Shown: positions 1 through 64,000 of the stretch, one piece after another
How positions within the stretch are numbered: the first letter of the stretch is position 1
Layout of the letters: every line of letters begins with the position of its first letter
Assembly (NCBI RefSeq): GCF_002915595.1
Contig: NZ_PQGG01000036.1
Coordinates: 1 to 64,000, forward strand
Direction: 5' to 3'
Source: Zhongshania marina
Lineage (GTDB): Bacteria; Pseudomonadota; Gammaproteobacteria; Pseudomonadales; Spongiibacteraceae
DNA: 64,000 nt
Made by a program: the position numbers and the translations under genes
Notes under the pieces: generated by a model
Seen by the model: only the letters and a program-made list of their open reading frames with translations
Told to the model about the DNA's origin: nothing
The model's database searches: none

Positions 1-62
1 CATAACGACAACTTATCGAGTATTCGTGCTTTTCGAATATCTCGATCAAGGCCTTGTTCGAT
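1..62. other. possible integron attC-like site at window edge
   Basis: Positions 12-26 pair with 34-50 as a 15-bp stem with two single-base bulges on one strand, and CGACAA at 6-11 can pair with TTGT(T)CG at 54-60. The outer ends show CATAAC at 1-6 and GTTCGAT at 56-62, each one mismatch from the RYYYAAC/GTTRRRY core boxes as far as they are visible. The total length of about 62 nt and the extrahelical bases fit attC sites, and cassettes would be expected on this side of intI. The 5' base of the first box is outside the window, so this is a suggestion only. Confidence 0.3.
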
Positions 63-631
63 GTGGCGCTATTACAGCAGGAAACACACCGTAATGTTGT
101 TTGCTCCAGTAAAGCAAAGCGCCTGAATTGTAGCGAGCACAAAAAGAAATTATTACCGCGATGAGAGAGGGCTTTACGTAAAAGCAACCGCGGGGTCTGA
201 AGCAACAAATCACGACTTGTTCTTCGCGCCCCGCGGTTGCTTTTACGGTAAGACTGAGAGGCCATCTCGTCAACTTCCTTATTAGTTTTTCTTGCCATAA
301 GTCCCTCCGCCTATATACTGTTTATTTATACAGCCTTATTCGTGTGACAAGAAAATTTGGGCTTGATATAACATCGAACATTTGTATAACAAGCGCGCTC
401 GGTTTGCCGAGAATGTGTTTTTACACAACACGACGCAAGTCGCTAATTTATAAAAAGAAAATGAAAACGCCCCGTGATAGGGGATTGGGAAAGCGTGCAC
501 GCACGCATGTGCGGTTTGTAGTGTCCCCATATTTATTGTTCTCACTTCCTATGTGATTGATTTTTCTAGAACACATTCAAGTCGTTGCCGACAAAGCGTG
601 CGCTTCTATTTTTGCAAACCGAGCATAATAC
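63..631. other. gene-poor stretch beside the integrase
   Basis: I see no convincing gene here. Short open frames of 69-75 codons exist on both strands, but none resembles a known protein or has a clear ribosome site. The stretch holds a large inverted repeat (177-247) and a 5-bp GC hairpin (398-411). By position it could be an integron cassette oriented on the minus strand plus the attI region, but I could not identify attI. Confidence 0.3.
177..247. repeat. 19-bp perfect inverted repeat with nested inner hairpin
   Basis: The arms 177-195 and 229-247 are exact reverse complements and contain GCAACCGCGGGG and CCCCGCGGTTGC. The 33-nt space between them also folds: GAAG(C)AACAA at 199-208 pairs with TTGTTCTTC at 217-225 with one bulged C. 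The result is a long, almost fully paired extrudable hairpin. No T-tract follows on either strand, so it is not a typical terminator. The core boxes do not match attC. Its function is unknown. Confidence 0.6.
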
Positions 632-659
632 TTGACGACGCAAAAATATACTGTATATT
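632..659 (+). promoter_or_regulatory. predicted intI promoter (-35/-10)
   Basis: TTGACG (632-637) and TATATT (654-659) are separated by 16 bp, a good sigma-70 promoter, placing transcription start near 666. The TTG at 632 could open a longer reading frame but is better explained as the -35 box. Confidence 0.6.
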
Positions 660-666
660 TGAACAG
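651..666. promoter_or_regulatory. LexA box overlapping the intI promoter
   Basis: CTGTATATTTGAACAG matches the CTG-N10-CAG LexA operator and covers the -10 element. SOS control of integron integrases is established for other integrons. Its presence here is seen directly; LexA binding is inferred. Confidence 0.85.
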
Positions 667-691
667 CATTCGAGACAAGGAGTGTTTTGAT

Positions 692-1654
692 ATGTCTAGC
701 CCATTTTTAGAATCTCTACGCCGTGAAATGCGTCTACGTGGCTACAGTATTAGAACCGAGAAAACTTATCTTCACTGGATTAGGCAGTACATATATTTCA
801 TTAATAAGCGGCATCCAAAAGATGCCGGCCAAGACGAAGTAAAATCATTCTTGTCTATGTTGGCCAATGACCGTCATGTGGCAGTAAATACCCAAAAGGT
901 TGCACTCAACTCTCTAGTCTTTATGTATCACAAAGCCCTTAACATGCCTTTGGGTGAGCTAGACTTTTCTCTTGCGACAAAACAACGCACCCTTCCAACC
1001 GTGCTATCGGCTTCCGAAGTCGCTCGTATAATCGATCAGCTAACTGGCCGAAACCAACTTATCATTATGCTGCTCTATGGCAGCGGGTTGAGAGTCAGTG
1101 AGTGTTTACGAATACGCGTTAAAGATGTCGACTTACAGCGCCGAGCCTTAACGATCCACGATGGCAAAGGGCGTAAAGATCGACAAACTCTGATAGGAGA
1201 GTCAGCGTTAAACAATCTTAAAGAAGCCATTGAACAGGGTATATCTCGCCAGCGTGAAGACAACTTGCATGGCATAGGTTGCTCAGTGCCTCCTGCCTTA
1301 TCCCGAAAGTATCCCAATGCCTACAAAAGCGACGCATGGGCGTTTATATTTCCATCATCTAGTCTCTGTAACCACCCGATGACAGGCACGCTTTGTCGAC
1401 ATCACCTCCATGAGACTGTTGTTCGGCGTTTTTTGAAGCCTGCCGTACAGCAAGCAGACGTTACGCGTAAGCGGGTAAACTGTCACACCTTTCGGCATTC
1501 TTTTGCGACCCACATGCTGGCGGCAGGCACTGACATTAGAACGGTTCAAGAGTTACTGGGCCACAACGACGTCAGCACAACGCAAATTTATACCCACGTA
1601 CTTGGTCGTCATTATGCAGGCACGAGTAGCCCCCTTGATGCACTCAGTCAGTAG
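692..1654 (+). CDS. intI: integron integrase (tyrosine recombinase)
   Basis: Integron integrases insert and excise gene cassettes by attI x attC recombination. The 320-aa product has the full tyrosine-recombinase set: R134, K159, H265 and R268 (HTFRHSF), H291 (ELLGH) and nucleophile Y300 (IYTHVL). An extra segment at about residues 205-245, containing W216 and a FIFPSS stretch followed by RHHLHE, is the insertion that separates IntI from XerC/XerD. The start at 692 is chosen because AAGGAG (677-682) lies 9 nt upstream; the longer frame from TTG 632 would begin inside the promoter and LexA box. It appears intact. Cassettes would be expected to the left, mostly outside this window. Confidence 0.92.
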   Translation: MSSPFLESLRREMRLRGYSIRTEKTYLHWIRQYIYFINKRHPKDAGQDEVKSFLSMLANDRHVAVNTQKVALNSLVFMYHKALNMPLGELDFSLATKQRTLPTVLSASEVARIIDQLTGRNQLIIMLLYGSGLRVSECLRIRVKDVDLQRRALTIHDGKGRKDRQTLIGESALNNLKEAIEQGISRQREDNLHGIGCSVPPALSRKYPNAYKSDAWAFIFPSSSLCNHPMTGTLCRHHLHETVVRRFLKPAVQQADVTRKRVNCHTFRHSFATHMLAAGTDIRTVQELLGHNDVSTTQIYTHVLGRHYAGTSSPLDALSQ

Positions 1655-1742
1655 GCTATAGCAACGACATTGTTTTTATCATTCTTCAGCAACAGCTCAT
1701 AGCTTGAGATACTCAATATTGATGCGGCGCCTACATTGACTC

Positions 1743-1768
1743 CTGGGTCTCGCTATCGCGAGACCCAG
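1743..1768. repeat. 11-bp perfect hairpin downstream of intI
   Basis: CTGGGTCTCGC and GCGAGACCCAG flank the loop TATC. The stem is strong but has no T-run on either side. It lies between the converging ends of intI and the allophanate hydrolase gene and may act as a processing or termination structure for either. Confidence 0.5.
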
Positions 1769-1874
1769 CCTACTGTTCTATGATCAAACGTACCATTCAA
1801 AACTAGCCAGCCCTACTTAGACGGGATCTCTGCCGGCAATCAGACCATGTTTAAATACTCGCCGGCAGCAAGGT

Positions 1875-3674
1875 TTACTTTGCTGCCAGATATTTGCGCC
1901 ACCCGCCAAAATGGCTAATGTCTTCAGCACCGGCCAAGCCGGATGCCTCACATATAAAGCCGCTCACCACACTGCCATCCTGCAAGCTGACTTTGCCGAT
2001 ACCCAAGGGCGCAGGAATGCCGGCAACAAAACTGCCAAACTCGCTAGCAGGCACTGACCACACCTCGACCTCTATCGCGCAGCCTTGGCCTTGCGATGCA
2101 ATGACCATACCCGGCCTAAACGGCGGGCCACCAGCCAAGGCGTAAAGTTGGTAATTCGGCGTCGATAGTGTTTTTGAAACTAAATAAGCGCCGCGTTCAG
2201 TTAATTGCCAATTTAAAGGCTGGCCCTGTAAATGCGCACCGCACACCGCAACAGCAATACGCTGCTGATTTTTAATCGGCGCGGTACTCAATGCTTGATA
2301 GTCAGACTGATCTTTACCTAGTGGCAATTTAAATAATTGCTGTAGGTAGTTCGCAACCGACAGCAAACGTCGATCAGTGAAGGCTTCACCAACCAGAGTG
2401 AGGCCAAAGGGGAATCCGCTGTCAGTGAATCCCGTCGGCACCGCCACCCCAGCCAAATCAAATAAGTTCATATAGTTGGTGTAGTAGCCCAAATTACTAT
2501 TCAAGGTAATTGGGTCCTGATTCACCTCGTCGATGGCATACGGCCTACCCGCAGTAGGTGTGAGCAAGCAATCAACACTTTCTAATACCGTTGTTGCTGC
2601 TTTGCGCAAAGCTTTTAGACGATACTGCGCCCTAAACGCCTCTACCGCAGAACCTCTTTCACCCGCCGAAATGATGGTGCGGGTGACATCTAGCAATGCC
2701 TCTGGACGTTTTTGAATAAGTGGCGAAGTTGCGATGTATCGCTCTGCCACCCACGGGCCTTCGTACAATAAACGTGCTGCCTCAATAAAGGGCGCAAAGT
2801 CGACCTCCACAAGCTCGACACCACTGGCGGCGATAGCCGCCAATGAGCGCTGATAACACTGGGCATAAGCCTCATGGCCAAAAAACGATAGCTGTTCTGC
2901 GGGTAATACGCCGATGCGCAACGGCCCCTGCCACTGACCATAGTGCCGCGCGCTATTAGCAAAGGGATTGCTGCGACTATAGGCATCGCTTGCGTCTTCA
3001 CCCTCGGCAATGGCCAAGATCGCGTTAGCGTCATCACACTGCAGGGCAAAGATCGTAATGCAATCCAATGATCGGCAAGCCGGTAGCATGCCGCTGGCAG
3101 ACAGTAGTCCGATGCTGGGTTTCACACCGACTAAATTATTAAAGCAGGCCGGTACGCGGCCAGAACCTGCGGTATCTGTGCCCAGTGAAAAGCTCGCCAT
3201 GCCCAATGCCACCGACACCGCCGAACCCGCACTGGAACCACCGCTAATCATGCTGGGGTCAAAACTGTTTTTACAGGCTCCCCACGGTGAGCGCGTACCC
3301 ACCAAGCCGGTCGCAAATTGATCGAGATTGGTTTTGCCAACTGGAATCGCGCCCGCATCAATTAAGCGCTGCACAACAAAGGCTGAACGCTCTGGCGTAT
3401 AAGCAAAAGCGTCGCAGGCCGCCGTTGTAGGTACGCCAGCCAAATCGATATTATCTTTTATCGCAAAGGGAATACCGTATAGGGGCAAGGCATCCGCTGA
3501 GCTAGTTTCCAAACGCTGTAAATAAGGCTCTAACTCCGCCGCCGTGAGCTGATGAATCCAAATATTATGGTCTCGATGCTGTTCACAACGCTCAGCAACC
3601 ATCGCCATCACTTCGCGCGGCGTCACCTTATTCTTCGCGTAAGCCCCACGTAATTCAGTCAATGAAAGATTCAT
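1875..3674 (-). CDS. atzF: allophanate hydrolase
   Basis: Hydrolyses allophanate to ammonia and CO2, the last step of the guanidine pathway encoded upstream. The 599-aa length equals the two-domain family. An amidase-signature domain occupies about residues 1-450, with catalytic Lys73 (AIKDNID), Ser148 (GGSSAGS) and nucleophile Ser171 (DTAGSGRVP). The C-terminal domain (about 470-599) is the AtzF-type domain that acts on the decarboxylated intermediate. ATG overlaps the stop of the carboxylase gene by 4 nt (ATGA) and is preceded by GGAGGA, so the two are translationally coupled. It is the last gene of the operon. Because carboxyguanidine deiminase genes lie in the same operon, its substrate most likely derives from guanidine rather than urea. 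Confidence 0.94.
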   Translation of the reverse strand: MNLSLTELRGAYAKNKVTPREVMAMVAERCEQHRDHNIWIHQLTAAELEPYLQRLETSSADALPLYGIPFAIKDNIDLAGVPTTAACDAFAYTPERSAFVVQRLIDAGAIPVGKTNLDQFATGLVGTRSPWGACKNSFDPSMISGGSSAGSAVSVALGMASFSLGTDTAGSGRVPACFNNLVGVKPSIGLLSASGMLPACRSLDCITIFALQCDDANAILAIAEGEDASDAYSRSNPFANSARHYGQWQGPLRIGVLPAEQLSFFGHEAYAQCYQRSLAAIAASGVELVEVDFAPFIEAARLLYEGPWVAERYIATSPLIQKRPEALLDVTRTIISAGERGSAVEAFRAQYRLKALRKAATTVLESVDCLLTPTAGRPYAIDEVNQDPITLNSNLGYYTNYMNLFDLAGVAVPTGFTDSGFPFGLTLVGEAFTDRRLLSVANYLQQLFKLPLGKDQSDYQALSTAPIKNQQRIAVAVCGAHLQGQPLNWQLTERGAYLVSKTLSTPNYQLYALAGGPPFRPGMVIASQGQGCAIEVEVWSVPASEFGSFVAGIPAPLGIGKVSLQDGSVVSGFICEASGLAGAEDISHFGGWRKYLAAK

Positions 3675-6600
3675 ACTAGTTCCTCCAAAATCAGTACCGA
3701 CTGGCCAGCACTTACTCGCGCACCCTCGCGCAATAATTGTTTTTTAACTCGTCCGGCCTGCGGTGCAAACACAGCAATTTCCATCTTCATTGATTCCAAC
3801 AGTAGTAGCGGCTGGCCAATCTCTACCACATCACCCTCCTTCACGAGCAATTGCCAAACACTGCCAGCCACCGAGCTATCCACGGGAATTTCACCCTCTT
3901 GCAAGCTCACCTCATCAGCGGCGTCATCAATCTCAGGGGCTTCATAATGGAATTGGCCATCGGCATGCCAACGCGCCAACTCTTCCGCAAAGGCCTGCTC
4001 GCGCTTTTCAGTGTGACTGGCAATTTCTGAAGCATTATCAGCCAGCATTTGTTGATAATCCGCCAGCGAAAATTCACCCTCTTCAATGCGCAGAGAGTAT
4101 TTACCCAAGGGAAAATCATTGCGGATTTGCAGTAATTCGTCCTGACTAACTTCGTAGAAACGAATCTGATCAAAGAAGCGCAGCAAATACGGCTCGGTAA
4201 ACTCCTTAGTGCGGCGGTAGCGGTTCCACATTTGCAGGGTTCTACCAATAAATTGATAGCCGCCCGGCCCCTCCATGCCATACACACAGAGATAGGAACC
4301 GCCAATACCCACCGAGTTTTCCGCCGTCCAGGTTCGCGCCGGATTGTATTTTGTGGTGACTAGGCGATGACGCGGATCTACCGGCGTAGCCACCGGCGCG
4401 CCCAAATACACATCCCCCAACCCCATTACCAAATAGGCGGCATCAAACACGATGTCTTTTACGGCCTCAATACTTTCCAAACCGTTTATACGACGAATGA
4501 ATTCCAAATTACTTGGACACCAGGGCGCGTTTTGACGCACCGACTGCTGGTATTTTGCAATGGCTTGGCGACAGGCTTCGTCGTCCCAACTCAGCGGTAA
4601 ATACACCGTGCGCGACGGTACATTGAGTTGTTCTAACTGGGTAGACAGATACGTCTCCGCCTCGGCTAATACCGCGAGTAAATCCGCCAAGGAAATAGTT
4701 TGAGAATCATAATGCAATTGCAATGAGCGAATGCCCGGTGTCATTTCCCGCACACCCGCCACCGCGTTTTGCTGCAAGTGCTGCATTAAGGCGTGGGCCC
4801 GAAAGCGCAGGCGAATATCCAATTCCTGTGGGCCATATTCAACCAATAAGAAATGATCGCCGGCAACGCGGTAAACCACCTCATCACCAACTTCATCTGC
4901 ACTCAAGCGCTGAACAATAGGTGATGGCAATTCACTTAGCGCTGTCATCGCCGGTGCATCCACTGTCAGATGTTGAATACTCGCTAGCTGCGCCTGTTCG
5001 GCACGAACTGCGTCGTCAATGGTCACCGCCACAAAGCGCAGCTTATCGCCGGCGCGCAATTGCCCCAGCTTCCACAGGTCTGCGCTAATCACGGTGGCGG
5101 GACACACAAAGCCGCCCAAAGATGGGCCATCAGGGCCAAGAATCACCGGCATATCACCGGTGAAATCCACCGTCCCAAAAGCGTAGGCATTGTCGTGAAT
5201 GTTGGATGGATGCATTCCGGCTTCGCCACCACTGCTTCGCGCCCAGGTCGGTTTGGGGCCGATTAAACGCACACCGGTGCGGCTGGAGTTGTAATGCACT
5301 TCCCAGCTGGCTGAGAAAAATGCGTCTATATCCGCGTCGGTAAAAAAGTCCGGCGCGCCATGTGGGCCGTAGATCACCCGCAAACACCATTCATGATTAA
5401 TTTCTGGCTTTAGTTCAGCGGGCAAATGTTGCGGCATCGCAACAGCGTCTTTTAATGCCAATACATCGCCAACCCGCAAAGCACGACCACTGTGACCACC
5501 AAATTGCCCCAGTGTGAAGGTCGAACGCGACCCTAAATATTCTGGGCATTGAACGCCACCCGCCACCGCCAAATACGCTCTAGCACCCGCAGAGATGCGA
5601 CCAAGATGCAAAGTCTGTCCCGCCTCAATATGAATGACCTGCCAAGGCGCTAGCGTTATACCGTCTTGCCCAGCCGTGCCTCCCACCAGTGTTGCTGGCA
5701 GCTCTGCACCGCCGATCACCACATCAGTCGCTTCGCTAAACTGCAGGCTAGGGCCTTGTAGCGTTATTTCCAAACCCGCCGCGTCATCGTCATTACCCAA
5801 CAGACGATTCGCCAAGCGGAAGGAGTAATTATCAAAGGGGCCAGAGGGCGGCACGCCAACATCCCAATAGCCGCTGCGTCCGGGATAATCTTGTATCGTG
5901 GTTTGCGTACCCGCCTGCAACACATCTATGCGGCGCGGCTCCCAAGTAAAATCATTTAGGTAGCGGGTAGTGATCAAGCCTTCTTTTAATAAAGAATCAC
6001 TGAGCAGTGCGCGCAAATAATCGCGATTACTTACTATGCCGTAAAGCTCCGTTTCATCCAGTGCTGTAGCGACACCCTTGAGCGCCGCCGCCCGCTCTGG
6101 GGCATGAAAAATCACCTTCGCCAACATGGGGTCAAAATACGGCGACACCTCAATGCCGCTGTCCAACCAATGATCTATACGCAAGCCCTCGGCCTGCGGA
6201 AATGACACCTTGCTGAGTAAACCTGCGCAGGGTTGAAACTGCCGATAGGGATCTTCGGCATACACCCTCACCTGCACCGCATGTCCCTTTGGCACTAGCT
6301 TTTTACGCAGCTCCGACAGCTCGGGTAAATCGCCGCTGGCAAGCATTAACATCCATGCAACTAGATCGACTCCCCACACTGCCTCAGTTACACCGTGCTC
6401 TACTTGCAGACGGGTATTCACTTCTAAAAAATAAAATTCGCGGCTGTCTTGGTCGTAAATAAATTCAACAGTGCCGGCATTGCGGTAATTCACCGCCGCT
6501 AGTAAATCCTCAGATTGGGTGTACAACAAGTGCCGTACTGAATCAGGTAGATTCGGTGCCGGGCACTCCTCCACCACCTTTTGATTTCGGCGTTGAGCTG

Positions 6601-7285
6601 AACAATCCCGTTCGCCGATTGCAACGACTTGACCGTAGCCATCGCCAAAGACCTGAACTTCAATATGCCGAGCGCGGGCGATAAATTTTTCTAAAAACAC
6701 ACCGTCATTTGAAAAATTATTGCCGCCCAATTTTTTAACTTTGTCGAAGCCGCTGCGTAGGTCTTCTTCGCTGTGACAGACCTGCATACCAATACCACCA
6801 CCGCCAGCGGTGCTCTTTAACATCACAGGGTAACCAATCACATTGGCATGACTTACCGCGCTGTCTAAATCACTTAACAGACCGGTGCCCGGCGGCAGCG
6901 GCACCCCAACAGATTCAGCAATTTCGCGGGCTTTATGTTTTAAACCAAAATCCAGCATGTGCTTCGCGGTAGGCCCAATAAAGGCAATACCGTCTGCTTC
7001 GCACTGCCGAACAAAATCAGCATTCTCGCTGAGAAAGCCGTAACCGGGATGGATAGCCTCTGCGCCACAGCGCTGGGCGATATCTAATATTTTTTCAATA
7101 TTTAAATACGTATCTGCAGCTCCGCCATCACCCAAGCTATAGGCTTCATCAGCGTTGCGCACATGCAAGCTGCGCGCGTCCGCTTCGGCGTAGACCGAGA
7201 CTGCAATAATATTAAATTGTTTTAGGGTGCGAATAATCCGCGTAGCGATGGCGCCACGGTTAGCAATTAATACTTTCTGGAACAT
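3671..7285 (-). CDS. guanidine carboxylase (urea carboxylase family)
   Basis: Biotin-dependent, ATP-driven carboxylase. Domains in order: biotin carboxylase with ATP-grasp (about 1-450, glycine loop GGGGIGM), KipA/KipI-like carboxyltransferase region (about 460-1050), and biotinyl domain with Lys1167 in ESMKMEIAV. At 1204 aa it matches full-length urea carboxylases. Sequence alone would be called urea carboxylase. The guanidine-I and guanidine-II riboswitches and DUF1989 pair in the operon identify the subtype that carboxylates guanidine, as established for such loci. I start at 7285 because MFQKVLIANRG is the family's usual N-terminus and a weak GGA precedes it; an in-frame ATG at 7291 is the alternative. 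The predicted guanidine-II riboswitch abuts the start. Confidence 0.88.
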   Translation of the reverse strand: MFQKVLIANRGAIATRIIRTLKQFNIIAVSVYAEADARSLHVRNADEAYSLGDGGAADTYLNIEKILDIAQRCGAEAIHPGYGFLSENADFVRQCEADGIAFIGPTAKHMLDFGLKHKAREIAESVGVPLPPGTGLLSDLDSAVSHANVIGYPVMLKSTAGGGGIGMQVCHSEEDLRSGFDKVKKLGGNNFSNDGVFLEKFIARARHIEVQVFGDGYGQVVAIGERDCSAQRRNQKVVEECPAPNLPDSVRHLLYTQSEDLLAAVNYRNAGTVEFIYDQDSREFYFLEVNTRLQVEHGVTEAVWGVDLVAWMLMLASGDLPELSELRKKLVPKGHAVQVRVYAEDPYRQFQPCAGLLSKVSFPQAEGLRIDHWLDSGIEVSPYFDPMLAKVIFHAPERAAALKGVATALDETELYGIVSNRDYLRALLSDSLLKEGLITTRYLNDFTWEPRRIDVLQAGTQTTIQDYPGRSGYWDVGVPPSGPFDNYSFRLANRLLGNDDDAAGLEITLQGPSLQFSEATDVVIGGAELPATLVGGTAGQDGITLAPWQVIHIEAGQTLHLGRISAGARAYLAVAGGVQCPEYLGSRSTFTLGQFGGHSGRALRVGDVLALKDAVAMPQHLPAELKPEINHEWCLRVIYGPHGAPDFFTDADIDAFFSASWEVHYNSSRTGVRLIGPKPTWARSSGGEAGMHPSNIHDNAYAFGTVDFTGDMPVILGPDGPSLGGFVCPATVISADLWKLGQLRAGDKLRFVAVTIDDAVRAEQAQLASIQHLTVDAPAMTALSELPSPIVQRLSADEVGDEVVYRVAGDHFLLVEYGPQELDIRLRFRAHALMQHLQQNAVAGVREMTPGIRSLQLHYDSQTISLADLLAVLAEAETYLSTQLEQLNVPSRTVYLPLSWDDEACRQAIAKYQQSVRQNAPWCPSNLEFIRRINGLESIEAVKDIVFDAAYLVMGLGDVYLGAPVATPVDPRHRLVTTKYNPARTWTAENSVGIGGSYLCVYGMEGPGGYQFIGRTLQMWNRYRRTKEFTEPYLLRFFDQIRFYEVSQDELLQIRNDFPLGKYSLRIEEGEFSLADYQQMLADNASEIASHTEKREQAFAEELARWHADGQFHYEAPEIDDAADEVSLQEGEIPVDSSVAGSVWQLLVKEGDVVEIGQPLLLLESMKMEIAVFAPQAGRVKKQLLREGARVSAGQSVLILEELV

Positions 7286-7291
7286 AGTCAT

Positions 7292-7340
7292 CCGGTAGCG
7301 GGCCGTCCCGCTATGTCATACGACAGTGGCCGTCCACTGA
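7292..7340 (-). promoter_or_regulatory. guanidine-II (mini-ykkC) riboswitch
   Basis: On the minus strand two hairpins follow each other: CAGTGG-ACGG-CCACTG (7339-7324), a 10-nt linker, then TAGCGGG-ACGG-CCCGCTA (7313-7296). Two short stems with identical ACGR tetraloops placed directly before a start codon is the hallmark of class II guanidine riboswitches. The second stem ends 4 nt before the ATG at 7291 and just before the weak Shine-Dalgarno GGA for the ATG at 7285, so translational control of the carboxylase is likely. It sits inside an operon already headed by a class I guanidine riboswitch. Confidence 0.85.
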
Positions 7341-7391
7341 AGATGGTTTATAACAAGTCAGACGTCGGATGTCGGGCATCTGACGTGGTGC

Positions 7392-8033
7392 TTAAGCATT
7401 CCAAACGAGGTATTCAATTGGCGTTGGGTTATAGGCATTGCAGGGATTGTTTAACTGCGGACAGTTAGAGATTAAAACGTAAACATCTACCAAGGCCTTT
7501 AATTCCACGTATTTTCCCGGCGCCGAAATACCGTCAGCAAAACTTAGGCCGCCTTCTTCGGTAACGGGTACGTTCATGAAAAAATTTATATTGTGGGTGA
7601 TATCCCGCTTACTTAGGCCGTATTCGGGCTTTTCGGCTATTGCTAACATCCAGCTATCACGACAGGCATGCATACAACGTTTTTCTAAGTCATAGCGAAC
7701 TGTATTGCTCTCGGTCGCGCAGGCACCGCCTAAGGTATCGTGGCGGCCACAGGTGTCGGCGACAATTTCTAACATGGCGCGATTCTTATTGCTGCGCAGC
7801 ACTGAGCCGGCAGTTAAGTACACATTGTGCTGTTCACGAATGGTATCGGTAGCGCTGTAGCGCTCGCTCGGATCATCAACACAGTAGAACAAAGTATCGG
7901 CGGCTTGATTACCTTCTAAATCAAGAATTCGACATATTTGCCCTGCGCTGACTTTACCTAGGTAATAGTCACCCGCCCACACCACTTCGCGAAACACCGC
8001 CGTCTCTAATGACAAATTACTTTCTTTAATCAT
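7392..8033 (-). CDS. carboxyguanidine deiminase subunit (DUF1989, urea carboxylase-associated)
   Basis: One of two tandem, paralogous DUF1989 proteins (213 aa), historically named urea carboxylase-associated protein. In characterised guanidine loci the pair forms CgdAB, which converts carboxyguanidine to allophanate plus ammonia. Visible family features are a [13 protein letters not shown] segment near residues 38-50 and a [11 protein letters not shown] segment near 94-104 that probably contributes metal or active-site ligands. The second gene (8048-8758) ends 14 nt upstream, and the carboxylase follows after a 100-nt leader carrying the class II riboswitch. I do not assign cgdA or cgdB, because the order cannot be decided from sequence inspection. 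Confidence 0.88.
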
Positions 8034-8047
8034 AAAGCAGCCCTCCC

Positions 8048-8758
8048 TCAGCAGCCTAAGTGGTACAAGGCATTATTTTTGAAACCGCGACGATTCTCAT
8101 CGCAGTGATTTAGACACACATCGTCTTCGCTCATCGGCGCCGCCACACTAAGCTCAACACCAATGCGATGGCGCGGGTAGTCTTCGGCCATTCGCAGGGG
8201 ATGAGGGCAGGCATGAATTAACACCAAGGCATCCATTTCTAAACGCAAGCTAAGACTATTCCCCGCCCTACTATTGTTATTGGCCAAAGTCATATTACCG
8301 TCAGCGTCAGTCACTACTTTGCTAAACCAATTAAGATTGGCCGCCATGTCTGCAGCACCTAGGCCGTACTTTGCCAATTCCGTTAAAAAGGCATCGTAAC
8401 CATTTTGATGCCAATCATTGCGGTCATTTTGATAATCCCGTGCACCCCAGCGATCTGCAACTTGGCTAGCATGAATATTGCCGCACACCGTGTCGTGCCA
8501 ACCCACATCATCAGCAGTGACCGAGGCAAAAATACGCCCCATATCGGAATATAGGCAGTGGCCCTTTGTTAGCTTAAACGTGTGCTGGCACTTGAGGGTG
8601 TCCGGCGCGTTATAGCGCTCTAAAAGATTGCGCGGGTTATAGAACAACATACCAGCGTTACCGTTACCGTCTACATCACGCAGCGTAATTTGCGTACCAC
8701 GCCGGAGCTCAATGGACCAATGCCCACCTGCTGGAATTTCAGTTTGATAATTTTCCAT
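8048..8758 (-). CDS. carboxyguanidine deiminase subunit (DUF1989, larger paralogue)
   Basis: Larger member (236 aa) of the DUF1989 pair. It shares with its neighbour the pattern of a [14 protein letters not shown] segment near residue 28 and a GWHDTVCGN segment near 87-95. With the neighbouring subunit it is predicted to deiminate carboxyguanidine to allophanate, providing the link between the carboxylase and allophanate hydrolase. It lies two nucleotides downstream of the ABC ATPase gene, so import and breakdown genes are co-transcribed. The family also contains unrelated aminomethyl-transferase-like annotations; the operon context favours the deiminase role. Confidence 0.88.
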
Positions 8759-8760
8759 TC

Positions 8761-9537
8761 TTAAACCTGCTCTGCTTGATTTTTAGTCGCTAGACTTTCA
8801 TCAATTTCATCTAATATTTCCTGCTCGCACACCCCCACCGGCAAGTCATAGGTAATGCTTGCGCCGTAGGCATTTGGCGCTTGCGCGTCCACCCGTCGCT
8901 TATCAAAAACCCACAAGCGGGTGCCCAAGTGGAAGCCTTCTTTTAGATCGTGGGTAACCATAAAAACGGTGAGCTTATGTTTACGCCACAAATCCAAAAC
9001 CAACTCGTGCATATCGGCCCGAATACCTGGATCTAATGCACCGAATGGTTCATCTAATAATAAAATTCTAGGCTTTAAGATTAATGCCTGAGCAATAGCC
9101 AGACGCTGACGCATGCCGCCTGAAAGCTCATCGGGATAGCGGTTTTTCATATGGGCAAGACCAACAACATCTAAAAGTGCCGCCGCCTCTTCGCGGGCTG
9201 CCTTTTTCGCCGCGCCCCACAAAAATCCGAGTTTTGTTTTTTCAAATTCGCGGGCAATCACCACGTTTTCTAAAACATTTAAATGGGGAAACACCGAATA
9301 CTGCTGAAACACGACACCGCGTTCCGCATCCGGCTCCGAGGGAATTGGTTTGCCGTCTAGCAATATGCTGCCCTGCGACGCCGAGTCGGTACCTAAGAGC
9401 ATTTTTAGAAATGTACTTTTACCGCAGCCAGAAGCCCCCACCAAGGTGATAAATTCACCCTCTTTTACGGTGGCAGAAATATTTTCTAAAATGACATTAT
9501 CGCCAAAGCGCTTCCAAACATTGTTTATTTCAATCAT
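8761..9537 (-). CDS. ABC transporter ATP-binding protein (guanidine importer)
   Basis: Cytoplasmic ATPase subunit of a NitT/TauT-type importer, 258 aa. Walker A GASGCGKST (about residues 35-43), signature LSGGMRQR (about 138-145), Walker B ILLLDEPFGALD (about 158-169) and the switch His in VTHD are all present. It overlaps the permease gene by 4 nt and is followed directly by the DUF1989 genes. NitT/TauT-type importers of this subfamily commonly accompany urea/guanidine carboxylase operons under ykkC control. The substrate is inferred from the riboswitch and from the enzymes encoded downstream. Confidence 0.93.
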   Translation of the reverse strand: MIEINNVWKRFGDNVILENISATVKEGEFITLVGASGCGKSTFLKMLLGTDSASQGSILLDGKPIPSEPDAERGVVFQQYSVFPHLNVLENVVIAREFEKTKLGFLWGAAKKAAREEAAALLDVVGLAHMKNRYPDELSGGMRQRLAIAQALILKPRILLLDEPFGALDPGIRADMHELVLDLWRKHKLTVFMVTHDLKEGFHLGTRLWVFDKRRVDAQAPNAYGASITYDLPVGVCEQEILDEIDESLATKNQAEQV

Positions 9538-10358
9538 GACTTACCCTCCTGCTGCGCATGCCAAGGGAAGGCAAAGCGACTCAGCTGAGCAAGCAAGTAA
9601 TCGATAATAAAGGCCAGCAAGGTAATCCATGCCACATAGGGAAGAATTACATCCATAGAAAGATAGCGACGGACCAAAAATACGCGGTAGCCCAAACCAT
9701 CCGTTGAAGCAATCGCCTCTGCAGCTATTAAAAACAGCCACGCGGAACCTAAGGACAGCCGCACTGCGTCTATCAGTCGCGGCAGCAATTGGGGAATAAG
9801 CACACGCAAAATAATTTGGCCGCTATTCGCCCCTAAGGTTTGGGCCTTCACTAATTGCTCGCGGGGAATTTCTAAAGTGCGTTTTTGAATATCTCTGGCG
9901 ATAAAGGGAGTAACACCAATCGCAATCAATGCCACTTTGGATACTTCACCCAGTCCGAACACAATAAACAATACCGGCAGCAAGGCCATCGGCGGCACTA
10001 GTGACACCACCGTAAGCAGAGGTGCAAAACTCGCATTTAAAACCGGTAGTGCGCCAGTCATGAGCCCGAATAGCATTCCCAATGAAGCCGCAATGACCAT
10101 TCCCAGCCCCAAACGTCGCAGGCTGCTTAGGGTGTCTTGCCAGAACAAATAGTCTCCGCTGCGCTTGCTCGGTTCAAAAGCCAGACGCTGAATGGCATCA
10201 CCCATCTGCGTAAAGCTCGGCAGTAATTTATCCTGTGGATTTTCCGCAAGCCTTGCGTCGGATGCAGAAATATAAATCAGAATAATAACTGCGAATGGCA
10301 ATAGCGCCAGACCAATTCGCCATATGCGCGCGGGTGTAAAATTGATAAGTCGTTTCAT
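9534..10358 (-). CDS. ABC transporter permease (guanidine importer)
   Basis: Inner-membrane subunit, 274 aa, with about six hydrophobic segments: the first at about residues 13-30, followed after a polar periplasmic stretch by a core beginning near 85. The cytoplasmic EAA-like loop is visible near residues 170-190 (AQTLGANSGQ), where the ATPase docks. It belongs to the SsuC/TauC branch of the BPD transport superfamily. The stop overlaps the ATPase start by 4 nt. A gap of about 110 nt separates it from the binding-protein gene. That gap holds a modest ACGCTA/TAGCGT hairpin that could dampen read-through, as is usual after abundant binding proteins. Confidence 0.92.
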   Translation of the reverse strand: MKRLINFTPARIWRIGLALLPFAVIILIYISASDARLAENPQDKLLPSFTQMGDAIQRLAFEPSKRSGDYLFWQDTLSSLRRLGLGMVIAASLGMLFGLMTGALPVLNASFAPLLTVVSLVPPMALLPVLFIVFGLGEVSKVALIAIGVTPFIARDIQKRTLEIPREQLVKAQTLGANSGQIILRVLIPQLLPRLIDAVRLSLGSAWLFLIAAEAIASTDGLGYRVFLVRRYLSMDVILPYVAWITLLAFIIDYLLAQLSRFAFPWHAQQEGKS

Positions 10359-10469
10359 AGAGACCTTGTGTTACTACTATTTGTTACTACTTTTACGGCG
10401 TGTTTAGCTGATAGTCTTAATATTTGGCACGACGCTAAGCTTTTATTTACCTAGCGTAGCGCCACTCCC

Positions 10470-11513
10470 TTACAATTTTCCGTCTGCGGCCATTTGCATA
10501 TAACTAGGGTCAAAACGGAATTTAATATTGCTGCTGTTACCAAATACGCCGGCGGGTGTTTCTATGCCGATAAAACCGGCATCAGGCGCACCTTCACCGA
10601 GTAAGCCGTGCTCGAAAGAGAATTCAGCCACATTTTTCATCGTCGTTTTCAACGCCGCGCTCTTGGTAAATTCCACCGCGCTCTCAGCACTGTAAAACAT
10701 TTTGGTACTTGCCAATTGCGCCTCATAACCCGCGAGGTCGGTGCCCGAGGCGCTGCCCATTGCAGTACGCGCCGCAATACCGGCCGGCCCAGCATCACTC
10801 ATAGTCGCCATAATTTCATACCATGCGCCAGTAAGCGCTTTACCCAAATTAGGGTTGGCTTTCAGCACATCGGTATTGATAACAAGAAGGTCAATAATCT
10901 CACCGGGGATTTGTGAAGAGTCGAACACCTTATTTGCACCAGGCATGGTCAATATTTCGCTGAGCAATGGGTTCCATGTTGCAACTGAGGTTACCCCTGC
11001 AGTTGGGAATACCGCGACCATGTCGGCGTCAGAGGTATTTACCACGGTCACATCAGACTCGCTCATGCCCACACTTTCTAAACCACGTGCAAGCAAATAG
11101 TGAGACACACTCAGCTCAACCAAATTAACTTTCTGGCCTTTTATATTTTGGAGCTTGTCGTAACCCTTCAGCACGACACCGTCATTGCCGTTAGAGAAAT
11201 CGCCAACAATCAACGCCGTACTATCAACACCGCCGGCAGCGGGAATAGTCAGCGCATCCATATTGGTCATGGCGCAGGCGGCAAACTCGCCAGTGGTGTA
11301 TTGGTTGATGGATTCGATGTAGTCGTTGATTTGTACAACCTCAATGTCGAGGTCATATTTTTTAGCCCACTTATCGACAATTTTTTGCTCGGCGCCGTAG
11401 CCCCAGGGCATCCAACCCACGTAGATAGACCAGCAGATTTTGAAACTGTCAGTAGCAGCAGTAGAGAATGACGAGAACGTCAGGGTGAGAAGTAAAGCGG
11501 CGAATCGCTTCAT
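10470..11513 (-). CDS. periplasmic substrate-binding protein (guanidine ABC importer)
   Basis: 347-aa periplasmic solute-binding protein, first gene of the guanidine operon. The signal peptide is MKRFAALLLTLTFSSFSTA with cleavage near residue 19, and the mature protein begins with a NitT/TauT-like FKICWSIYVGWMPWGY segment. I start at 11513: GGAGG (11521-11525) lies 7 nt upstream and the resulting signal peptide is normal. A second ATG at 11546 also has a good AGGAG (11553-11557) immediately after the riboswitch and would add 11 residues before the signal peptide; it may instead be a short translated leader or the ligand-controlled start. Ligand is inferred to be guanidine from the riboswitch and the enzymes downstream. 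Confidence 0.9.
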   Translation of the reverse strand: MKRFAALLLTLTFSSFSTAATDSFKICWSIYVGWMPWGYGAEQKIVDKWAKKYDLDIEVVQINDYIESINQYTTGEFAACAMTNMDALTIPAAGGVDSTALIVGDFSNGNDGVVLKGYDKLQNIKGQKVNLVELSVSHYLLARGLESVGMSESDVTVVNTSDADMVAVFPTAGVTSVATWNPLLSEILTMPGANKVFDSSQIPGEIIDLLVINTDVLKANPNLGKALTGAWYEIMATMSDAGPAGIAARTAMGSASGTDLAGYEAQLASTKMFYSAESAVEFTKSAALKTTMKNVAEFSFEHGLLGEGAPDAGFIGIETPAGVFGNSSNIKFRFDPSYMQMAADGKL

Positions 11514-11571
11514 GGGTAAACCTCCAGCGGTTTTACACGGGTTCATAGAGCACTCCTGGCGAATATCGCCG

Positions 11572-11697
11572 ATCGTCTCCCGGGCTTTTGTCCCGCCGTG
11601 TAACCTTGTGATTTAGCCTATTTGCTAAATGCGCCGAAGGTCGAAAGCTCTCGGACCAGTCATCTCAAATTACCTCTGAGATCGGAACCCTAGCTTT
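11572..11697 (-). promoter_or_regulatory. guanidine-I (ykkC) riboswitch
   Basis: On the minus strand the conserved ykkC blocks occur in order: CTAGGGTTCCGATCT (near 11692), ACTGGTCCGAGAGC (near 11660), then ACACGGCGGGACAAAAGCCC (near 11600) followed by GGGAGA. These are the hallmark sequences of class I guanidine riboswitches. A GGCGA-TAT-TCGCC hairpin (about 11560-11572) lies between the aptamer and the AGGAG of the 11546 start and may be part of the expression platform. There is no T-run, which suggests control of translation rather than termination. Confidence 0.95.
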
Positions 11698-12056
11698 CCA
11701 TTTTCAAATTGTAGTCGTCCAATGTCACCAAGAGTGCGGACATTAGCACTAATACAGGTTTCATGCCAAGCCCGCAGAACACCTATCGCATGGGCTTTTA
11801 AGTAAATCCCTCTTCGCTTGCCTATATTACTGACCTGCAATATTGCACCAACAAAAAACACAGAGCGCACCATAATAAGGCAAAACATTACCTCCTGCTT
11901 CCCATTAAACCCATGTATTCCTCCATCAAAATTGGCCAAATACGCAATTAAAACGGAACTTGTACACAAAAATTAAAAGTTTAATTTTACAACCTAATCA
12001 TGTTAGATTAAGTTTATAACGATGATAATTAGCCTAACAAAAACACGGAGTTCAAT
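11698..12056. other. intergenic region with divergent promoters
   Basis: The region lies between the guanidine operon leader (minus) and the small exported protein gene (plus). A minus-strand TACAAT shortly before the riboswitch could be its -10. Near the plus gene is an AT-rich palindrome AAAATTAAA-AG-TTTAATTTT (11969-11988), a possible operator. A 99-codon open frame on the minus strand overlaps the riboswitch and looks fortuitous. Confidence 0.4.
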
Positions 12057-12398
12057 ATGAAAAAAATATCAGCCAAACCGCTCATGGCAGCCACTGTTCT
12101 CGCGCTTAGCTCATCACTGTCAAATGCACAATTTTTAGGTTTACCCATACCTGCAATTGGTGACATGGCGCCATCAGGCCTTGTAACCTCGCTGACGGCA
12201 GTAGGTGTTGGCCAAGGGCTTCCCGTTGTAACCACTCTATTATTCAGCAGCCCACTTACGCCAGTAGTAAACGGCTTAGCACCACAAGCCAGCACGCTTA
12301 CCAACATCCTGCTAGGCAACCCAATTGATGAAATTGGTGCCTTACTTACCCTTGATGGCAATCCTTTAGGCGCCCTAGGCACGCTTCCAGGACTGTAA
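12057..12398 (+). CDS. small secreted Gly/Leu/Pro-rich protein, receptor-associated (family A)
   Basis: 113-aa protein with a clear Sec signal peptide ending SNA|Q near residue 24. The mature chain of about 89 residues is hydrophobic and rich in Gly, Leu, Pro and Thr, lacks Cys, and contains short LP/IP-G repeats (GLPIPAIG, GLPVVTTLL, LGALGTLPGL). I recognise no family. Two similar proteins (22036 and 25105) also lie beside TonB-dependent receptor genes. This one converges on the receptor at 12568. GGAG at 12047-12050 precedes the ATG, and a strong terminator follows. It is presumably exported to the periplasm or cell surface; a role in binding a hydrophobic ligand or docking to the receptor is only a hypothesis. 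Confidence 0.75.
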   Translation: MKKISAKPLMAATVLALSSSLSNAQFLGLPIPAIGDMAPSGLVTSLTAVGVGQGLPVVTTLLFSSPLTPVVNGLAPQASTLTNILLGNPIDEIGALLTLDGNPLGALGTLPGL

Positions 12399-12422
12399 AA
12401 CTTAATTTACATTTGTATCTTT

Positions 12423-12447
12423 GCCCCGCTTTGCGGGGCTTTTTTTT
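12423..12447 (+). terminator. rho-independent terminator
   Basis: GCCCCGC-TTT-GCGGGGC stem (12423-12439) followed by eight T. It ends the small exported protein gene. Confidence 0.93.
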
Positions 12448-12515
12448 GCCCAAACTTTACGTCTGCAACAAAACAAATATAAATCCTTCTGCCTATTCAA
12501 TCTGTTTTTTTAATC

Positions 12516-12539
12516 AAAAAAAAAACGCCCCGAAGGGCG
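12516..12539 (-). terminator. rho-independent terminator
   Basis: On the minus strand CGCCC-TTCG-GGGCG (12539-12526) is followed by a run of ten T. It ends the receptor gene at 12568. Confidence 0.9.
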
Positions 12540-12567
12540 CAAAGAATATTAAACTAAACAGCAAATA

Positions 12568-14898
12568 TTAATATTCCCAGTTCACTCTTAAACCATAGGT
12601 TCTCGGCGGGGCTAGATAATCTGAACGTCCTGCATCTGTATGGAATTGCGAATAGGTATAGCGATCATCGCTTAAGTTTTTACCAAAGGCCGTTACCCGA
12701 ATATTCGTGTCGTAATGCAAAAATCCTAATGCTGCATCCACAACGTAATATTCATCTTCCCACGACACTGGCGAATTTTGCGCTAGGTAATAGAAGCCTT
12801 GGTTGTAGTAGACACTGGTAGAAAATTCCAATTCACCAAGATCCGATACTTCAACAACTTGGTTTAAACCAAAGCTACCGCTAAATTTAGGCGTACGGGT
12901 TACACGGTTCCCCGTAAAATCACCCTGGCGATTATTGTAAAAGCCGTCGCCTTCGTTATAACCACTACCATTTACATACGAGGTGTATTCAGAGTCTAGG
13001 TAAGACCCCGTCAATGCGAGTACAAGCCCCGGGTTCATGTCTGGCATGGGCACCCACTGGGAGTCGAAATCAATACCGCGAATTCTCGCGCCACCCGCAT
13101 TTTCAAGTGATACCGCGCCACCGCTCAACAAGGAAATAAACTGAACTTGCAGATCTTCGATTTCATTTTCAAAAATCGCAAAGTTCATTGTTAAACCTTG
13201 ATCAAAGAATTGGGATTTAAGACCAATCTCTTTGGTGGTCACCGTTTCAGGACGAACGTATTCTGGCTCATCGTATACGTTTACGGTATTGAAGGTGCCA
13301 CTCTTATAACCTTGCGTATATGTTGCGTAGGCTAATATATCGTCGCCGAAGTTATATCCCACCGACACCTTAGGCGAGAAGTTATTGGTATCTGATACTG
13401 GGCGGCTGAACTGCAGCAGACTGCTATTGCTACCATCCAAGCCAACTAAGCCCACGCTAGATTCAATAACGCCACGGGTCTCTTCTTGATAACGACCACC
13501 CAAGGTTAGGTATAAATCATCAGTAAAGTGCAAAGTAGATTGCGCAAAATATGCTGTTGACTTGGTTCCTAGCAAGGACACCAAACCTAGCGACACACCG
13601 TCTGGTACAGAAATCCCCAAACCGCTGGTTAAGCCCGATACCACATTGATTAAGCCCTCCGGAACGGGAATACCCAGTAAAGCGCCATCGCTTAGATCTA
13701 AGCCCAGTACCGACAAACGGTTAAGCGGGAAGCCTGATTCCTGCTCCAAATGGAAGGCACCAACAATCCACTCTATCCACTCAGGTCCATTTTCGTTCGA
13801 CAGGAATTGAATCTCTTGGGTTTTTACGTCGGCAAACTGGCCTTTAGCATCGAAGGTGATGAAGGGGGTATCTGAGCCGTCAAAGTCATAGACGTTGTCG
13901 GTTGCGATATCTTGCTTGCTCGCCAAAATTTTCATATCGAACCAATCGGTGCGCCATTCAAATTGGCCGTAATACACGTCGTTATCTAAGGAGAAATAAC
14001 TTGGTACATCAACGTCAACATAGTATTCACGGGTTTGCGCCTCGATACCCAAGGTTTGCGCTAATACGCTGGGCGCTACATTTGGCATAGCGGTTGAGCT
14101 AACGCCGTACTGATCGAATTTAATATACGCGAGGTTTAAATCCATATTCTCGGTTGGCGAGAAACGAATTTTCATCCGATAGCCTTCACTTTCCTCTTTA
14201 GGAAATGACTCACTGCCACCGTTACCATCACCGCGTGTACCCTTGTAGTAATTGTCTGACTCGGCTTTGGTATACGACACACTCGCGGCCAACCAATCAG
14301 TAACTGGCAGGCTTCCGTGCAAGCGGAGATTGGTATTATCAAAGCTCTCTTTGCTCGCCAGCACCGATACTTCAGGCTCAACACCAGGTGACTTGGTGAT
14401 AATGTTAATGGCTCCACCGGTAGAGTTCCGACCAAACAAGGTACCCTGTGGCCCCTTAAGTACCTCTACCCGCTCAACCGCACCAAACGCCTGCGACTGT
14501 CCGTTTGCAAAAGGGTAGTAAATACCATCGATATAGGTTGCAACACTGGGATCGGAGTCGGGCAAGAAAGCATCACTACCCACACCGCGAATATAAATAA
14601 CCGCGAAGTTTACGGTCTGACCGTAATACATGCCCGGGGTAAACTGGGCTAAATCTTTGGGGTCATCAATACCCATCGCATCTAGCTTTTGCTCTGAAAA
14701 TGCCGCCAGAGAGATTGGGACGTCCTGCGCGTCTTCGGCGCGTTTCTGCGCCATAACCACAACTTCTTCGATCAGCCGATTTTTACCGCGAGTTTCTGTG
14801 CCCGCCTCCTTCTGCGCCCACGCTGGTGAAGCAGCAAAAACGGCAGCACCGAGAGACGCGAGTGAAATCGCTCTTGCCAAGCGCAAAGGTTTAAACAT
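12568..14898 (-). CDS. TonB-dependent outer-membrane receptor 1
   Basis: 776-aa outer-membrane transporter. Signal peptide MFKPLRLARAISLASLGAAV... ends at AWA|Q near residue 28. A TonB-box-like EEVVVMAQKR follows, then the plug domain (IRGVG, VERVEVLKGPQGTLFGRNS, GGAINI) and a beta-barrel ending in the terminal aromatic VNWEY. The start at 14898 is chosen for its normal signal peptide and AGGAAA ribosome site; an upstream in-frame ATG at 14955 also has GGAAGG and would give a 19-residue extension. A hydrophobic segment in the barrel (coding bases about 13560-13700: LLGIPVPEGL, GISVPDGVSLGL) resembles the neighbouring small exported protein. A TetR gene is divergent. It belongs to the receptor group common in sterol-, terpenoid- and aromatic-degrading proteobacteria; the ligand is unknown. 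Confidence 0.93.
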   Translation of the reverse strand: MFKPLRLARAISLASLGAAVFAASPAWAQKEAGTETRGKNRLIEEVVVMAQKRAEDAQDVPISLAAFSEQKLDAMGIDDPKDLAQFTPGMYYGQTVNFAVIYIRGVGSDAFLPDSDPSVATYIDGIYYPFANGQSQAFGAVERVEVLKGPQGTLFGRNSTGGAINIITKSPGVEPEVSVLASKESFDNTNLRLHGSLPVTDWLAASVSYTKAESDNYYKGTRGDGNGGSESFPKEESEGYRMKIRFSPTENMDLNLAYIKFDQYGVSSTAMPNVAPSVLAQTLGIEAQTREYYVDVDVPSYFSLDNDVYYGQFEWRTDWFDMKILASKQDIATDNVYDFDGSDTPFITFDAKGQFADVKTQEIQFLSNENGPEWIEWIVGAFHLEQESGFPLNRLSVLGLDLSDGALLGIPVPEGLINVVSGLTSGLGISVPDGVSLGLVSLLGTKSTAYFAQSTLHFTDDLYLTLGGRYQEETRGVIESSVGLVGLDGSNSSLLQFSRPVSDTNNFSPKVSVGYNFGDDILAYATYTQGYKSGTFNTVNVYDEPEYVRPETVTTKEIGLKSQFFDQGLTMNFAIFENEIEDLQVQFISLLSGGAVSLENAGGARIRGIDFDSQWVPMPDMNPGLVLALTGSYLDSEYTSYVNGSGYNEGDGFYNNRQGDFTGNRVTRTPKFSGSFGLNQVVEVSDLGELEFSTSVYYNQGFYYLAQNSPVSWEDEYYVVDAALGFLHYDTNIRVTAFGKNLSDDRYTYSQFHTDAGRSDYLAPPRTYGLRVNWEY

Positions 14899-15272
14899 TG
14901 AGGGCTTTTCCTGCAGATTTGCCACGCGTCCTACTGGACTTTCTAGACTGGCCATTTATTGCGTACCTTCCATTTGCTAGTAATTATTGTCAGCGACCTC
15001 TGAGCCATCGCTTTGTTACAAATATTTATAATACGTATCATTTGAACTGTCAAGATTTAGCTAATCGATTAAATTAATTTTGATTGCGCTGTCACACGAT
15101 TAAACCGCTTCATAAAGATTAGTCCCAAATTGCCAACTCACCACCTTGCAGCCGACAAAACAGTGCGATCAAATTGCTATTGCGATAACAGATCGATTAA
15201 CATTTCGACTTTGCGGCCATCTCTATGTAGGGCTCACCGCTGCCCAAACAGGAATTTCAATAAAGCCAAAAT
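14899..15272. other. divergent promoter region, receptor 1 / TetR
   Basis: No gene is seen. It holds AT-rich sequence with the palindrome TAATCGATTA (15062-15071) and an ATACGTAT (about 15030-15037), either of which could be the operator of the divergent TetR regulator. It lacks the ATCGTCG-N4-CGACGAT motif found elsewhere in the window. Confidence 0.35.
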
Positions 15273-15890
15273 ATGCAAACTCCTACTAAAAGCACGCAAA
15301 AATCGAGGAAAACCGCCGAAAACAAGCGCCAAGTGCTTATGGAAGCTGTAACTAGCTGCATCAAGATATATGGTCTAGAAAAGACCACAATGGAGAATAT
15401 TGCGGAGCAGGCCGGCTTAAGCCGAATCACCATTTACCGCAAATATAGCAATCGAAACAACCTAATCAGTAATTTTTTAGCCTACCGCGCAGAGCAATTT
15501 AACGCCAAAATCAAGGCTAAAATTAGTGACTGCAATAGTATGGAACAAGCCCTGGAAATATACTTTTTATCGAGTGCAGAACAGGCGTTTAAAGATGAAA
15601 GCGTGAGAGTTCTAGTAGAAACCTCCCACGTATTTAAGACCATATTGAATGGTGAAGAGTCTCCGATAAAAGACGCGATTATGGAGACATGGCAGCCCCT
15701 GCTGAAGAAATTAAGTGCCGATGACGCGCAAATTCTCAAAATTGATGACTCCGAAATCATCAACTGGATCATCATCATGCAGCACAATTTCTCGCGTATG
15801 GCGATTGAAGCCGAGTGTTCCGCCGAGCAAATTCGGCAATACATAAAAGACTTTGTTATTCCGGCCTTTATTATTAAAGCCTCAGCTTAG
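15273..15890 (+). CDS. TetR/AcrR-family transcriptional regulator
   Basis: 205 aa. The N-terminal helix-turn-helix is clear at about residues 21-66 (TTMENIAEQAGLSRITIYRKYSNR). The rest is an all-helical ligand-binding and dimerisation domain with no recognised specificity. It is transcribed away from the TonB receptor gene at 12568-14898, the usual arrangement for a local repressor of that gene. The ribosome site is weak, with nothing better than AGG-poor sequence before the ATG. Ligand and targets cannot be read from the sequence. Confidence 0.9.
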   Translation: MQTPTKSTQKSRKTAENKRQVLMEAVTSCIKIYGLEKTTMENIAEQAGLSRITIYRKYSNRNNLISNFLAYRAEQFNAKIKAKISDCNSMEQALEIYFLSSAEQAFKDESVRVLVETSHVFKTILNGEESPIKDAIMETWQPLLKKLSADDAQILKIDDSEIINWIIIMQHNFSRMAIEAECSAEQIRQYIKDFVIPAFIIKASA

Positions 15891-15945
15891 GGTGGCTCGG
15901 GCTTGGCGCTACGCAATTTGCGCCGCACACACACCCCTTGTATAG

Positions 15946-16716
15946 CTAGCCCTTTTTAGGCGCGCCAAATTCCCCAGGCCAACGAGAGCCGCCTATGGTA
16001 TCTGCAAACGGCTGGAAGCCTTGTGGATCTAAAGGCCCTTCAAGGGTGATCTGACGATCTAAGAATATCGGTGTCCACAAATGTGCCTCGGGCTCGCTTC
16101 GCACGGGTAATTTACTTGCCACTGGGTCCCAAGGGCTGTCATTGAGGGTCAATTTACCGTTTAATTTTTCTACGTAGGCGGTGCCGTATTTGCTGTACAC
16201 CCGCACCACATGGGGCGGAAAATCATAATCAGTCGATGCCATATCGACACCGCGCAAACATTTAATCCACCACTCATTGGTTTCAAACTCCGGCGGTATT
16301 TCTCCCGGCCCAGTCACTTGGCCGCTGTATTCAAGAAAGGTGTAACCGCGATGTGTGACACTGGCGCTTATATAATCCATTAAACGAAAGTACTTGGTCT
16401 CAGCATAATACTTTGGCTGCCCCCAGCGCTCATGGCTGCCGTAGATGGCTGCCTCTTGGTCTATAGCAATCCCAAGGGTATATTCGCCCTCGATGCCATT
16501 GTAAACAGCATCCACATTCACCACGCAGCCGTACTCAGGCTCATTTAATACCGGAAAATTATAGATCGTCAGGGTAACTTTTGGCGTTTTTGCCGGTGTG
16601 ATCCCAGGTGGCAACAAAGCAGCAATGTTTTCTGGATCCGTAAGGTAGCTAATTTTCAACATCGGCCAGTTTAAAATATCGCCCGGCTTGCCTATGGGTG
16701 CAGTGGGGTGAGTCAT
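15946..16716 (-). CDS. acetoacetate decarboxylase-family protein
   Basis: 256 aa. It matches the ADC-like fold family in length and in the region WGQPKYYAETKYF (about residues 98-110), whose lysine corresponds to the area of the Schiff-base lysine in true acetoacetate decarboxylases. The gene begins about 60 nt downstream of the Rieske oxygenase stop, on the same strand, so the two are probably co-transcribed. ADC-like proteins of this type are often found with oxygenases in cyclic-compound catabolism, where the reaction is usually not acetoacetate decarboxylation. The true substrate is unknown. Confidence 0.82.
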   Translation of the reverse strand: MTHPTAPIGKPGDILNWPMLKISYLTDPENIAALLPPGITPAKTPKVTLTIYNFPVLNEPEYGCVVNVDAVYNGIEGEYTLGIAIDQEAAIYGSHERWGQPKYYAETKYFRLMDYISASVTHRGYTFLEYSGQVTGPGEIPPEFETNEWWIKCLRGVDMASTDYDFPPHVVRVYSKYGTAYVEKLNGKLTLNDSPWDPVASKLPVRSEPEAHLWTPIFLDRQITLEGPLDPQGFQPFADTIGGSRWPGEFGAPKKG

Positions 16717-16776
16717 GGTATTTTCCTCGTTATTATTAAAATTTAGTTCGGTTTTATTGGCGCTTGAAAGCAGCTC

Positions 16777-17751
16777 TTACGCGGCGTAAAACTGTTGAAA
16801 CCATTTGCGGTATTTTGCAATTGGACCATCGCCATCACAGAGCGTCGGCTCATCTAGGTACACCTTGTTTTCCCAGATCGGAATATCCTGCTGAACTTGG
16901 TGCACTATCTCATCGCGGAAGGCATTGGCGTACAGTTTGTGCTCATCTGACTGCTGCTTTGGCATGCTGAAGCTAAAGCGCATGTGCAAGCTCTGCTCGT
17001 CAATCGGCGTTACCGTACCCATCATTACTATTTCGAAAAGTCGTGAAAATTTTTGGTAGGTTTGCCCGGGACCATAGGACGAGGTCACCAAGCGCCCCAT
17101 ATCAAAGTTTTCGCCGCTGCGGTCAATATTGCCGAACTCATCAATCGCCTCGGTTAAGCTGTCCATGACTGTGCTGCGCTGATAGCCTTCAATCGTTACT
17201 TCGCCAACGGGCATTTCTGGCGATGCGTGTACCGTCACAAAATGCGCGATATCAACCGCATTCTCACCGGTTTCCTGAATAATCGAATTGATTCTCCAGT
17301 CGTAAACATCCATATCCGTCCACTCTGACGAATGCAGTTCAGGGTGAGACTCAACCTCCCATAATGGCTCAGCATCCTGTGGGTGATACCAAGCCCAAAT
17401 CATTTGATTGCACTCTTTTACAGGATAGCGACGCAGCGCTTGCTTGCCGTCAATTTTGGGTGGCATATTCTTGGCATAAGGGACCTTGGTACAAAAGCCG
17501 TCGCCGTTGTACTCCCAAGCATGGAACGGGCAACTGATACTCTCGCCCTTAACAACACCGCCGTGGCCCAAATGCGCACCTAAATGCGGGCAGTGGGCAT
17601 CAAGCAATGCCGCTTCTCCTGACTCGGTGCGGAACAACACCAAATCACGACCAAAATACCGCAGGGGCTTTACATCACTGGGGTTTAATTCCTTTGTGTA
17701 TTCAATCGCAAACCAGCCGAATGGAATTGGCTTGTCATAACGCGTACTCAT
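16777..17751 (-). CDS. Rieske non-haem iron oxygenase (KshA-like)
   Basis: 324-aa oxygenase component. The Rieske [2Fe-2S] ligands are C54, H56 (CPHLGAH), C74 and H77 (CPFHAWE). The mononuclear iron site is seen in ENAVDIAHFVTVH (about residues 160-172), giving the Asp-bridge and two His ligands. The single-component architecture and the GDGFCTKVPYA region resemble 3-ketosteroid 9alpha-hydroxylase oxygenase KshA and related terpenoid/steroid oxygenases; the substrate is inferred only at that level. The start at 17751 has GGGAG 6 nt upstream; a longer frame from 17790 lacks a ribosome site. No reductase gene is adjacent, so electrons must come from elsewhere. An ADC-like gene follows in the operon. 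Confidence 0.88.
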   Translation of the reverse strand: MSTRYDKPIPFGWFAIEYTKELNPSDVKPLRYFGRDLVLFRTESGEAALLDAHCPHLGAHLGHGGVVKGESISCPFHAWEYNGDGFCTKVPYAKNMPPKIDGKQALRRYPVKECNQMIWAWYHPQDAEPLWEVESHPELHSSEWTDMDVYDWRINSIIQETGENAVDIAHFVTVHASPEMPVGEVTIEGYQRSTVMDSLTEAIDEFGNIDRSGENFDMGRLVTSSYGPGQTYQKFSRLFEIVMMGTVTPIDEQSLHMRFSFSMPKQQSDEHKLYANAFRDEIVHQVQQDIPIWENKVYLDEPTLCDGDGPIAKYRKWFQQFYAA

Positions 17752-17992
17752 ACTTTTCTCCCACACTGGCATGCCGAGTAGCAAGGCCACAAAAAGGTAA
17801 CTACAGTGTAAAAAAAGTATATGGTTTACATTTTAAGGTCAAGCGGAGATTTTAAATATGCACATTAATATTCATTCACACGACCAATAAAACGCCATTT
17901 TGGCTGAGCATATAAGCTAAGTTGCGAGATCGAAAAACATTAGCCCCTAGAGAGCACTATACTAGGGCGTCCATTTTGAATAGGCCAAAACC

Positions 17993-18934
17993 TTGAACAA
18001 TGCATATAAATCCGACCTGCTGCTAGTGATTGTGACCCTATTGGCGTCTATCAGCTGGATGTTCTCCAAAGAGGCAGTATTACAAATGCCCCCACTGCTC
18101 TTTATGTCGATGCGTTTTTTTCTGGCAGGCCTACTGCTTAGCTGTGTGTCATACCAAGCACTGCGGGGGCTGGCCCGCTGCGCATGGCTGCATGCTATTC
18201 GGGTTGGATTAATATTTGGCTTTGCCATGTGCTTTTGGGTAACCGGGCTGGAAAAAGCGAGCCATGTAGGCGAAGCAGCATTTTTAGCTAGCCTTGGCGT
18301 GGTGATGGTTCCCATCATTGCGCGGCTTTTGTTTAAAGAAAGCATTCCACCCAGCACATGGTTCGCGCTACCGGTGGCACTTGTCGGTCTTGGCTTTTTA
18401 TCGCTTGGTGCGGCAACAACGCACGCGCTAAAAATAGAGGCTTCACATATTTTATTGCTGACGTCGGCAGCTTTTTTCGCCCTGTATTTCAACTTAAATG
18501 CGCGAGTCACCAATATCCGCTCATTCGTCAAAAACAATAGTAGCGACGGCAAAGCGAGTAAGATTCCCGTGCTGGCCCTAACCACGATTGTGCTGTTAAC
18601 AACCGGTGTCATTACCGGAATAACGTCTGCTTTTTTCGAAGCTTGGCGGCCCACCCTCACCAATCTTCACGCTGAATTAATCGGTTGGATTCTACTCTCT
18701 GCAACCATAGGCACCGCGCTGCGCTTCTTGGTTCAAACCTATGCACAGAGCCTGACGGCAAATAGCCACGGTGTTGTTATCATGGTGTTAGAACCCCTGT
18801 GGACGACACTTATCGCAATGCTGTGGTTTAGTGAAACTATGAACGCCAGCCAACTCCTCGGTTGCCTGCTGATTTTATTGTCGCTGATCATAAACCGCTT
18901 AAAGGCAATTACTCAGCTTATGGGTATACGGTAA
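17993..18934 (+). CDS. DMT-family (EamA) transporter
   Basis: 313-aa inner-membrane protein with about ten hydrophobic helices in two EamA repeats (roughly residues 7-145 and 155-300). It carries the usual Glu in the last repeat (MVLEPLWTTLIAMLWFSE). DMT transporters of this group export metabolites or drugs; no substrate can be named. A long hydrophilic loop near residues 177-195 separates the halves. The start is TTG at 17993, since no in-frame ATG occurs near the first helix, and the ribosome site is poor. It stands alone between the divergent Rieske gene and the convergent TetR gene. Confidence 0.85.
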   Translation: MNNAYKSDLLLVIVTLLASISWMFSKEAVLQMPPLLFMSMRFFLAGLLLSCVSYQALRGLARCAWLHAIRVGLIFGFAMCFWVTGLEKASHVGEAAFLASLGVVMVPIIARLLFKESIPPSTWFALPVALVGLGFLSLGAATTHALKIEASHILLLTSAAFFALYFNLNARVTNIRSFVKNNSSDGKASKIPVLALTTIVLLTTGVITGITSAFFEAWRPTLTNLHAELIGWILLSATIGTALRFLVQTYAQSLTANSHGVVIMVLEPLWTTLIAMLWFSETMNASQLLGCLLILLSLIINRLKAITQLMGIR

Positions 18935-18961
18935 ACCTTGCTTAGGCAATGCAGGGACACG

Positions 18962-19573
18962 CTATTTCAGCATGCTATCTGTCAAATAGGTTTTCAGCGA
19001 TTTAAAGCGCGCCGAGGTGTCGTAATGATCGTCGTGCAGCCAATTCAAGGTGATGATATTAGTCATACCCACCGTCATTTCTGCACAGAACTGCGGACTT
19101 AGGCCCGGTTTTAACTGCGCCTTACCGTGGCTAAACAAGCGCTGGTAGCAGTTACTCATAAACTGCAATTGGCTGGCGCCTTGGCTCATATTCGTCGACA
19201 GCGACCCAACTAAATAGCCAATAAGCTCCCGCTCTAATTTACTGGCGGTGCTGTTACGGGTGGCGAGTACCCCGAGGACAAATTCTAGCTGGCTAGCAAG
19301 GTCATCACTCTGCTCTATGGCTTCAGTAATCAGGTCATCGGTGCGCTGCAGCAATTCTGACTGGCAGATATCTACCAGCAGATCGTGCTTCGACGCGTAG
19401 TAGTTGTAGAAGGTCTTTTTGGCGATATCTACGCAATCGCAAATGGCGTCTATGGTGATGCCATCCACACCATATCGATTAATTAAAAGAAGGGTTTGCT
19501 CGCATATATTTTCACGAACCGCCTTCTTCTTTCGCTCTCTGCGCCCAAGCTGTGCTACTGGCAAAATACTCAC
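18962..19573 (-). CDS. TetR-family transcriptional regulator
   Basis: 203 aa with a helix-turn-helix at about residues 38-66 (ITIDAICDCVDIAKKTFYNYYASKHDLL) and a helical C-terminal domain. It begins with GTG at 19573; a TTG three codons later with AGGTGA upstream is another possibility. It is convergent with the DMT permease and lies 110 bp from the end of the SDR gene. A GCCGTC-AGT-GACGGC palindrome (about 19631-19645) upstream of its start could be an autoregulatory operator or the end of the SDR transcript. Likely targets are the surrounding Rieske, SDR and P450 genes. Confidence 0.88.
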   Translation of the reverse strand: MSILPVAQLGRRERKKKAVRENICEQTLLLINRYGVDGITIDAICDCVDIAKKTFYNYYASKHDLLVDICQSELLQRTDDLITEAIEQSDDLASQLEFVLGVLATRNSTASKLERELIGYLVGSLSTNMSQGASQLQFMSNCYQRLFSHGKAQLKPGLSPQFCAEMTVGMTNIITLNWLHDDHYDTSARFKSLKTYLTDSMLK

Positions 19574-19683
19574 CTCAAAACCCTATTTAGGAGGGGATAG
19601 TAACGCAAGCCTACGCAGAGAACCACGCCACCGCCGTCAGTGACGGCGACGACGGGGCTGTTGCGAAAGCAGCGATCCTATTG

Positions 19684-20562
19684 CTACAAGACATCCGGCA
19701 CCGTTGGCGTGGTTCTGTTTAAGATGCTATCTACCCTTGCGACAAAGGCTGCCCTAGCCTTGTCTGACATCGGCGAAATCCAAAAGCTCTCGTCCCGAAT
19801 ACCCTGTATCGCAAATGCCGCAACCTCTTCTGGCTCCGTCGTCTGCAACTGCATATCGTACTGGGCCATAATCGCCTTCATGTCCTCAACTGAGTGAATT
19901 CCTGAATCGGGCTTGTCGGGATTGCCCGGCAGCGATTCTGGGCGATTGCGCTCAGAATTAAAAATACCAGTGTTCACCACATGGGGGCCGGGGAAAAGAG
20001 CATTGACCTTGACCGGTGACTGAGTGGCTTGAAGTTGATAGTGCAAATTCTCGGTGATCGCCTGCACTGCGGCCTTGCTGGCGGTATAGATTGGGGTATT
20101 TGGCAACATGAGAAACGCACCATTGCCGGAACCCGTCACCACAAAATGCGCCTCTTCGTTCTGCGCGACCAATTTAGGTAAAAATGCGTTAATAGAATGA
20201 ATTAGGCCCCAGGTGTTTACCCGAAAGCCCCACTCCCAGTCATTTAGCTCGTAGTCCCACATATTGCCGGCTTCGCCAGTGCCAACCCCCGCATTGGCAA
20301 ACACAAGGTGCATTGCGCCAAAGCGCGCCATCACAGCGTCTACCAGGGCGTTCATTGAACTCGCATCAGTCACATCTGCGCTCTGACCCATGCATTCGCA
20401 ACCCAAGCTCTCCAGCTCTGCCACTGTGCGCTCGAGTGCTGCCGCCTCAATATCTGCCACGACCACCTTGGCACCTTCTTTGGCCAGTAAAAGCGCTATT
20501 GCCCGCCCGACACCGCTAGCCCCGCCGGTAATAACAGCCACTTTATTTGTAAAGTCTTTCAT
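19684..20562 (-). CDS. short-chain dehydrogenase/reductase
   Basis: 292 aa classical SDR: nucleotide-binding TGGASGVG (about residues 12-19), NAGVG (about 90-94), catalytic Ser in VVTGSGNG and Tyr-Lys in YTASK (about 159-163). An acidic residue after the second beta strand (VVADIEA) suggests NAD(H). The C-terminal third is longer than usual, with an acidic, Pro-rich insertion (SLPGNPDKPDSG). It is divergent from the P450 gene, so the pair may oxidise a hydroxyl group introduced by the P450. The substrate is unknown. Confidence 0.9.
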   Translation of the reverse strand: MKDFTNKVAVITGGASGVGRAIALLLAKEGAKVVVADIEAAALERTVAELESLGCECMGQSADVTDASSMNALVDAVMARFGAMHLVFANAGVGTGEAGNMWDYELNDWEWGFRVNTWGLIHSINAFLPKLVAQNEEAHFVVTGSGNGAFLMLPNTPIYTASKAAVQAITENLHYQLQATQSPVKVNALFPGPHVVNTGIFNSERNRPESLPGNPDKPDSGIHSVEDMKAIMAQYDMQLQTTEPEEVAAFAIQGIRDESFWISPMSDKARAAFVARVDSILNRTTPTVPDVL

Positions 20563-20708
20563 ACCTTGAATCTCCAGATGCCTATTTTAATTATTTAGTA
20601 ACTTGAGAATAAAATTACACTGGAGTATATTTTTTTGCAAGCAGCGAAATATTAGCAGCAACAATAACAATTCCGCGTCGCCCTAAGCGTCATCAGCGAG
20701 GATCTACC

Positions 20709-21953
20709 ATGTCAGCAAGTGCAAGCACTCTTCCCCCCATCGAGTCACTCTTCGACCCGAACTCAAAGTCATACGCAGAAAATCCCGCGCCACAGTGCCT
20801 AGCCATCGCGGCTCGGGGCCCCTTGGTGTGGTATGCACCGTGGCAGGCGTGGATCATGACCCAAATGCCAGACATCATGGATTGCTGGAAACGCGAATAC
20901 CTTTCATCTGACTTTTACGACTGGGAATTTGCACCGCCACGCCCCACCGAGGAAAACTGGAATAAATTTGAAAAAGCCCTAGTTGGCCACAGCCTGCTTG
21001 CCGACCCAGATCATCACCGCCTAGTGCGCCGAATCACCTCACCGGCCTTTTCACGCAATGTGGTAGACAATATTCAGCGTCAAATCGAACCCCACGTAAC
21101 ACGTTTGTTCGACGACATAGGCACACCTGAATCCTTTGATTACATCACCGAGGTCGCCCAGCACATTCCCTTTATTTCCATCACGGCAATGGTCGGTGTA
21201 CCGGAAAAATACTGGCCAGAGATGAAGCGTGTCACCCAAACATTTACCGAAACATGGAACCCAACCATCTCGGAAGAACGTCGCCTGCGCGCCCAAGAAG
21301 ACAGTAATAAAGCCATCGATATACTGCAGGTGGTAATCGCCGAGCGTCGCGAAAACCCTCAGGAAGGAGACTTTCTCAGCGCACTACTCAAAATAGAAGC
21401 GGCAAATGAAAATTTTAATGAATGGGATATTATCACCCTGATTCTTGCCTTGATTGGCGCAGGCGCAGACACCACCCTCATTGCCCAGCAGTGGTCGGTG
21501 TATGCCCTACTAAAAAGCCCAGACCAAGTACCCTATGCGCTGGAATCCGCCGACGCGTTCTCGAACGCCTTTAGCGAAATAATGCGCTGGTCTGGCAACT
21601 CAAAAATGGGCTTTGCCCGCTATGCGCCAAGTGATATGCAGCTATTAGGGCAAGAGGTGAAGAAAGGCCAAATGGTCTTGATGATGCCGCACCTAAAAGA
21701 TCACGACCCAGCCTACTTTAGCAATCCGGAAAAACTAGATGTTAGACGGAAATTCGAACCCGACGTGCTATTTGGCTACGGCCCGCGCTTCTGTATCGGT
21801 GCCGCGCTCGCAAAGCGTCAGCTATATTTAACGATGGGGGAAATGTTTAAACGCTTCCCGAATATCTCCCTCGCCGAAGAACCCGAACGGGATTTAGAAG
21901 ATCACAATGCCGTGGTATTTAAGCGACTACTACTAAACACGAACATAAAATAA
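20709..21953 (+). CDS. cytochrome P450
   Basis: 414-aa soluble bacterial-type P450 monooxygenase. Haem-binding FGYGPRFCIG with axial Cys362, I-helix oxygen-activation AGADTTL (about residues 258-264), and K-helix EIMR (ExxR, about 296-299). AGCGAGGATC precedes the ATG. No ferredoxin or ferredoxin reductase gene is adjacent, although a rubredoxin gene lies at the far end of the window. Its position next to the SDR and near the Rieske oxygenase and TonB receptors suggests hydroxylation of a hydrophobic cyclic or aliphatic substrate. I could not place it in a CYP family from reading alone. Confidence 0.95.
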   Translation: MSASASTLPPIESLFDPNSKSYAENPAPQCLAIAARGPLVWYAPWQAWIMTQMPDIMDCWKREYLSSDFYDWEFAPPRPTEENWNKFEKALVGHSLLADPDHHRLVRRITSPAFSRNVVDNIQRQIEPHVTRLFDDIGTPESFDYITEVAQHIPFISITAMVGVPEKYWPEMKRVTQTFTETWNPTISEERRLRAQEDSNKAIDILQVVIAERRENPQEGDFLSALLKIEAANENFNEWDIITLILALIGAGADTTLIAQQWSVYALLKSPDQVPYALESADAFSNAFSEIMRWSGNSKMGFARYAPSDMQLLGQEVKKGQMVLMMPHLKDHDPAYFSNPEKLDVRRKFEPDVLFGYGPRFCIGAALAKRQLYLTMGEMFKRFPNISLAEEPERDLEDHNAVVFKRLLLNTNIK

Positions 21954-21954
21954 T

Positions 21955-21976
21955 TAGCGGGGAAATATCCCCGCTA
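21955..21976. terminator. hairpin between convergent genes
   Basis: TAGCGGGGA-AATA-TCCCCGCTA is a perfect 9-bp stem just after the P450 stop. The minus strand continues into a T-rich stretch, so it can end the small exported protein transcript (22036) and probably the P450 transcript too. Confidence 0.65.
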
Positions 21977-22035
21977 CAAATTAAGAATTTGGCACTAGGT
22001 GCTCGAGTTTACCACCTAAATCACGAAAGTCTTCT

Positions 22036-22518
22036 TCAAAACGGTGCCAATGACAACGGAAGCAGTATTAATTGATCAACCGGTATTGCTACTAAAACCT
22101 GACTAAACGCAGGCACCAATACTTGCGCTGGCTCGGTGTCCAATAAACTGCCAAGTACAGGTACCCCACCAGCGATTGCGTCATTTACTAAACCGCTACC
22201 TAATACGGTTCCAATCAAAGGGAGTTCAGAACCGCCAAATACGTCGGTAAGGGTAATTAAGCGGATCTCACCGTTCATTATGGGCGTAAGTATTGGTAAA
22301 CCACCCTGCCCACCTAAATCTGTTAGCGACGCTAAACCACTGCCTAATAATTCATTAACTACTGGCTCAATTTGTATCGTGGTAAGTGCTGGTAAACCAC
22401 TAGATAGCAAATCCTGCCCTAATGGAAGCAATCCGCCAACTATAGGAATATTTTGCGCGTTTACATTCACCGCAAAAAGCAGTGATACGCTCAATAAGAT
22501 TTTTTTAAAATTTTTCAT
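22036..22518 (-). CDS. small secreted Gly/Leu/Pro-rich protein, receptor-associated (family B)
   Basis: 160 aa. Signal peptide MKNFKKILLSVSLLFAVNVNA|Q, then a hydrophobic, Cys-free chain with repeated IP/LP-GG motifs: IPIVGGLLPLG, LPILTPI, GGVPVLGSLL, LILLPLSLAPF. The start at 22518 has GGAG 7 nt upstream; the ATG at 22524 is too close to it. It lies about 100 nt downstream of receptor 2 on the same strand, so the two are probably co-transcribed. The motifs GG(V/I)PV(L/V)G and a LAP C-terminus are shared with the protein at 25105, and the composition with the one at 12057. No known family was recognised. Its location is probably periplasm or cell surface. Confidence 0.78.
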   Translation of the reverse strand: MKNFKKILLSVSLLFAVNVNAQNIPIVGGLLPLGQDLLSSGLPALTTIQIEPVVNELLGSGLASLTDLGGQGGLPILTPIMNGEIRLITLTDVFGGSELPLIGTVLGSGLVNDAIAGGVPVLGSLLDTEPAQVLVPAFSQVLVAIPVDQLILLPLSLAPF

Positions 22519-22621
22519 TTTCATACTCCAAAAACCATCTTTCGCACACGACTAGTAGCTAGCAACGTCGAAAACGTCAAACACCAAAGATGGCGCCAAA
22601 AATAACGCCATCCACATTAAG

Positions 22622-24937
22622 TTAGAAATCCCAGTTAACTCGTGCGCCAACAACACGAGGAGAGTTCAAAACTTGGTTACGTCCAAAGTCATCAACAAAG
22701 ACCACTTCGTTGTAAACCTCATCCAGAACGTTCTCGCCAAATATTGTTAACTGCAGCCCCCAAGGATTGTAAAAATAGCTTACGCGAGCGTTATACAAAT
22801 TGTAGGACTCACGCGCATAAAGGTCGGAGTTCTGCGGCAAAAAGTAAAAGCCATCGTTGTAATAAGTATCTACACCAATCTCAATCGCGCCATCACCGAC
22901 AGGAATACTCTGGTTCACACCAAAGGTGTAAGTTAATTCAGGGGTTCTTACGATTCGATTGCCACTGAAGTCACGTGCCGGTAGCGGAAAGGTGCCGCCT
23001 TCGCCAAACGCCAAACCGGTATCTTCATCATAACCACGCCCGTCTGGGTAAGATGTGTATTCAGAGTCCAATACACTAACAGCACCGAACATCGCCAAAC
23101 CTGGGTTCCAATTAGGCATGGGCGTCCATACAAAATCTGCCTCTGCACCCGATATTTCTGAATCGCCGGCATTGTCGTAACTCACCACACCACCAGACGC
23201 TAATGCCACAAATCCGGTTAGCAAATTCTGCTGTTCGATATAAAACACCGCCGCGTTTAAGCGCAAATTGCCGTCTAACAGATCTGTTTTAATACCCAGC
23301 TCGTAAGATTCAACCTGCTCTTCTTCTACACTCTCTGGTGCGTCAAGTAGGTTAACCGTGTTGTAGGTCGGACTTTTGAATGCCCGCCCCCAAGAGGCGT
23401 AAATTTGCGTGTCGTCATCAAAGGGACGCCATTGAAAGGCGACTTTTGGCGACAACTGATGAGAGGTCAAGGTTGGCACGTCGTCAGAGCGCAGCAAGAT
23501 CTCGTCACCATCGCCATCAACAGTCGCTAAGCGAGACTTTAATAGATTTCGTTCTTCTTCTTGGTAACGCAAGCCAAAGGTAAGATCCATAGACGGCGAC
23601 AGGAAGAAAGTGCTTTGCACATATGCCGAATAGGACTCACTATCTAGCACGCCGCCAGACAATAACCGAACACCTTCACTGACGTTCGGCAATCCAACCA
23701 CATTTAGCAAGCCACCCAATAGCCCTGTTAGTGAATCTGCCAATGGAACTGGCAATGTTGTTAAGGCATTGGGTGCAACATCAAACGCTATCGGATCGAA
23801 ACCGCCGCTGGAAGAAAGGTAGTAAAGACCAGCCACCCACTCCATATGCTCACTCAAGTAGCTGTCTTCATTCGACAAAAACTGCAGCTCAAGCGTTTGC
23901 TGCTCAGCTAGCTGTACAATGGAGCGAATATTGATAACGGGTAATTCACTTTTATCAAAATCAGCCTGCACAAAGGGTGCATCAACCTCTTGATCGGAGC
24001 CAATCATCTTTATATCTACACCAGGCAACTGCCAATCAAGTGTAAATGACACGAGGTAAGACTCAGAGGTGGCTCCCGCCAGCGAATCAAAGCTCAATTT
24101 GCGATCAGCTTTAGGGTCTTGCGGGAACGCTATACCTAATACCGGTGCGGTGCGGGTATTCTCAAACGCCAAACCTGAGTTTCCGCTACCCTCAGACATA
24201 GACCCAGACAAGGTTAATGCGAGCGTATCGGAAATATCCCAGCGAATTTTTGCGCGGCCACCCCGAGAGTAGACATCGATAATAGGGCCAGCATCATTGC
24301 TGTAGTAATTGTCGTGCTCGCTAGAAAATAGCGCGACGCTGGCGGCAAGCCCTTCAACTAAAGGCAAGTTCAAAAAGATTAAGCCATTCTGCTCGCCGTA
24401 ATCACCAAGCTCTAGTTTCATGCTACCGAAAAATTCATCTGCGGGAGCAGGAGTAATAATATTAACCGCACCGCCCGTTGCATTCCGGCCGAACAAAGTA
24501 CCTTGAGGCCCCTTTAATACCTCTACTCGCTCAACCTTACCGAGGGTGTCTGAACTGCCCTGCGCACCGAGCAAGGCGACGCCGTCAAGATAAAAAGGTA
24601 CGCTGGGATCCGCACCGGGTAAAAAGGCATCGGTGCCCACACCACGCAAATAGGCAACATTAAAGCCCACCGCATTCGTCACGGTTAAGCCTGGGGTAAT
24701 TCTCTCTAGGTCTTGAGCACTTTCTATACCAAAAGCATCAAGTTTTTCATTACTAAACGCGGTAATTGCAATAGGAACATCTTGGGCGTTTTCTTCACGC
24801 TTCTGGGCCGTGACTACAACCTCTTCAATCAATCTATTTGTTTGCTTTTTTCCGGCTTGGCCGACTTCCTGTGAATTCACGCCAGCCGAAGACGCCAGCG
24901 CTATTAGCGTCACCGGCAGCCAATTATTATGCTTCAT
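22622..24937 (-). CDS. TonB-dependent outer-membrane receptor 2
   Basis: 771 aa. A Sec signal peptide ends near SQ in GVNSQEV, followed by a TonB box-like IEEVVVTAQKREEN, a plug (LRGVGTDAF, VERVEVLKGPQGTLFGRNA, GGAVNI) and a barrel ending VNWDF. AGGAG lies 6 nt before the ATG. It is closely similar along its length to receptor 3, with an almost identical plug, indicating tandem duplication together with the downstream small-protein gene. The barrel carries a hydrophobic segment (bases about 23660-23790; LPVPLADSLTGLLGG) similar in composition to the small proteins. An ATCGTCG-type palindrome is centred about 100 bp upstream. The ligand is probably hydrophobic but unknown. Confidence 0.94.
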   Translation of the reverse strand: MKHNNWLPVTLIALASSAGVNSQEVGQAGKKQTNRLIEEVVVTAQKREENAQDVPIAITAFSNEKLDAFGIESAQDLERITPGLTVTNAVGFNVAYLRGVGTDAFLPGADPSVPFYLDGVALLGAQGSSDTLGKVERVEVLKGPQGTLFGRNATGGAVNIITPAPADEFFGSMKLELGDYGEQNGLIFLNLPLVEGLAASVALFSSEHDNYYSNDAGPIIDVYSRGGRAKIRWDISDTLALTLSGSMSEGSGNSGLAFENTRTAPVLGIAFPQDPKADRKLSFDSLAGATSESYLVSFTLDWQLPGVDIKMIGSDQEVDAPFVQADFDKSELPVINIRSIVQLAEQQTLELQFLSNEDSYLSEHMEWVAGLYYLSSSGGFDPIAFDVAPNALTTLPVPLADSLTGLLGGLLNVVGLPNVSEGVRLLSGGVLDSESYSAYVQSTFFLSPSMDLTFGLRYQEEERNLLKSRLATVDGDGDEILLRSDDVPTLTSHQLSPKVAFQWRPFDDDTQIYASWGRAFKSPTYNTVNLLDAPESVEEEQVESYELGIKTDLLDGNLRLNAAVFYIEQQNLLTGFVALASGGVVSYDNAGDSEISGAEADFVWTPMPNWNPGLAMFGAVSVLDSEYTSYPDGRGYDEDTGLAFGEGGTFPLPARDFSGNRIVRTPELTYTFGVNQSIPVGDGAIEIGVDTYYNDGFYFLPQNSDLYARESYNLYNARVSYFYNPWGLQLTIFGENVLDEVYNEVVFVDDFGRNQVLNSPRVVGARVNWDF

Positions 24938-25015
24938 TTCTTGCTCCTGATTACTTACCTATTAGCAATCTGAAAATTACTAACGAAAAATACTTATTAC
25001 AAATTATCACTACAA

Positions 25016-25057
25016 GTATCACCCCGTATCGTCGAAAACGACGATACGGGGTGATAC
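25016..25057. repeat. 19-bp perfect palindrome with AAAA centre
   Basis: The arms 25016-25034 and 25039-25057 are exact reverse complements. The inner part (25028-25045) is a member of the ATCGTCG-N4-CGACGAT motif set. It lies between the small protein gene (25105) and receptor 2. No T-run follows on either strand, so it looks more like an extended operator than a terminator, though it could also limit read-through. Confidence 0.75.
25028..25045. promoter_or_regulatory. operator candidate 1 (ATCGTCG-N4-CGACGAT)
   Basis: ATCGTCG-AAAA-CGACGAT is a perfect match, 90 bp upstream of the receptor 2 start (24937). Confidence 0.7.
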
Positions 25058-25104
25058 AAGCTCAAAAAAGACTCAATTTAATAATAGACAAACAAGCTTT
25101 GTGC

Positions 25105-25497
25105 TTATAAACCTGCGGGGGCAAGCTGGAGCGGCATAATTAAGATGTTGCCAAGACTAACCGTCGTCAAAAGCTGGCCACCTATTCCGAGAAATGGCGC
25201 AAAAGCATCGCTGACCAGCAATTCGCCAACGACAGGAATACCGCCAGAAATCACCGCATCAGCAGCCTCACTGCCTAATACTTGACTAACAAGCGGCGAC
25301 AACACCGACGATCCAGCCGAACTTACGCCGCCCAAGCCCAAATCTGGAAAAGCACTCAAAGACGGAATACCACCGCCACCCAGACCAGCCAGCAGGCCAC
25401 CCAACACCGGAATGCTATCTAGGGACTGGGCATTCGCAGTCATCGCCGTTGAAAGCACACAGCCAGCAAATAGCAATTTCATATTATTTATTTTCAT
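25105..25497 (-). CDS. small secreted Gly/Leu/Pro-rich protein, receptor-associated (family C)
   Basis: 130 aa. The signal peptide ends TANA|Q near residue 24. The mature chain is hydrophobic, Gly/Leu/Ser-rich and Cys-free, with IPVLGGLLAGLGGGGIPSL at its N-terminus, GGIPVVGELL in the middle and ILIMPLQLAP near the C-terminus. These last two match positions in the protein at 22036 closely, so the two are paralogues. GAGG lies 6 nt before the ATG. It follows receptor 3 by about 60 nt on the same strand, probably in one transcript. Function unknown; conserved pairing with receptors suggests a surface or periplasmic partner. Confidence 0.78.
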   Translation of the reverse strand: MKINNMKLLFAGCVLSTAMTANAQSLDSIPVLGGLLAGLGGGGIPSLSAFPDLGLGGVSSAGSSVLSPLVSQVLGSEAADAVISGGIPVVGELLVSDAFAPFLGIGGQLLTTVSLGNILIMPLQLAPAGL

Positions 25498-25555
25498 TTT
25501 TAGCCTCTTTCTAATACACGGGCGTTAAGTACATCATTACGCGACCAAATCGCTA

Positions 25556-27889
25556 TTAAAACTCCCAATTCACTCGTGCACCTACCACCTTGGGCGAGTT
25601 CAAGCTTTGGTTGCGTCCAAAGTCATCAACAAACACGACCTCGTTGTATTCAGTATCAGTGATATTTTCACCAAATACGGTTAATCGAACGCCCCAAGGA
25701 TCATAGATATAACTCACCCTAGCGTTATACAAGGTATACGACTCACGCGCATACAGATCTGAATTCTGCGGCAAGAAGTAAAAACCGTCGTTGTAATACA
25801 GATCTGCACCGAACTCTAAAGCGCCGTCACCAAGAGGTATCGACTGGTTTAAGCCAAAGGTATATGTCAGCTCTGGCGTACGAACAATGCGGTTACCTTT
25901 AAAGTCTCTGGCTGGCAATGGAAAGGTACCGCCGTTACCAAAGGCCAAACCTGTGTCTTCATCATAACCGCGACCTTCTTTGTACTCGGTATACTCAGAA
26001 TCAAGGAAACTAGCCGCGCCAAACAGCACCAAGCCAGGATTCAAGTTGGGCATTGGTGAGAGCAGGAAGTCAAACTCGGCACCTCTGATTTCTGAGTTAC
26101 CCGCATTGGCGTAGTTAACAACACCACCCGAAGCTAACGCCACAAACCCTGTCAGCAAGTTTTCTTGCTCAATATAAAACAACGCCGCATTTAAGGTTAG
26201 ATTTTGATCAAAGAGCTGCGACTTAAAGCCAAGCTCATAGGAGTCAACTCGCTCCTCCTCAACCTCTTCTGGACTGTCTAACAAGTTAACTGTGTTGTAA
26301 GTAGGGCTTTTAAATGCTCTCGCCCACGACGCGTAAATTTGCGTGTCATCATCGAAGGGCCGCCACTGCAAGGCAATCTTTGGCGACATTTGCTCGGCGC
26401 GAAGCTCGGGAACCTTGTCTTCACGAATCGTCAGCGTGGAGCCATCCTGCCCTGCCACCTCCGCTTTGGCATTTAGCAGATTACGCTTCTCTTCCTGATA
26501 GCGCGCACCCAAGGTTAAATCCCAGTTGTCTCCTAGCTTTAATGTACCTTGCATATAGGCGGAGTAGGCTTCGCTGTCCAAAACACCATAAGCCAGCACC
26601 CGAACACCGTCACCCAAATTCTGCAGACCTAATAAGCTACTCACGTCATTTAGCAAGCCAGACAACTCGCCGCCAAGTGGAATTGGTAAACTTGTTAATG
26701 CACTAGGCAATACATCAAAGGCGATGGGATCAAAGCCGCCGCTAGACTCTATGTAATAAAGTCCTGCCACCCACTCAAAATACTCGGAGAAAGGTGTTTC
26801 AGCGTTCGACAAAAACTGCAATTCCGCGGTTTTTTGCAAAGCCAGCTGAACAATCGACTCAATATTAATGATAGGTAAGGCGCTCTTATCAAAGTCCGCC
26901 CGCACAAATGGAGCCGACAGCTCTTGATCGGAACCGATAAACTTAACGTCGACGCCGGAGAGACGCCAATCTATGGTCACAGAATACAATTCTGATTCCG
27001 TTTCGGCCCCAGCCATCGAGTCAAAACTGACATGGCGATCTGCCTTGGGATCTTTAGGCAAAGCCGCACCCAATACTGGCGCAGGGCGGGTCAACTCAAA
27101 GGCCAAGCCCCCATTATTGGCCGCCTCTTGCTTAGAGCCCGCTAAAATAATCGCCAGGTCATCGGTAATGTCCCAGCGCAACTTTAATCGCCCGCCTCGG
27201 GCATATACATCAATCACCTCGCCGACATCATTGGTGTAGTAATTGTCGCGCTCATTGGTAAAAGCAGTGAACGTCGCAGCTAATTTATTTTCGACTAAAG
27301 GCACATTCACATAAATTTGGGCGTTACGCTCGCCATAGTCGGCAAACTCTAATTTTAAATCGCCTAAAAACTCCTCACCGGGCTCCGGCGTCACAATATT
27401 GATCGCACCGCCAGTTGCGTTACGACCAAACAACGTGCCCTGCGGCCCCTTTAGAACCTCTACTCGCTCCACGCGACCCAGGGTGTCGCTACTGCCCTGC
27501 GCACCAAGTAGTGCAACACCATCAAGATAAAACGGTACGCTGGGGTCTGCGCCGGGTAAAAATGCATCAGTACCAACACCGCGCAAATACGCGACGTTAA
27601 AGCCCGCCGCACTGGTAACAGTAAAACCAGGCGTAATGGTCTCTAAGTCTTGAGCGCTCTCGATTCCGAAAGCATCGAGTTTTTCATTACTAAAGGCGGT
27701 GATAGCAATGGGGACGTCTTGCACATTTTCTTCACGCTTCTGGGCGGTGACCACCACCTCCTCGAGCAATCTATTTGTTCTTTTGCCCGACGCGGCCTCT
27801 TCCGGCACCTGAGCAGAAGCCGCAATTGAAGCCGACAACCCAGCAGCAATAATCGCCAAACTTAAGCTCGTTCTTTTTCTTATAGTCAT
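25556..27889 (-). CDS. TonB-dependent outer-membrane receptor 3
   Basis: 777 aa. Signal peptide MTIRKRTSLSLAIIAAGLSA... ends near ASA|Q. TonB box-like LEEVVVTAQKREEN, plug with LRGVGTDAF and VERVEVLKGPQGTLFGRNA, barrel ending VNWEF. It is a close paralogue of receptor 2. The barrel segment encoded near 26600-26720 (LPIPLGGELSGLL, LLGLQNLGDG) is hydrophobic like the small exported partner. An operator candidate is 176 bp upstream. Duplicate receptors with duplicate partners suggest related but distinct ligands or different expression conditions. Confidence 0.94.
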   Translation of the reverse strand: MTIRKRTSLSLAIIAAGLSASIAASAQVPEEAASGKRTNRLLEEVVVTAQKREENVQDVPIAITAFSNEKLDAFGIESAQDLETITPGFTVTSAAGFNVAYLRGVGTDAFLPGADPSVPFYLDGVALLGAQGSSDTLGRVERVEVLKGPQGTLFGRNATGGAINIVTPEPGEEFLGDLKLEFADYGERNAQIYVNVPLVENKLAATFTAFTNERDNYYTNDVGEVIDVYARGGRLKLRWDITDDLAIILAGSKQEAANNGGLAFELTRPAPVLGAALPKDPKADRHVSFDSMAGAETESELYSVTIDWRLSGVDVKFIGSDQELSAPFVRADFDKSALPIINIESIVQLALQKTAELQFLSNAETPFSEYFEWVAGLYYIESSGGFDPIAFDVLPSALTSLPIPLGGELSGLLNDVSSLLGLQNLGDGVRVLAYGVLDSEAYSAYMQGTLKLGDNWDLTLGARYQEEKRNLLNAKAEVAGQDGSTLTIREDKVPELRAEQMSPKIALQWRPFDDDTQIYASWARAFKSPTYNTVNLLDSPEEVEEERVDSYELGFKSQLFDQNLTLNAALFYIEQENLLTGFVALASGGVVNYANAGNSEIRGAEFDFLLSPMPNLNPGLVLFGAASFLDSEYTEYKEGRGYDEDTGLAFGNGGTFPLPARDFKGNRIVRTPELTYTFGLNQSIPLGDGALEFGADLYYNDGFYFLPQNSDLYARESYTLYNARVSYIYDPWGVRLTVFGENITDTEYNEVVFVDDFGRNQSLNSPKVVGARVNWEF

Positions 27890-28393
27890 ACTTACCCACC
27901 CTAAATACTAATCTTTTTGTTATTTTATACTTGGCTGCTAGCCTTAACTGACTTACACACACCGCTCGATCGCCCGTGCGAATAAATCACACACAAATAA
28001 GCAAGCACTTATTTAACGCTCATTAGAGGTATATTAATGAGTATAGAGAAGCCCTCAATTGTCTGATCGTCGGTTCCGACGATTTTTTTATGAAACCAAG
28101 CCGCCATCCTAGATCCTGCTCCCACGGCGTGACGTAATTCACGTTACTCCGGCAGGCGCATTACTGTTATTTAACTAACGACCCTAGAAAAACGAATTGA
28201 CAGCCCTAGCTCTAGCTGGATAAACTGCGAATCATTACTATAACGAACGCTATATAAGATTCAGCATACTCTAGCCAGAGGCCGTGCAATAACGGAAAAG
28301 CAGCCCCTGTCTCCGTTGAATGGCTCGTCTTAAACACAGCGCTGAATTATCAACAGCGAAAACAGCTGAATTGCGAAGAGGAAGTAACTAGAC
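27890..28393. other. divergent regulatory region, receptor 3 / flavoprotein
   Basis: A 504-bp non-coding stretch between divergent genes. The clear element is the palindrome at 28066-28083. The rest is AT-rich without a recognisable gene or RNA. Confidence 0.5.
28066..28083. promoter_or_regulatory. operator candidate 2 (ATCGTCG-N4-CGACGAT)
   Basis: ATCGTCG-GTTC-CGACGAT is a perfect match, with arms extended by one G/C pair. It lies 176 bp upstream of receptor 3 and 310 bp upstream of the flavoprotein gene at 28394. The T-run after it on the plus strand resembles a terminator, but no plus-strand gene ends here. Confidence 0.7.
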
Positions 28394-30007
28394 ATGCAAG
28401 ATCAACAGAATTCACCTGCCGATTACAAGGATATCGACGTTATTGTCGCTGGAGCGGGCCACAATGGTTTGGTTGCCTCCTGCTATCTTGCGAAGGCCGG
28501 CCTAAAAACCTTGGTTGTAGAGGCGCACGAAACCGCCGGCGGTATGACCGCAACCAACCCAATGGCACCCGAAGCGCCCGACCATATGATTAATGAGGCC
28601 TCGATTCACGCCTCACTGTTTCGCCTTTCACCTATCGCGCAAGAATTAGAGCTGGAAACCAAGTACGGCCTGCGTCAACGCCGTATCGACCCCTGCCACG
28701 TTCAGCTAAGCCAGGACGGTGATGAGTCTATCGGAATGTGGAATGACCCACGCCGCACCGCTGAAGAGATCAAATATTTTTCTAAAAAAGACGCTGCTGC
28801 GTGGATGGATCTGTCAAACACCATAGATCGTGCCATGAAGATTGGTCTGCCGTTGATGAATACCAATGCTCATCGCCCCAGCCCTGCCGCAGTATTGCGC
28901 ACGATGGGCGGCGCCATTCGACACGCTCGCCACATCCCCGCAATCGTCAAATTAATGACTAACTCCCACGCTGCCGCGCTGGAAGAAATGTTTGAAAGCG
29001 ATATGGTTCGCGCCTGTTTGCTAACCGGCCTTCCATTCATGGAGTTCCGTTCAGATTTAAGCTCTTTCTGCATGATTTACTTGGCGGCACTGCAAAGTCA
29101 GGGCATCACCATGTTTGAAGGTGGTACCGGCGCCTTCCCAAAAGCATTAATTCGCTGTCTTGAAGACCACGGCGGCTCAGTTCGCACCGGCGCGAAGATA
29201 GAAGAAATCATCATCAAAGATGGCCGCGCTGCAGGTGTAAGAATTGCCGGCGGCGAAGAGATTTTCGCTAAAAAAGGCGTCGTAACGGCCTTCAGCCCCA
29301 AAATGGTACTCAACCATCTATTACCAGAAGGTCTTTTGGATCACAAAACCGCTGTCACCGCCAAGCACATTCCGACTGCCAGCCGCGGCATCGCCGACTT
29401 CAAACTAAACATTGCCTTAAAAGGCCGTATCGAGCCCCGCCGCCATTCAGAGTGGCGTAGAAAGCGCGGCTGGGATGCGGACTTACGCCTACCAACTCTG
29501 CAGTGGGCTACCTATGAGCAGGGCATAAAAGCGTACGAAGACTGTCAGCGCGGCGAAATTCCAGAAATCATTGCTGGCTTAGGACAAGTAACCACCGCGT
29601 TTGATCCAAGCATGGCGCCTGAAGGTCACGATACCTATTGGTTCTGGTCTGGCCTTGTTCCCTTCAAGCCAAACATTGGCTGGGAAAAAGCACGCGACCA
29701 AATCAGCGACATGATAACCAAAGACTCAGCTAAATATTACGAAGGCATTGAAGAGCTTGAAATCGCGCGCCGCCCACTTGCGCCGCCAGATATCGAAAAG
29801 CGCTTTCATGCCATCGACGGCAGTGTTTACCACGTTGACCCCTATGTAACGCGCTTTGGACCTGGCCGTCCTGCATTTTCATTAGGTGGCTATAAAACAC
29901 CCGTACCAGGCTTGTTCCTAAGCGGATCAGGAACACACCCCAGCGCCGGTATTTGCGGTATGCCTGGGCGCAACTCAGCTATGACGGCAATAAAGAACAT
30001 GAAGTGA
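28394..30007 (+). CDS. phytoene-desaturase-like FAD-dependent oxidoreductase
   Basis: 537 aa. The N-terminal dinucleotide-binding motif VIVAGAGHNGLVASCYLAKAG (about residues 16-36) and the following ETAGGM are typical of the CrtI/phytoene-dehydrogenase-like superfamily. The C-terminal FAD site is visible in PGLFLSGSGTHPSAGICG (about 506-523). There is no carotenoid gene cluster nearby, so this is more likely one of the many CrtI-like oxidases or isomerases acting on other hydrophobic substrates. It is the first gene of a plus-strand pair with the membrane protein at 30051, 43 nt apart, ended by a strong terminator. Confidence 0.88.
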   Translation: MQDQQNSPADYKDIDVIVAGAGHNGLVASCYLAKAGLKTLVVEAHETAGGMTATNPMAPEAPDHMINEASIHASLFRLSPIAQELELETKYGLRQRRIDPCHVQLSQDGDESIGMWNDPRRTAEEIKYFSKKDAAAWMDLSNTIDRAMKIGLPLMNTNAHRPSPAAVLRTMGGAIRHARHIPAIVKLMTNSHAAALEEMFESDMVRACLLTGLPFMEFRSDLSSFCMIYLAALQSQGITMFEGGTGAFPKALIRCLEDHGGSVRTGAKIEEIIIKDGRAAGVRIAGGEEIFAKKGVVTAFSPKMVLNHLLPEGLLDHKTAVTAKHIPTASRGIADFKLNIALKGRIEPRRHSEWRRKRGWDADLRLPTLQWATYEQGIKAYEDCQRGEIPEIIAGLGQVTTAFDPSMAPEGHDTYWFWSGLVPFKPNIGWEKARDQISDMITKDSAKYYEGIEELEIARRPLAPPDIEKRFHAIDGSVYHVDPYVTRFGPGRPAFSLGGYKTPVPGLFLSGSGTHPSAGICGMPGRNSAMTAIKNMK

Positions 30008-30050
30008 AAACTTCATTTACCCAAAATAAGCACACGAGAGGATTAAGACT

Positions 30051-30884
30051 ATGTCTTTAATGGATAAGCTAATGCAGCCAATGATCGGGGGGACATTACC
30101 TGTACCCGCCGATTACGCAGCGAATGAACTAGTGGGTAACCTATTTACGGTTTGGGCAGGGGGGTTCGGCATTGCAGTTATCCCTTGGGCGCTGTATTGC
30201 TTCTTTAAGAAAGGGAACGACATTCCTTTACTTATGATTTTCGGCGGCCTAATTTGCTCATTGATTGAGCCAATGCTCGATCACCTAGGCCACCTGTGGT
30301 ACCCAACCAACCTGCCTGGTCCTGCATTTATAGGTTACGACTTAAATATTCCTTATTTAATTCCACCTTGCTATGTCTTCTTTATCTCTATGACCGGCTA
30401 CTGGGCTTATACCCGCATGAAAGCCGGCCTAACAGTGAAGGGCGTATTCATTACCTGGTTCTTGATTGCAATGACTGACGTCATCATGGAAATGCCTGGT
30501 ACTGCAACACAAGCCTACATTTACTATGGCGATGCCTCGTTTAAAGTATTCGGCTTCCCACTAGCTTGGGGCTGGTTGAACGGTACATCTATGTTGCTAG
30601 TTGGCTTCCTGCTGTACTTGATTGAACCTTATCTGCGCGGCTGGAACCGTCTATTTATTATTCCGGTTTCCGTTGTTGCAATGGGCGCCTCTTACGGCAT
30701 GACCGCGTGGCCATACTTCATGTCACTTAACCATGACATGCCTTGGATCGCGACTCGTCTTCTCACCCTGCTGTCTTTGGTTCTTTGCCTAATGGTTGTG
30801 CGCTTTACTGCCGCCATTGTCGCCAGCGGCCACGAAGCGAAAAACCCAATCGAGAAACTGAACGGCAACCCCGTTCCAGCGTAA
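30051..30884 (+). CDS. multi-TM membrane protein (AveC-like?), copy 1
   Basis: 277-aa polytopic inner-membrane protein with about seven hydrophobic helices. Conserved-looking features are IEPMLDHLGHLWYP (about residues 72-85), acidic DVIMEMP in a helix (about 146-152) and YIYYGDASFKV. These have direct counterparts in the protein at 33321 (LEPVVDLLGNAVHP, ALVEQIP, WVYYGYQPFKI), so the two are paralogues. The pattern recalls the AveC-like membrane family, but I am not certain. Buried Asp/Glu residues suggest a catalytic or ion-coupled role. AGAGGA precedes the ATG, and it is co-transcribed with the flavoprotein. Confidence 0.75.
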   Translation: MSLMDKLMQPMIGGTLPVPADYAANELVGNLFTVWAGGFGIAVIPWALYCFFKKGNDIPLLMIFGGLICSLIEPMLDHLGHLWYPTNLPGPAFIGYDLNIPYLIPPCYVFFISMTGYWAYTRMKAGLTVKGVFITWFLIAMTDVIMEMPGTATQAYIYYGDASFKVFGFPLAWGWLNGTSMLLVGFLLYLIEPYLRGWNRLFIIPVSVVAMGASYGMTAWPYFMSLNHDMPWIATRLLTLLSLVLCLMVVRFTAAIVASGHEAKNPIEKLNGNPVPA

Positions 30885-30889
30885 TACCC

Positions 30890-30925
30890 TTCAGGCTAGG
30901 CTCTCCTCTTTTGTACTAGCCTGAA
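30890..30925. repeat. 10-bp inverted repeat before terminator
   Basis: TTCAGGCTAG (30890-30899) and CTAGCCTGAA (30916-30925) form a stem with a 16-nt loop directly ahead of the terminator at 30932. Confidence 0.55.
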
Positions 30926-30931
30926 ATTCTA

Positions 30932-30970
30932 ACCCGTCAAATACTCACGCGGTATTTGACGGGTCTTTTT
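30932..30970 (+). terminator. rho-independent terminator
   Basis: A perfect 13-bp stem, ACCCGTCAAATAC with GTATTTGACGGGT, has a 7-nt loop and is followed by CTTTTT. It separates the 28394-30884 pair from the genes after 31014. Confidence 0.92.
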
Positions 30971-31013
30971 AAAGATCCACCCACTTTTGCTCTATTTAAA
31001 TTAGATAACGATA

Positions 31014-31634
31014 ATGTCGACTTACGAAGATAATATGTCAGCCGTGAAAGAAACTAAGGCAACAGACAAGACTCAAGAAAAGCATATGCCAGGCGACGAA
31101 ATGATCTGGTTGTTTTTGCTGGGCGATATGGCGTGCTTCTCACTTTTCTTTTGCATGTTTGCCTACTACCGCCTAGACGAAATCGAACTATTTCGTCAGT
31201 CTCAGGCGCAACTAGACGTTAATATTGGCTCGATCAATACCTTATTCCTACTGTGTAGCTCTTGGCTGGTGGTAATGGCCCTTAAAGCTGCACGTAAAGG
31301 CTTGGCGAAATACGCCTCCTTTTCTATGGCAGGTGCCGCCCTATTTGGCACTGGCTTTGTTATTCTGAAAACCCTCGAATATCAGCACAAAGCGGCATTA
31401 GACATAGACTATCTCAGCAATAATTTCTATGTCTTCTACTACATACTTACCGGCATGCACTATTTCCATGTGGTTATTGGTGTACCGCTGCTCATTTATT
31501 ACGCCGTGTCGCTTTACCGTAGTAAACATATAAGCCAAACCGACGTAGACAATTTGGAAAGCGGCGCACTGTATTGGCACATGGTAGATTTACTCTGGAT
31601 TATTATTTTTCCTCTCGTTTATTTGATTCCTTAA
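31014..31634 (+). CDS. cytochrome c oxidase subunit III-like (NorE-like) membrane protein
   Basis: 206 aa with five hydrophobic helices. It shows the subunit III pattern: LGDMACFSLFF in helix 1, TLEYQ in the middle and LTGMHYFHVVIGV (about residues 142-154), then YWHMVDLLWIIIFPLVY at the end. This short form resembles NorE and orphan CoxIII proteins. The gene is 3 nt upstream of a subunit IV-like gene. No subunit I, II or NorB gene occurs in the window, so this is not a complete oxidase locus. It may be an accessory to another membrane oxidoreductase. The ribosome site is weak; an in-frame ATG at 31035 is an alternative start. Confidence 0.87.
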   Translation: MSTYEDNMSAVKETKATDKTQEKHMPGDEMIWLFLLGDMACFSLFFCMFAYYRLDEIELFRQSQAQLDVNIGSINTLFLLCSSWLVVMALKAARKGLAKYASFSMAGAALFGTGFVILKTLEYQHKAALDIDYLSNNFYVFYYILTGMHYFHVVIGVPLLIYYAVSLYRSKHISQTDVDNLESGALYWHMVDLLWIIIFPLVYLIP

Positions 31635-31637
31635 ATT

Positions 31638-31922
31638 ATGCGTAACTTAATTTTTTCAAAAGAAACTGTTATCTGGATCGTACTGATGTTGATCAGTATT
31701 TTCTCTTGGGTGGTAGGTATCAACCACGGCATGCTTTTTGAAAAAGCCTTTTTAGAGTCTGCCGCAATTTTGATACTCGCCTTCTTCAAAGTCCGCTTAG
31801 TCATCATGCATTTCATGGAAGTCGGACACGCACCCACTACGTTGCGCCTATCCTGTGAAGCTTGGGTCTTTGTAAGCTGTATTGGGCTAATCATTATGAC
31901 TGGGGGACAAGTTCAGGTTTGA
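31638..31922 (+). CDS. cytochrome c oxidase subunit IV-like (NorF-like) protein
   Basis: 94 aa with three hydrophobic helices, matching prokaryotic cytochrome oxidase subunit IV/NorF in length and in the pattern KVRLVIMHFMEVGHAP (about residues 51-66). It lies 3 nt after the subunit III-like gene, certainly in the same transcript. Subunit III/IV-like pairs without catalytic subunits occur in several proteobacteria, but their job is not settled. In this window their neighbours are lipid-type genes (FadL channel, membrane paralogues, WS/DGAT). Confidence 0.83.
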   Translation: MRNLIFSKETVIWIVLMLISIFSWVVGINHGMLFEKAFLESAAILILAFFKVRLVIMHFMEVGHAPTTLRLSCEAWVFVSCIGLIIMTGGQVQV

Positions 31923-31980
31923 TTATGTTCATATTTTAATAAGCAAAATACTACTCGAACTCAATAATACTAAAAATAAA

Positions 31981-31999
31981 GCCTGCGAATTTCGCAGGC
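31981..31999. terminator. hairpin between subunit IV-like and FadL genes
   Basis: GCCTGCGA-ATT-TCGCAGGC is a perfect 8-bp stem in the 103-nt gap. The minus-strand side runs into a T-rich stretch and the plus side does not, so on the plus strand it may act as a partial terminator or mRNA stabiliser. Confidence 0.45.
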
Positions 32000-32025
32000 A
32001 ACAATCGCCACCTAGGATCGCCGAT

Positions 32026-33303
32026 ATGAAAACCCCTTATGGCAGAAATTTATTTCTGCTACTGGCAGCGCTTTGTTTATCTCCAATGTCCTTCGCTGCC
32101 AATGGCCTATACTTAACCGCCTACGGCGCGGAACAAACCGGACTAGGAGGCGCAGACATTGCCAACTCAGACGACACCGGATCACTTATCGCAAATCCAG
32201 CTGGCTTGGCAAATATTGAACTATCCCACTCTGACTATAGCGCAACAGGATTTTCAATAGCGCGAATAGCACACCGCGACGAATACAATCATGACGTTCG
32301 GGTAAGCAATGAACTTGGTGGGGTGGTCGGTGCCGGCTACGCGCAGCGATTAGCAGACAAAAATATTGTCATTGGCGCCGGCGTCAATGTTGCCGGTGGA
32401 CTTGGCTATGTTTACGACAATATAAATACTGCCTTCGGAACCAAGGACGACCTCAATGCAATGTTCTCTTTATTCCGCTTTTCTGGCGGTGCGGCATGGA
32501 ATATTAGCGAGGACTTAAGACTGGGATTTGTCGTCGCCGCAACCTATGCCACTGCCGAACAAACACTGTTTGAAGACACATCCGTAGCGGACGCAAACCA
32601 AACTTTCTTTGGTGTAAAAATCAGAGATTTAAACGGCTGGGGAAGCGATATAAAAATCGGCATGCAATATGATGTTAGTCCCGAGCTCACCGTGGGCTTG
32701 AACTACACCAGCCAGTCGAAAATTGATCTAGATGGCGGCAAGATGACCGTCAACTACAACGCCATTGGCAATGGCCGAGTAAAGTACAGCAATGTATCAA
32801 TGCGCGGATTAGAAACACCGCAGGAGTTTGGGATTGGTGCCCATTGGAAGCTAAAACCAGACTTTGCGATCGCCCTAGAAGCAAATTGGTTTGACTGGGC
32901 GGGCGCAACGCGCCGATTAGAAATCAAAGCCAGCAAGCCCAACGGTCCAGCACCGGTAGACTCACTGTCACAAATCAGCTCAGTTAAAATGCACAGCCGT
33001 ATTGTGTACAGCATCGGAATAGAAAAAACACTTAGCTCCGGCGACATCTTGCGGGCAGGATACTCTTATCACAGTTTAATTATTAATAAATCCAGCTTAT
33101 CACCTACCTTTGCGCTGACACCCCAGCACGACTACGCGCTAGCGTATGGCACCAAACTTAATAAGCACTGGTTGATGGACATAGCATTTGCGTATCAACC
33201 TAGAAAGTCAGTGCAATACAACAATCCCGAGCTTCCATTTGGCGATTCAGTAGAAACCAACGAATCTTTTTCAGCACATTTCACCCTCAGCAAACTACCC
33301 TAA
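32026..33303 (+). CDS. OmpP1/FadL-family outer-membrane channel
   Basis: 425 aa. The signal peptide ends SFA|A near residue 25. The mature N-terminus NGLYLTAYGAEQTGLGGADIANSDD and the NPAGLA motif (about residues 57-62) are the conserved FadL hatch features. The rest is a barrel that ends in FTLSKLP. FadL proteins take up long-chain fatty acids and other hydrophobic compounds such as aromatics by lateral diffusion through the outer membrane. AGGA precedes the ATG. It is flanked by subunit III/IV-like genes and the second membrane paralogue, so the cluster probably handles a hydrophobic compound. Confidence 0.92.
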   Translation: MKTPYGRNLFLLLAALCLSPMSFAANGLYLTAYGAEQTGLGGADIANSDDTGSLIANPAGLANIELSHSDYSATGFSIARIAHRDEYNHDVRVSNELGGVVGAGYAQRLADKNIVIGAGVNVAGGLGYVYDNINTAFGTKDDLNAMFSLFRFSGGAAWNISEDLRLGFVVAATYATAEQTLFEDTSVADANQTFFGVKIRDLNGWGSDIKIGMQYDVSPELTVGLNYTSQSKIDLDGGKMTVNYNAIGNGRVKYSNVSMRGLETPQEFGIGAHWKLKPDFAIALEANWFDWAGATRRLEIKASKPNGPAPVDSLSQISSVKMHSRIVYSIGIEKTLSSGDILRAGYSYHSLIINKSSLSPTFALTPQHDYALAYGTKLNKHWLMDIAFAYQPRKSVQYNNPELPFGDSVETNESFSAHFTLSKLP

Positions 33304-33320
33304 GCGTGTAGGTACCTATC

Positions 33321-34109
33321 ATGAATGAAATTGACCTAGTATATACTCAAGCACCCACGGGCTTAATTATGCCCGCCATGCCGCAGTTGATAACAACCTC
33401 CGTCTACGGAATCGCCGCCCTCATTTTTGTTATTTTCGCGATTCGCCTTGCAATAAAACAAAAAAGTGCCATTCCAATCTACCTTCTTATCGGCTCTATG
33501 CTGACCTTATATTTAGAACCCGTGGTCGATTTACTCGGTAATGCAGTACACCCACAAATCGGCCAATTTAATGTCATTACCACCAACGGCCATCCGGTAC
33601 CCCTTGCGGTATTAATTGGCTATATATGGTATTTCGCCGCATTGCCGCTGCTGTGCTACCAGAAGATATTAGATCAAAGTCTGAATCAACACTTTGTGTG
33701 GAAGAGTTTTGCTGGCGTCATAATAAGTGCCGCACTTGTAGAGCAAATTCCGCTATATTTTGGTGTGTGGGTTTATTACGGCTACCAACCATTTAAAATT
33801 GGCTTTATGCCCTCATGGTGGTTTTTTGCAAACACCGCCGCCGTTATTCTGCCCTTCCTTAGCATCTACGCCCTAATGCCCAAATTGCGCGGAGCACAGC
33901 AAATTATTATCTGTTTTATTATGCCCTGCGCTGCCTTTATGGGCCACGCCGGCGCGGGCTGGCCTATGTATAATGCACTGGGCACAGACACCGAAACCAC
34001 ATCTTCCACACTCATTCAGTTTGCGAGTATTGCCAGCTCGCTGTTTGCTATTTTAATAGTGTGGACGTATATGCAAATGATTAATCTACCTAAATCTTCA
34101 AAAAATTAG
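33321..34109 (+). CDS. multi-TM membrane protein (AveC-like?), copy 2
   Basis: 262 aa with about seven hydrophobic helices, paralogous to the protein at 30051. Shared positions are the LEPVVDLLGN segment (about residues 61-70), ALVEQIP (about 138-144) and the WVYYGYQPFKIGF stretch (about 148-160). It is 17 nt after the FadL gene, so co-transcription is likely. No family can be assigned with confidence; AveC-like is my best guess. Two copies with conserved intramembrane acidic residues around orphan oxidase subunits suggest parts of one membrane system. Confidence 0.74.
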   Translation: MNEIDLVYTQAPTGLIMPAMPQLITTSVYGIAALIFVIFAIRLAIKQKSAIPIYLLIGSMLTLYLEPVVDLLGNAVHPQIGQFNVITTNGHPVPLAVLIGYIWYFAALPLLCYQKILDQSLNQHFVWKSFAGVIISAALVEQIPLYFGVWVYYGYQPFKIGFMPSWWFFANTAAVILPFLSIYALMPKLRGAQQIIICFIMPCAAFMGHAGAGWPMYNALGTDTETTSSTLIQFASIASSLFAILIVWTYMQMINLPKSSKN

Positions 34110-34116
34110 CGGGCAT

Positions 34117-34155
34117 AAAAAAGCCGCGTAACGAATAGTATCGATACGCGGCTTT
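34117..34155. terminator. bidirectional terminator
   Basis: An 11-bp stem AAAGCCGCGTA (34120-34130) with TACGCGGCTTT (34145-34155) sits between convergent genes. The six-base A-run at 34117-34122 gives a good T-tract for the minus-strand WS/DGAT gene; the plus-strand tail is weaker. Confidence 0.85.
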
Positions 34156-34170
34156 GCAAATGTTGTATAA

Positions 34171-35544
34171 CTACAAACCTAGCGCCTCTTCCAGCTCATT
34201 CATTGCCTCACCACTGTATACAGCAATTCGTTGCATAGACGGCAAGCTATCTCGGCAGGCGGTATAACCAATATTAATTTCATCGGCATAACTCGACATA
34301 GTGATATTCAAAGCCTGTCCATGAAACAGTACCGACGGGCCGTATATATGTTCAATTCTGGCACCATTAAAATACATACGCTGACGCGGCCCCATCACAT
34401 TAGAAATAACCAAATTAGATGCTGGCCTTAAATAGCCGCCTAAACCCAAAATCGTTTCGGTAATATAGGGTGCCAATACAATAGAGGTATATGCCTCAAT
34501 GGCATCTACCGTAAGCGTACTTTGCAATGATTTTGCAGACTCGGTCGACTGGCTTACGGCCTTCAGCCGCGCTAATGGATCATCAAGATCAGTACCCAAG
34601 GTCGCGTAAACAAAACTCAGGGCATTGCCAATGGCATCATCACCCGCCGGACGAATACTCACAGGAATCTGGCCCACTAACGATTTCTTAGGCAATACAT
34701 TCTGCTCGCTCAAATAACGACGCAATGCCGCACCGGTAACCGCAAGAAACACATCGTTAATTTTTACCCCCGCTTTATCTGCAATACGCTTCAATTGCGC
34801 CAACTCAAAACGCTGGGTTGCATAGCGACGATGCGGAGAAATTCTGCCATTCAAGACCGACTTTGGCCCTTGATAAGGGGCAAAAAGCGATGAATTAGCA
34901 TTGAGGTAGGCCTCTTTACCAAGAGTAGACAGTGCGCGGCGAATATTAGACAACCTAGCCCAAGCAGACACTTGGCTTGCAGCTGTCTGCTTTTTTAATT
35001 TTGCCGCGGCAAGTTTTTCAGGCGACGACTTTAGGCCAATTGTCCAGGGCGCAGGCATATTTCGCGCATCAGGATCGGTGCTAAAACATTTCGCCATCAA
35101 CATCGACGCCGCCATACCATCCATTTGGGCATGGTGGAGTTTTAAATAAATCGCAAAGCGACCACCCCCGATGCCTTCAATGACATAACATTGCCAAAGA
35201 GGCTTCTTTCTATCGAGTTTATGTGAGTGCAGCCGCGATACCATAATCCCCAGCTCGGCCTCGCCGCCCGGCGCTGGCAGTGCGCTGTGGCGCAGATGGT
35301 ATTCCATATCGAGTTGATCGTTGGGCGTGATTTCCCAGCGAGGGATAAGCCCCTTGGCCAAGCGATAATTAAACGGCGGTGCAAACGTAAGGGATTTTCG
35401 CCACTCAGCAACCAGGCGCTGCACAAAGCCTTCATCACCCTCTGGGCAACTCATAAAGATTAAAGGACCAAAATGCGCAGGCGCTTGTTCTTTCTCGACG
35501 TACAACCATGCGGCATCCATTGGGTTAATCGCAACGCGTTCCAT
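34171..35544 (-). CDS. wax ester synthase/diacylglycerol acyltransferase
   Basis: 457 aa WS/DGAT enzyme that esterifies acyl-CoA with fatty alcohols or diacylglycerol to make storage lipid. The catalytic HHxxxDG is HHAQMDG at residues 137-143. The family's second conserved region is seen as NVMGPRQRMYFNG (about 378-390), and the N-terminal MDAAWLYVE is typical. A palindromic operator candidate is 95 bp upstream of the start. It converges on the membrane protein gene with a shared terminator. It probably acts at the inner membrane, where lipid droplets form. Confidence 0.94.
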   Translation of the reverse strand: MERVAINPMDAAWLYVEKEQAPAHFGPLIFMSCPEGDEGFVQRLVAEWRKSLTFAPPFNYRLAKGLIPRWEITPNDQLDMEYHLRHSALPAPGGEAELGIMVSRLHSHKLDRKKPLWQCYVIEGIGGGRFAIYLKLHHAQMDGMAASMLMAKCFSTDPDARNMPAPWTIGLKSSPEKLAAAKLKKQTAASQVSAWARLSNIRRALSTLGKEAYLNANSSLFAPYQGPKSVLNGRISPHRRYATQRFELAQLKRIADKAGVKINDVFLAVTGAALRRYLSEQNVLPKKSLVGQIPVSIRPAGDDAIGNALSFVYATLGTDLDDPLARLKAVSQSTESAKSLQSTLTVDAIEAYTSIVLAPYITETILGLGGYLRPASNLVISNVMGPRQRMYFNGARIEHIYGPSVLFHGQALNITMSSYADEINIGYTACRDSLPSMQRIAVYSGEAMNELEEALGL

Positions 35545-35894
35545 AAAACTATCCTTATGTGTTGTTTCGCCGTATTACAGGCTAAATTTAGCTCGGTACC
35601 GCTCACCTACCTACAATGCAATACTTTGCGCCAAGCAGTATCGTCGTATTTGACGATATTCAAAATGGCAGGCTCTCCACCCCTCCCGCCAACTACCAGG
35701 TAGCTGAAAATACCTGACAGAAACTTTTAAACGACCAAATGTAAAGCCGAAAATATCGACTTTTCTACCTAATCTCGCCTTATTTAAGGTAAAATATTTA
35801 CATTCGATTCTTATGAAAATAGATCGTGTTGAGAGTCAAACGGCGATACCCTCTCCGCACAGATTTCGCAGTTAATATTAGGTAGGAAACACTA
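35545..35894. other. divergent regulatory region, WS/DGAT / TetR
   Basis: A 350-bp stretch without a gene. It contains the operator candidate at 35640-35657 and an AT-rich segment near 35780-35815 likely to hold the TetR gene promoter. Confidence 0.5.
35640..35657. promoter_or_regulatory. operator candidate 3 (ATCGTCG-N4-TGACGAT)
   Basis: ATCGTCG-TATT-TGACGAT has one mismatch in the right arm and is extended by a T/A pair outside. It lies 95 bp upstream of the WS/DGAT start and 237 bp upstream of the TetR start. Confidence 0.65.
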
Positions 35895-36506
35895 TTGTCC
35901 ACCCGTAAAGCAAGTAACAAGAACGCCAGAAATATCATTCTTGAGGTGTCGACCCAGCTCTTTGCCAGACACGGTTTTGACGGCGTAACCATGCGCCAGA
36001 TTGCGACCGAATCAGGCTTTTCTATGCCATCAATTTACCATCACTTTGGCAATAAAGAAGACCTATTCAAAGCCGTTGAAGAAGAAATGTACAGTGCTCA
36101 CGCAGCAAACCTGCTACACCAGATCAACGCCAATGCCACCCCTGAAGAGCGTTTAAATAAATTCCTCTTCGCCATGTTTGAGCGCCTAGACTCAAACCCA
36201 GACTACCTAAAACTCCTGCAGCGAAACCTAGTAGACGGCTGGGAAGAAAACCAAGTTTTCCTCGTCGAAATGTCCCTGCAAAACGTAGTCAATGAACTTC
36301 GCCTGCTTCTCAATCAATACTCCCCAGGCAAAGGGGATGGCATTACGCCAGTAGCTATTTTTTCGATGATTCTCGGCTTTGTTACCATGACGCCGGTAAT
36401 ACGCCATCTCAAAAATAACGCAGCAAGCATCAGTGAAGACGACCCTCTACAGCGCAAAGTATTCGTCAATGCGGTGATGGATTTCATCAAATCTAACCAG
36501 CAATAA
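35895..36506 (+). CDS. TetR-family transcriptional regulator
   Basis: 203 aa. Helix-turn-helix at about residues 28-58 (VTMRQIATESGFSMPSIYHHFGNKEDLF), followed by a helical effector domain. It starts with TTG at 35895, preceded by AGGAAA. It sits between two copies of the 18-bp palindrome (35640 and 36571), which makes it one candidate for the protein that binds that motif; TetR dimers commonly bind palindromes of this size. The other candidate is the LuxR-type protein at 37523. Confidence 0.9.
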   Translation: MSTRKASNKNARNIILEVSTQLFARHGFDGVTMRQIATESGFSMPSIYHHFGNKEDLFKAVEEEMYSAHAANLLHQINANATPEERLNKFLFAMFERLDSNPDYLKLLQRNLVDGWEENQVFLVEMSLQNVVNELRLLLNQYSPGKGDGITPVAIFSMILGFVTMTPVIRHLKNNAASISEDDPLQRKVFVNAVMDFIKSNQQ

Positions 36507-36570
36507 ATTGCCACCGAGAAAGACCATTTTAGTGCTGTAAGTTGCCAAATCCACACACGATAGCTGCAAA

Positions 36571-36588
36571 CTCGTCGCATCCGACGAG
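36571..36588. promoter_or_regulatory. operator candidate 4 (CTCGTCG-N4-CGACGAG)
   Basis: CTCGTCG-CATC-CGACGAG is perfectly symmetric, with the outer A/T pair replaced by C/G. It lies 73 bp upstream of the SDR start at 36662. Confidence 0.65.
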
Positions 36589-36661
36589 ACAGCAAATCTC
36601 CTTACTCCTTAGTATTAGGGCTTATTTTTTCACCCCAAAATAAGTGACTCAGGAGACCGTA

Positions 36662-37423
36662 ATGGCTGGGCAAGTTTTGTTTATCACAGGTGCAGGAAGC
36701 GGCATCGGTCAGCTCTCGGCAAAACGGGCTCTGCAAAGCGGCTGGAAGGTCGCCGCCGTCGACGTCAACCAGCAAGGTTTAGATGCATTAGGTGCAAACT
36801 CCGACACGCTCCTAAAGCTACTCTGCGATATTACCGACCCACTCGCGGTTCAAAGCGCCGTCGAGCAATGTGAAAACATTCTTGGCCCCATCGACAGATT
36901 AACCAACGCCGCAGCGATTATGCCCCTGAGTGAAATCATGGATCAGGGTGGCGACATGATCCACCGCATTATGAACATCAACTACGGTGGCATGGTCAAC
37001 GTCAGCCAAGCTGCTCTGCCCAAAATGCTAGCGCGCGGACGGGGCGAGTTTATAAATTACGCATCAATGGCTGGGCACTGGCCCATTTTATATATGGGCG
37101 CCTACAATGCCTCTAAACATGCTGTTGCGGCCTACACCGAAGTACTGTTTCACGAAACCCGCAATAGCGGTGTGCGCATAGTTTGTGTTTGCCCCCCCAT
37201 TGTGGCAACCCCCCTACTTGAGCAAGCCAAAAGCTGCTGGCCCAAAATTTTTGACATCTTTCCACCCATCACGCCAGAAACCGTTCTCGATGAAATAGAA
37301 CGCAAATTACCTGGCAAATCGCTGTGGGTATTCCCTGGCCCAATGACCAGAATGAGCTGGATTTTGCGGCGCTGGATGCCAAGTACCGTATGGCGACTGG
37401 TGCACCGTATCGAAAAGCGCTGA
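36662..37423 (+). CDS. short-chain dehydrogenase/reductase
   Basis: 253 aa SDR with cofactor motif TGAGSGIG (about residues 9-16) and catalytic YNASK (about 150-154) preceded by a Ser in YASMAG. The usual NAG triad reads NAAA, an uncommon variant. An acidic residue in VAAVDVN suggests NAD(H). The ATG at 36662 has AGGAG (36651-36655) 6 nt upstream; a GTG at 36644 would add six residues but has no ribosome site. The C-terminal tail MSWILRRWMPSTVWRLV is hydrophobic and basic and may associate with the membrane. Confidence 0.9.
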   Translation: MAGQVLFITGAGSGIGQLSAKRALQSGWKVAAVDVNQQGLDALGANSDTLLKLLCDITDPLAVQSAVEQCENILGPIDRLTNAAAIMPLSEIMDQGGDMIHRIMNINYGGMVNVSQAALPKMLARGRGEFINYASMAGHWPILYMGAYNASKHAVAAYTEVLFHETRNSGVRIVCVCPPIVATPLLEQAKSCWPKIFDIFPPITPETVLDEIERKLPGKSLWVFPGPMTRMSWILRRWMPSTVWRLVHRIEKR

Positions 37424-37522
37424 ACGCGTTGACCCCGAGTATTGATTCTGCAAAACTCTTATCACTAAATAACGATGAGAGACACGGAGCTTTAGCCCTA
37501 AAAGCGACGCTGCGACCACTAC

Positions 37523-40264
37523 ATGAGCAGAAAAAAAGCCAACAACGTGCCCAAAAAAGTAGCGCCGAGCGCCTCGGAAAATACTAGTCAAGCCAATGCC
37601 AGCAAACACAATCTCAGCTCTCGTATCGCCAAGGCAAAAACCATTCCGCCACGACGGGCCGCAAACAGCTTAACGCGGCAATGCATCGCAGATTACGAGC
37701 AAGACCTAGATGCCAGCCGCCTTGTTGTCATACAAGCGCCGGCGGGCTTCGGCAAAACAACGGCAATGATGCAGCTCGTAGATGCAGATCGCCGAATGGG
37801 CAATGCAGTCGCATGGCTGACCTTAGACGACAGCGATAACGACGTATCCCGTTTTTTGCGTGGTTTCACCTTGGCAATGGCAAACGCCAATCCAGAGACT
37901 CCCCTACCCGGCACTAGCACCTCTCGCAATGCCGAGCTGGCCAACTGGATTATCGACAGCATTGAGGCTGCCGAAAACCCCACTAGTATTTATTTCGACA
38001 ATTTCGAAGTTCTGCAAAACCCTGTCGTAATTGGTCTAATACAACGCGGCACCAACTCTTTGCCGCCCGGCTCACGCTGTATTATTGGCAGCAGAAGAAG
38101 TCCCGACCTAGGCTTGGCCAAATTGCGCGCCAAAGGTCAATTGATAGAATTCAATGCCAATGATTTACGATTTTCTCAAGAAGAAGCCGCCTCATACCTT
38201 AGCTCACAACGCGGCGTTAATCTCAATACCCAGCAGCTAAACCACTTATACAGCAGCACAGAAGGTTGGGCTGTCGCCCTGTCGCTTGCCTCAATGGCAC
38301 TTCACGGCCGCAGCAATACCGACGAATTCATCAATTCCTTTTCAGGATCTAACGCCGCTGTTGCATCGTACCTCGCCGAAGATGTATTGAGCGCACTACC
38401 TGAAGATGTACAAAAGTTTTTATTACAAATTAGTATTTTGGACGAGATCAAAGAAGATTTATGTAACGCCCTCTGCCAACGTGAAGACAGCCTCACCTTG
38501 CTACAGCAGCTCTATGAACAAAATATTTTCGTCTCGCTAGCGGATGAGCAAAATCAAGTTTACAGCTTCCATGCGCTTTTCCATGACTTTCTGAGCAACC
38601 AGCTCCGCAAGGAATACCCTCAAGAAGTAGCCACCTTGCATGCCCGTGCCGCAGATGTATACCTCGCGGACGACCGCCCCATACCCGGCATACGCCACTG
38701 CCTAAAATCGGAACAATATACTCGGTCAATCGAGCTTATTCGGAAAAATACCAAACGCTTTTTAAATGATGGTCGACTGCGTTTGCTCGCCGGATTTCTA
38801 GCGCATTTACCCAATAGTGAAATTGAAAACAATCCCGACTTAAAACTGATTAAAGCCTGGAGTACAGCGTTTACCAGAAGCCCGCGAGAAGCGCTGAATA
38901 TTATTGGTGAGCTCAATCCAGAAGCCTTAACAAATGACGACACCGCTAATCTGATGGTGCTACGACCAATGCTATTAGGCATGATGGATAATATCGACGA
39001 AGGTCATCGACTAGGCTTGGACGCGCTGCCCATTGTTAGCAAGGACAATCATTTTGCCCGAGCCATGTTGTCTCAAGCACTGACACAAACCAGTATTATT
39101 ATGGGCGAGCACGACGCAGCCCGAGGCTATGTAGACCAAGCGCGAGGAAGTGAATCTGGCGGTGCCGGCACCTTTGGCGCCGTGCTCGCAGAATCTGCCG
39201 AAGGCTTGCTAGATTTAATGAAGGGCCATTTAAAGCAAGCCACCCAACGCATGCGACATGCAATGGACACATTTTCCGCGTCGCGCAAAGGAGACCGCCG
39301 AGGCATTACTCTTGCAGCCATTCAGCTTGGCGAAGCATTATATGAAGCGGATGAAATAGACGAAGCCCGAAAACTATTCGACGCTTACGCACCCCTAGTG
39401 CGCGACATCGGTCCGGCAGACGCTCTGATAAGCGCCCACATCCTCCATGCCAGAATCCTTTTCGACACCGATCACGATAGCGCCTTTGAATTATTAACCG
39501 AGCTAGAAAATCGAGGTCACGCCCTACAACTTCCTAGAGTAGTTGCCTCTGCACGATTACAACGTGCCAATTTTTGGCTTAGCAATGGCAATATCGACGG
39601 CGCCGATGAACAAATTAGACTCGCTGAGCAAGGCTTTAACTGGCCCGATCTGAGCACTCGCTGGTATATCGCCAACGACAGCCTAACACCGGAAATATGC
39701 CGCCTACGCTGGAACTTACGCAGCGGAAAAGTGGGGCTGGCACTACCAAAACTCAGAGACGCGCTAAAAGAAGCAGAACGCACCCAGCACGTCAGACGCG
39801 CCTTAAAATTAAGAATTTTACTCGCCGAAGCCCAGCACGAAGATGGTCAGCGCAATATGGCGCTTCGCACAATGGGTCGCGCCGTACGTATGGCAAATGA
39901 AGAAGGCTTTATACGCACATTTATAGAAGAAGGGCCAAAAGTCACGTCACTATTGCGCGACATGCAGCAACAGGGCTCAGACGCTGACTTCTCTTTAGGG
40001 GAGAATCTAGAACGGCGGCTTTCCAGCCTTTCGCAGCAAACCAATGCCGCCGTCGGAAATATGCCCGCCGACCCACTAACACCCAAAGAGCTACAGGTCT
40101 TGGCACTACTAGCCGAAGGTCTATCTAATATTGCAATGTCAGAACGCTTATTCGTTTCTGAATCAACGGTTCGCACCCACCTCCGTAGCATCAACCTCAA
40201 ATTAAACGCAGGTAACCGCACCGAAGCAGTAGTGATAGCACGCCGTATGGGCTTAATCACTTAA
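37523..40264 (+). CDS. MalT-like LuxR-family transcriptional activator
   Basis: 913 aa STAND-type regulator. The N-terminal NTPase has Walker A APAGFGKTT (residues 72-80) and Walker B-like SIYFDNFE (about 153-160). The middle is alpha-helical and TPR-like (about 400-830), and the C-terminus is a LuxR helix-turn-helix (LTPKELQVLALLAEGLSN to VRTHLRSINLKL, about 850-900). Such large activators multimerise on ATP and inducer binding and activate promoters from upstream sites. It starts 99 nt after the SDR gene. Six palindromes at 60-180 bp upstream of genes around it suit an activator, making it a leading candidate for binding them, but this is inference. It is not an autoinducer receptor of the short LuxR type. 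Confidence 0.93.
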   Translation: MSRKKANNVPKKVAPSASENTSQANASKHNLSSRIAKAKTIPPRRAANSLTRQCIADYEQDLDASRLVVIQAPAGFGKTTAMMQLVDADRRMGNAVAWLTLDDSDNDVSRFLRGFTLAMANANPETPLPGTSTSRNAELANWIIDSIEAAENPTSIYFDNFEVLQNPVVIGLIQRGTNSLPPGSRCIIGSRRSPDLGLAKLRAKGQLIEFNANDLRFSQEEAASYLSSQRGVNLNTQQLNHLYSSTEGWAVALSLASMALHGRSNTDEFINSFSGSNAAVASYLAEDVLSALPEDVQKFLLQISILDEIKEDLCNALCQREDSLTLLQQLYEQNIFVSLADEQNQVYSFHALFHDFLSNQLRKEYPQEVATLHARAADVYLADDRPIPGIRHCLKSEQYTRSIELIRKNTKRFLNDGRLRLLAGFLAHLPNSEIENNPDLKLIKAWSTAFTRSPREALNIIGELNPEALTNDDTANLMVLRPMLLGMMDNIDEGHRLGLDALPIVSKDNHFARAMLSQALTQTSIIMGEHDAARGYVDQARGSESGGAGTFGAVLAESAEGLLDLMKGHLKQATQRMRHAMDTFSASRKGDRRGITLAAIQLGEALYEADEIDEARKLFDAYAPLVRDIGPADALISAHILHARILFDTDHDSAFELLTELENRGHALQLPRVVASARLQRANFWLSNGNIDGADEQIRLAEQGFNWPDLSTRWYIANDSLTPEICRLRWNLRSGKVGLALPKLRDALKEAERTQHVRRALKLRILLAEAQHEDGQRNMALRTMGRAVRMANEEGFIRTFIEEGPKVTSLLRDMQQQGSDADFSLGENLERRLSSLSQQTNAAVGNMPADPLTPKELQVLALLAEGLSNIAMSERLFVSESTVRTHLRSINLKLNAGNRTEAVVIARRMGLIT

Positions 40265-40425
40265 GTACGCGCAACGCGTGTTAAACAAAGCCTGCGCAGC
40301 GCATCCAAGTAGTGGTGATTTATTCTCTAAATCACATGAGTAAACCTAAAGTCGCAGCTAGATTGATTTGTGGCTAGGCAGCAGCATGATCATGTCATAC
40401 CTTTCGGATTACCTAAGGATCCGCC

Positions 40426-40679
40426 ATGAGCATGCATCGAAAAATAATCACACTAACAGAACAACAAGAAACTTGGTGAAGCGTCAGATTGATGATGGCC
40501 AATTCGGCAACGACAGCGAATACATCTGCCACCCCATCAGGCAAGATCAGCATTCCCAAGAGCGCCTTTTCGAATTTAGACAGGCACTTAAGAAGGGTGA
40601 GGCCAGCGGTAAATCGCGCCCGCTAGATATGTCTGCTGTTAAAAGAACTGGACGTAAACTTATCAAAGCTGCTGACTAG
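40426..40679 (+). pseudogene. parD: frameshifted ParD-type antitoxin
   Basis: From ATG 40426 (AAGGA upstream) the frame reads MSMHRKIITLTEQQETW and stops at TGA 40477. Reading on in the next frame gives VKRQIDDGQFGNDSEYICH and then a ParD-like C-terminus ending KRTGRKLIKAAD. Loss of one G within TGGGTG near 40475 would explain the break. ParD is the DNA-binding antitoxin of the ParDE pair. A parE remnant follows directly, so the whole module is decayed rather than this being a sequencing slip alone. Confidence 0.8.
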
Positions 40680-40846
40680 AGCGCGGCCTTGAAATAGCGC
40701 CAGAGACGGAATCTGATCTCGTCGATATTTAGCTCTACACTTGCGCCGAGTGGGGTGTTGATCAAGCGGATAAGTAATTGGATCAAATAAAGTGGGCCGA
40801 GGAAGCTCCAGATTTTGATGACGATACCGTTCTGAAAAATGTGTAA
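40680..40846 (+). pseudogene. parE: ParE-type toxin remnant
   Basis: One frame from about 40688 gives LEIAPETESDLVDI, a TAG stop (40730), LYTCAEWGVDQADK, a TAA stop (40775), then LDQIKWAEEAPDFDDDTVLKNV and a final stop at 40844. The first blocks match the RelE/ParE toxin pattern, with both stops at positions normally occupied by Tyr (DIYLYT, DKYL). The C-terminal part of the toxin is missing. With the frameshifted parD upstream this is a dead toxin-antitoxin module. Confidence 0.7.
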
Positions 40847-40927
40847 GCGGGCGTTTAAAATTGCAGAAAACCGCTAACTCCCGTTCAGTTTTAAGTTTTT
40901 ACCGTCCTGCAATTTCCCAATCAACCA

Positions 40928-40985
40928 GCGCTTATTCACTCCAAAACCGCTACAGCATTTTAGAGTGAACAGCGCCGAACTTTAC
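40928..40985. terminator. hairpin downstream of acyl-CoA ligase gene
   Basis: GCGC...TTCACTC (40928-40941) pairs with GAGTGAA...GCGC (40973-40985) across about 30 nt. There is no clear T-run. It is a possible end of the minus-strand ligase transcript. Confidence 0.35.
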
Positions 40986-40987
40986 CG

Positions 40988-42556
40988 CTATTGCGCCAGC
41001 TTGCGGTACTCATCAATGAGCAAACGCTTTAGCAATTTGCCATTTGGCTCGCGTGGCAGCTCAGCGCGAAAGTCGATTTCTCGCGGGCACTTGATTGACG
41101 ACAATTGCTCGCGACAGTAGTCCTTAAGCTCTTCTACCAAGGCATCGCTCGGCTCAATGCCCGGCTCCAGTTGCACCACCGCGCGTACTTCTTCGCCAAA
41201 ATCAGGATGTGGTGTACCGATAACGGCAACATCATAAATTGCTGGATGACTAATCATCCAGTTTTCGGTTTCTTGCGGGTATACATTCACGCCGCCAGAA
41301 ATAATCATATTGCTCTTGCGATCGGTGAGGTACAAAAAGCCTTCTTCATCTAAATGGCCAATATCGCCTACGGTAGACCAGCCTTTATCGTTGAAGGCTT
41401 CAGCAGTTTTCGACTCATCATTGTGATAGCTAAATTTCGTGCCGTCGGCAAAATACACCAAGCCGTCTTCGCCAGCCGGTAATTCATTGCCCTCTTCATC
41501 TAGAATATGTGGCACGCCTAGTAGTGGCCGCCCCACGGTGCCCGGATGATCGAGCCACGCCTTGCTATCGGTAAAGGTCATGCCGATCGCCTCGGTGCAG
41601 GAGTAGTATTCAAAAATAATTGGCCCCCACCAATCGATCATGGCTTGCTTGGTGGCAATAGGGCACGGCGCTGCCGCGTGAACCGCCACTTTTTGTGACG
41701 ATAAATCGTAGCGATCTCTGACTTCTTTCGGCAAACCCAAAATTCTATGGAACATCGTTGGTACCCACTGACTATGGGTAACACCGTATTTTTCGATAGC
41801 CGCCAAAGCGCCCTCGGCATCGAATTTTTCCATAATAATCACTGTGCCGCCTAGGGTGGTCACGCCCTGCCCCCACTTCATCGGCGCGGCGTGATAATGC
41901 GGTGCGGGTGAAAGGTAAACAGAATCTTCGCCAACCCCAAAACCTCTTTGCATCAAGGTGGCAATCATAGACGAACTACCCAAAGGCAAGCCGGTCATCG
42001 CTGGCTTAACGCCTTTTGGCTTACCTGTAGTGCCCGATGAATACAGCATTTCGCTGCCCTCAAAGGTGCCTTTAATTGGGCTGGCTTCAAAGGCGGAAAT
42101 CGCATCATCCAAGACTTGCAATCCGGCCACTGGGTCTAAACTATAAATGCGCGGTGGGTTCTCAATACCGCGAATCGCGTCCAATACGGGGCCAGCGGTT
42201 TTAGCACTAACAATAAGCACCTTTGCTTCACAATCACTTACAATATACGCCGCTTCAGCAGGCGTCAGACGCGTACTAACAAAGGTATAGTACAAGCCGG
42301 CGTAATGAGCGCCCCATTGCACGGCTGGGCATTCCAAACGATTTTCGAGCATATAGGCAACGTGCTCACCGGTCTTTAGCCCCAACCACTGGTACATGCG
42401 GCCTAGGCGGTTTGCAAAAGCATCTAGCTCGCCATAACTCATACTTTGGCCAGATTCAGCCATCGTCACCGCTGCCTTATCAGCAAGACGTGGCAGTAAA
42501 CCGCCTGGGAACGCAGTGGCTGGCGATGGTGTTTGTTGTGCTTGTTCTTGTTTCAA
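40988..42556 (-). CDS. AMP-dependent acyl-CoA synthetase/ligase
   Basis: 522 aa ANL-superfamily ligase. P-loop-like YSSGTTGKPKG (residues 172-182), adenine-site EYYSCTEAIG (about 310-319), STVGDIGHLDEEGFLYLTDRK (about 385-405) and C-terminal PREPNGKLLKR, whose Lys is the adenylation lysine. It activates a carboxylic acid to its CoA thioester. The length and motifs fit medium/long-chain, bile-acid or cyclic-acid CoA ligases; the substrate is not readable. It is divergent from an acyl-CoA dehydrogenase gene, with an operator candidate between them. Confidence 0.93.
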   Translation of the reverse strand: MKQEQAQQTPSPATAFPGGLLPRLADKAAVTMAESGQSMSYGELDAFANRLGRMYQWLGLKTGEHVAYMLENRLECPAVQWGAHYAGLYYTFVSTRLTPAEAAYIVSDCEAKVLIVSAKTAGPVLDAIRGIENPPRIYSLDPVAGLQVLDDAISAFEASPIKGTFEGSEMLYSSGTTGKPKGVKPAMTGLPLGSSSMIATLMQRGFGVGEDSVYLSPAPHYHAAPMKWGQGVTTLGGTVIIMEKFDAEGALAAIEKYGVTHSQWVPTMFHRILGLPKEVRDRYDLSSQKVAVHAAAPCPIATKQAMIDWWGPIIFEYYSCTEAIGMTFTDSKAWLDHPGTVGRPLLGVPHILDEEGNELPAGEDGLVYFADGTKFSYHNDESKTAEAFNDKGWSTVGDIGHLDEEGFLYLTDRKSNMIISGGVNVYPQETENWMISHPAIYDVAVIGTPHPDFGEEVRAVVQLEPGIEPSDALVEELKDYCREQLSSIKCPREIDFRAELPREPNGKLLKRLLIDEYRKLAQ

Positions 42557-42688
42557 AGCGGACCTCCCACAAAAACCTTGTGGCTATTTGACTAAGTGAT
42601 AACAATGTCGAAATTCTTTGGTCATTTCTTACGTTAAATAGACCGAATCGCAGTTACATTGATTCTTAGCAAAATACACCAAGAAGGA

Positions 42689-42706
42689 ATCGTCGGAAGC
42701 GACGAT
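42689..42706. promoter_or_regulatory. operator candidate 5 (ATCGTCG-N4-CGACGAT)
   Basis: ATCGTCG-GAAG-CGACGAT is a perfect match between divergent genes, 132 bp upstream of the acyl-CoA ligase start and 61 bp upstream of the acyl-CoA dehydrogenase start. Confidence 0.75.
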
Positions 42707-42767
42707 AACAGCATTCCAGTGGCGACATACCATAGATACATGTCTCACAACATGTATAACTAAGCCC

Positions 42768-43922
42768 ATGATGATAGAAAATTACCGCCCAAATTGGATG
42801 GACGAAGAATTAGACGCTGTTCAAGATATGACACGCCGCTTCGTTGCCGAACACATTACCCCAAAGCAAGAAAAATGGTACGAGCAAGGTTATACAGACC
42901 GCGAAGTCTGGCTAAAAGCGGGTGAACTCGGCATTCTTGCCCCAGATATTTCAGCCGAATACGGCGGCTCTGGCGGACACTTTGGCCATGAAGCGGTTAT
43001 CGGCCACGAGCTATGCGTCTCGGGTGATAGTAGCTGGCGCACCTGTAAGCAAATTCATGTTATTGCGGCCCACTATATTGAGCGCTACGGCACCGAGGAG
43101 CAAAAACAACGCTGGCTCCCAGGTATTTGCAGTGGCGAATTAATCGCGGGCATGGGCATGACCGAGCCCGACGGCGGCACTGATTTACAAAACATGCGCA
43201 CCAAGGCCATTCGCGACGGTGACAATTACCGGATCAGCGGCTCAAAAACCTTTATCACCAACGGTTCAACCGCCGACATCTTAATTCTGGCGACAAAAAC
43301 CGACCCCAGCCAAAAAGCTAAGGGCGTTTCACTCTTCATTTTTGAAACCAAAACCCCAGGCTTCAGCGTGAGCAAGCGCCTGAAAAAAATTGGCTTGCAC
43401 GGCTCCGACACCGCAGAATTATTCTTCGACGACTGTGTTGTGCCAGCCGACCGTTTACTCGGCGAAGTAGAAGGCAAGGGTTTTTATCAAATGATGCAAG
43501 ACCTTACCTATGAGCGGGCATTAACTGGCGTGAATTGCGCTGCGGTCATGGAGCACGCTCTTAACGTCTCTGCAGAGTACGCCCACGAGCGCAAAATGTT
43601 TGGCGGTAAATTAATAGACTTGCAAAACACTCGCTTTGTACTGGCCGAGGTAAAAACCCAAGCAACGATTGCACGGGTTTTTGTCGACTTTACCGTTGAA
43701 CAAATGATCAAAGGTAATATGACCAGCGACCTCGCCTCCATGAGTAAATGGTGGATGAGTGACACCCACAGCGAAGTGATTAACCGTTGCTTACAACTCT
43801 TCGGTGGCCACGGCTATATACTCGAATACCCAATTGCGCGTATGTATGTCGATGCTCGTATTGAGTCTATTTACGCCGGCGCCAATGAAGTACTAAAAGA
43901 CCTCATTGGGCGTAATATCTAA
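42768..43922 (+). CDS. acyl-CoA dehydrogenase
   Basis: 384 aa flavoprotein of standard ACAD length. Signature MGMTEPDGGTDL (about residues 127-138), ITNGSTADI in the FAD region, and a C-terminal QLFGGHGYILEYPIARMYVDARI block. The residue in the catalytic base position lies in IESIYAGANEVLKD (Glu). It introduces a 2,3-double bond into an acyl-CoA, probably the product of the divergent ligase. It begins ATGATG at 42768. It lies in the same putative regulon as the ligase through the shared palindrome. Confidence 0.94.
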   Translation: MMIENYRPNWMDEELDAVQDMTRRFVAEHITPKQEKWYEQGYTDREVWLKAGELGILAPDISAEYGGSGGHFGHEAVIGHELCVSGDSSWRTCKQIHVIAAHYIERYGTEEQKQRWLPGICSGELIAGMGMTEPDGGTDLQNMRTKAIRDGDNYRISGSKTFITNGSTADILILATKTDPSQKAKGVSLFIFETKTPGFSVSKRLKKIGLHGSDTAELFFDDCVVPADRLLGEVEGKGFYQMMQDLTYERALTGVNCAAVMEHALNVSAEYAHERKMFGGKLIDLQNTRFVLAEVKTQATIARVFVDFTVEQMIKGNMTSDLASMSKWWMSDTHSEVINRCLQLFGGHGYILEYPIARMYVDARIESIYAGANEVLKDLIGRNI

Positions 43923-43934
43923 AGCCTCACTCCA

Positions 43935-43977
43935 CCACTATTCGTCGGCGAAGCTAAATAAGTACGACGAATAGTGG
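43935..43977. repeat. 13-bp inverted repeat carrying the operator half-sites
   Basis: CCACTATTCGTCG (43935-43947) and CGACGAATAGTGG (43965-43977) are exact reverse complements separated by 17 nt, just after the acyl-CoA dehydrogenase stop. The inner ends TTCGTCG/CGACGAA equal the half-sites of the 18-bp palindrome but with wider spacing. It may be a terminator hairpin or a derived operator. Confidence 0.6.
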
Positions 43978-44089
43978 CCACAAACTCCCCGCCTTATTTT
44001 TATCTATTCCAGCACCAAGCTTAGTCCTATTTTAAGTGCCAGTAATTTGTGCGGCTCGCGACGCCATCGACAAAATGCATAGCCACAAC

Positions 44090-44113
44090 AAAAAACGCCA
44101 CCCGAAGGTGGCG
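44090..44113 (-). terminator. rho-independent terminator
   Basis: On the minus strand CGCCACC-TTCG-GGTGGCG (44113-44096) is followed by six T. It ends the lipoprotein gene at 44139. Confidence 0.92.
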
Positions 44114-44138
44114 TCGTTAATCTCGCAGTAAATTCGCC

Positions 44139-47100
44139 TTAGAGGAAACCACCTACAGGTAGCAAATCACCTAAAGGTAAGCACTGCCCGCCGATAAGCG
44201 GAATTTCATCAGGAGCACACAGGCCGCCGCTGCTTCCGCCGCTACTGCTGGTATTACAGGCGTCGGCGTTATCGTAGCTGCTGTCTACAACATCGTTAAT
44301 CCACTTGGTAACCAAGTCAAAGGCTGCGCCGTGAACAGTGCTCCGCGCAATGGGCGGCATACGCGACGCTAGCGTCGTCGCTTCGGGCCCTAAGCGGTAA
44401 GGCAAAATAGATTCCGCCGCGTTTCCTGGCACGATGTCATATTCACGACCGCCTCTACCTTCGGTGCCACTCGCGGTTGGGCCTTTGCATATACCAAAGG
44501 TATCGTTTACTGAGCGGAATACATCGAGGTAAAAACCAGTATTCTGTGCCAAACCACGCGGGTTGTGGCAGTGCGCACAGTTCACCTCTAAGTATGAACG
44601 AACACGCGCTTCAATATCTTGGTCACTGCCGGCGGTAAAGCCAGAGTCACCAGGAACATTGAAGATTGGGTTACGCTCTACCGCTTTCAAATACGAGGTA
44701 GCCTGATCAAGCTCAAGATTACTTGGGCAGTTTTTCATTAGGCCGTTTTGGCACCAGTAAACCAGCTGATTTTTGCCATTCACAGGATGCATATCCATGC
44801 CTGTTGGCAACGACGATTCACTCACGTAAGGACGGTTTAAATTACGTGCCTTCGGCCCTATCGGTGCTGCGCCAGTTTCTGCATCGTCATTGGCGTGACA
44901 GCTCTGGCACTGGTTTGCATTCGGGAGTGTGTAAGCATCGGTCGATCCAACATAATGCTCACCACTATTCACATCATGGTAATTCCAACTAGCACTTATA
45001 ACGGCACCCTGCTGCTTCAAGCGCGCCACTTTCTGACCGTTTTCTTCAAACCACTGGTATTCCAAACCTTCCCAATATAACTGGCCACCACTGGTTTGAC
45101 GTTTAATAATCAAACGCGTTTCCGCGGCGTACTCGCTTTGGCTGGGCTCGTCAGTAAAGGAAAAGGTCTTCGCTAAAATAGTGCCGACTGGGAACAAAAT
45201 TGCCGCATTGGCGCTGTCATTTCCATCGCGGTAAATAGCCTGTTCACCCTCAGGAATATAGGCCACACGATACTTGGTGGAATAGTCAGAAAAGAGCTTG
45301 GTATTTAGAACAAAGGGAACACCTTGTCCATTTGGCAAACTCGTTGGATCTTGCGGATCACTGAATAAATGATACTGATCCAAACGCGGACAATTTACAC
45401 GGTAGGCATCTGCATTGATCTCGCCTTCAGGCACATCGAGCCCACAAAGCTGATCAATAAGTGCCTGTGATGGCGCAGGGTCAATGTTTCCAGACGGAAC
45501 AAACTCCGGTATTACAATAGGCGGTAACGCTGCCATATTACTACCGTAGGCATCATCACAGAGGTGTGGAATTATATCGGTATCCACTGGGAAGTTAGGA
45601 AGACTAGTAAGAATGTCTAAGATGTCTTCTGGGCCTGACGGTGGCAGATATAACAATGCCTCTAGACCTTCAGTACCGTGGAAATTAGCGAAGGTAGCGC
45701 TATCGCTGTCAAAATTATTGCTAGTATCTATACAGGAATACCACCACAGCGGCTTTTTACGTTCACCAGCCTCATTAAATTTATAGGCATTGTAGCGGCA
45801 AGACGGGTTGGGGTACTGATTACCTGAAATAGGCTTGCCTTCCGCATCTGCAGGAACGGGATCACCCTTGCTGTCAGTTGGGTAAGGACAGTCAGCGCTG
45901 TATTCGTCTTCATAGCCATCCCATGCGATATGGGCACCACGATACTGCCCAGCCCCAACTAACATTTTTAGACCGATTAACATTGGGAATGCTGACGTGA
46001 CCTGTTCCCCGCCGGTATCGATAATAGCGGCAAAATCTGGCAGAGGCAGATCGTTACCATTATTTTTAAAGGTGTTATTCCAAATGTGCACACCTTCGCT
46101 ATATAAATCCATTCGACGATCACCAGGCACGCCAAATAGTTTATAACTCGTGTGCACAATACCGGCAGTACCGTTGTTTTCGAAGGTATTCTCAAATATA
46201 TCGATTTTGTCGTAACCCATAGTCAACATACCAGTACCGCGAGGTACGTTTGATACGATGCTACCGGGCTCGGCAAAGTTATAGGTGTTGTTATTCCGCG
46301 AAATATTGCCGTACATACGCGTGCGGCTACCATAGCGAGTTAAGCCGTCTAGGTCATAAACCAAGAAGCCGCCGGTATTACACTCCGACACATTGTCTAC
46401 GTACTCACCGCCGCGAACGTTTTCTATTTCAAAGCCGAATACATTATAAGCTGAACGACTCTTACGAATAATGGCGTTATCAGTCTGCCCCACATATATA
46501 CCAGCGTCGGACGCACCAACCGACTCAGCAAACTCAACCAAAATATTCTGTGAATTCACGGGGTAAATACCGTAGCGGCCAGACAGCTTACTTACGGTGT
46601 AATCCGGTGAGGTGGTGTCAGTCTCTAAGGGATTAGGATTATCAGGGTTGTGACGAGCAGGGTCGGTACACGCAACATTCAACTTGGTTTTATAGTTCGC
46701 TGCGGTAATTGTATCTTCGCCAGGTAAGTTGCGGCCGCTAGACCAAAATGCGCGAACGCGACGCAGTGTACCGTGATCCACCCCCTGCAATTTAAATGCA
46801 TCACCAGGCGAATCGAGAACCGTTAAATCTTCAACAGTGATTCCACGCACGGTGGTAGCCAAAAACCCTTCCTGTGAACCACTGTTCTTGAAAGAAAGTA
46901 CGGTTTTATCCATACCTTGGCCTTTTACCAAAATATCTTCGGTACCTGAGATCTGGATACCCGAGGTCAGCTCAAAATAGCCTTCGCCAAACTCAATAAC
47001 ATCCTTTGGCTTAACCTCGATCATCGCCAATAGCATCTCGTTAGACGCATTTGGGCCGGATTCAATAAAGAATGTTCTACCCTGGGCACCACCAGTATCG

Positions 47101-47498
47101 GGATTACCACCAGTGTCTGGATTACCGCCAGTATCGGGATTACCGCCAGTATCGGGATTACCTCCGGTATCGGGATTACCTCCGGTATCGGGATTACCAC
47201 CGGTATCGGGATTACCGCCAGTGTCTGGATTACCGCCAGTGTCTGGATTACCGCCAGTGTCTGGATTACCGCCAGTGTCTGGATTACCGCCGGTATCTGG
47301 GTTGCCACCGGTGTCTGGATTACCGCCGGTATCTGGGTTGCCGCCGGTGTCTGGATTACCACCTGTATCTGGGTTGCTTCCTGCGTCTGGCGTATTACTA
47401 GCTTTAGTAGAAATACTATTCGAGCCTCCGCAGCCGACCAGTACTAGCACTAAGGCTACTAGGATAACTCTCATTAAGTCTTTACTTAGCTTCTGCAT
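44139..47498 (-). CDS. lipoprotein: parallel beta-helix fused to diheme cytochrome c
   Basis: 1119 aa. Lipobox LVLVGC with Cys23 as the lipidation site, then 16 copies of NPDTGG (about residues 40-135) as a linker. A right-handed beta-helix region follows (about 140-500, many GI/NN/VENV rungs), then a C-terminal domain of the SO_2930/HNE_0200 type with haem motifs CQSCH (864-868) and CAHCH (974-978). In other bacteria the beta-helix and diheme proteins are, to my knowledge, separate neighbouring genes; here they are one chain. The start at 47498 is chosen to give a normal lipoprotein signal. The C-terminus ends with IPLIGGQCLPLGDLL, like the small receptor-associated proteins. It is probably anchored in the outer membrane with a periplasmic or surface electron-transfer role. 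Confidence 0.85.
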   Translation of the reverse strand: MQKLSKDLMRVILVALVLVLVGCGGSNSISTKASNTPDAGSNPDTGGNPDTGGNPDTGGNPDTGGNPDTGGNPDTGGNPDTGGNPDTGGNPDTGGNPDTGGNPDTGGNPDTGGNPDTGGNPDTGGNPDTGGNPDTGGAQGRTFFIESGPNASNEMLLAMIEVKPKDVIEFGEGYFELTSGIQISGTEDILVKGQGMDKTVLSFKNSGSQEGFLATTVRGITVEDLTVLDSPGDAFKLQGVDHGTLRRVRAFWSSGRNLPGEDTITAANYKTKLNVACTDPARHNPDNPNPLETDTTSPDYTVSKLSGRYGIYPVNSQNILVEFAESVGASDAGIYVGQTDNAIIRKSRSAYNVFGFEIENVRGGEYVDNVSECNTGGFLVYDLDGLTRYGSRTRMYGNISRNNNTYNFAEPGSIVSNVPRGTGMLTMGYDKIDIFENTFENNGTAGIVHTSYKLFGVPGDRRMDLYSEGVHIWNNTFKNNGNDLPLPDFAAIIDTGGEQVTSAFPMLIGLKMLVGAGQYRGAHIAWDGYEDEYSADCPYPTDSKGDPVPADAEGKPISGNQYPNPSCRYNAYKFNEAGERKKPLWWYSCIDTSNNFDSDSATFANFHGTEGLEALLYLPPSGPEDILDILTSLPNFPVDTDIIPHLCDDAYGSNMAALPPIVIPEFVPSGNIDPAPSQALIDQLCGLDVPEGEINADAYRVNCPRLDQYHLFSDPQDPTSLPNGQGVPFVLNTKLFSDYSTKYRVAYIPEGEQAIYRDGNDSANAAILFPVGTILAKTFSFTDEPSQSEYAAETRLIIKRQTSGGQLYWEGLEYQWFEENGQKVARLKQQGAVISASWNYHDVNSGEHYVGSTDAYTLPNANQCQSCHANDDAETGAAPIGPKARNLNRPYVSESSLPTGMDMHPVNGKNQLVYWCQNGLMKNCPSNLELDQATSYLKAVERNPIFNVPGDSGFTAGSDQDIEARVRSYLEVNCAHCHNPRGLAQNTGFYLDVFRSVNDTFGICKGPTASGTEGRGGREYDIVPGNAAESILPYRLGPEATTLASRMPPIARSTVHGAAFDLVTKWINDVVDSSYDNADACNTSSSGGSSGGLCAPDEIPLIGGQCLPLGDLLPVGGFL
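47090..47380 (-). repeat. 18-bp tandem repeat encoding (NPDTGG)16
   Basis: Sixteen 18-bp units lie inside the lipoprotein gene. Units come in synonymous variants (GTATC or GTGTC in the middle, seen on the plus strand) that occur in blocks, which indicates growth by slippage or unequal exchange. Copy number is likely to vary between strains. Confidence 0.93.
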
Positions 47499-47640
47499 TT
47501 CTTCAAGCCTATAATCAATTGCGAAGCAGAGCGGCTTATCGTTATTGTCCACCACTTCTACTCTGGTATTCCCCAAACTCCTATGCTAGCAAGTATAAAT
47601 TTGCGTACAATGGAAATTCGTGTCGACTACAGGTTAATTC

Positions 47641-48660
47641 GTGACAAAGCACGCACACTCAATAACAACAAGCCTGCCATGGGCACAAATGACCGCCCAA
47701 GTCATTGCAGAAGGCGCTAATGTAAATCGCGAGCACCTATTTAAAGAAGCTAAGCTAGAAGCTAATGCGTGGCAGTTGCTCACAAGGGTAAACCAAGACG
47801 ATTTGACCGCCCTATGGAAAGCGGCAGATGACTTGGGAGCACCACCAGATATCGGGCTCGGTGTATTAAAGCATTTCCACTTTCGCACCTTAGGCCCCCT
47901 CGCCTTTAAAATGATGGTCGCGCCTACCTTCCGGCAATCGATTCTAGAGGCACTCCACCAAATTTCGCTGGTTAGCGAGGTATGGCGATTTGCACTGACT
48001 GAGCAAAATGCGCTCGGGGTAATGAAATTTCGGCTTTCTAATCCCGATATGGAGATCACCCATCATTCCTACGACGCCTTTATCAGCGCCTGTACACGAA
48101 TGATGCAAGACTGCTTTCCCGTGGAAATCTACAAATTTTCGGAAATCTGGTTTGCCCACGCAGACTTCGGCCTTAGGGAAAAATACGAGCGACAATTAGG
48201 CTGCCACTGCAAATTTAATATGAACGAATATGCACTATGTGTAGACGCCAGACTGCTCGACATTCCATTGGCCTCTGCCGACACCGAGCTGTACGAGTCG
48301 CTGGACTATCGTCTCGACCACCAAACACGCAATCTGAAAAATTTAAGCGAGAATATCGAAAGAGCTATTCTCGCTCTTATCGATCAAGGTATCACCCCAT
48401 CTCGCAATACCGTAGCGGGTAAATTGGGTTTGGGCGAACGCACCCTACTACGCCGGCTAAAGGAAGAAGAATTAACTTATAAAGAAATACACGAACAGGT
48501 ATTTGAGAAACTCGCGCGGCAATGGCTGCAGCGCGGTGAATCGATGAATACGATTGCAGAGCGACTTGGCTACGCCGACGCGGCATCCTTCAGAAAAATG
48601 CTCAAACGCAGAACGGGATTGAGTATTCGTGAATTAAGAGGACTCGACGCCAGCGACTAA
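47641..48660 (+). CDS. AraC-family transcriptional regulator
   Basis: 339 aa. The N-terminal ligand-binding region (about residues 20-210) is of the Arabinose_bd/OruR type, and the C-terminal double helix-turn-helix is visible at about 255-330 (GKLGLGERTLLRRLKEEE, then MNTIAERLGYADAASFRKMLKRRTG). It begins with GTG at 47641 after ACAGG. It is divergent from the beta-helix/cytochrome lipoprotein and convergent with the long catabolic operon that ends at 48678. Regulators of this class usually activate a nearby catabolic operon in response to its substrate; which of the two neighbours it controls is not known. Confidence 0.92.
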   Translation: MTKHAHSITTSLPWAQMTAQVIAEGANVNREHLFKEAKLEANAWQLLTRVNQDDLTALWKAADDLGAPPDIGLGVLKHFHFRTLGPLAFKMMVAPTFRQSILEALHQISLVSEVWRFALTEQNALGVMKFRLSNPDMEITHHSYDAFISACTRMMQDCFPVEIYKFSEIWFAHADFGLREKYERQLGCHCKFNMNEYALCVDARLLDIPLASADTELYESLDYRLDHQTRNLKNLSENIERAILALIDQGITPSRNTVAGKLGLGERTLLRRLKEEELTYKEIHEQVFEKLARQWLQRGESMNTIAERLGYADAASFRKMLKRRTGLSIRELRGLDASD

Positions 48661-48677
48661 GATAAGAACATTATTCG

Positions 48678-49898
48678 CTATGACGCCGGCCCCGCCACAA
48701 TTCCAGAATCATAATAACGACCATATTCAGCCGAGCTTAGGCCCAGAACGTCGCACAATACCGACTCGGTATGAGCGCCCAAAACTGGCGCGGGTTTAGC
48801 GCCGTCACGCCCACTGCCGAAATTAAGTGGAATTGAGGGCGATAAAATAGTGCCTACCCCAGCCTGCTCAACCTTATTGAACATGGGATTTTTTTCAGAG
48901 CAAGAATCATCGGTTTTCACCATCTGACTTACCGACTGATAGCGCCCCCAACAGACGCCATTGGCATCGAAGGCTTTAGCAACGTCAGCAAAAGGTCGCG
49001 CCTTAATCCATGGGCCGACTAATGCCGCAATCCCTTCGCGAGCTTTAAAGCGCTCACCTTCCAAATCGAGGTTTACACCCAAGTTAGCCGCCAATTGCTT
49101 AATTTGCTCAGCGATATCACAGGCATTTACCAAGGACTGCCACTGCTTCTCAGAAAGACCAACAACCATCACCCGCTCATTATCGGCTGTAAGAAAATCG
49201 CGACCGAAAGCACCGAATAAGTCGTTGCCACAGCGCTCGCGCTCTACACCCAACTCTGCTTCGGCGATAAATCCAAGATGCCCCATCACCGCCAGCGCCA
49301 CATCTTCCAAAGGCAGTTTAACGTGCTGGCCTTCGCCCTTGCGGCTGCGATGACGCTCTGCCGCTAACAAACCCACCGCCGCCATTTGACCGGTAATCAG
49401 GTCCCAGGCCGGCAGCACGTGATTCACCACACCCTCGTAACCCTGTGGGCCAGTCAACATTGGCAGACCAATAGCAGGGTTTAAGGTGTAGTCAACGGCA
49501 GATCCGCCGTGGCGGTCGCCCTGTATGGTGAGCTGAATCAAATCTGCGCGACGCTTACTCAGCTCTTCGTAAGACAACCACCCCCGCGCAGGGAAATTGG
49601 TCAGCAACATACCGGCATCATCGCCATCGGCACTAATAAGCGCCTGTGCCAATTCACGACCCTCAGGCTTGGCAATATCAATCGCCACTGAGCGCTTGGA
49701 TTTATTTAAACCAGCCCAAAACAAACTTGTATTGTCTTTGGTTACCGGCCAGCGTCGATAATCCAAACCACCCTGAGGGCGGTCGATACGAATCACATCG
49801 GCTCCCATCTGCGCCAAGGTCATGCCGCCAAGTGGCGCGGCAACAAAAGCAGATAGCTCCACCACCCGCATACCACTGAGAATACCGCTGCTGATCAT
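48678..49898 (-). CDS. CaiB/BaiF-family (class III) CoA transferase
   Basis: 406 aa. N-terminal MRVVELSAFVAAPLGGMTLAQMGADVIRID (about residues 10-39) is the class III signature. The Asp expected as the catalytic carboxylate appears to be in the ALISADGDDAGMLLTNF region, somewhat altered. It transfers CoA between a carboxylic acid and a donor CoA ester. It is the last gene of the long operon and overlaps the acyl-CoA dehydrogenase stop/start by 4 nt. With the MaoC-like hydratase and CitE-like lyase upstream it resembles itaconate/mesaconate-type modules, but the other genes point to a larger acid. Confidence 0.88.
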   Translation of the reverse strand: MISSGILSGMRVVELSAFVAAPLGGMTLAQMGADVIRIDRPQGGLDYRRWPVTKDNTSLFWAGLNKSKRSVAIDIAKPEGRELAQALISADGDDAGMLLTNFPARGWLSYEELSKRRADLIQLTIQGDRHGGSAVDYTLNPAIGLPMLTGPQGYEGVVNHVLPAWDLITGQMAAVGLLAAERHRSRKGEGQHVKLPLEDVALAVMGHLGFIAEAELGVERERCGNDLFGAFGRDFLTADNERVMVVGLSEKQWQSLVNACDIAEQIKQLAANLGVNLDLEGERFKAREGIAALVGPWIKARPFADVAKAFDANGVCWGRYQSVSQMVKTDDSCSEKNPMFNKVEQAGVGTILSPSIPLNFGSGRDGAKPAPVLGAHTESVLCDVLGLSSAEYGRYYDSGIVAGPAS

Positions 49899-51592
49899 GC
49901 CGCCTGCTCCTTTAGCGCCGCCTCAAGCAAGCTGCGAGCGATAACTTTGAGAGCCAGGGTTTCTTCCGCACCTTCAAAAATCGATAAAACCCGCGCATCC
50001 ACAAAGTAGCGACTTACCGGCATTTCTTCGGCGTAACCCATACCACCGTGAATTTGTAGGGCTTCGCGGGTAACAAGTTCGGCAGAGCGACAAGCAAACA
50101 ATTTAACCAAGCTGGCTTCCATGCGACCGCCGCCCTGATCTAATAATTCAGCAATCGAATACGCCAAATGACGACTAGCAGAATAACGCGCTGCCATTTT
50201 GGCGAGTTTCGCCGAGGTTAGGGAGTAGTCAATAAGCGGTGAACCAAATACCTTGCGCTCTTCAGCGTAGCGCAAGCCCGCCAACAGCGCTGCCCGCATC
50301 ACCCCACTAGCACGGGCAGCGGTTTGCATACGCCCACCCATCATGCCCGCCATGGTGTAATAAAATCCTTTGCCCAAGCCGCCTTCTTCACCAATGACGT
50401 TGGCGTCGGGTACAAAATAATTTTCAAAGGACACATCAAAGGAATGCATGCCACGATAGCCAATGGTTGGAATCGCGCGGCCAATAATGCGCCCGCCACC
50501 CTCTTGAACGTGATCGAACTCATGGCCTTCAAAAGATGGCTTTTCAGCCAACAATAAACTCAAACCTTTATAACCTTTGCTCTTATCTGGATCGGTGCGG
50601 GTGACCACCATCATCACCCCAGCCTTACCGGCAAAGGTACACCAGGTTTTAGCGCCATTAAGTAACCAGCCACCCTCGCAGCGGGTACCTCGCATTGTTA
50701 AGCTCGCAACATCTGAACCGTAGTCGGGTTCAGTAATGGCGATACCACACAGCGGATTACCCTGCGCAATACGCGGCAACCAATCTTTCTTCTGAGCCTC
50801 TGTACCGCCAGCCAACAAAGCGCGAGACAATATTTCTGGCCGCGTAATTAAACTGCCAGCCGCCGCTAATGACGCTTCTGACAAGGCTTCTGTCACCACT
50901 ACCATCGTCATATTGTCGTCGCGATCATCCGGTGCGCTGCCGCCGTATTGCTCGGGAATCGACAAACCAAATACCCCCATCTCCCGCAGCGGTTGCAATA
51001 ACTCAGCTTCTGGAACGATAAGGTCGTGGCGATGAATTTCTTCCGCCAAAGGTGCCACCGCTTCGCTGGCAAAACGGCTGAACATATCCTGCACCATCGT
51101 CAGGTCTTCGTTCAGGCTAATGCGCGCTATCTGGCTAGGGTCACGGGACAAAAGCTGGGCGGTTTCCAATAGGAAACTGTCCGACAGCGCAACACGGCGC
51201 AGGGTGCGACTGCTGGCATCGGCATGAACCGCACTGAGCTTGTCGTCTGGCAAATTCAAATCTAGCAAAATGGATTCTAAGCGATCGCGAATTAAGGTCA
51301 GCGCTTCGGCAACAAATACCATCGCTAAACGCTGCTCTAGCTCACTGCTCTGCTCCCCCAATACGGCAACAGCGCGTTCCGCCGCCAACAACTCTGCATT
51401 AGCCCACGCCAGCTCAAAGCTAGATACTTGCTGCGCATCTAATTGGGCACTGCTTAATGTGCCATTTTCGGTGCAGCGCTGCGCCAACGCAGAAGTGGCA
51501 ACAGCCAAAACGCTGCGTAAACTTTGCAGCAGTGTCGCTGTGTTAGTTGCACTGGGTAAATCTGCCATCGAGTGTTTATTCATGCTATGCAA
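49895..51592 (-). CDS. acyl-CoA dehydrogenase with N-terminal extension
   Basis: 565 aa, about 180 residues longer than ordinary ACADs. The first ~155 residues form a helical extension (LRSVLAVATSALAQR, ELEQRLAMVFVAEALTLIRDR), then the ACAD core: GIAITEPDYGSDVASL (about 271-286), KTWCTFAGKAG and IHGGMGYAEEMPVSRYFVDARVLSIFEG at the C-terminus, with the Glu of IFEGAEE at the catalytic base position. It oxidises an acyl-CoA with electrons passed to ETF. The ribosome site is unclear; ATGs at 51592, 51583 and 51568 are all possible. Long ACADs of this shape are known from aromatic and alicyclic catabolic loci. Confidence 0.9.
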   Translation of the reverse strand: MHSMNKHSMADLPSATNTATLLQSLRSVLAVATSALAQRCTENGTLSSAQLDAQQVSSFELAWANAELLAAERAVAVLGEQSSELEQRLAMVFVAEALTLIRDRLESILLDLNLPDDKLSAVHADASSRTLRRVALSDSFLLETAQLLSRDPSQIARISLNEDLTMVQDMFSRFASEAVAPLAEEIHRHDLIVPEAELLQPLREMGVFGLSIPEQYGGSAPDDRDDNMTMVVVTEALSEASLAAAGSLITRPEILSRALLAGGTEAQKKDWLPRIAQGNPLCGIAITEPDYGSDVASLTMRGTRCEGGWLLNGAKTWCTFAGKAGVMMVVTRTDPDKSKGYKGLSLLLAEKPSFEGHEFDHVQEGGGRIIGRAIPTIGYRGMHSFDVSFENYFVPDANVIGEEGGLGKGFYYTMAGMMGGRMQTAARASGVMRAALLAGLRYAEERKVFGSPLIDYSLTSAKLAKMAARYSASRHLAYSIAELLDQGGGRMEASLVKLFACRSAELVTREALQIHGGMGYAEEMPVSRYFVDARVLSIFEGAEETLALKVIARSLLEAALKEQAA

Positions 51593-51646
51593 GCGCCTGT
51601 TTCACACAGGTCGCCTCCTTGACGTAATTTCTGTAAGCGTAATAAA

Positions 51647-52528
51647 TCAGCGGTTCGCAATGGCGTCTGCGCGCCGCAGCAATTCTTCGGCACGAGCGAC
51701 CACTGGAGGATCGACCATTTTGCCTTTGTAGGCAAAGGCCCCACGGCCTTCTTCGCTGGCGGTTTTAAATGCCGCTAACAAGCCCTGAGCGTGTTCAATA
51801 TCGTCTGCCGATGGCGAAAAGCCTTCATTCAGCATTACTGCCTGACTGGGATGAATACAAAAAGCACCCACAAAACCCATTTGGCTTGCCAGTTTCACGG
51901 TGCGCGCAAACGCCTCTGCATCGCTATAATCTGCAATAGATGCTGGAAAACCAAAGGGCAAAATCCCTGCACGGCGGCAGGCAAAGGTGACCATTTGATT
52001 AGGCGCAAATAAAGTTTCGGGGATAGGTGCCATACAGGCCGATGCCGAAAAATCCTCAGAACCCAAACTCATGCCTAATAAGCGACTAGAAGAAGCCGCG
52101 ATGTGATCTAAATTCGGTAGCGCACGCACGTCTTCAATCTGCGCAATAATTAAAGTATGGCCAATGGAAAGACCCAATTTTTTTTCTAAGGTGTCGAGTT
52201 TCGCAGACACCGCCTCAACAATCCCGGCGTCATTCACCTTGGGCAGTACAATGGCGGCAAGTTTGGGATGCACTACCGCTTCTAAATCTGCGTTGAGATT
52301 ATCGGCGTCGTTATTTACCCGAACCAATACACCAACATTATGCGCGGCAATCGTCTCGGCACCGGCGGCCACCATCGCTCTTGCTTCAGCTTTTTGGTCT
52401 AGTGGCACACTGTCTTCTAAATCTAATATACAAGCATCAGCGCCACGGGTATGAGCCTTGGCAACAAACTTCTCAACATGGGCGGGAAGAAACAGCATTG
52501 AGCGCCATACCGGCATTGCACGATTCAT
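51647..52528 (-). CDS. HpcH/HpaI aldolase-family (CitE-like) lyase
   Basis: 293 aa CitE-type protein. RSMLFLPAHVEKFVAKA at the N-terminus, the metal/substrate region DACILDLEDSVP (about residues 31-42), and a second acidic cluster in GSEDFSA (about 167-173) are typical of beta-lyases such as citramalyl-CoA, malyl-CoA and citryl-CoA lyases. These cleave a beta-hydroxyacyl-CoA to acetyl-CoA or propionyl-CoA plus an oxo acid. It overlaps the MaoC-like gene by 4 nt, so hydration and cleavage are probably consecutive steps. The exact substrate is unknown. Confidence 0.9.
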   Translation of the reverse strand: MNRAMPVWRSMLFLPAHVEKFVAKAHTRGADACILDLEDSVPLDQKAEARAMVAAGAETIAAHNVGVLVRVNNDADNLNADLEAVVHPKLAAIVLPKVNDAGIVEAVSAKLDTLEKKLGLSIGHTLIIAQIEDVRALPNLDHIAASSSRLLGMSLGSEDFSASACMAPIPETLFAPNQMVTFACRRAGILPFGFPASIADYSDAEAFARTVKLASQMGFVGAFCIHPSQAVMLNEGFSPSADDIEHAQGLLAAFKTASEEGRGAFAYKGKMVDPPVVARAEELLRRADAIANR

Positions 52529-53391
52529 TTCTCTTCCCTCAATTGTACCTGCGCGGTCATACCAATAAAGCCATCATGGCTTCTCGTCCACAGCGACAAA
52601 CTATTACCATCGCGCTTGCCGCACACGGTAAATTTATCAATGTCAAAGCTGGGGCGCTGGGCACGAAACTGAAACGTCTCCATTTGCGCTTGCGGAATAT
52701 TTTGCGCGACAAGCTCAGCTAACAGAGTTGCTAACAGTGGACCGTGTACCACCAAGGCGGGATAAAACTCGGTATTTACTGCATAATCGCGGTCATAATG
52801 AATACGATGACCATTGTAGGTAAGCGCAGAGTATCTAAAGAGCAGTACCGGGTCTGGTGTAATTTCCTTCTGCCAATCTGCGTCGAGTGCCGCGGCTTCG
52901 CCTGCCGGTAATGGAGCCGCCGCCGTTGGCATATCGCGGTAAACAATATTTTGCTGTTCGCTTAAACACAGCTCACCATCTTGACGGGTATTGTGCTCAA
53001 CGGTCACAAAAAGCAGTGTGCCGCTTTTACCACTTTTCAGATCGACTGACTTAATAGTTGATGTTTGCTCGGCAGACTTGCCTATGATGAGCGGGCGACT
53101 GACCTCGAATTTACCCGCCGCCCACATCCGTCTTGGCAGCGGCGCAGGCGGTAAAAAGCCACCTGTTTTGGGATGGCCGTCCACACCTGTTTCACTTGCC
53201 AATGGCGTATCAACAAAATACAGCCACTGCCATGCTGGCGGCAATACATCGCCAGCTTGCAAACTACTCTGACGATCTAACGCTGCCGCCAGTGCCTGAG
53301 CCTTAAATGGGCTAAGGTCATCTTGACGAACCCGCTCCTTTCCAATCCAGGTTTTTAAAAAATCGATATCGATGGCATTGTTCTCACTCAT
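52525..53391 (-). CDS. FAS1/MaoC-type enoyl-CoA hydratase
   Basis: 288 aa double hot-dog protein of the mesaconyl-C4-CoA/itaconyl-CoA hydratase type. The N-terminal hot-dog half (about residues 10-160) contains PPAPLPRRMWAAGKFE. The C-terminal half has FRYSALTYNGHRIHYDRDYA (about 203-222), with the Asp/His hydratase residues of the family. It is predicted to hydrate an unsaturated acyl-CoA before cleavage by the CitE-like lyase encoded next. It overlaps neighbours by 4 nt on both sides, indicating strong translational coupling. Confidence 0.88.
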   Translation of the reverse strand: MSENNAIDIDFLKTWIGKERVRQDDLSPFKAQALAAALDRQSSLQAGDVLPPAWQWLYFVDTPLASETGVDGHPKTGGFLPPAPLPRRMWAAGKFEVSRPLIIGKSAEQTSTIKSVDLKSGKSGTLLFVTVEHNTRQDGELCLSEQQNIVYRDMPTAAAPLPAGEAAALDADWQKEITPDPVLLFRYSALTYNGHRIHYDRDYAVNTEFYPALVVHGPLLATLLAELVAQNIPQAQMETFQFRAQRPSFDIDKFTVCGKRDGNSLSLWTRSHDGFIGMTAQVQLREEK

Positions 53392-54899
53392 ATGCGACTC
53401 GCCTCAGGAGTAAGCAAGGACACACCCAGCGTCACACGGCGACTTAACCACAAGCTAGGACGGTAGCGCATATCGCCGGTCTGAGCTTGCATCGCGTCTA
53501 AAATCATTAGAATACGTTCGCCGCCGATTTTCTCGCCAATACTTAATGGACCAGCGGGATAACCCAAACCAATACGCACCGAATCTTCAATGTCTTCCAC
53601 ACTAGCAATACCGCGCTGAGCAATATTCGCAGCGATATTCACAATGGTTGCCAGAATGCGTTGAGTTACAAAACCGGGGCTGTCATTAATAATGGTGACA
53701 TCACCGCCTTGTGCTAGCAGAGCATGTGCGGCATCGCGGGTGGCCACTTCAGTAATTGGGCTGATCATCAGTGTGCGGCGCTTAGCTAAGCCCGGCAGCG
53801 GATCAACAGCAACGGTATAACGCGCATCTAAATCGTGCTCGGTACAATAGCTAGTGACATCCCAACCCCAAGGCTGAATTAAAATTAGCTCAGCATGTTC
53901 AGGGGCATCGCACACTTGCGCACCACCTTCTTGAACCAGAGACAGCAGTGAATCGTGGTCATCAGCAACAGGATCAATCCACACTTTTAGGCCAGCAACT
54001 AATTCTGGTACTGCCGGTTTAGGCGTATCGACACGCTGATTATTTTCATAGCAATACCAACCCTCGCCGCTTTTACGACCAAGCAATCCGGCCGCAATAC
54101 GTGGCGCCACTAAAGACGAAGGACGGAAACGCGGCTCTTGCTGAAACTGCTCGTAAATAGATTCCATCACCTTGCCAGACACATCCAAGCCAGTAAGGTC
54201 TAATAATTCAAAAGGCCCCATTTTAAAACCGGCGGCTTCCCGCATCAGGGTATCAACATCCTGCACCGACGCGCATTGATCTTCGATAATGCGCAAACCT
54301 TCGGTATACAAACCTCGACCGGCGTGGTTTACCAAAAATCCAGGCTGATCGGCGGCAATAACGGCGCGATGACCCGCGCCATCAATAACCTTTTTCAATG
54401 CACTTACGGTGTCTTGCGAGGTGCGAACAGCGGCAATAATTTCTGCTACTTTCATTAAAGGTACGGGATTAAAAAAGTGTAGACCTGCCACTCGCTCAGG
54501 ATTTTTACACTCGGCGGCAATATCGGCCACCACCAGCGACGAGGTGTTGCTGGCGATAATCGCATCACTTGCCAACACCTCTTCTAGCTGCGCAAACAAA
54601 CTGCGCTTAGCAGAAATTTCTTCAATGATCGCTTCAATCACTAAATCGCATTGTGCTAAATCAGCGAGCTGATCGCAGGGGTGAATACGGCTAATTAGTT
54701 CGTCGGCTTGTTCACGGGTCTGGCGGCCTTTTTCAACACCGCGCTCAATCAAGCCAGTGATAAAATCCATGGCTTTCGCAACCGCGCCGTCCCAGGCATC
54801 AAAGCAATACACCTCGTGTCCAGCTTGGGCAAACAACTGAACAATGCCGCGCCCCATTGTGCCAGCACCAACTACACCAATTCGCTGTATATCCTTCAT
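53388..54899 (-). CDS. 3-hydroxyacyl-CoA dehydrogenase (PaaH type)
   Basis: 503 aa. N-terminal NAD-binding GVVGAGTMGRGIVQLFAQAGH (about residues 8-28), conserved NTSSL and HFFNPVPLMKVAEII with catalytic His (about 140-155), then a first C-terminal helical domain and a second partial repeat (about 300-500) containing NDSPGFVTQRI. This two-unit layout is that of PaaH/PaaC-like dehydrogenases of aromatic catabolism. It oxidises a 3-hydroxyacyl-CoA to the 3-keto form. It is 22 nt downstream of an enoyl-CoA hydratase gene. No paaABCDE genes are nearby, so the pathway is not classical phenylacetate degradation. Confidence 0.93.
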   Translation of the reverse strand: MKDIQRIGVVGAGTMGRGIVQLFAQAGHEVYCFDAWDGAVAKAMDFITGLIERGVEKGRQTREQADELISRIHPCDQLADLAQCDLVIEAIIEEISAKRSLFAQLEEVLASDAIIASNTSSLVVADIAAECKNPERVAGLHFFNPVPLMKVAEIIAAVRTSQDTVSALKKVIDGAGHRAVIAADQPGFLVNHAGRGLYTEGLRIIEDQCASVQDVDTLMREAAGFKMGPFELLDLTGLDVSGKVMESIYEQFQQEPRFRPSSLVAPRIAAGLLGRKSGEGWYCYENNQRVDTPKPAVPELVAGLKVWIDPVADDHDSLLSLVQEGGAQVCDAPEHAELILIQPWGWDVTSYCTEHDLDARYTVAVDPLPGLAKRRTLMISPITEVATRDAAHALLAQGGDVTIINDSPGFVTQRILATIVNIAANIAQRGIASVEDIEDSVRIGLGYPAGPLSIGEKIGGERILMILDAMQAQTGDMRYRPSLWLSRRVTLGVSLLTPEASRI

Positions 54900-54921
54900 T
54901 CTACCGCCCTTAATCTTTGTC

Positions 54922-55692
54922 CTATTTGCCCGTAAAAACCGCTTTGCGTTTTTCTAAAAACGCCGTCATGCCCTCGGTTTTATCGTCGGTATCGAACAAT
55001 AATAAAAATTCGCGATTTTCTAAATTAAGCGCAGCATCTAAAGGCAAATCTGCCCCTGTCGCCAAGGTACGTTTAATCGCACGAATCGCCTTAGGTGGCA
55101 TTTTACTCGCCGATTTTGCTAGCTGCTGCGCCCTAAGCAATGCTTGGCCATCTTCAGCTAAATCACTTATCAAACCCAGTTGATAAGCGCGCTCGCCGGT
55201 AATGGCTTCGCCGCTCATTAACATCATACTGGCAACCGCCTTGCCCACAGCGCGAATTAAACGCTGAGTACCACCTGCACCGGGCATAATACCCACTCGG
55301 GATTCCGGCTGGCCAAAGCGAGCGGTGGAATCGGCCACGATCATGTCGCACATCATAACCAGCTCACAGCCTGCGCCTAATGCGAAGCCACTGACCGCTG
55401 CAATAACCGGCTTCTGCGCTTTTGCCAATGGCGCCCAATATTGACCTAGGTCAATCTCGGCTACATCCTGCGAACCTTTGTCAGCCAGTAAATTTAAATC
55501 CGCACCCGCCGCGAATACCTCATTGCCACCGGTAATGACAATGGCGAGAATGGCGGGATCTTTTTCAAGCTCTGTCACCGCAGCAGCAATGGCGGCGCGC
55601 AGACTTAAATCCAGCGCATTACGTTTTTCAGGGCGGTTCAAGGTTATTGTTGCCACCGCTGCGTCGCGGCTGATTAATACGGCTTCGCTCAT
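54922..55692 (-). CDS. enoyl-CoA hydratase/isomerase
   Basis: 256 aa crotonase-fold enzyme. The oxyanion-hole segments are visible as GGNEVFAAGADLNLLA (about residues 55-70) and GFALGAGCELVMMCD (about 101-115), with catalytic-type Glu in QPESRVGIMPGAGGTQRL (about 128-145). Both hydratase glutamate positions are compatible with a true 2-enoyl-CoA hydratase of the PaaF type. The ribosome site AGG sits within the end of the preceding 63-codon gene. It works between the acyl-CoA dehydrogenase and 3-hydroxyacyl-CoA dehydrogenase steps. Confidence 0.93.
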   Translation of the reverse strand: MSEAVLISRDAAVATITLNRPEKRNALDLSLRAAIAAAVTELEKDPAILAIVITGGNEVFAAGADLNLLADKGSQDVAEIDLGQYWAPLAKAQKPVIAAVSGFALGAGCELVMMCDMIVADSTARFGQPESRVGIMPGAGGTQRLIRAVGKAVASMMLMSGEAITGERAYQLGLISDLAEDGQALLRAQQLAKSASKMPPKAIRAIKRTLATGADLPLDAALNLENREFLLLFDTDDKTEGMTAFLEKRKAVFTGK

Positions 55693-55695
55693 AAT

Positions 55696-55887
55696 TTACC
55701 TTTTAACTACATGACTATGGCGCGATATTACAATGCGACGCACACCATCTTGCCGCGCTAGCTGCGCAACGGTACTCGCTAACACGCAAGCTGAGCTGGT
55801 ATGAGTATTTGCTGCGTTTGTAGCCGGCGCTCGCAATGCGAGTCGCGCGGTATCGCCCTCACAATCTATTGATACAAGCTCAAGCAT
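55696..55887 (-). CDS. 63-aa protein resembling an enoyl-CoA hydratase N-terminus
   Basis: A small reading frame fills the gap between two enoyl-CoA hydratase genes almost exactly: its ATG overlaps the stop of the upstream gene by 8 nt, and its TAA lies 3 nt before the next ATG. The product begins MLELVSIDCEGDTARLALRAP, the beta-strand layout of crotonase N-termini, and ends RQDGVRRIVISRHSHVVKR, where a crotonase would continue into the active-site GG. It may be a truncated crotonase relic or a short functional protein. The tight spacing argues that it is translated. No family is recognised with certainty. Confidence 0.5.
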   Translation of the reverse strand: MLELVSIDCEGDTARLALRAPATNAANTHTSSACVLASTVAQLARQDGVRRIVISRHSHVVKR

Positions 55888-56665
55888 TATTGGATTCGCT
55901 TGGTTTACAAAAATCGGGATCGCGCTTTTCACTAAAAGCAGCAAAGCCTTCTTTAAAATCATCACCCGTTAGCAGAGCTGCTTGATCATCTTCTTCACGC
56001 TGCCATTCTTCTTCAAAACTGGCAGAGGGGTGCATCAAACGCTGTTTGATACGGTAAAACGCTTCGGTGGGTAGTGTCGCCATTTGTGCAGCTTGTGTAA
56101 CTGCCACCGCCATAATGTCTTCTTCACCGGCGTCGGTATCTGCCAAGCCAATCTGCAATGCTTCGGGGGCAAGAATCATTTTGCCGTTGGTCATAATGCG
56201 TTTCGCTGTCGCCACGCCAACTCGGGCGGGTAAGGTGCGTAGAGTGCCCCAGTCAGGCACCAATCCTAAACGCATAAACGGAAATAATATTTTGGTACTC
56301 TTACCGACTACAATATGATCACCCAATAGTGCCAACCCCACCGCTGCACCGGCACAAAAGCCTTCGACCGCCGATACAACTGGCACCCGCGAATCTGCAA
56401 CTAAGCGGCACAAACTGTGAATATGGCTCATACGAGCGCGGGCACCAGCTTCATCTAAGCCAGCCATACTCGGCACATCGCCGCCGGCTGAGAACACACC
56501 CTCAACACCGCCCAGTACAATTGCCCGACAATCTGGATCGGCCTGCACCTGCTGCAGGGCTTCAATCATCGATTGCCGCACATCGTAGTCAATCGCGTTA
56601 CGCTTCTCGGCGCGATTAATTAGCAGACGTTTTACATGTGGTGCTGGCTGGTCAATTTTAATCAT
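55880..56665 (-). CDS. enoyl-CoA hydratase/isomerase
   Basis: 261 aa crotonase-fold protein. GGVEGVFSAGGDVPSMAG (about residues 52-69) and GFCAGAAVGLALLGDHI (about 103-119) form the CoA/oxyanion site, and the second-Glu region reads RLGLVPDWGTLRTLP, with Asp rather than the usual PGAGG sequence. This suggests an isomerase, dehalogenase-like or hydrolase reaction rather than plain hydration. It lies 9 nt downstream of the thiolase gene. It is one of three crotonases in the operon, consistent with ring or branched-chain breakdown. Confidence 0.9.
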   Translation of the reverse strand: MIKIDQPAPHVKRLLINRAEKRNAIDYDVRQSMIEALQQVQADPDCRAIVLGGVEGVFSAGGDVPSMAGLDEAGARARMSHIHSLCRLVADSRVPVVSAVEGFCAGAAVGLALLGDHIVVGKSTKILFPFMRLGLVPDWGTLRTLPARVGVATAKRIMTNGKMILAPEALQIGLADTDAGEEDIMAVAVTQAAQMATLPTEAFYRIKQRLMHPSASFEEEWQREEDDQAALLTGDDFKEGFAAFSEKRDPDFCKPSESNNA

Positions 56666-56674
56666 TGCTAGCCC

Positions 56675-57877
56675 CTACTCGCCTTCGCGTCCGACGATAG
56701 AAATAGAACACACATTCTGGTTGGGCTGACCACCTAAATTGTGAATCAAGCCAGTGCGCGGGTTGGCCAACTGACGTTCGCCAGCACGCCCCAAGAGCTG
56801 CAAATACATTTCGTACAGCATACGAATACCGCTAGCGCCAACAGGGTGACCAAAGCACTTCAGACCGCCATCGATCTGACAGGGAATTGCGCCGTCGGCA
56901 TCAAATTTGCCATCTAGCACGTCTCGCACCGCTCCACCCTCATCCGAAAGACCTAAATCTTCCATAGTGACAAGCTCAGTAATCGAGAAGCAGTCGTGCA
57001 CTTCGCTCATGCTAATTTCTTCACGGGGGTTTTTAATACCCGCCTCGGCATAGGCTTTTCTTGATGCGATCCGCGCAGTGTGAACGTAGCTACCGTCCCA
57101 CTGACTTCCCGACATTTCCCAACCGTTAGACACCGCTAATTGCAACGCCTTAAAGGTCACTAAATCTTTCTTACCCATTTCCCGAGCGATTTCAGGACGG
57201 GTCACTATCACTGCGGCTGCGCCATCTGAAACCCCACAGCAATCAAACAAACCCAAAGGCTGTGCAATTGTCGGCGCATTCAAGCACTGCTCTATGGTGA
57301 TTTCTTTACGTAAATGGGCCTTGGGATTTTTCGCGCCGTTGGCGTGACTTTTTACAGACACATGGGAGATGGCGCGCTTAAGCGTTGCCGCATCTACACC
57401 GTGCTTCGCACGGTAAGCCGCAGCCAACTGAGCAAAGTTTGCTGGCGCTACCGCCGCCGGATACCACTGGGGAATATAGGTTCCCACGGTGGCAACAGGC
57501 AAACCGCCGTAGCCGGTGTCTTTTAGCTTTTCAACACCGAGGGCGATAGCGATATCGCAAGCGCCAGAGGCCACTGCATACACCGCTGCACGCACAGCCT
57601 CTGAGCCGCCGGCACAAAAGTTTTCAACCCGGGTCACACCAATATTCGGCAAACGCAGGGCGATACCCATTGGTATACCACCGCGACCAGTGCCGACGTC
57701 TTCCATATGGGTCGAAAACCACGCCGCATCTAATTGCTCTGGGGTAATACCGGCATCACTCATTGCTTCGTTATACGCTTCAACCATCAAGTCTTCGGGG
57801 CTGGCATCCCAGCGTTCACCAAAGCGGCTGCAGCCCATGCCCAAAATAGCGACTTTATCTTTAATTCCTTGAGGCAT
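56675..57877 (-). CDS. thiolase (SCP2/acetyl-CoA acetyltransferase type)
   Basis: 400 aa. The nucleophilic Cys is in RVENFCAGGSEAVRAAV (Cys near residue 87), with EVHDCFSITELV (about 291-302) and the C-terminal CFGHPVGASGIRM His (about 340-352) of SCP-x-like thiolases. It would cleave a 3-ketoacyl-CoA or condense two acyl-CoAs. It starts 4 nt after the stop of the HMG-CoA-synthase-like gene. Thiolase, HMG-CoA-synthase and DUF35 proteins form a complex in archaea, and the same three modules occur side by side here with DUF35 fused to the synthase-like protein. Confidence 0.92.
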   Translation of the reverse strand: MPQGIKDKVAILGMGCSRFGERWDASPEDLMVEAYNEAMSDAGITPEQLDAAWFSTHMEDVGTGRGGIPMGIALRLPNIGVTRVENFCAGGSEAVRAAVYAVASGACDIAIALGVEKLKDTGYGGLPVATVGTYIPQWYPAAVAPANFAQLAAAYRAKHGVDAATLKRAISHVSVKSHANGAKNPKAHLRKEITIEQCLNAPTIAQPLGLFDCCGVSDGAAAVIVTRPEIAREMGKKDLVTFKALQLAVSNGWEMSGSQWDGSYVHTARIASRKAYAEAGIKNPREEISMSEVHDCFSITELVTMEDLGLSDEGGAVRDVLDGKFDADGAIPCQIDGGLKCFGHPVGASGIRMLYEMYLQLLGRAGERQLANPRTGLIHNLGGQPNQNVCSISIVGREGE

Positions 57878-57881
57878 TGTT

Positions 57882-59366
57882 TTACTCCGCTGCAGCAGAC
57901 GAATCTGCGTTGTTATAGGAAACCGGCTTGGCCTTCCAGAAATAGCGCTTGTAGCCGCGCAGCTCGTCTATGTCTTTAACTCTGAATACCATTTCTACTT
58001 CAAAGCCGCTGTCGATATCGCCGGGAGCAACGTCGGTAAACTCCATGAGTACACGACCACCACCAATAAAATCGACCTGACCATATTGATGCGGCGGCGC
58101 CATATAAGACGACAAATATTCAGCTGACCAACTTAGCACCTTGCCGCGTTTATCTGCCAAGCTGTATGGCTCTTGGGTGTCTTGCACATGATTACCCGGG
58201 GTGTAAGAAATACGTGAAGGCGGGAAGTGCACATCACCACTTTCTTTGCAGCGGCCAGCAATAAAGCCAAGCAGCGATTTGTGATGCCGATAAGAAGTGC
58301 TAAGCGCGGTCTTTTTGTCTTGCTCTCCGCGCATACCGCGCTCAAGTTTCAACTGCCCCTTATACGCAAGGAAGCGGGTGTAGCTGGTTTCTTCTTTACC
58401 ACTAGCCAATTGCGCGGCCAGACCGCGAACAGGTTTAAAACCTGAAATAGCGTCGGTGACACGCAATACCACGGTGTTACAGCCACTACCAAATTGACTT
58501 AGTACAATAATCTGCCCTGGCTGCGCTGACTCCAAAACGCCGGCAAGCATAATCAAACCCTGCGCAGTACCGCAGTCGCCCAATTCCGCCGAGAAATTAT
58601 CGACCACCGCTGCCTCATTAATTCCGCAGCGCTTGGCAAGTTGCGCATCTGCTTTTTTAAACACCGAGGGGAAAATAAAGTAATTCACATCTGCTGCGTT
58701 AATACCGGCCTTTTCCAAAGCGGCATTCACAGACTTAGGACCGAGTTTGGCAATGCCTTCATCACGCACCCAACGCTCTTCCCAATGGTAATCAATCTCT
58801 TCGCCCTGCAGACGGAAGTGATCAACAAAATCGACGGTATGACTGGCACTTGCCAAAACTTCGGCAAGGACATTTTCTGTGCCGACGGTGATAGCGGCTG
58901 CACCATCTGCGTAATCTAATTCCTGTGCGCTAGCTGCGCGAGTACGGCGATGACTGGCGGCTACGAGCAAGCTCGCTTCGGCATCGGCCTTGGCCGCGCT
59001 AACAGCCTGCGCCAAACTGCTCAGGGCAATACTTTGTGCACCGCCAAGATCATTGGCAACAACGTCATCTGCCAAGCCCAAAGCCCCGGCCAAAATGCCC
59101 GCATTGAGGCGCTCAGCAAAGGGCAAATTTTCTGAAGCGAGCATGACTTTAGCAAATGCCTGACGATCTACAGACTCCGGCAAAGCATCACGCGCTGCCG
59201 CTACTGCCATAGTAATAGCGTCTTCATCCCAATTTGCCATACTGCGATGGCCGCGCCCCTTGCCTTTTAAATTTGGGGCAAACCACGCATTAGCATCTAC
59301 CACCGCCTTGCGGCTCAGTCGCAGATGGGGAATATAAACACCGTATCCTGTTATCCCGATAGTCAC
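57882..59366 (-). CDS. HMG-CoA synthase-like protein with C-terminal DUF35/OB domain
   Basis: 494 aa. Residues about 1-330 are thiolase-superfamily, HMG-CoA-synthase/KAS III-like (GITGYGVYIPHLRL, NYFIFPSVFKKADAQLAKRC, GSGCNTVVLRV). About 370-485 is a DUF35-like OB domain. Two oddities are visible. At the usual active-site Cys position the sequence reads VVANDLGGAQSIALS, with no Cys. The zinc-ribbon before the OB domain keeps only one Cys (AGRCKESGD). It may therefore act as a scaffold or lyase component, like the Cys-less thiolase-like aldolases that pair with DUF35 proteins in steroid side-chain removal. GTG start with GGAG 9 nt upstream. Confidence 0.82.
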   Translation of the reverse strand: MTIGITGYGVYIPHLRLSRKAVVDANAWFAPNLKGKGRGHRSMANWDEDAITMAVAAARDALPESVDRQAFAKVMLASENLPFAERLNAGILAGALGLADDVVANDLGGAQSIALSSLAQAVSAAKADAEASLLVAASHRRTRAASAQELDYADGAAAITVGTENVLAEVLASASHTVDFVDHFRLQGEEIDYHWEERWVRDEGIAKLGPKSVNAALEKAGINAADVNYFIFPSVFKKADAQLAKRCGINEAAVVDNFSAELGDCGTAQGLIMLAGVLESAQPGQIIVLSQFGSGCNTVVLRVTDAISGFKPVRGLAAQLASGKEETSYTRFLAYKGQLKLERGMRGEQDKKTALSTSYRHHKSLLGFIAGRCKESGDVHFPPSRISYTPGNHVQDTQEPYSLADKRGKVLSWSAEYLSSYMAPPHQYGQVDFIGGGRVLMEFTDVAPGDIDSGFEVEMVFRVKDIDELRGYKRYFWKAKPVSYNNADSSAAAE

Positions 59367-59446
59367 ATTGCTACTCCGTAGTTCAAACAGACCTCATTGC
59401 CTGTTGTGCCATTCACCCGATATTCGTAAACGTCGAGCTGGCGAAA

Positions 59447-60385
59447 TTAATCGTGTAAAACCCAGTGGCGCTGCAAAAACTCACCGATCTGCGTTATTGC
59501 CGTGCGGGCATCTTCCAATTCTTCAGCAAACTGCTGAAAGACATGGATCATTTCATCCCACACGCTGCACTCAATTTTTACACCTTGCTCAGCCGCTACT
59601 TTGGCAAAGGAAAGCGTGTCGTCTAAACCGGTTTCGCGATCGCCAATTTGCAATAAAAGTGGTGGCAAACCAGAAAGATTGCCAAACAATGGCGATGCGA
59701 GTGGATTTTTGCGATCGCCGTCTTTGCCTAGGTATTGATTGGCAAGCGCATCCAGCATAAAACGCTGGTGAATCGGATCACTTTTAGCGCGGGTTTCGTA
59801 GCTCTCACCACTCAGCGTCATATCCAACCATGCAGAGATAAGTACCGCAGCCGCAGGTAGCGGAAGACTTTCATCCCGCAGGGCTAACAGAGCGCCAGCG
59901 GCAAGACCACCACCTGCGGAATCCCCAGCAAGCGCCAAGTGATCTGCAGAAAAGCCTTTTTTCAGCAGGGCCTTATAGACCGTGACGGCGTCCTCAATGG
60001 GCGCAGGAAAAGGATGCTCAGGGCACATGCGGTAATTCACGCCGAGCACCTGACAATTACTGGCAGCAGAAATTCTAACCATTAAATCGTGGTGCGACAC
60101 CACCGAACCCATTTTGTAACCGCCGCCGTGAAAATACAGCAGAACACGATCGCGACGAGTATTCGGCGCAGAGATCCAGCGCACCGCGACACCATCTATT
60201 TTATCGTCGCGATACTCACTTGGCTGACTGTCATTCCAGAACAGCCGGTCCCAGTCTTCGCGCATGGTTTCCACAGAGGTATCTCGGCGCCACCCACCGT
60301 AGACTTTCTGAATACGAGCGATAACAGTCTCGACCTGAGATTTTTTCTCTGCCAACTTTTCGCTGCTTAACTCGCTCATTAGCAA
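59447..60385 (-). CDS. alpha/beta hydrolase (hormone-sensitive-lipase-like esterase)
   Basis: 312 aa. Oxyanion-hole motif FHGGGYKMGS (about residues 88-97), nucleophile in LAGDSAGGG (about 156-164, Ser160), and late Asp and His in QIGDRETGLDD and WDEMIHVFQQF. These define the HSL/bHSL esterase group. It overlaps the SDR gene by 7 nt. In this operon it could open a lactone or release an ester or enol intermediate. There is no signal peptide, so it is cytoplasmic. Confidence 0.92.
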   Translation of the reverse strand: MLMSELSSEKLAEKKSQVETVIARIQKVYGGWRRDTSVETMREDWDRLFWNDSQPSEYRDDKIDGVAVRWISAPNTRRDRVLLYFHGGGYKMGSVVSHHDLMVRISAASNCQVLGVNYRMCPEHPFPAPIEDAVTVYKALLKKGFSADHLALAGDSAGGGLAAGALLALRDESLPLPAAAVLISAWLDMTLSGESYETRAKSDPIHQRFMLDALANQYLGKDGDRKNPLASPLFGNLSGLPPLLLQIGDRETGLDDTLSFAKVAAEQGVKIECSVWDEMIHVFQQFAEELEDARTAITQIGEFLQRHWVLHD

Positions 60386-61113
60386 CCCATTCCACCAGAC
60401 ACGCCGATGGTCTCACCGGTAATAAAGCCGGCTTCGTCAGAAGCTAAAAACGCCACGGTTGCCGCCACCTCTTCCGGTGTGCCTAGGCGACCGAGCAGAG
60501 TTGATGCCTCCATCGCCTTTAGCAATTTTTCGCCGCCCTCTTCAACCGCAGTGCGGAGCAAGGGGGTGTCTACTGGGCCGGGCGCGATAACATTGGCGGT
60601 AATGCCCAAGCGACCATTTTCACGGGCCAAGGATTTTGTAAAAGCAATAACACCACCTTTGGCTGCAGCGTAAACCGAGCCGCCACGTGAACCTTGACGA
60701 CCAGCTTCAGAGCCAATATTGATAATGCGACCAAAGCCCGCCGCCTGCATGGCAGGCAGAGCAGCATGGCTGGTTGCCAATACCGCTTGCAGATTTACAT
60801 TCAATAAATACTGCCATTCACTGAAGGTCGTTTTAGTAAAAAAAGCGTGCTGATCGATTCCGGCATTGTTAACCACAACATCGAAGGGACCGTGCTGACT
60901 GACGGTATCGTGGCAAGCTTGGATATCTGAGACATCCAACTCCACTGCCTTGGCACCGGTCATTTCAACCACTGCCGCAGCGGACGCCATATCACGCGCG
61001 GAAAAAACCACATCACAACCTTCCGCGACCAGACGCTTAACTATTGCCGCCCCGATTCCTTTGCCACCACCGGTGACAAAAGCGCGACGGCCTTTAAGAG
61101 ATTTATGCTGCAT
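60379..61113 (-). CDS. short-chain dehydrogenase/reductase (FabG-like)
   Basis: 244 aa SDR. TGGGKGIG (about residues 14-21), NNAGID (about 86-91), catalytic Ser in NIGSEAGRQ and YAAAK (about 147-151). The second-strand sequence VVFSARD, with Arg and no Asp, suggests NADP(H), but SDRs in dihydrodiol dehydrogenation often use NAD. It begins 2 nt after the stop of the enoyl-CoA hydratase gene. It may oxidise the cis-diol made by the dioxygenase or a later hydroxy intermediate. Confidence 0.92.
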   Translation of the reverse strand: MQHKSLKGRRAFVTGGGKGIGAAIVKRLVAEGCDVVFSARDMASAAAVVEMTGAKAVELDVSDIQACHDTVSQHGPFDVVVNNAGIDQHAFFTKTTFSEWQYLLNVNLQAVLATSHAALPAMQAAGFGRIINIGSEAGRQGSRGGSVYAAAKGGVIAFTKSLARENGRLGITANVIAPGPVDTPLLRTAVEEGGEKLLKAMEASTLLGRLGTPEEVAATVAFLASDEAGFITGETIGVSGGMGC

Positions 61114-61115
61114 AT

Positions 61116-61940
61116 TTACTCGCCTTTAAACTGGGGAGCCCGACGTTCTATCACTGCAGCAAGGCCTTCAGAAACATCTTTAGTTCGGCATAGATTGGCA
61201 ACCGTACGCGCTTCTTCCGGCATCGCAGCATCAATACCCAAACCAATTCCAGTCCAAAGTAAACGTTTTGTTGCTGCCAACGCCATCGGCGCGCCTTCGG
61301 CCATTTTTCGAGCGTACTTCATGGCCTCTTCTTGGAGTTGATCGTCAGCAACTATTTTATTAATCAAACCCAGCGACAGCGCCTCATCAGCACCCATAGT
61401 CGGGTTCATCAATAGCATTTCAGCCGCCTTACGAGCACCCACCAAACGCGGCAAGGTCACTGACAAACCAGCGTCGGGTGCCATCGCTACTCGAGTTGCA
61501 CCGGCGAGGTATTTACTAGACTGACCGGCGATAACAATATCGCTGGCGCAGACTAATCCCATGCCACCACCGCCAGCGGCAAAGCCCTGAACAGCGGCAA
61601 TCACAGGTGCATCTAAATGCACCATGGCGGTAATAGCCACTTGCAGATGCAAGGTTGCCTGACGAATATATTCACGCAGATCACTGCCTTTTGAGGCAAA
61701 GGTATGCACATCGCCACCGGCACAGAAGTTCGCGCCCTTGCCGGTAAGCAATACCACGCGAACGCGGCGGTCACCGTGGCATACCATCAGTGCGGCATAC
61801 AGTGCTTCAAGGGTGGGAATGTCTAAGCCATTAGCTGACTCAGGGCGATTCAATTGCAGGTGCGCCACGCCGCTATCAAGCGTCAGCAACGCCGCGCCCT
61901 CTCCGATCAATACTTCTGGATTGGTCTTGGCTTCGCTCAT
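61116..61940 (-). CDS. enoyl-CoA hydratase/isomerase
   Basis: 274 aa crotonase. GKGANFCAGGDVHTFASKG (about residues 67-85) and GFAAGGGGMGLVCASDI (about 118-134) provide the oxyanion hole. The region ATRVAMAPDAGLSVTLPRLVG (about 147-167) has Asp-Ala instead of the Pro-Gly of hydratases, which points to an isomerase-like member. It lies 10 nt downstream of the dioxygenase beta gene. It is the third crotonase of the operon. Confidence 0.92.
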   Translation of the reverse strand: MSEAKTNPEVLIGEGAALLTLDSGVAHLQLNRPESANGLDIPTLEALYAALMVCHGDRRVRVVLLTGKGANFCAGGDVHTFASKGSDLREYIRQATLHLQVAITAMVHLDAPVIAAVQGFAAGGGGMGLVCASDIVIAGQSSKYLAGATRVAMAPDAGLSVTLPRLVGARKAAEMLLMNPTMGADEALSLGLINKIVADDQLQEEAMKYARKMAEGAPMALAATKRLLWTGIGLGIDAAMPEEARTVANLCRTKDVSEGLAAVIERRAPQFKGE

Positions 61941-61950
61941 CGCTGACTCC

Positions 61951-62439
61951 TTAAACTAGGAAAGATAGGGTGTAGAGTGGTTTTTCGTTATTCACCAACA
62001 CCACTTTTTTACGCGCCATACGGAAACCCTCTTCGGTGCGACGCAGTAAAAATTCATTACGGGTCGCCCAGACAGTGTCGGCACGCAAATTACATTCAAA
62101 AATCATCGCGTTGCTGGCGACTTTAACTTCATCGCCATTCACGTCTAGAATTTCTATATTCGATACCACGCGGCCCAATGAAGACGCCGGCGCTTGGGTG
62201 TGACGTTTACCCGTGTAGAACTGCTTTATACGCAGGCCGATACGTGAGCGGTTGTCATAAATAATTGACATCTGCTCTTCTGGGTCGATGTCCGCGCCAT
62301 TGGCAGGCACCCAATAAATCGCGTCGTCGGTCCACAGTGCCTCCCACTCGCTGTACAGATTACTGTCCTGCAAGCGCGCTTCCATATACAAAAATTGCTG
62401 AACCTCGGCCAATAAGGCCAGATCTATTTGGCTACTCAT
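61951..62439 (-). CDS. ring-hydroxylating dioxygenase beta subunit
   Basis: 162 aa NTF2/SnoaL-like small subunit of an aromatic-ring dioxygenase. Visible features are QQFLYMEARLQDSNLYSEW near the N-terminus, DIDPEEQMSIIYDNR in the middle and a C-terminal strand (ARKKVVLVN, TLSFLV). The ATG at 62439 overlaps the alpha-subunit stop as ATGA and has GGAGG upstream; a longer frame from 62472 is unlikely. It stabilises the alpha3beta3 hexamer and usually has no catalytic residues. Confidence 0.93.
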   Translation of the reverse strand: MSSQIDLALLAEVQQFLYMEARLQDSNLYSEWEALWTDDAIYWVPANGADIDPEEQMSIIYDNRSRIGLRIKQFYTGKRHTQAPASSLGRVVSNIEILDVNGDEVKVASNAMIFECNLRADTVWATRNEFLLRRTEEGFRMARKKVVLVNNEKPLYTLSFLV

Positions 62440-63698
62440 TCTGCCTCCATCAATTCGCGGTAGTGACGCCAAATGCCACGCGACGTTACTTCGTCAGTTG
62501 CATCACCCACCATAAAGCCTTCTTCGTCGCGACGTTCACGGTGCTTACCACGACCAAGATAATTCCACTCTGGCATCTTACTTTTTACGCCGCGTTGGGT
62601 GCGCTCGTACATTTCTGAGTCATCGGCCAATAAGAAACCGGCAGGCCCAACCGAGCCCATCGTCTGCTGACGCAGACGACGGTTCAAATCTGGCGCGCCT
62701 TTAAATTGCAGCGCAGTGACGTGCTGAATACTTTCATCTACAGCCAACGGCTGTATCACAAAAATTTGAATTTCTGCGATGAACAAATTCGGGAAAATCA
62801 TGACGTGAGGGGTACCGTCGATCATAATTTCCCGCGCTTTTTCTTCGCCGTAAGCGGCTTTCATTTTTTCAACATAATCCGGCAGGCGCGCTTCATTGGT
62901 GCCAAACCAGTTCATAGGCTTGTCGATGCGACGGAATTCGGGACGCAGATCGTTTTCTGTGTGACCGTCACCTAGATCCCGTGCAACCGCCGTAGAGTCA
63001 CTGCTGTACAGATCGCCGATACCACTTTTGGCGATACTAAAGATTGAGGCATGCACAAACTGCGGGTGGTAGCCGTCAGTTTCGTTCTCAACAATAAACT
63101 TCCAGTTAGCCTTGGCGCGGTGCTGCAGGAAACCAGCGGTAATTTCCACTTCGCCCTCTGGCGAGGTTTGCACCAAACGGTCAATCGCGTCGCGACCGCC
63201 CGCACCCAAATGCTCTTCTAAACTTGGGCCTTCGTCGGCAAAGCTGCCAAACACAAAGCCTTTATACTCGGCAACGCGATTAACCTGACCTAGGCCAAGC
63301 TCGCTGCGGTCTGCGGTGTCGTAACCATCAGGAAAGGGGAAGCCGCGCAGCTCACCGCTATTAGAGAAGGTCCAGCCGTGGTAAGGGCAGGTAAATGAAC
63401 CACGGTTACCCTTGGCCTGCAGACATACCTGGTTTGCGCGGTGCGGACAGCGGTTGAGCAACAGGCGAATGACGCCGTCACGACCACGGGTCATAATCAG
63501 TGGCTGAGGCCCAATCGATTTAGACACAAAATCATTGGCATTGGGGACTTCACTGGCGTGACCGACATATACCCAAGTTTTATACCAAATTTTTTCCAGC
63601 TCAAGCTGAAAGATCGCCTCATCGGTATACACAGAACCATGCACACGGTCGGACTGAATTAAGTCCGCGATATTTGGTGTTGAAGATTGACTTTCCAT
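62436..63698 (-). CDS. ring-hydroxylating dioxygenase alpha subunit
   Basis: 420 aa. Rieske cluster ligands are C84 and H86 (CPHRANQ) and C104 and H107 (CPYHGW). The catalytic domain has NETDGYHPQFVH (about residues 208-219), giving the bridging Asp and the two iron-binding His. The enzyme adds both atoms of O2 to an aromatic or related unsaturated ring; the substrate cannot be read. It is the first gene of a tightly packed operon running to 48678, with an operator candidate 143 bp upstream. ATG 63698 follows a GTG at 63701; either could serve. Electron-transfer partners are absent from the operon apart from the nearby rubredoxin gene. Confidence 0.94.
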   Translation of the reverse strand: MESQSSTPNIADLIQSDRVHGSVYTDEAIFQLELEKIWYKTWVYVGHASEVPNANDFVSKSIGPQPLIMTRGRDGVIRLLLNRCPHRANQVCLQAKGNRGSFTCPYHGWTFSNSGELRGFPFPDGYDTADRSELGLGQVNRVAEYKGFVFGSFADEGPSLEEHLGAGGRDAIDRLVQTSPEGEVEITAGFLQHRAKANWKFIVENETDGYHPQFVHASIFSIAKSGIGDLYSSDSTAVARDLGDGHTENDLRPEFRRIDKPMNWFGTNEARLPDYVEKMKAAYGEEKAREIMIDGTPHVMIFPNLFIAEIQIFVIQPLAVDESIQHVTALQFKGAPDLNRRLRQQTMGSVGPAGFLLADDSEMYERTQRGVKSKMPEWNYLGRGKHRERRDEEGFMVGDATDEVTSRGIWRHYRELMEAE

Positions 63699-63844
63699 CA
63701 CCCTACTCTCGTTAAATTGAGGTTTTTACCGGCCACAGACTAGGCCGGCGCTTATACAACTGCATATCCACACTACGGCAACCATTCACAGTAAATACGG
63801 TATTCTCAGCAGAGATAACTTTACGGAGATGTGTCGCAGCGGAG

Positions 63845-63862
63845 ATCGTCGTTTCCGACGAA
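63845..63862. promoter_or_regulatory. operator candidate 6 (ATCGTCG-N4-CGACGAA)
   Basis: ATCGTCG-TTTC-CGACGAA has one mismatch at the outer right base. It lies 143 bp upstream of the dioxygenase alpha start, just after the rubredoxin gene's stop. Confidence 0.7.
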
Positions 63863-63874
63863 TAGCAGCAAGGA

Positions 63875-64000
63875 TCACTCTTCGATTAGATCGTAGTCTT
63901 CTTTGCCGACGCCACAATCTGGGCACATCCAATCGTCGGGGATATCCTCAAACTTGGTACCAGGGGCGATTCCACTATCTGGATCACCCAAACGCTCATC
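63875..64000 (-). CDS. rubredoxin, C-terminal part (5' end outside window)
   Basis: The last 41 residues of a rubredoxin are readable: [20 protein letters not shown] followed by [17 protein letters not shown] and a stop at 63875. The CPDCG holds the second pair of iron ligands; the first pair must lie beyond the window edge. Rubredoxins carry single electrons to oxygenases such as AlkB. It is on the same strand as the dioxygenase operon, about 175 bp upstream of it. Partial because the window ends here. Confidence 0.93.

Follow-up and report, generated by a model that had tools for sequence, protein, structure and literature searches.

The use of two guanidine riboswitches in one guanidine operon is already published and is common in relatives of the bacterium considered here. 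In Vreelandella boliviensis, in-line probing shows guanidine binding by both switches, with KD values for guanidine of 44 µM for guanidine-I and 93 µM for guanidine-II, and the available part of that report calls the joint use of the two a subject for further study (PMC12508155). Guanidinium is described as drawing both loops of guanidine-II together, exposing the ribosome-binding site (PMC9094411 and PMC12508155, as far as their available parts go), and it has been proposed in print that the linker between its stems P1 and P2 carries an anti-Shine-Dalgarno stretch. For guanidine-I, the usual expression platform in print is an intrinsic terminator, a statement that concerns the platform and not the aptamer. 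In its available sections, a review of tandem riboswitches saw no tandems for the four guanidine classes, which refers to adjacent switches (PMC9481103).

The window, that is, the whole stretch of DNA analysed here, comprises 64,000 nt of Zhongshania marina (GCF_002915595.1, contig NZ_PQGG01000036.1, positions 1-64,000). It contains a seven-gene operon on the minus strand with two guanidine riboswitches, guanidine-I at the 5′ end and guanidine-II before the carboxylase gene. By NCBIfam, the genes are transcribed in the order substrate-binding protein, permease, ATP-binding protein, UAAP1, UAAP2, carboxylase and allophanate hydrolase, and the features are as follows.

11575..11704, minus strand: guanidine-I (ykkC) riboswitch aptamer heading the operon (RF00442, 85.8 bits, cut-off 63)
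10470..11513, minus strand: ABC transporter substrate-binding protein (TIGR03427, 553.7 bits), with an in-frame ATG further upstream at 11546
9534..10358, minus strand: ABC transporter permease, TauC/SsuC-like (ncbifam matches under cut-off)
8761..9537, minus strand: ABC transporter ATP-binding protein (ncbifam matches under cut-off)
8048..8758, minus strand: UAAP1, carboxyguanidine deaminase subunit (TIGR03425, 308.9 bits)
7392..8033, minus strand: UAAP2, carboxyguanidine deaminase subunit (TIGR03424, 322.6 bits; function from the literature)
7299..7339, minus strand: guanidine-II (mini-ykkC) riboswitch aptamer (RF01068, 27.5 bits, plus covariation in 53 leaders)
7339-7324, minus strand: P1, CAGTGG-ACGG-CCACTG, loop ACGG at 7333-7330
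7323-7313, minus strand: linker between P1 and P2, 11 bases
7312-7297, minus strand: P2, AGCGGG-ACGG-CCCGCT, loop ACGG at 7306-7303
7283..7295, minus strand: probable ribosome-binding stretch (GGA, 7293-7291) and carboxylase start codon (ATG, 7285-7283)
3671..7285, minus strand: carboxylase, guanidine-type, annotated as urea carboxylase (TIGR02712, 1806.7 bits, cut-off 1303.85)
1875..3674, minus strand: allophanate hydrolase (TIGR02713, 783.3 bits), its start overlapping the carboxylase stop

Overlaps of 4 bases join the permease and ATP-binding genes as well as the carboxylase and allophanate hydrolase genes (3674-3671), and UAAP1 starts 2 bases past the end of the ATP-binding gene. The substrate-binding protein gene is followed by a gap of 111 bases, and 100 bases separate UAAP2 from the listed carboxylase start; these are the widest gaps of the operon, and the second holds guanidine-II. 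Guanidine and urea carboxylases are distinguished by an active-site residue; here, the adjoining UAAP genes and both riboswitches point to guanidine as the probable substrate. An integron integrase gene (632-1654, plus strand; TIGR02249, 381.4 bits, cut-off 265) lies just past the end of the operon on the opposite strand.

The original prediction had placed a ykkC RNA in the operon leader at 11572-11697, and RF00442 recovered it at 11704-11575 with 85.8 bits against the cut-off of 63, as the single guanidine-I of the genome. It had also proposed a mini-ykkC RNA before the carboxylase, and this was confirmed by two ACGG hairpins, the best RF01068 match of the genome and strong covariation (see below), so that the layout of two unrelated guanidine sensors in one operon holds. 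Both hairpins have an ACGG loop with GG/CC closure, in agreement with the family feature of two ACGR-loop hairpins closed by GG/CC, and the linker is short (11 bases, versus 14 positions in the Rfam model). RNA folding of 7395-7260 yielded both hairpins with a z of -2.45, and the element adjoins a guanidine-metabolism gene, the TIGR02712 carboxylase beside UAAP1/UAAP2 and allophanate hydrolase. Between UAAP2 and guanidine-II lies a further hairpin of 8 pairs (7384-7357, minus strand), in which one pair changes from G-U to G-C within Zhongshania.

Significant covariance-model hits had been anticipated at both places; this was true of guanidine-I, while the RF01068 match at 7339-7299 (27.5 bits, E = 0.015 over 5.7 kb) fell short of the curated cut-off of 32 bits, because of which a default Rfam scan of the window reports no guanidine-II. 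That cut-off is a search threshold and not a structural feature, and scores under 32 bits were also obtained for 20 of the 58 carboxylase-adjacent guanidine-II matches in the order survey described below. The whole-genome search with RF01068 returned three matches, of which 7339-7299 was the best (E = 0.0026) and the second (15.6 bits, E = 1.9) trailed by about 12 bits. Elsewhere in some genomes of the same genus there is an additional guanidine-II with a higher score (32-43 bits; G212:C2:322622, G291:C2:95430 and G023:C3:320494), which the whole-genome RF01068 search did not find in Z. marina.

The distribution of the two switches was determined in relatives. Of 16 loci recovered by a protein-based search, 8 have the paired motif ahead of the carboxylase gene (four Zhongshania, Marinimicrobium, two Haliea and Catenovulum). 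The remaining 8 (L013-L020) lack it; these are less closely related, at 41-56% identity, and belong to other phyla or are partial. In an Rfam scan of the Marinimicrobium, Haliea and Catenovulum loci (L008-L011), guanidine-I scored 75-97 bits and guanidine-II 28-37 bits, each being found in all four. Within the order, 293 genomes were drawn evenly, and 84 of them yielded 99 carboxylase matches, which we split at 58% identity, a value chosen after viewing the table, where a gap lies between 58% and 56%. Among the 78 matches with at least 58% identity, guanidine-I was found upstream in 69, guanidine-II 5-39 bases before the carboxylase in 58, and both in the layout of the window in 54. In 5 more (L079-L083), which also have guanidine-I, guanidine-II lies 1.4-2.6 kb upstream of the carboxylase, between a transporter gene and UAAP1 (with a further long open frame intervening in L082), and the 5 matches with neither switch are all short or partial. 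Below 58% identity, guanidine-I was found in 2 of 21 matches and guanidine-II in none of the 21. The description of the layout as unusual therefore did not stand, given its presence in 54 of 78 matches and in print (in the parts available of PMC12186494 and PMC12508155).

A second draw, of 274 genomes from the class, added 21 carboxylase matches: 7 with both switches, 4 with guanidine-II only, 4 with neither, 3 where guanidine-I lies at a distance of about 4.2-4.4 kb and the model detects no guanidine-II, 2 where that distance is 1.5-1.6 kb and guanidine-II is absent, and 1 of unusual arrangement. In the last (L103, G410:C3), about 7 kb contain guanidine-I twice and guanidine-II once, and the carboxylase match starts only at query residue 454. 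Of the three with distant guanidine-I, G529 and G382 truly lack guanidine-II, and G348 shows a degenerate pair by eye. The 58% split is not absolute, since G482, a 56% carboxylase match with no model-found switch, has by eye two guanidine-II-type hairpins, one with an A-U loop closure. In the last 260 bases of both L096 (G348) and L104 (G482) there are relatives of guanidine-II with A-U loop closure (AACGAT), and one of the two additionally shows an ACGC loop as well as a palindromic insert ahead of the start codon; from their sequences, they appear to be decaying or variant switches. In another locus (L085, G090:C31:15127-15787), the P1-P2 linker is interrupted at about 395-600 by an inserted palindrome, very stable and about 170 bases long, which as a query had 38 matches in the G090 genome, itself included, and resembles a dispersed REP-type element that landed inside the riboswitch.

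We examined the stems of the carboxylase-adjacent guanidine-II matches for covariation, using 53 distinct leaders out of 58. The covariation score was 0.509 compared with 0.134 in shuffles, none of 500 shuffles reached 0.509, and slid partners gave at most 0.174. Paired cells amounted to 92.8% versus 72.5% in shuffles (95.6% in P1 and 89.9% in P2), and 10 of the 12 stem pairs showed two-sided changes. These pair counts lean towards structure because the leaders were gathered with the same covariance model, and the loops of all 58 leaders are ACGA or ACGG under a search pattern that imposes this; the stems of the protein-search loci L005-L012, however, agree independently of that model. The window and four Zhongshania loci do not differ in P1, in either loop or in the linker, and the outer P2 pair passes from G-C through G-U to A-U. 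These results indicated that the stems are paired beyond chance, as the original prediction would have it for related leaders. One could read the 27.5 bits under a cut-off of 32 as the mark of a chance pair of hairpins or a decayed remnant without function, but the conservation within Zhongshania and a covariation far exceeding both controls make this reading very improbable indeed. Judged from its sequence, 7339-7299 is a real guanidine-II riboswitch and a further case of the known and common two-switch operon.

The position of the aptamer bears on how it might act. The codon at 7291 is ATT in two of the related loci (L005 and L012), on which ground the carboxylase probably starts at ATG 7285 rather than at 7291, and the ribosome-binding GGA (7293-7291) begins 3 bases past the end of P2 (7297). 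By analogy with studied family members, in which two guanidinium ions bind cooperatively as the loops kiss, the ligand would bring the ACGG loops into a kissing interaction and thereby most likely free the ribosome-binding stretch and switch carboxylase translation on, and translation of allophanate hydrolase would follow by coupling to that of the carboxylase. The internal switch had been assigned to the carboxylase alone; the carboxylase is retained as its target, but not as the sole one, since the hydrolase start overlaps the carboxylase stop and the control probably extends to the hydrolase. Our best explanation, which we hold with high confidence, is an operon for guanidine uptake and degradation with guanidine-I in its 5′ leader and a translation-activating guanidine-II before the carboxylase. 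The RNA, its position and its conservation were observed here, while ligand binding and direction of control would be those of the family members from which they are transferred. As for the OFF state, pairing of the linker with the ribosome-binding site was no better than that of shuffled linkers (mean z -0.03; 2 of 56 leaders past the 5% level). Pairing of linker GACAUAG with CUAUGUU over the start codon, noticed by eye in the window, was rejected, because relatives do not conserve it and it would form at the expense of the outer P2 pairs.

Both switches could act in one operon and yet never be on one mRNA, if guanidine-II had a promoter of its own ahead of the carboxylase and were transcribed separately. 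The distance from the deaminase stop to P1, measured in 56 of the 58 leaders, is 130-284 bases in 11 of the 56, which could hold a promoter, but at most 71 bases in 45 of the 56 (median 26). In the window it is 52 bases with no promoter-like site among those listed, although a promoter inside the upstream gene is possible; the promoter scan carries little weight, because it gave 7 sites over the whole region versus 7.5 expected. We consider a separate transcript improbable, as the short gaps in most leaders leave little room for a separate promoter, and the internal guanidine-II is probably read on the operon transcript.

To see where the second switch occurs, we took the 69 carboxylase matches of at least 58% identity that have guanidine-I, uncorrected for kinship. 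Guanidine-I lies more than 2 kb upstream in 61 of these (median 4.3 kb), and guanidine-II is present in all 61 (59 by model, and G232 and G090 by eye). In the remaining 8, guanidine-I directly heads the enzyme genes at 1.4-1.7 kb, and none has guanidine-II. Two to three exceptions to this pattern occur elsewhere in the class. The distance pattern of internal guanidine-II presence is what this work adds; neither the distance rule nor the missing terminators described below was found stated in the literature covered, which includes the primary 2017-2021 guanidine riboswitch and assimilation papers in part.

The window has no terminator-like site between the guanidine-I aptamer and the first gene, and a scan for perfect stems found terminators in 0 of 69 guanidine-I leaders. 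Since such a scan misses bulged terminators, the 100 bases after guanidine-I were rescanned by folding, which gave 8 of 69 leaders versus 1 of 69 shuffled: 4 of the 61 with guanidine-I more than 2 kb upstream (one inside coding sequence, two from one genus) versus 4 of the 8 at 1.4-1.7 kb (three from one genus). Among 56 distinct leaders of the more distant group, 32 have a CTCC-like stretch 19-33 bases past the aptamer (14.3 expected), with near-fixed spacing from the aptamer tail GGGAG in long-type leaders (among L105-L173); the window has GCTCT at this position, which is no match. Shine-Dalgarno pairing had a mean probability of 0.56 in 54 distinct guanidine-I leaders, a value without a shuffle control and hence not evidence. 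Few terminators (4 of 61) together with CTCC at a near-fixed distance suggest translational control for long-type guanidine-I leaders.

Control of the whole operon by guanidine-I, as originally predicted, stays a supposition. Most such leaders show no intrinsic terminator, and for this reason guanidine-I here may chiefly regulate how the first gene is translated. If it is so limited, the enzyme block would need a switch of its own. This leads to a tentative proposal, to which we give rather less than even weight: in these gammaproteobacterial operons, guanidine-I would have lost its terminator, become translational on the first gene and been unable to govern enzyme genes 4 kb downstream, so that guanidine-II would be a required second translational switch and not an extra layer; where guanidine-I directly precedes the enzyme genes, no internal switch would be kept, and the terminator would be kept there in one genus. 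The proposal offers a testable reason for the second sensor, namely that a translational guanidine-I, if that is what this lineage has, would leave each operon block in need of a switch of its own. It also bears on the question, raised in the available part of PMC12508155, of why two guanidine sensors of different specificity share one operon. Beyond this, a sub-threshold riboswitch has been confirmed, and the two-sensor layout has turned out to be standard in at least one order and not peculiar to a single species.

Compared with known systems, as described in the parts available of the reports cited, the locus is like that of V. boliviensis, where guanidine-I precedes the operon and guanidine-II occupies the interval from cgdB, a deaminase gene, to gca, which encodes the carboxylase (PMC12508155). 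The authors of that report presume an intrinsic terminator for guanidine-I, whereas none was seen in the window. The internal switch of V. boliviensis binds methylguanidine as well as guanidine, and guanidine-I there rejects methylguanidine (PMC12508155), which raises the alternative that the ligand of the internal switch is a related compound such as methylguanidine, in which case the switch would not duplicate the guanidine signal. However, mgdH and mgdL, which make methylguanidine useful, sit in V. boliviensis between gca and the hydrolase gene atzF (PMC12508155), unlike in the window, where they are missing from that place because the carboxylase and hydrolase genes overlap by 4 bases, and we regard such a role as unlikely here. 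The operon also resembles those of Raoultella terrigena, Erwinia rhapontici and Klebsiella michiganensis, in which guanidine-I goes with importer and deaminase genes and guanidine-II, immediately downstream, with carboxylase and hydrolase, as in the window; these three, unlike Z. marina, are Enterobacteria (PMC12186494). With tandem riboswitches the operon shares more than one ligand sensor per transcript, but tandems are adjacent in one leader (PMC9481103), whereas the two switches of the window are separated by about 4.2 kb and each precedes a different gene.

Follow-up and report, generated by a model that had tools for sequence, protein, structure and literature searches.

Little is understood of how oily nutrients pass the outer membrane of bacteria, and the uptake of bile acids by degrading bacteria has been described as largely unknown (PMC8399759). 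The window analysed here, a 64,000-nucleotide stretch from Zhongshania marina, contains three TonB receptors, each beside a gene for a small exported protein; the locus raises the question of whether such a protein is a true partner of its receptor and, if so, in the uptake of what. The genome harbouring the window (a 4.13 Mb assembly) encodes 66 TonB receptors. The features considered are as follows.

12057–12398, + strand: small exported partner protein 1 (113 aa), a divergent family member with its own terminator-like hairpin downstream and orthologues in two genomes
12568–14955, − strand: TonB receptor 1 (795 aa), with Plug and β-barrel Pfam domains
13576–13710, − strand: hydrophobic Gly/Leu/Pro-rich loop of receptor 1 (residues ~416–460), placed by alignment
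15946–16716, − strand: acetoacetate-decarboxylase-like protein, in a conserved group with receptor 1
16777–17790, − strand: KshA-like Rieske oxygenase, in the conserved group with receptor 1 (E = 7e-41 to 3-ketosteroid 9α-hydroxylase)
20709–21953, + strand: cytochrome P450 beside partner 2
21976–21955: terminator-like hairpin after the partner 2 gene
22036–22524, − strand: small exported partner protein 2 (162 aa), downstream of receptor 2
22622–24937, − strand: TonB receptor 2 (771 aa), with Plug and β-barrel Pfam domains
23669–23773, − strand: hydrophobic loop of receptor 2 (residues ~389–423), placed by alignment
25105–25497, − strand: small exported partner protein 3 (130 aa), downstream of receptor 3
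25556–27889, − strand: TonB receptor 3 (777 aa), with Plug and β-barrel Pfam domains; AlphaFold pLDDT 85
26606–26710, − strand: hydrophobic loop of receptor 3 (residues 394–428), modelled as two helices and probably extracellular

All three receptors are formed by an N-terminal plug (PF07715) and a C-terminal β-barrel (PF00593), both above curated cut-offs. Pair 1 (12057/12568) is convergent across a 169 bp gap, an arrangement of the 12057 gene that is kept in two other genomes; in pairs 2 and 3 receptor and partner share a strand, separated by 97 bp (22036/22622) and 58 bp (25105/25556). The open reading frames, strands and orientations are as a preliminary description of this DNA had given them, and the small proteins are indeed short, although their range is 113–162 aa rather than the 113–160 aa stated there. 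That description also correctly identified a signal peptide on each of the three (which we find to be Sec-type, ending near an N-A-Q motif), a mature part devoid of Cys, and the shared GG(V/I)PV(L/V)G and C-terminal LAP motifs of the 22036 and 25105 proteins. These two proteins are detectably related (BLAST E = 9e-9) and belong to one family.

The same description proposed that receptor and partner were duplicated as a unit. This fits what we observe: receptors 22622 and 25556 are 72% identical, their partners match at the E value above, and tandem arrays of receptor–partner units differ between species. The 22622–22036 unit has an orthologue in Z. aliphaticivorans that is followed by a different receptor–partner unit; in the window, the unit is instead preceded by one. 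Such differences agree with whole units having been gained and lost. No deep co-evolution between receptors and partners was apparent; their distances correlate overall (r = 0.72, n = 29), but the signal comes from close orthologues only and is gone among 10 divergent pairs (r = 0.007).

A family of small exported proteins

Using seeds from a composition scan of receptor neighbourhoods in the window's genome, together with a reading of the flanks of clade receptors, we assembled a family of 59 members, spread over 17 of 18 Zhongshania/Spongiibacter genomes (family Spongiibacteraceae); 55 were profile matches across the 18 genus genomes, and four were added by eye or from an earlier profile. 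The family profile matches proteins 2 and 3 (22036 and 25105) and misses divergent members, including the 12057 protein. Small proteins of the same kind stand at four more receptors of the window's genome, and one is found there away from any receptor. Most members have in common a C-terminal region of ~60 residues (GGT, then P.IP, then PL), preceded by a variable N-terminal part that in some members consists of tandem repeats. The C-terminal region is degenerate in the window's three proteins, which are divergent members of the one family.

The composition of the family is extreme. None of 52 mature proteins contains Cys or Trp, and the median member has one Lys or Arg, 10 Asp or Glu, a GRAVY of 0.78 and a pI of ~4 (n = 52). 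The window's three proteins, rich in Gly, Leu and Pro, fit this pattern of a signal peptide followed by a Cys- and Trp-free, nearly Lys/Arg-free mature part. Searches returned zero matches above noise in Pfam or NCBIfam and none among PDB sequences; the family is previously undescribed. Sampling of ~900 genomes outside the genus (~282 at order, 368 at class and 298 at phylum level, partly overlapping) gave no further members. AlphaFold modelling of the 25105 protein, from an alignment of four sequences, yielded no confident fold (pLDDT 36).

Low-complexity composition and the lack of a known family are what would be expected of mis-called open reading frames or neutral hitch-hikers, whose pairing with receptors would be functionless. 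We regard this reading as very improbable. Comparison with orthologues, which covered the 12057 and 22036 proteins (the 25105 protein has no close orthologue), gives dN/dS values of 0.06–0.09 and 0.04, respectively; because these values are low, the two genes are real and under purifying selection. Both evolve faster than their own receptors, for which dN/dS is 0.02–0.03. The signal peptide and a C-terminal region conserved in most members also speak against a spurious origin, as does a pairing with receptors that recurs far above chance.

Pairing with one receptor clade

The preliminary description anticipated that most homologues would adjoin a receptor of this clade, and our profile search and tabulation of neighbours bear this out: 42 of the 59 have one within 1.3 kb. 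The small gene is directly downstream on the same strand in 33 of these 42 pairs (median gap 126 bp); six are divergent, two have it upstream and one is convergent. With the two seed genomes left out, 31 of 44 members still adjoin a clade receptor, against 0.28 expected under random placement. Within the window's genome, six of 12 clade receptors have a small-protein neighbour within 1.3 kb, compared with none of the 54 other receptors (Fisher p = 1e-5), and a seventh clade receptor has a small protein at 3 kb. Given these two results, from the window's genome and from elsewhere in the genus, the pairing is not due to chance. The genetic coupling is strong and often operon-like. It is also clustered by descent: the paired state changes nine times on a tree of 67 receptors, against 21.7 times in shuffles, with the caveat that the 'unpaired' label of one receptor (L230) is unreliable, its contig ending beside it. 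One receptor group is paired throughout (13/13).

The pair is not obligatory, however. Across genomes of the family, no adjacent partner was detected for 75 of the 116 clade receptors, a count that overstates absence because divergent members escape the profile. In two other genomes, close relatives of the 25556 receptor stand without a partner. Conversely, 17 of the 59 small proteins lie away from clade receptors, three of them beside an AcrB-type pump. The receptor clade is also wider in its spread than the partner family, with representatives in Hydrocarboniphaga, Solimonas, Sinimarinibacterium, Panacagrimonas and Nevskia, near which the partner was not found. Ten genomes reached via the receptor search contain zero family members anywhere, as judged by the profile that matched 17/18 genus genomes, in a run without an internal positive control.

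Partner-less receptors are common, as would be expected if no fixed contact existed, and this bears on the view that the secreted proteins form a surfactant or surface coat: general amphiphiles that disperse oil or render the surface hydrophobic, co-regulated with the receptors and never touching them. The extreme composition, the tandem-repeat variants and the members away from receptors agree with such a role. A genome holding several distinct members, each ~100 bp from its own receptor, is nonetheless more specific than a general amphiphile needs, and we judge the surfactant explanation unlikely.

Receptor loop and substrate setting

Clade receptors whose segment is readable carry a G/L/P/V-rich stretch of 68–93 residues; in most other receptors it is shorter and more polar, though Gly/Leu-rich loops are also seen in a few non-clade receptors. 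In the AlphaFold model of receptor 25556 (overall pLDDT 85), two helices at residues 395–420 (pLDDT 50–65) lie between two tall strands, and counting strands suggests that this helical hydrophobic loop is probably extracellular. Foldseek matches the model to FyuA, FoxA, FhuA and others (best E = 1.6e-44), the nearest solved structures being siderophore receptors at ~15–18% identity.

Two simple relationships between loop and partner found no support. The loop is not specific to paired receptors; partner-less clade receptors have it as well. Nor does the small protein appear to derive from the loop: their profile–profile score is no better than those of column-shuffled controls (one of the 30 shuffles being an unexplained outlier), and the two are alike in composition only.

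The loop also bears on whether the small protein is a guard or assembly factor, one that folds, inserts or gates the loop-bearing receptor, or shields it from phages or bacteriocins, and binds no substrate. A fixed place just downstream of the receptor gene would suit this role, and FhuA is known to be bound by an exclusion lipoprotein (8a60, one of our structural matches). The partners, however, are not lipoproteins, and clade receptors with the same loop occur without them, leaving this a quite improbable account of the family.

The gene setting hints at what the receptors carry. Grouped with receptor 1 in a conserved cluster are a KshA-like Rieske oxygenase (16777–17790), in which both the Rieske and the KshA C-terminal domain are present, an acetoacetate-decarboxylase-like protein and a TetR regulator, and the window's genome encodes four KshA-domain proteins. 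Also nearby in the window are a P450, a short-chain dehydrogenase, a FadL-family gene (32026) and a wax-ester synthase. Other paired receptors adjoin P450, aldehyde dehydrogenase, thiolase, acyl-CoA dehydrogenase, enoyl-CoA hydratase or Rieske genes, and COX3-like proteins occur among the neighbours of clade receptors. There is a precedent in the TonB receptor EdcT, which is reported to be involved in oestrogen uptake (PMC7793797). On the strength of these lipophile-catabolic neighbours and of EdcT, the substrate of the clade receptors is likely to be lipophilic, perhaps steroid-, terpenoid- or hydrocarbon-like.

Proposed role and comparison with known systems

We favour, by a little over an even chance, a reading in which the small proteins serve, as dedicated but non-obligatory accessories, a clade of TonB receptors through which lipophilic growth substrates are imported. 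The preliminary description had suggested a two-part uptake system; the strong genetic coupling and lipophilic-substrate setting agree with this, but the idea of two necessary parts does not fit the 75/116 receptors and 17/59 small proteins that are unpaired. The small protein may be the lipid or sterol carrier or the surface lid that was also suggested there. As an accessory, the mature small protein would bind or disperse a water-insoluble substrate and pass it to or from the receptor. At the surface, it would present the substrate to the receptor's hydrophobic loop; in the periplasm, it would accept the substrate after TonB-driven passage. Sec export by itself leads to the periplasm, and the composition and repeats of the proteins look extracellular. 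Action at the cell surface, with presentation to the loop, is quite possible while falling short of an even chance; periplasmic acceptance we hold as a somewhat more tentative placement, and action in some way other than these two as a lesser possibility.

A more ambitious form of the surface version, which we put forward as speculative and rather doubtful, would make the family a new class of exported lipid-presenting proteins, haemophore-like for steroids, terpenoids or hydrocarbons, in which acidic amphiphiles bring an oily substrate into solution and attach to the hydrophobic extracellular loop of a TonB receptor dedicated to them.

In weighing the accessory reading we counted against it the partner-less clade receptors, the 17 unpaired small proteins, a distance correlation carried by close orthologues only, the lack of sequence homology between loop and partner, and the partner pLDDT of 36.

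Marked by a hydrophobic loop, the receptor clade is joined in one genus by an exported partner family that is dedicated to it and has no database name. The gene pairs, their natural partner-less controls and the named strains make direct testing of the partner's role in lipophilic uptake possible.

Several known systems invite comparison. As described, EdcT of Novosphingobium (Caenibius) tardaugens is alike in being a TonB-dependent receptor within a steroid-catabolic cluster, experimentally linked to steroid uptake, and differs in that the cited part of the source mentions no small exported partner (PMC7793797). Uptake by AupA/AupB and FadL-type proteins likewise concerns the outer-membrane entry of oily substrates, in marine hydrocarbon degraders, but these are not TonB-dependent receptors and AupB is an inner-membrane protein (PMC5989066). 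A further system is SusC/SusD of Bacteroidota, a TonB transporter with a dedicated extracytoplasmic accessory, in which SusD is a surface lipoprotein capping SusC (PMC11658791). The window's partners differ: they lack a Cys in the mature part, match no SusD family and show no recognisable fold; the lipidated Cys that begins mature SusD-type proteins is absent, all 52 of 52 mature small proteins being without Cys, and SusD families in Pfam and NCBIfam give no match above noise. HasA/HasR provides a functional parallel, a small exported protein that delivers a ligand of poor solubility to a TonB receptor (PMC11658791), a task that the window's proteins may perform in their turn; they have no match to the haemophore family in Pfam or NCBIfam. 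Although the helper thus lies outside those families, the arrangement as a whole appears to resemble that of TonB transporters served by an exported helper, as in SusC/SusD and HasR/HasA.

COX3/CyoC-like genes beside receptors of the clade

A COX3/CyoC-like protein is often encoded close to TonB receptors of the clade, both in the window (30051-34109) and at other loci examined (L248, L250, L253, L010, L021, L239 and L251). Such a COX3-like gene lies no more than 6 kb away from 15 of the 67 clade receptors, versus 3 of 108 other receptors, and the loci of these three non-clade receptors contain a clade receptor too. At several clade-receptor loci the COX3/CyoC-like protein is accompanied by an unannotated multi-pass membrane protein of about 240 aa. 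In the window it is followed by a COX4-like protein, and two membrane proteins homologous to each other (30051 and 33321) lie near these COX3/COX4-like genes.

Regulators and other genes in the window

LuxR-type regulators of 850–920 aa are found near the clade receptors of L248, L250, L252 and the window. Genes of the window include:

632-1654, phage-integrase-family recombinase, close to the contig start
1875-11546, allophanate hydrolase, urea carboxylase, two DUF1989 proteins and an ABC transporter
28394-30007, FAD-dependent oxidase (nearest to beta-carotene ketolase CrtO, but far below the cut-off)
37523-40264, LuxR-type regulator with a MalT-like region

The group at 1875-11546 appears to be a urea carboxylase operon of the usual kind. 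The 1145-aa open reading frame at 44139-47576 has no Pfam match at 1e-8.

Receptor-distant and repeat-bearing members of the small family

In three genomes, a member of the small exported family that adjoins no receptor is convergent with an RND-type pump gene:

L054 8815-9216, convergent to the pump gene
L225 7249-7614, convergent to the pump gene
L220 7657-8067, convergent to the pump gene

Long members carry tandem repeats (L093/L213, L085/L217 and L092/L218), the unit in L213 being 48 bp in 7.6 copies. These proteins reach about 290 to 514 aa, with the canonical C-terminal region (GGT, P.IP, PL) at the end, near the end or internal.

Follow-up and report, generated by a model that had tools for sequence, protein, structure and literature searches.

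Gene content of the locus

The window, i.e. the whole stretch of 64,000 nucleotides of Zhongshania marina DNA that was analysed, carries six genes between positions 28394 and 34109, and a check of its open reading frames puts each of them where the preliminary description had placed it. In the list of features below, mem refers to the family of the two membrane proteins MemA and MemB, and tm4 to a second membrane protein family that is described further on.

22622-24937 and 25556-27889 (-): two TonB-dependent receptors (PF00593 and PF07715)
28394..30007 (+): CrtO/CrtI-like FAD oxidoreductase, crtO-like (Pfam Amino_oxidase and NAD_binding_8; NCBIfam CrtO model, 243.9 bits)
30051..30884 (+): memA, 277-aa protein with seven predicted transmembrane (TM) helices, putative remote member of the AveC superfamily (profile link to AveC_like; topology; no Pfam match)
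30932..30964 (+): terminator-like hairpin in the gap between memA and cox3 (14-pair stem, T run)
31014..31634 (+): cox3, orphan CoxIII, NorE-like (PF00510 COX3, 1.9e-11)
31638..31922 (+): cox4, orphan CoxIV, NorF-like (PF03626 COX4_pro, 6.3e-10)
32026..33303 (+): FadL/TodX outer-membrane channel (PF03349 Toluene_X, 1.9e-21)
33321..34109 (+): memB, 262-aa membrane protein, paralogue of memA (direct search, profile comparison, common motifs)
34171..35544 (-): wax ester synthase/DGAT (WS/DGAT; PF03007, 2.5e-66), which adjoins memB also in L030, L031 and G015
35895..36506 (+): TetR regulator (PF00440), with a related regulator in L030, L031, L033, L034 and G015
36644..37423 (+): SDR dehydrogenase (PF00106)
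37523..40264 (+): MalT-like LuxR regulator (PF17874 and PF00196)
40988..43922: acyl-CoA ligase (-) and acyl-CoA dehydrogenase (+), relatives of which adjoin the gene set in the Halieaceae MAG
48678..63701 (-): catabolic genes for beta-oxidation and Rieske dioxygenases, with orthologues elsewhere beside mem, memA or tm4-cox3

The FadL reading frame scores above the PF03349 cut-off (76.5 bits versus 29.7). The hairpin is also present in Z. aliphaticivorans (L030), and because it separates memA from cox3, the genes from crtO-like to memB may be organized as two transcription units. The two TonB-dependent receptors (22622..27889) probably serve substrate import. Elsewhere in the window, a phage-type integrase lies at the left edge together with a cluster of urea carboxylase, allophanate hydrolase, DUF1989 and ABC transporter genes (632-11546), which is unrelated to the mem/cox set, and a 1145-aa protein (44139-47576) has a weak right-handed beta-helix match and nothing else.

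The MemA and MemB proteins

MemA retrieves MemB in a direct search at E 1.3e-8, the comparison of the two as profiles gives a probability of 97.8, and the motifs EPxxDxLG and YYGxxxFK, as well as a later glutamate (E147 in MemA), are common to both, which bears out their earlier designation as paralogues. The Z. marina genome encodes five members of this family. Searches of Pfam, NCBIfam and PADLOC with MemA and MemB return nothing usable, and the search for sequence relatives in the PDB gives a chance match only.

For the mem proteins, the averaged hydropathy and the positive-inside rule predict an external N-terminus and seven TM helices, TM stretches that were split by the script having been merged by eye. 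The mean numbers of Lys and Arg residues per loop alternate accordingly (approximately 0.5, 2.8, 0.5, 2.7, 0.7, 2.6, 0.4 and 2.2). In the predicted topology, the residues E73, P74, D77, P101, E147, Y158, Y159, G160 and P170 are on or near the non-cytoplasmic side. TM2 ends with the invariant (E/D)-P-x-x-(D/N), and TM4 with an invariant glutamate that is followed by YYG. The preliminary description referred to intramembrane acidic motifs; the motifs themselves are retained, but the predicted topology does not place them within the membrane, and a more fitting description is that of motifs at helix ends on the periplasmic side.

Conservation and distribution of the gene set

A search of species genomes finds MemA relatives in Zhongshania aliphaticivorans, Spongiibacter thalassae, a Halieaceae MAG, a Robiginitomaculum MAG and Pseudomaricurvus alcaniphilus, so that, together with the Z. 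marina window and another genome of this group, G015, seven memA genomes could be compared. The cox3-cox4 pair is found directly 3' of memA in all seven. The crtO-like gene is found directly 5' of memA in six, the exception being Pseudomaricurvus, where the cluster is rearranged and this gene is about 8 kb away. A memB gene in the same cluster and a related TetR regulator each accompany memA in six of the seven genomes; the Halieaceae MAG lacks this regulator in its gene set and has its second family member on another contig. The FadL, WS/DGAT and MalT-like regulator genes are seen with the set only in the genus-level group, which comprises four of these genomes.

The order crtO-like, memA, cox3, cox4 is common to Zhongshania, Spongiibacter, the Halieaceae MAG and Robiginitomaculum, which belongs to the Alphaproteobacteria. 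The set is therefore a coherent unit, as had been supposed, whose order is kept across families and into another class, and this is not the pattern of a chance synteny within one genus. The literature searches did not find a paper on the crtO-memA-cox3-cox4 gene set.

The mem family is present in 1 of 369 sampled Gammaproteobacteria, which is the genome of Z. marina itself, and in 1 of 289 genomes sampled from the class of Robiginitomaculum, again the Robiginitomaculum genome itself. Plasmid-borne members occur in Mycobacterium, Rhodococcus, Croceicoccus, Novosphingobium and Diaphorobacter, which are the source of what is known on the abundance in Actinomycetota. This rare and patchy occurrence fits horizontal spread. 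Most plasmid neighbours of mem genes are of the acyl-CoA, SDR, P450 or Rieske type. In M. avium, plasmid pP7a carries a mem homologue about 5 kb from a flavoprotein gene whose product is 53% identical to the flavoprotein of the window and is by far its best plasmid match.

Relation to the AveC_like family

The Pfam model of AveC_like (PF17198) matches neither MemA, MemB nor nine other mem family members, and its search of the whole Z. marina genome gives only an 8-bit chance match outside the mem loci. The preliminary description had suggested a comparison with AveC, and a remote relationship is indeed found when profiles are compared: hhalign aligns a profile of 30 mem sequences with a profile of ten AveC_like sequences with a probability of 96.1 (P 2.9e-9, score 70.7), while the score is 19.8 for the reversed alignment, at most 27.9 for 200 block shuffles and at most 26.9 for the tm4 and Cox3 families. 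The AveC_like profile had been enlarged from five to ten sequences after a suggestive first comparison; against the earlier five-sequence profile, MemA alone and MemB alone are below significance. In the aligned columns, the EPxxD motif of the mem proteins corresponds to DPxxN/D of AveC_like, the Pro...Tyr pattern has its counterpart, and Glu...YYG corresponds to Glu...Y. On these sequence profiles, the mem family is taken as a remote homologue of AveC_like, outside PF17198 itself.

AveC, the spirocyclase of avermectin biosynthesis, and the AveC_like proteins share with the mem proteins the multi-TM architecture and the pattern of (E/D)Pxx(D/N), Pro...Tyr and Glu...Tyr. Several AveC_like proteins have a long N-terminal stretch and a C-terminal Cys-rich part, whereas the mem proteins have neither. 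The spiroketal chemistry is that of AveC, whereas the mem proteins, related to it by sequence profile, occur in a catabolic setting. AveC is thus a characterised relative, but its role in the tailoring of a lipophilic compound is not an unrelated one. True AveC_like proteins are found in Spongiibacter, on two mem-carrying plasmids and in further genomes, and in Spongiibacter crtO-like and FadL-like genes are located directly 5' of the AveC_like gene.

The orphan Cox3/Cox4 pair and the tm4 family

The COX3 and COX4_pro domains are encoded side by side in the window, as is characteristic of a NorE/NorF-type pair. Among the Pfam-scanned reading frames of the window there is neither a cytochrome oxidase subunit I or II nor a catalytic subunit I of a heme-copper oxidase or NO reductase, which agrees with the earlier notion of NorE/NorF-like subunits without a catalytic subunit; norB and norC are also absent from the window and the orthologous loci, to the extent that these were scanned. 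The NorE/NorF accessory proteins of cNOR, being the same two families encoded next to each other, are the closest named setting of the pair, but they accompany norB/norC, whereas the partner in the window is memA, and that of other copies is tm4. In Amphritea, a nor-type cluster has a subunit I gene, a Cox3/Cox4 pair, a NorQ-type gene and a VWA gene.

The tm4 proteins, an unassigned membrane family (about 240 aa, motif GPFxWxG...FW), adjoin orphan cox3-cox4 genes. The Cox3/Cox4 pair is expanded in the group of Z. marina: at E 1e-20, five cox3 matches are found in the Z. marina genome and eleven in G015; eight of the latter are beside tm4, one is beside memA and two are beside neither. The tm4-cox3 arrangement, mostly with cox4, is also seen in Mycobacterium, Rhodococcus, Pseudonocardia, Novosphingobium and Diaphorobacter. 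As tm4 adjoins cox3 in most other copies, memA takes the place of tm4 in the window, and as Cox3/Cox4 pairs have a tm4 neighbour more commonly than a mem neighbour, the partnership of MemA with Cox3/Cox4 is not an exclusive one. Co-divergence of tm4 and cox3 is not significant within one genome (r 0.24, P 0.17); for 20 pairs from many genomes the correlation, which includes shared ancestry, is r 0.41 (P 2e-4). Loci with tm4 include L043:13741-14454, L112:7979-8695, L037:31617-32345, L054:11237-11968 and L091:11234-12007, and further ones are L114-L119, L121, L123 and L125-L127, from Proteobacteria and Actinomycetota, with up to eight per genome.

Catabolic setting

Genes to the left of the set encode a P450, a Rieske oxygenase of the KshA type and a protein of the ADC family. 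To its right are genes for a CoA ligase, acyl-CoA dehydrogenases, a CoA-transferase, 3HCDH, hydratases, a thiolase, KASIII/DUF35, an alpha/beta hydrolase, an SDR and the alpha and beta subunits of a Rieske oxygenase. In the Halieaceae MAG, orthologues of the Rieske-ECH-SDR-hydrolase genes (46-76%) immediately adjoin crtO-memA-cox3-cox4; in G015 and Spongiibacter, such orthologues (63-90%) are found by tm4-cox3 loci. Orthologues of the beta-oxidation stretch adjoin another mem gene in G015 (63-90%). With FadL, the TonB receptors, the CoA ligase, the beta-oxidation genes and the Rieske oxygenases, the surroundings are those expected for uptake and catabolism of a hydrophobic compound, in agreement with the initial proposal, and no oxidase, transporter or carotenoid locus that has been named corresponds to the gene set. 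That the substrate is lipophilic and cyclic is a fair guess, and the KshA-type and ChsH2-type domains make a steroid-like compound possible.

Proposed function

We consider it about an even chance that the mem, cox and crtO-like genes encode a membrane conversion module within an island of genes for the catabolism of a lipophilic compound that is probably cyclic. The substrate would enter via FadL or a TonB receptor and dissolve in the inner membrane. There, MemA and MemB, as AveC-superfamily proteins integral to the membrane and with their invariant carboxylates and tyrosines together at the predicted periplasmic face, could carry out acid/base (or Lewis-acid) chemistry on the membrane-dissolved substrate, such as a dehydration, hydration, isomerisation or ring closure. 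The CrtO-like flavoprotein would catalyse a redox reaction of this molecule while it is held in the membrane, and Cox3/Cox4 would accompany MemA as a partner without catalytic activity, much as NorE/NorF do in the case of nitric oxide reductase. The products would be passed on to the CoA ligase and the beta-oxidation enzymes, and WS/DGAT may store acyl products. This explanation is likely in its outline. The analysis shows the gene set and how it is conserved, its catabolic surroundings, the remote homology of the mem proteins to AveC_like and their predicted topology; from these we infer the enzymatic role, the class of substrate, the direction of flow and the physical complex of MemA with Cox3 and Cox4.

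The location of FadL between memA and memB, the TonB receptors next to the set and the mem paralogues that adjoin TonB receptors elsewhere could also mean that the mem proteins are not enzymes but permeases or flippases that carry the hydrophobic substrate in the inner membrane, and that all genes of the set serve uptake, beginning at the TonB receptor and FadL and ending at the inner membrane. However, the characterised member of the remotely homologous AveC_like family is an enzyme, Pfam and NCBIfam show no match of the mem proteins to a transporter family, and two clustered paralogues with an oxidoreductase suit successive conversions better, such that a carrier function is rather unlikely. 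It is still less probable that Cox3/Cox4 serve an oxidase or NO reductase encoded elsewhere, for respiratory protection during degradation, without a direct link to MemA. The same pair accompanies the true nor cluster of Amphritea, and the Z. marina genome has other Cox3 copies, but the position of the pair directly 3' of memA in all seven memA genomes, and the eleven G015 copies, which are mostly in separate catabolic loci with their own tm4, suit a locus-specific role better. A locus for carotenoid or polyene modification, with a CrtO-type ketolase and with mem proteins as cyclases, is very improbable, since the flavoprotein, for which the beta-carotene ketolase CrtO is the closest named NCBIfam model (E 3e-72) and which belongs to the same flavoprotein superfamily as CrtO/CrtI over its full length, reaches only a quarter of the equivalog cut-off of 1000 bits, other carotenoid genes are not found nearby among the scanned window reading frames, and the neighbouring genes are catabolic, by which its identity as a carotenoid ketolase is rejected.

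If the proposed conversion module is right, the mem family, which has no annotation and occurs in marine Proteobacteria and as far away as on plasmids of Mycobacterium and Rhodococcus, gains a superfamily and a testable active site, AveC-type membrane chemistry reaches from antibiotic tailoring to catabolism, and a context is provided for many orphan CoxIII/CoxIV genes in genomes.

The AveC_like-VWA-NorQ arrangement

In Spongiibacter, the AveC_like gene is followed by a VWA gene and a NorQ-type AAA gene, with tm4-cox3-cox4 several kb upstream, and the same AveC_like-VWA-NorQ order is found in G015 and G012 (the loci are L135:11744-15446, L132:14277-18178 and L142:5800-9690). In each of these three genomes, the NorQ protein next to AveC_like is the sole CbbQ_C protein found. 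NorQ and NorD are a metal-insertion pair of a MoxR AAA protein and a VWA protein, and the insertion of non-heme iron into NO reductase requires both (PMC9976466). Such a pair of genes is located directly 3' of true AveC_like genes in three related genomes, but is absent from the Z. marina window. The Z. marina genome has a CbbQ_C protein of weaker match on contig C32, without adjoining mem, AveC_like or cox3/cox4 genes, and in the memA genomes G017, G424, G425 and G426 no CbbQ_C protein is found. MemA is thus independent of NorQ, and NorQ as a general partner of MemA is rejected.

As Cox3/Cox4 are encoded next to memA and VWA-NorQ next to AveC_like, two parts of the nor accessory set adjoin two branches of the superfamily. 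A speculative and on balance unlikely possibility is that the nor accessory set has been taken over, MemA forming with Cox3/Cox4 (NorE/NorF) a stable heteromer in which it replaces NorB, and the AveC_like branch obtaining a metal via NorQ/NorD. If this were true, AveC would be one of a superfamily of membrane enzymes that face the periplasm and depend on a metal. Whether AveC-type enzymes require a metal can be tested directly, given the recurrence of the AveC_like-VWA-NorQ order.

Other recurrent neighbours

TonB receptors are located within about 8.5 kb of six of the eleven G015 cox3 loci, where about 22% would be expected at random from 54 receptors in the 3.7 Mb of G015, which is a weak enrichment (P ~0.02 by a hand estimate). 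Small secreted Gly/Leu-rich proteins without a Pfam match adjoin the TonB receptors of the window (22036-22524 and 25105-25497), and similar ones are found by TonB receptors at L044:12927-13427 and L121:6708-7280. DUF7064/DUF7065-type proteins and APH/EcKL-type kinases are common to the M. avium plasmid locus and to the clusters around memA in Robiginitomaculum and Pseudomaricurvus; such genes are seen near mem genes at L033:9737-14943, L034:10069-15952, and L035:5910-6800 and 10312-11364.
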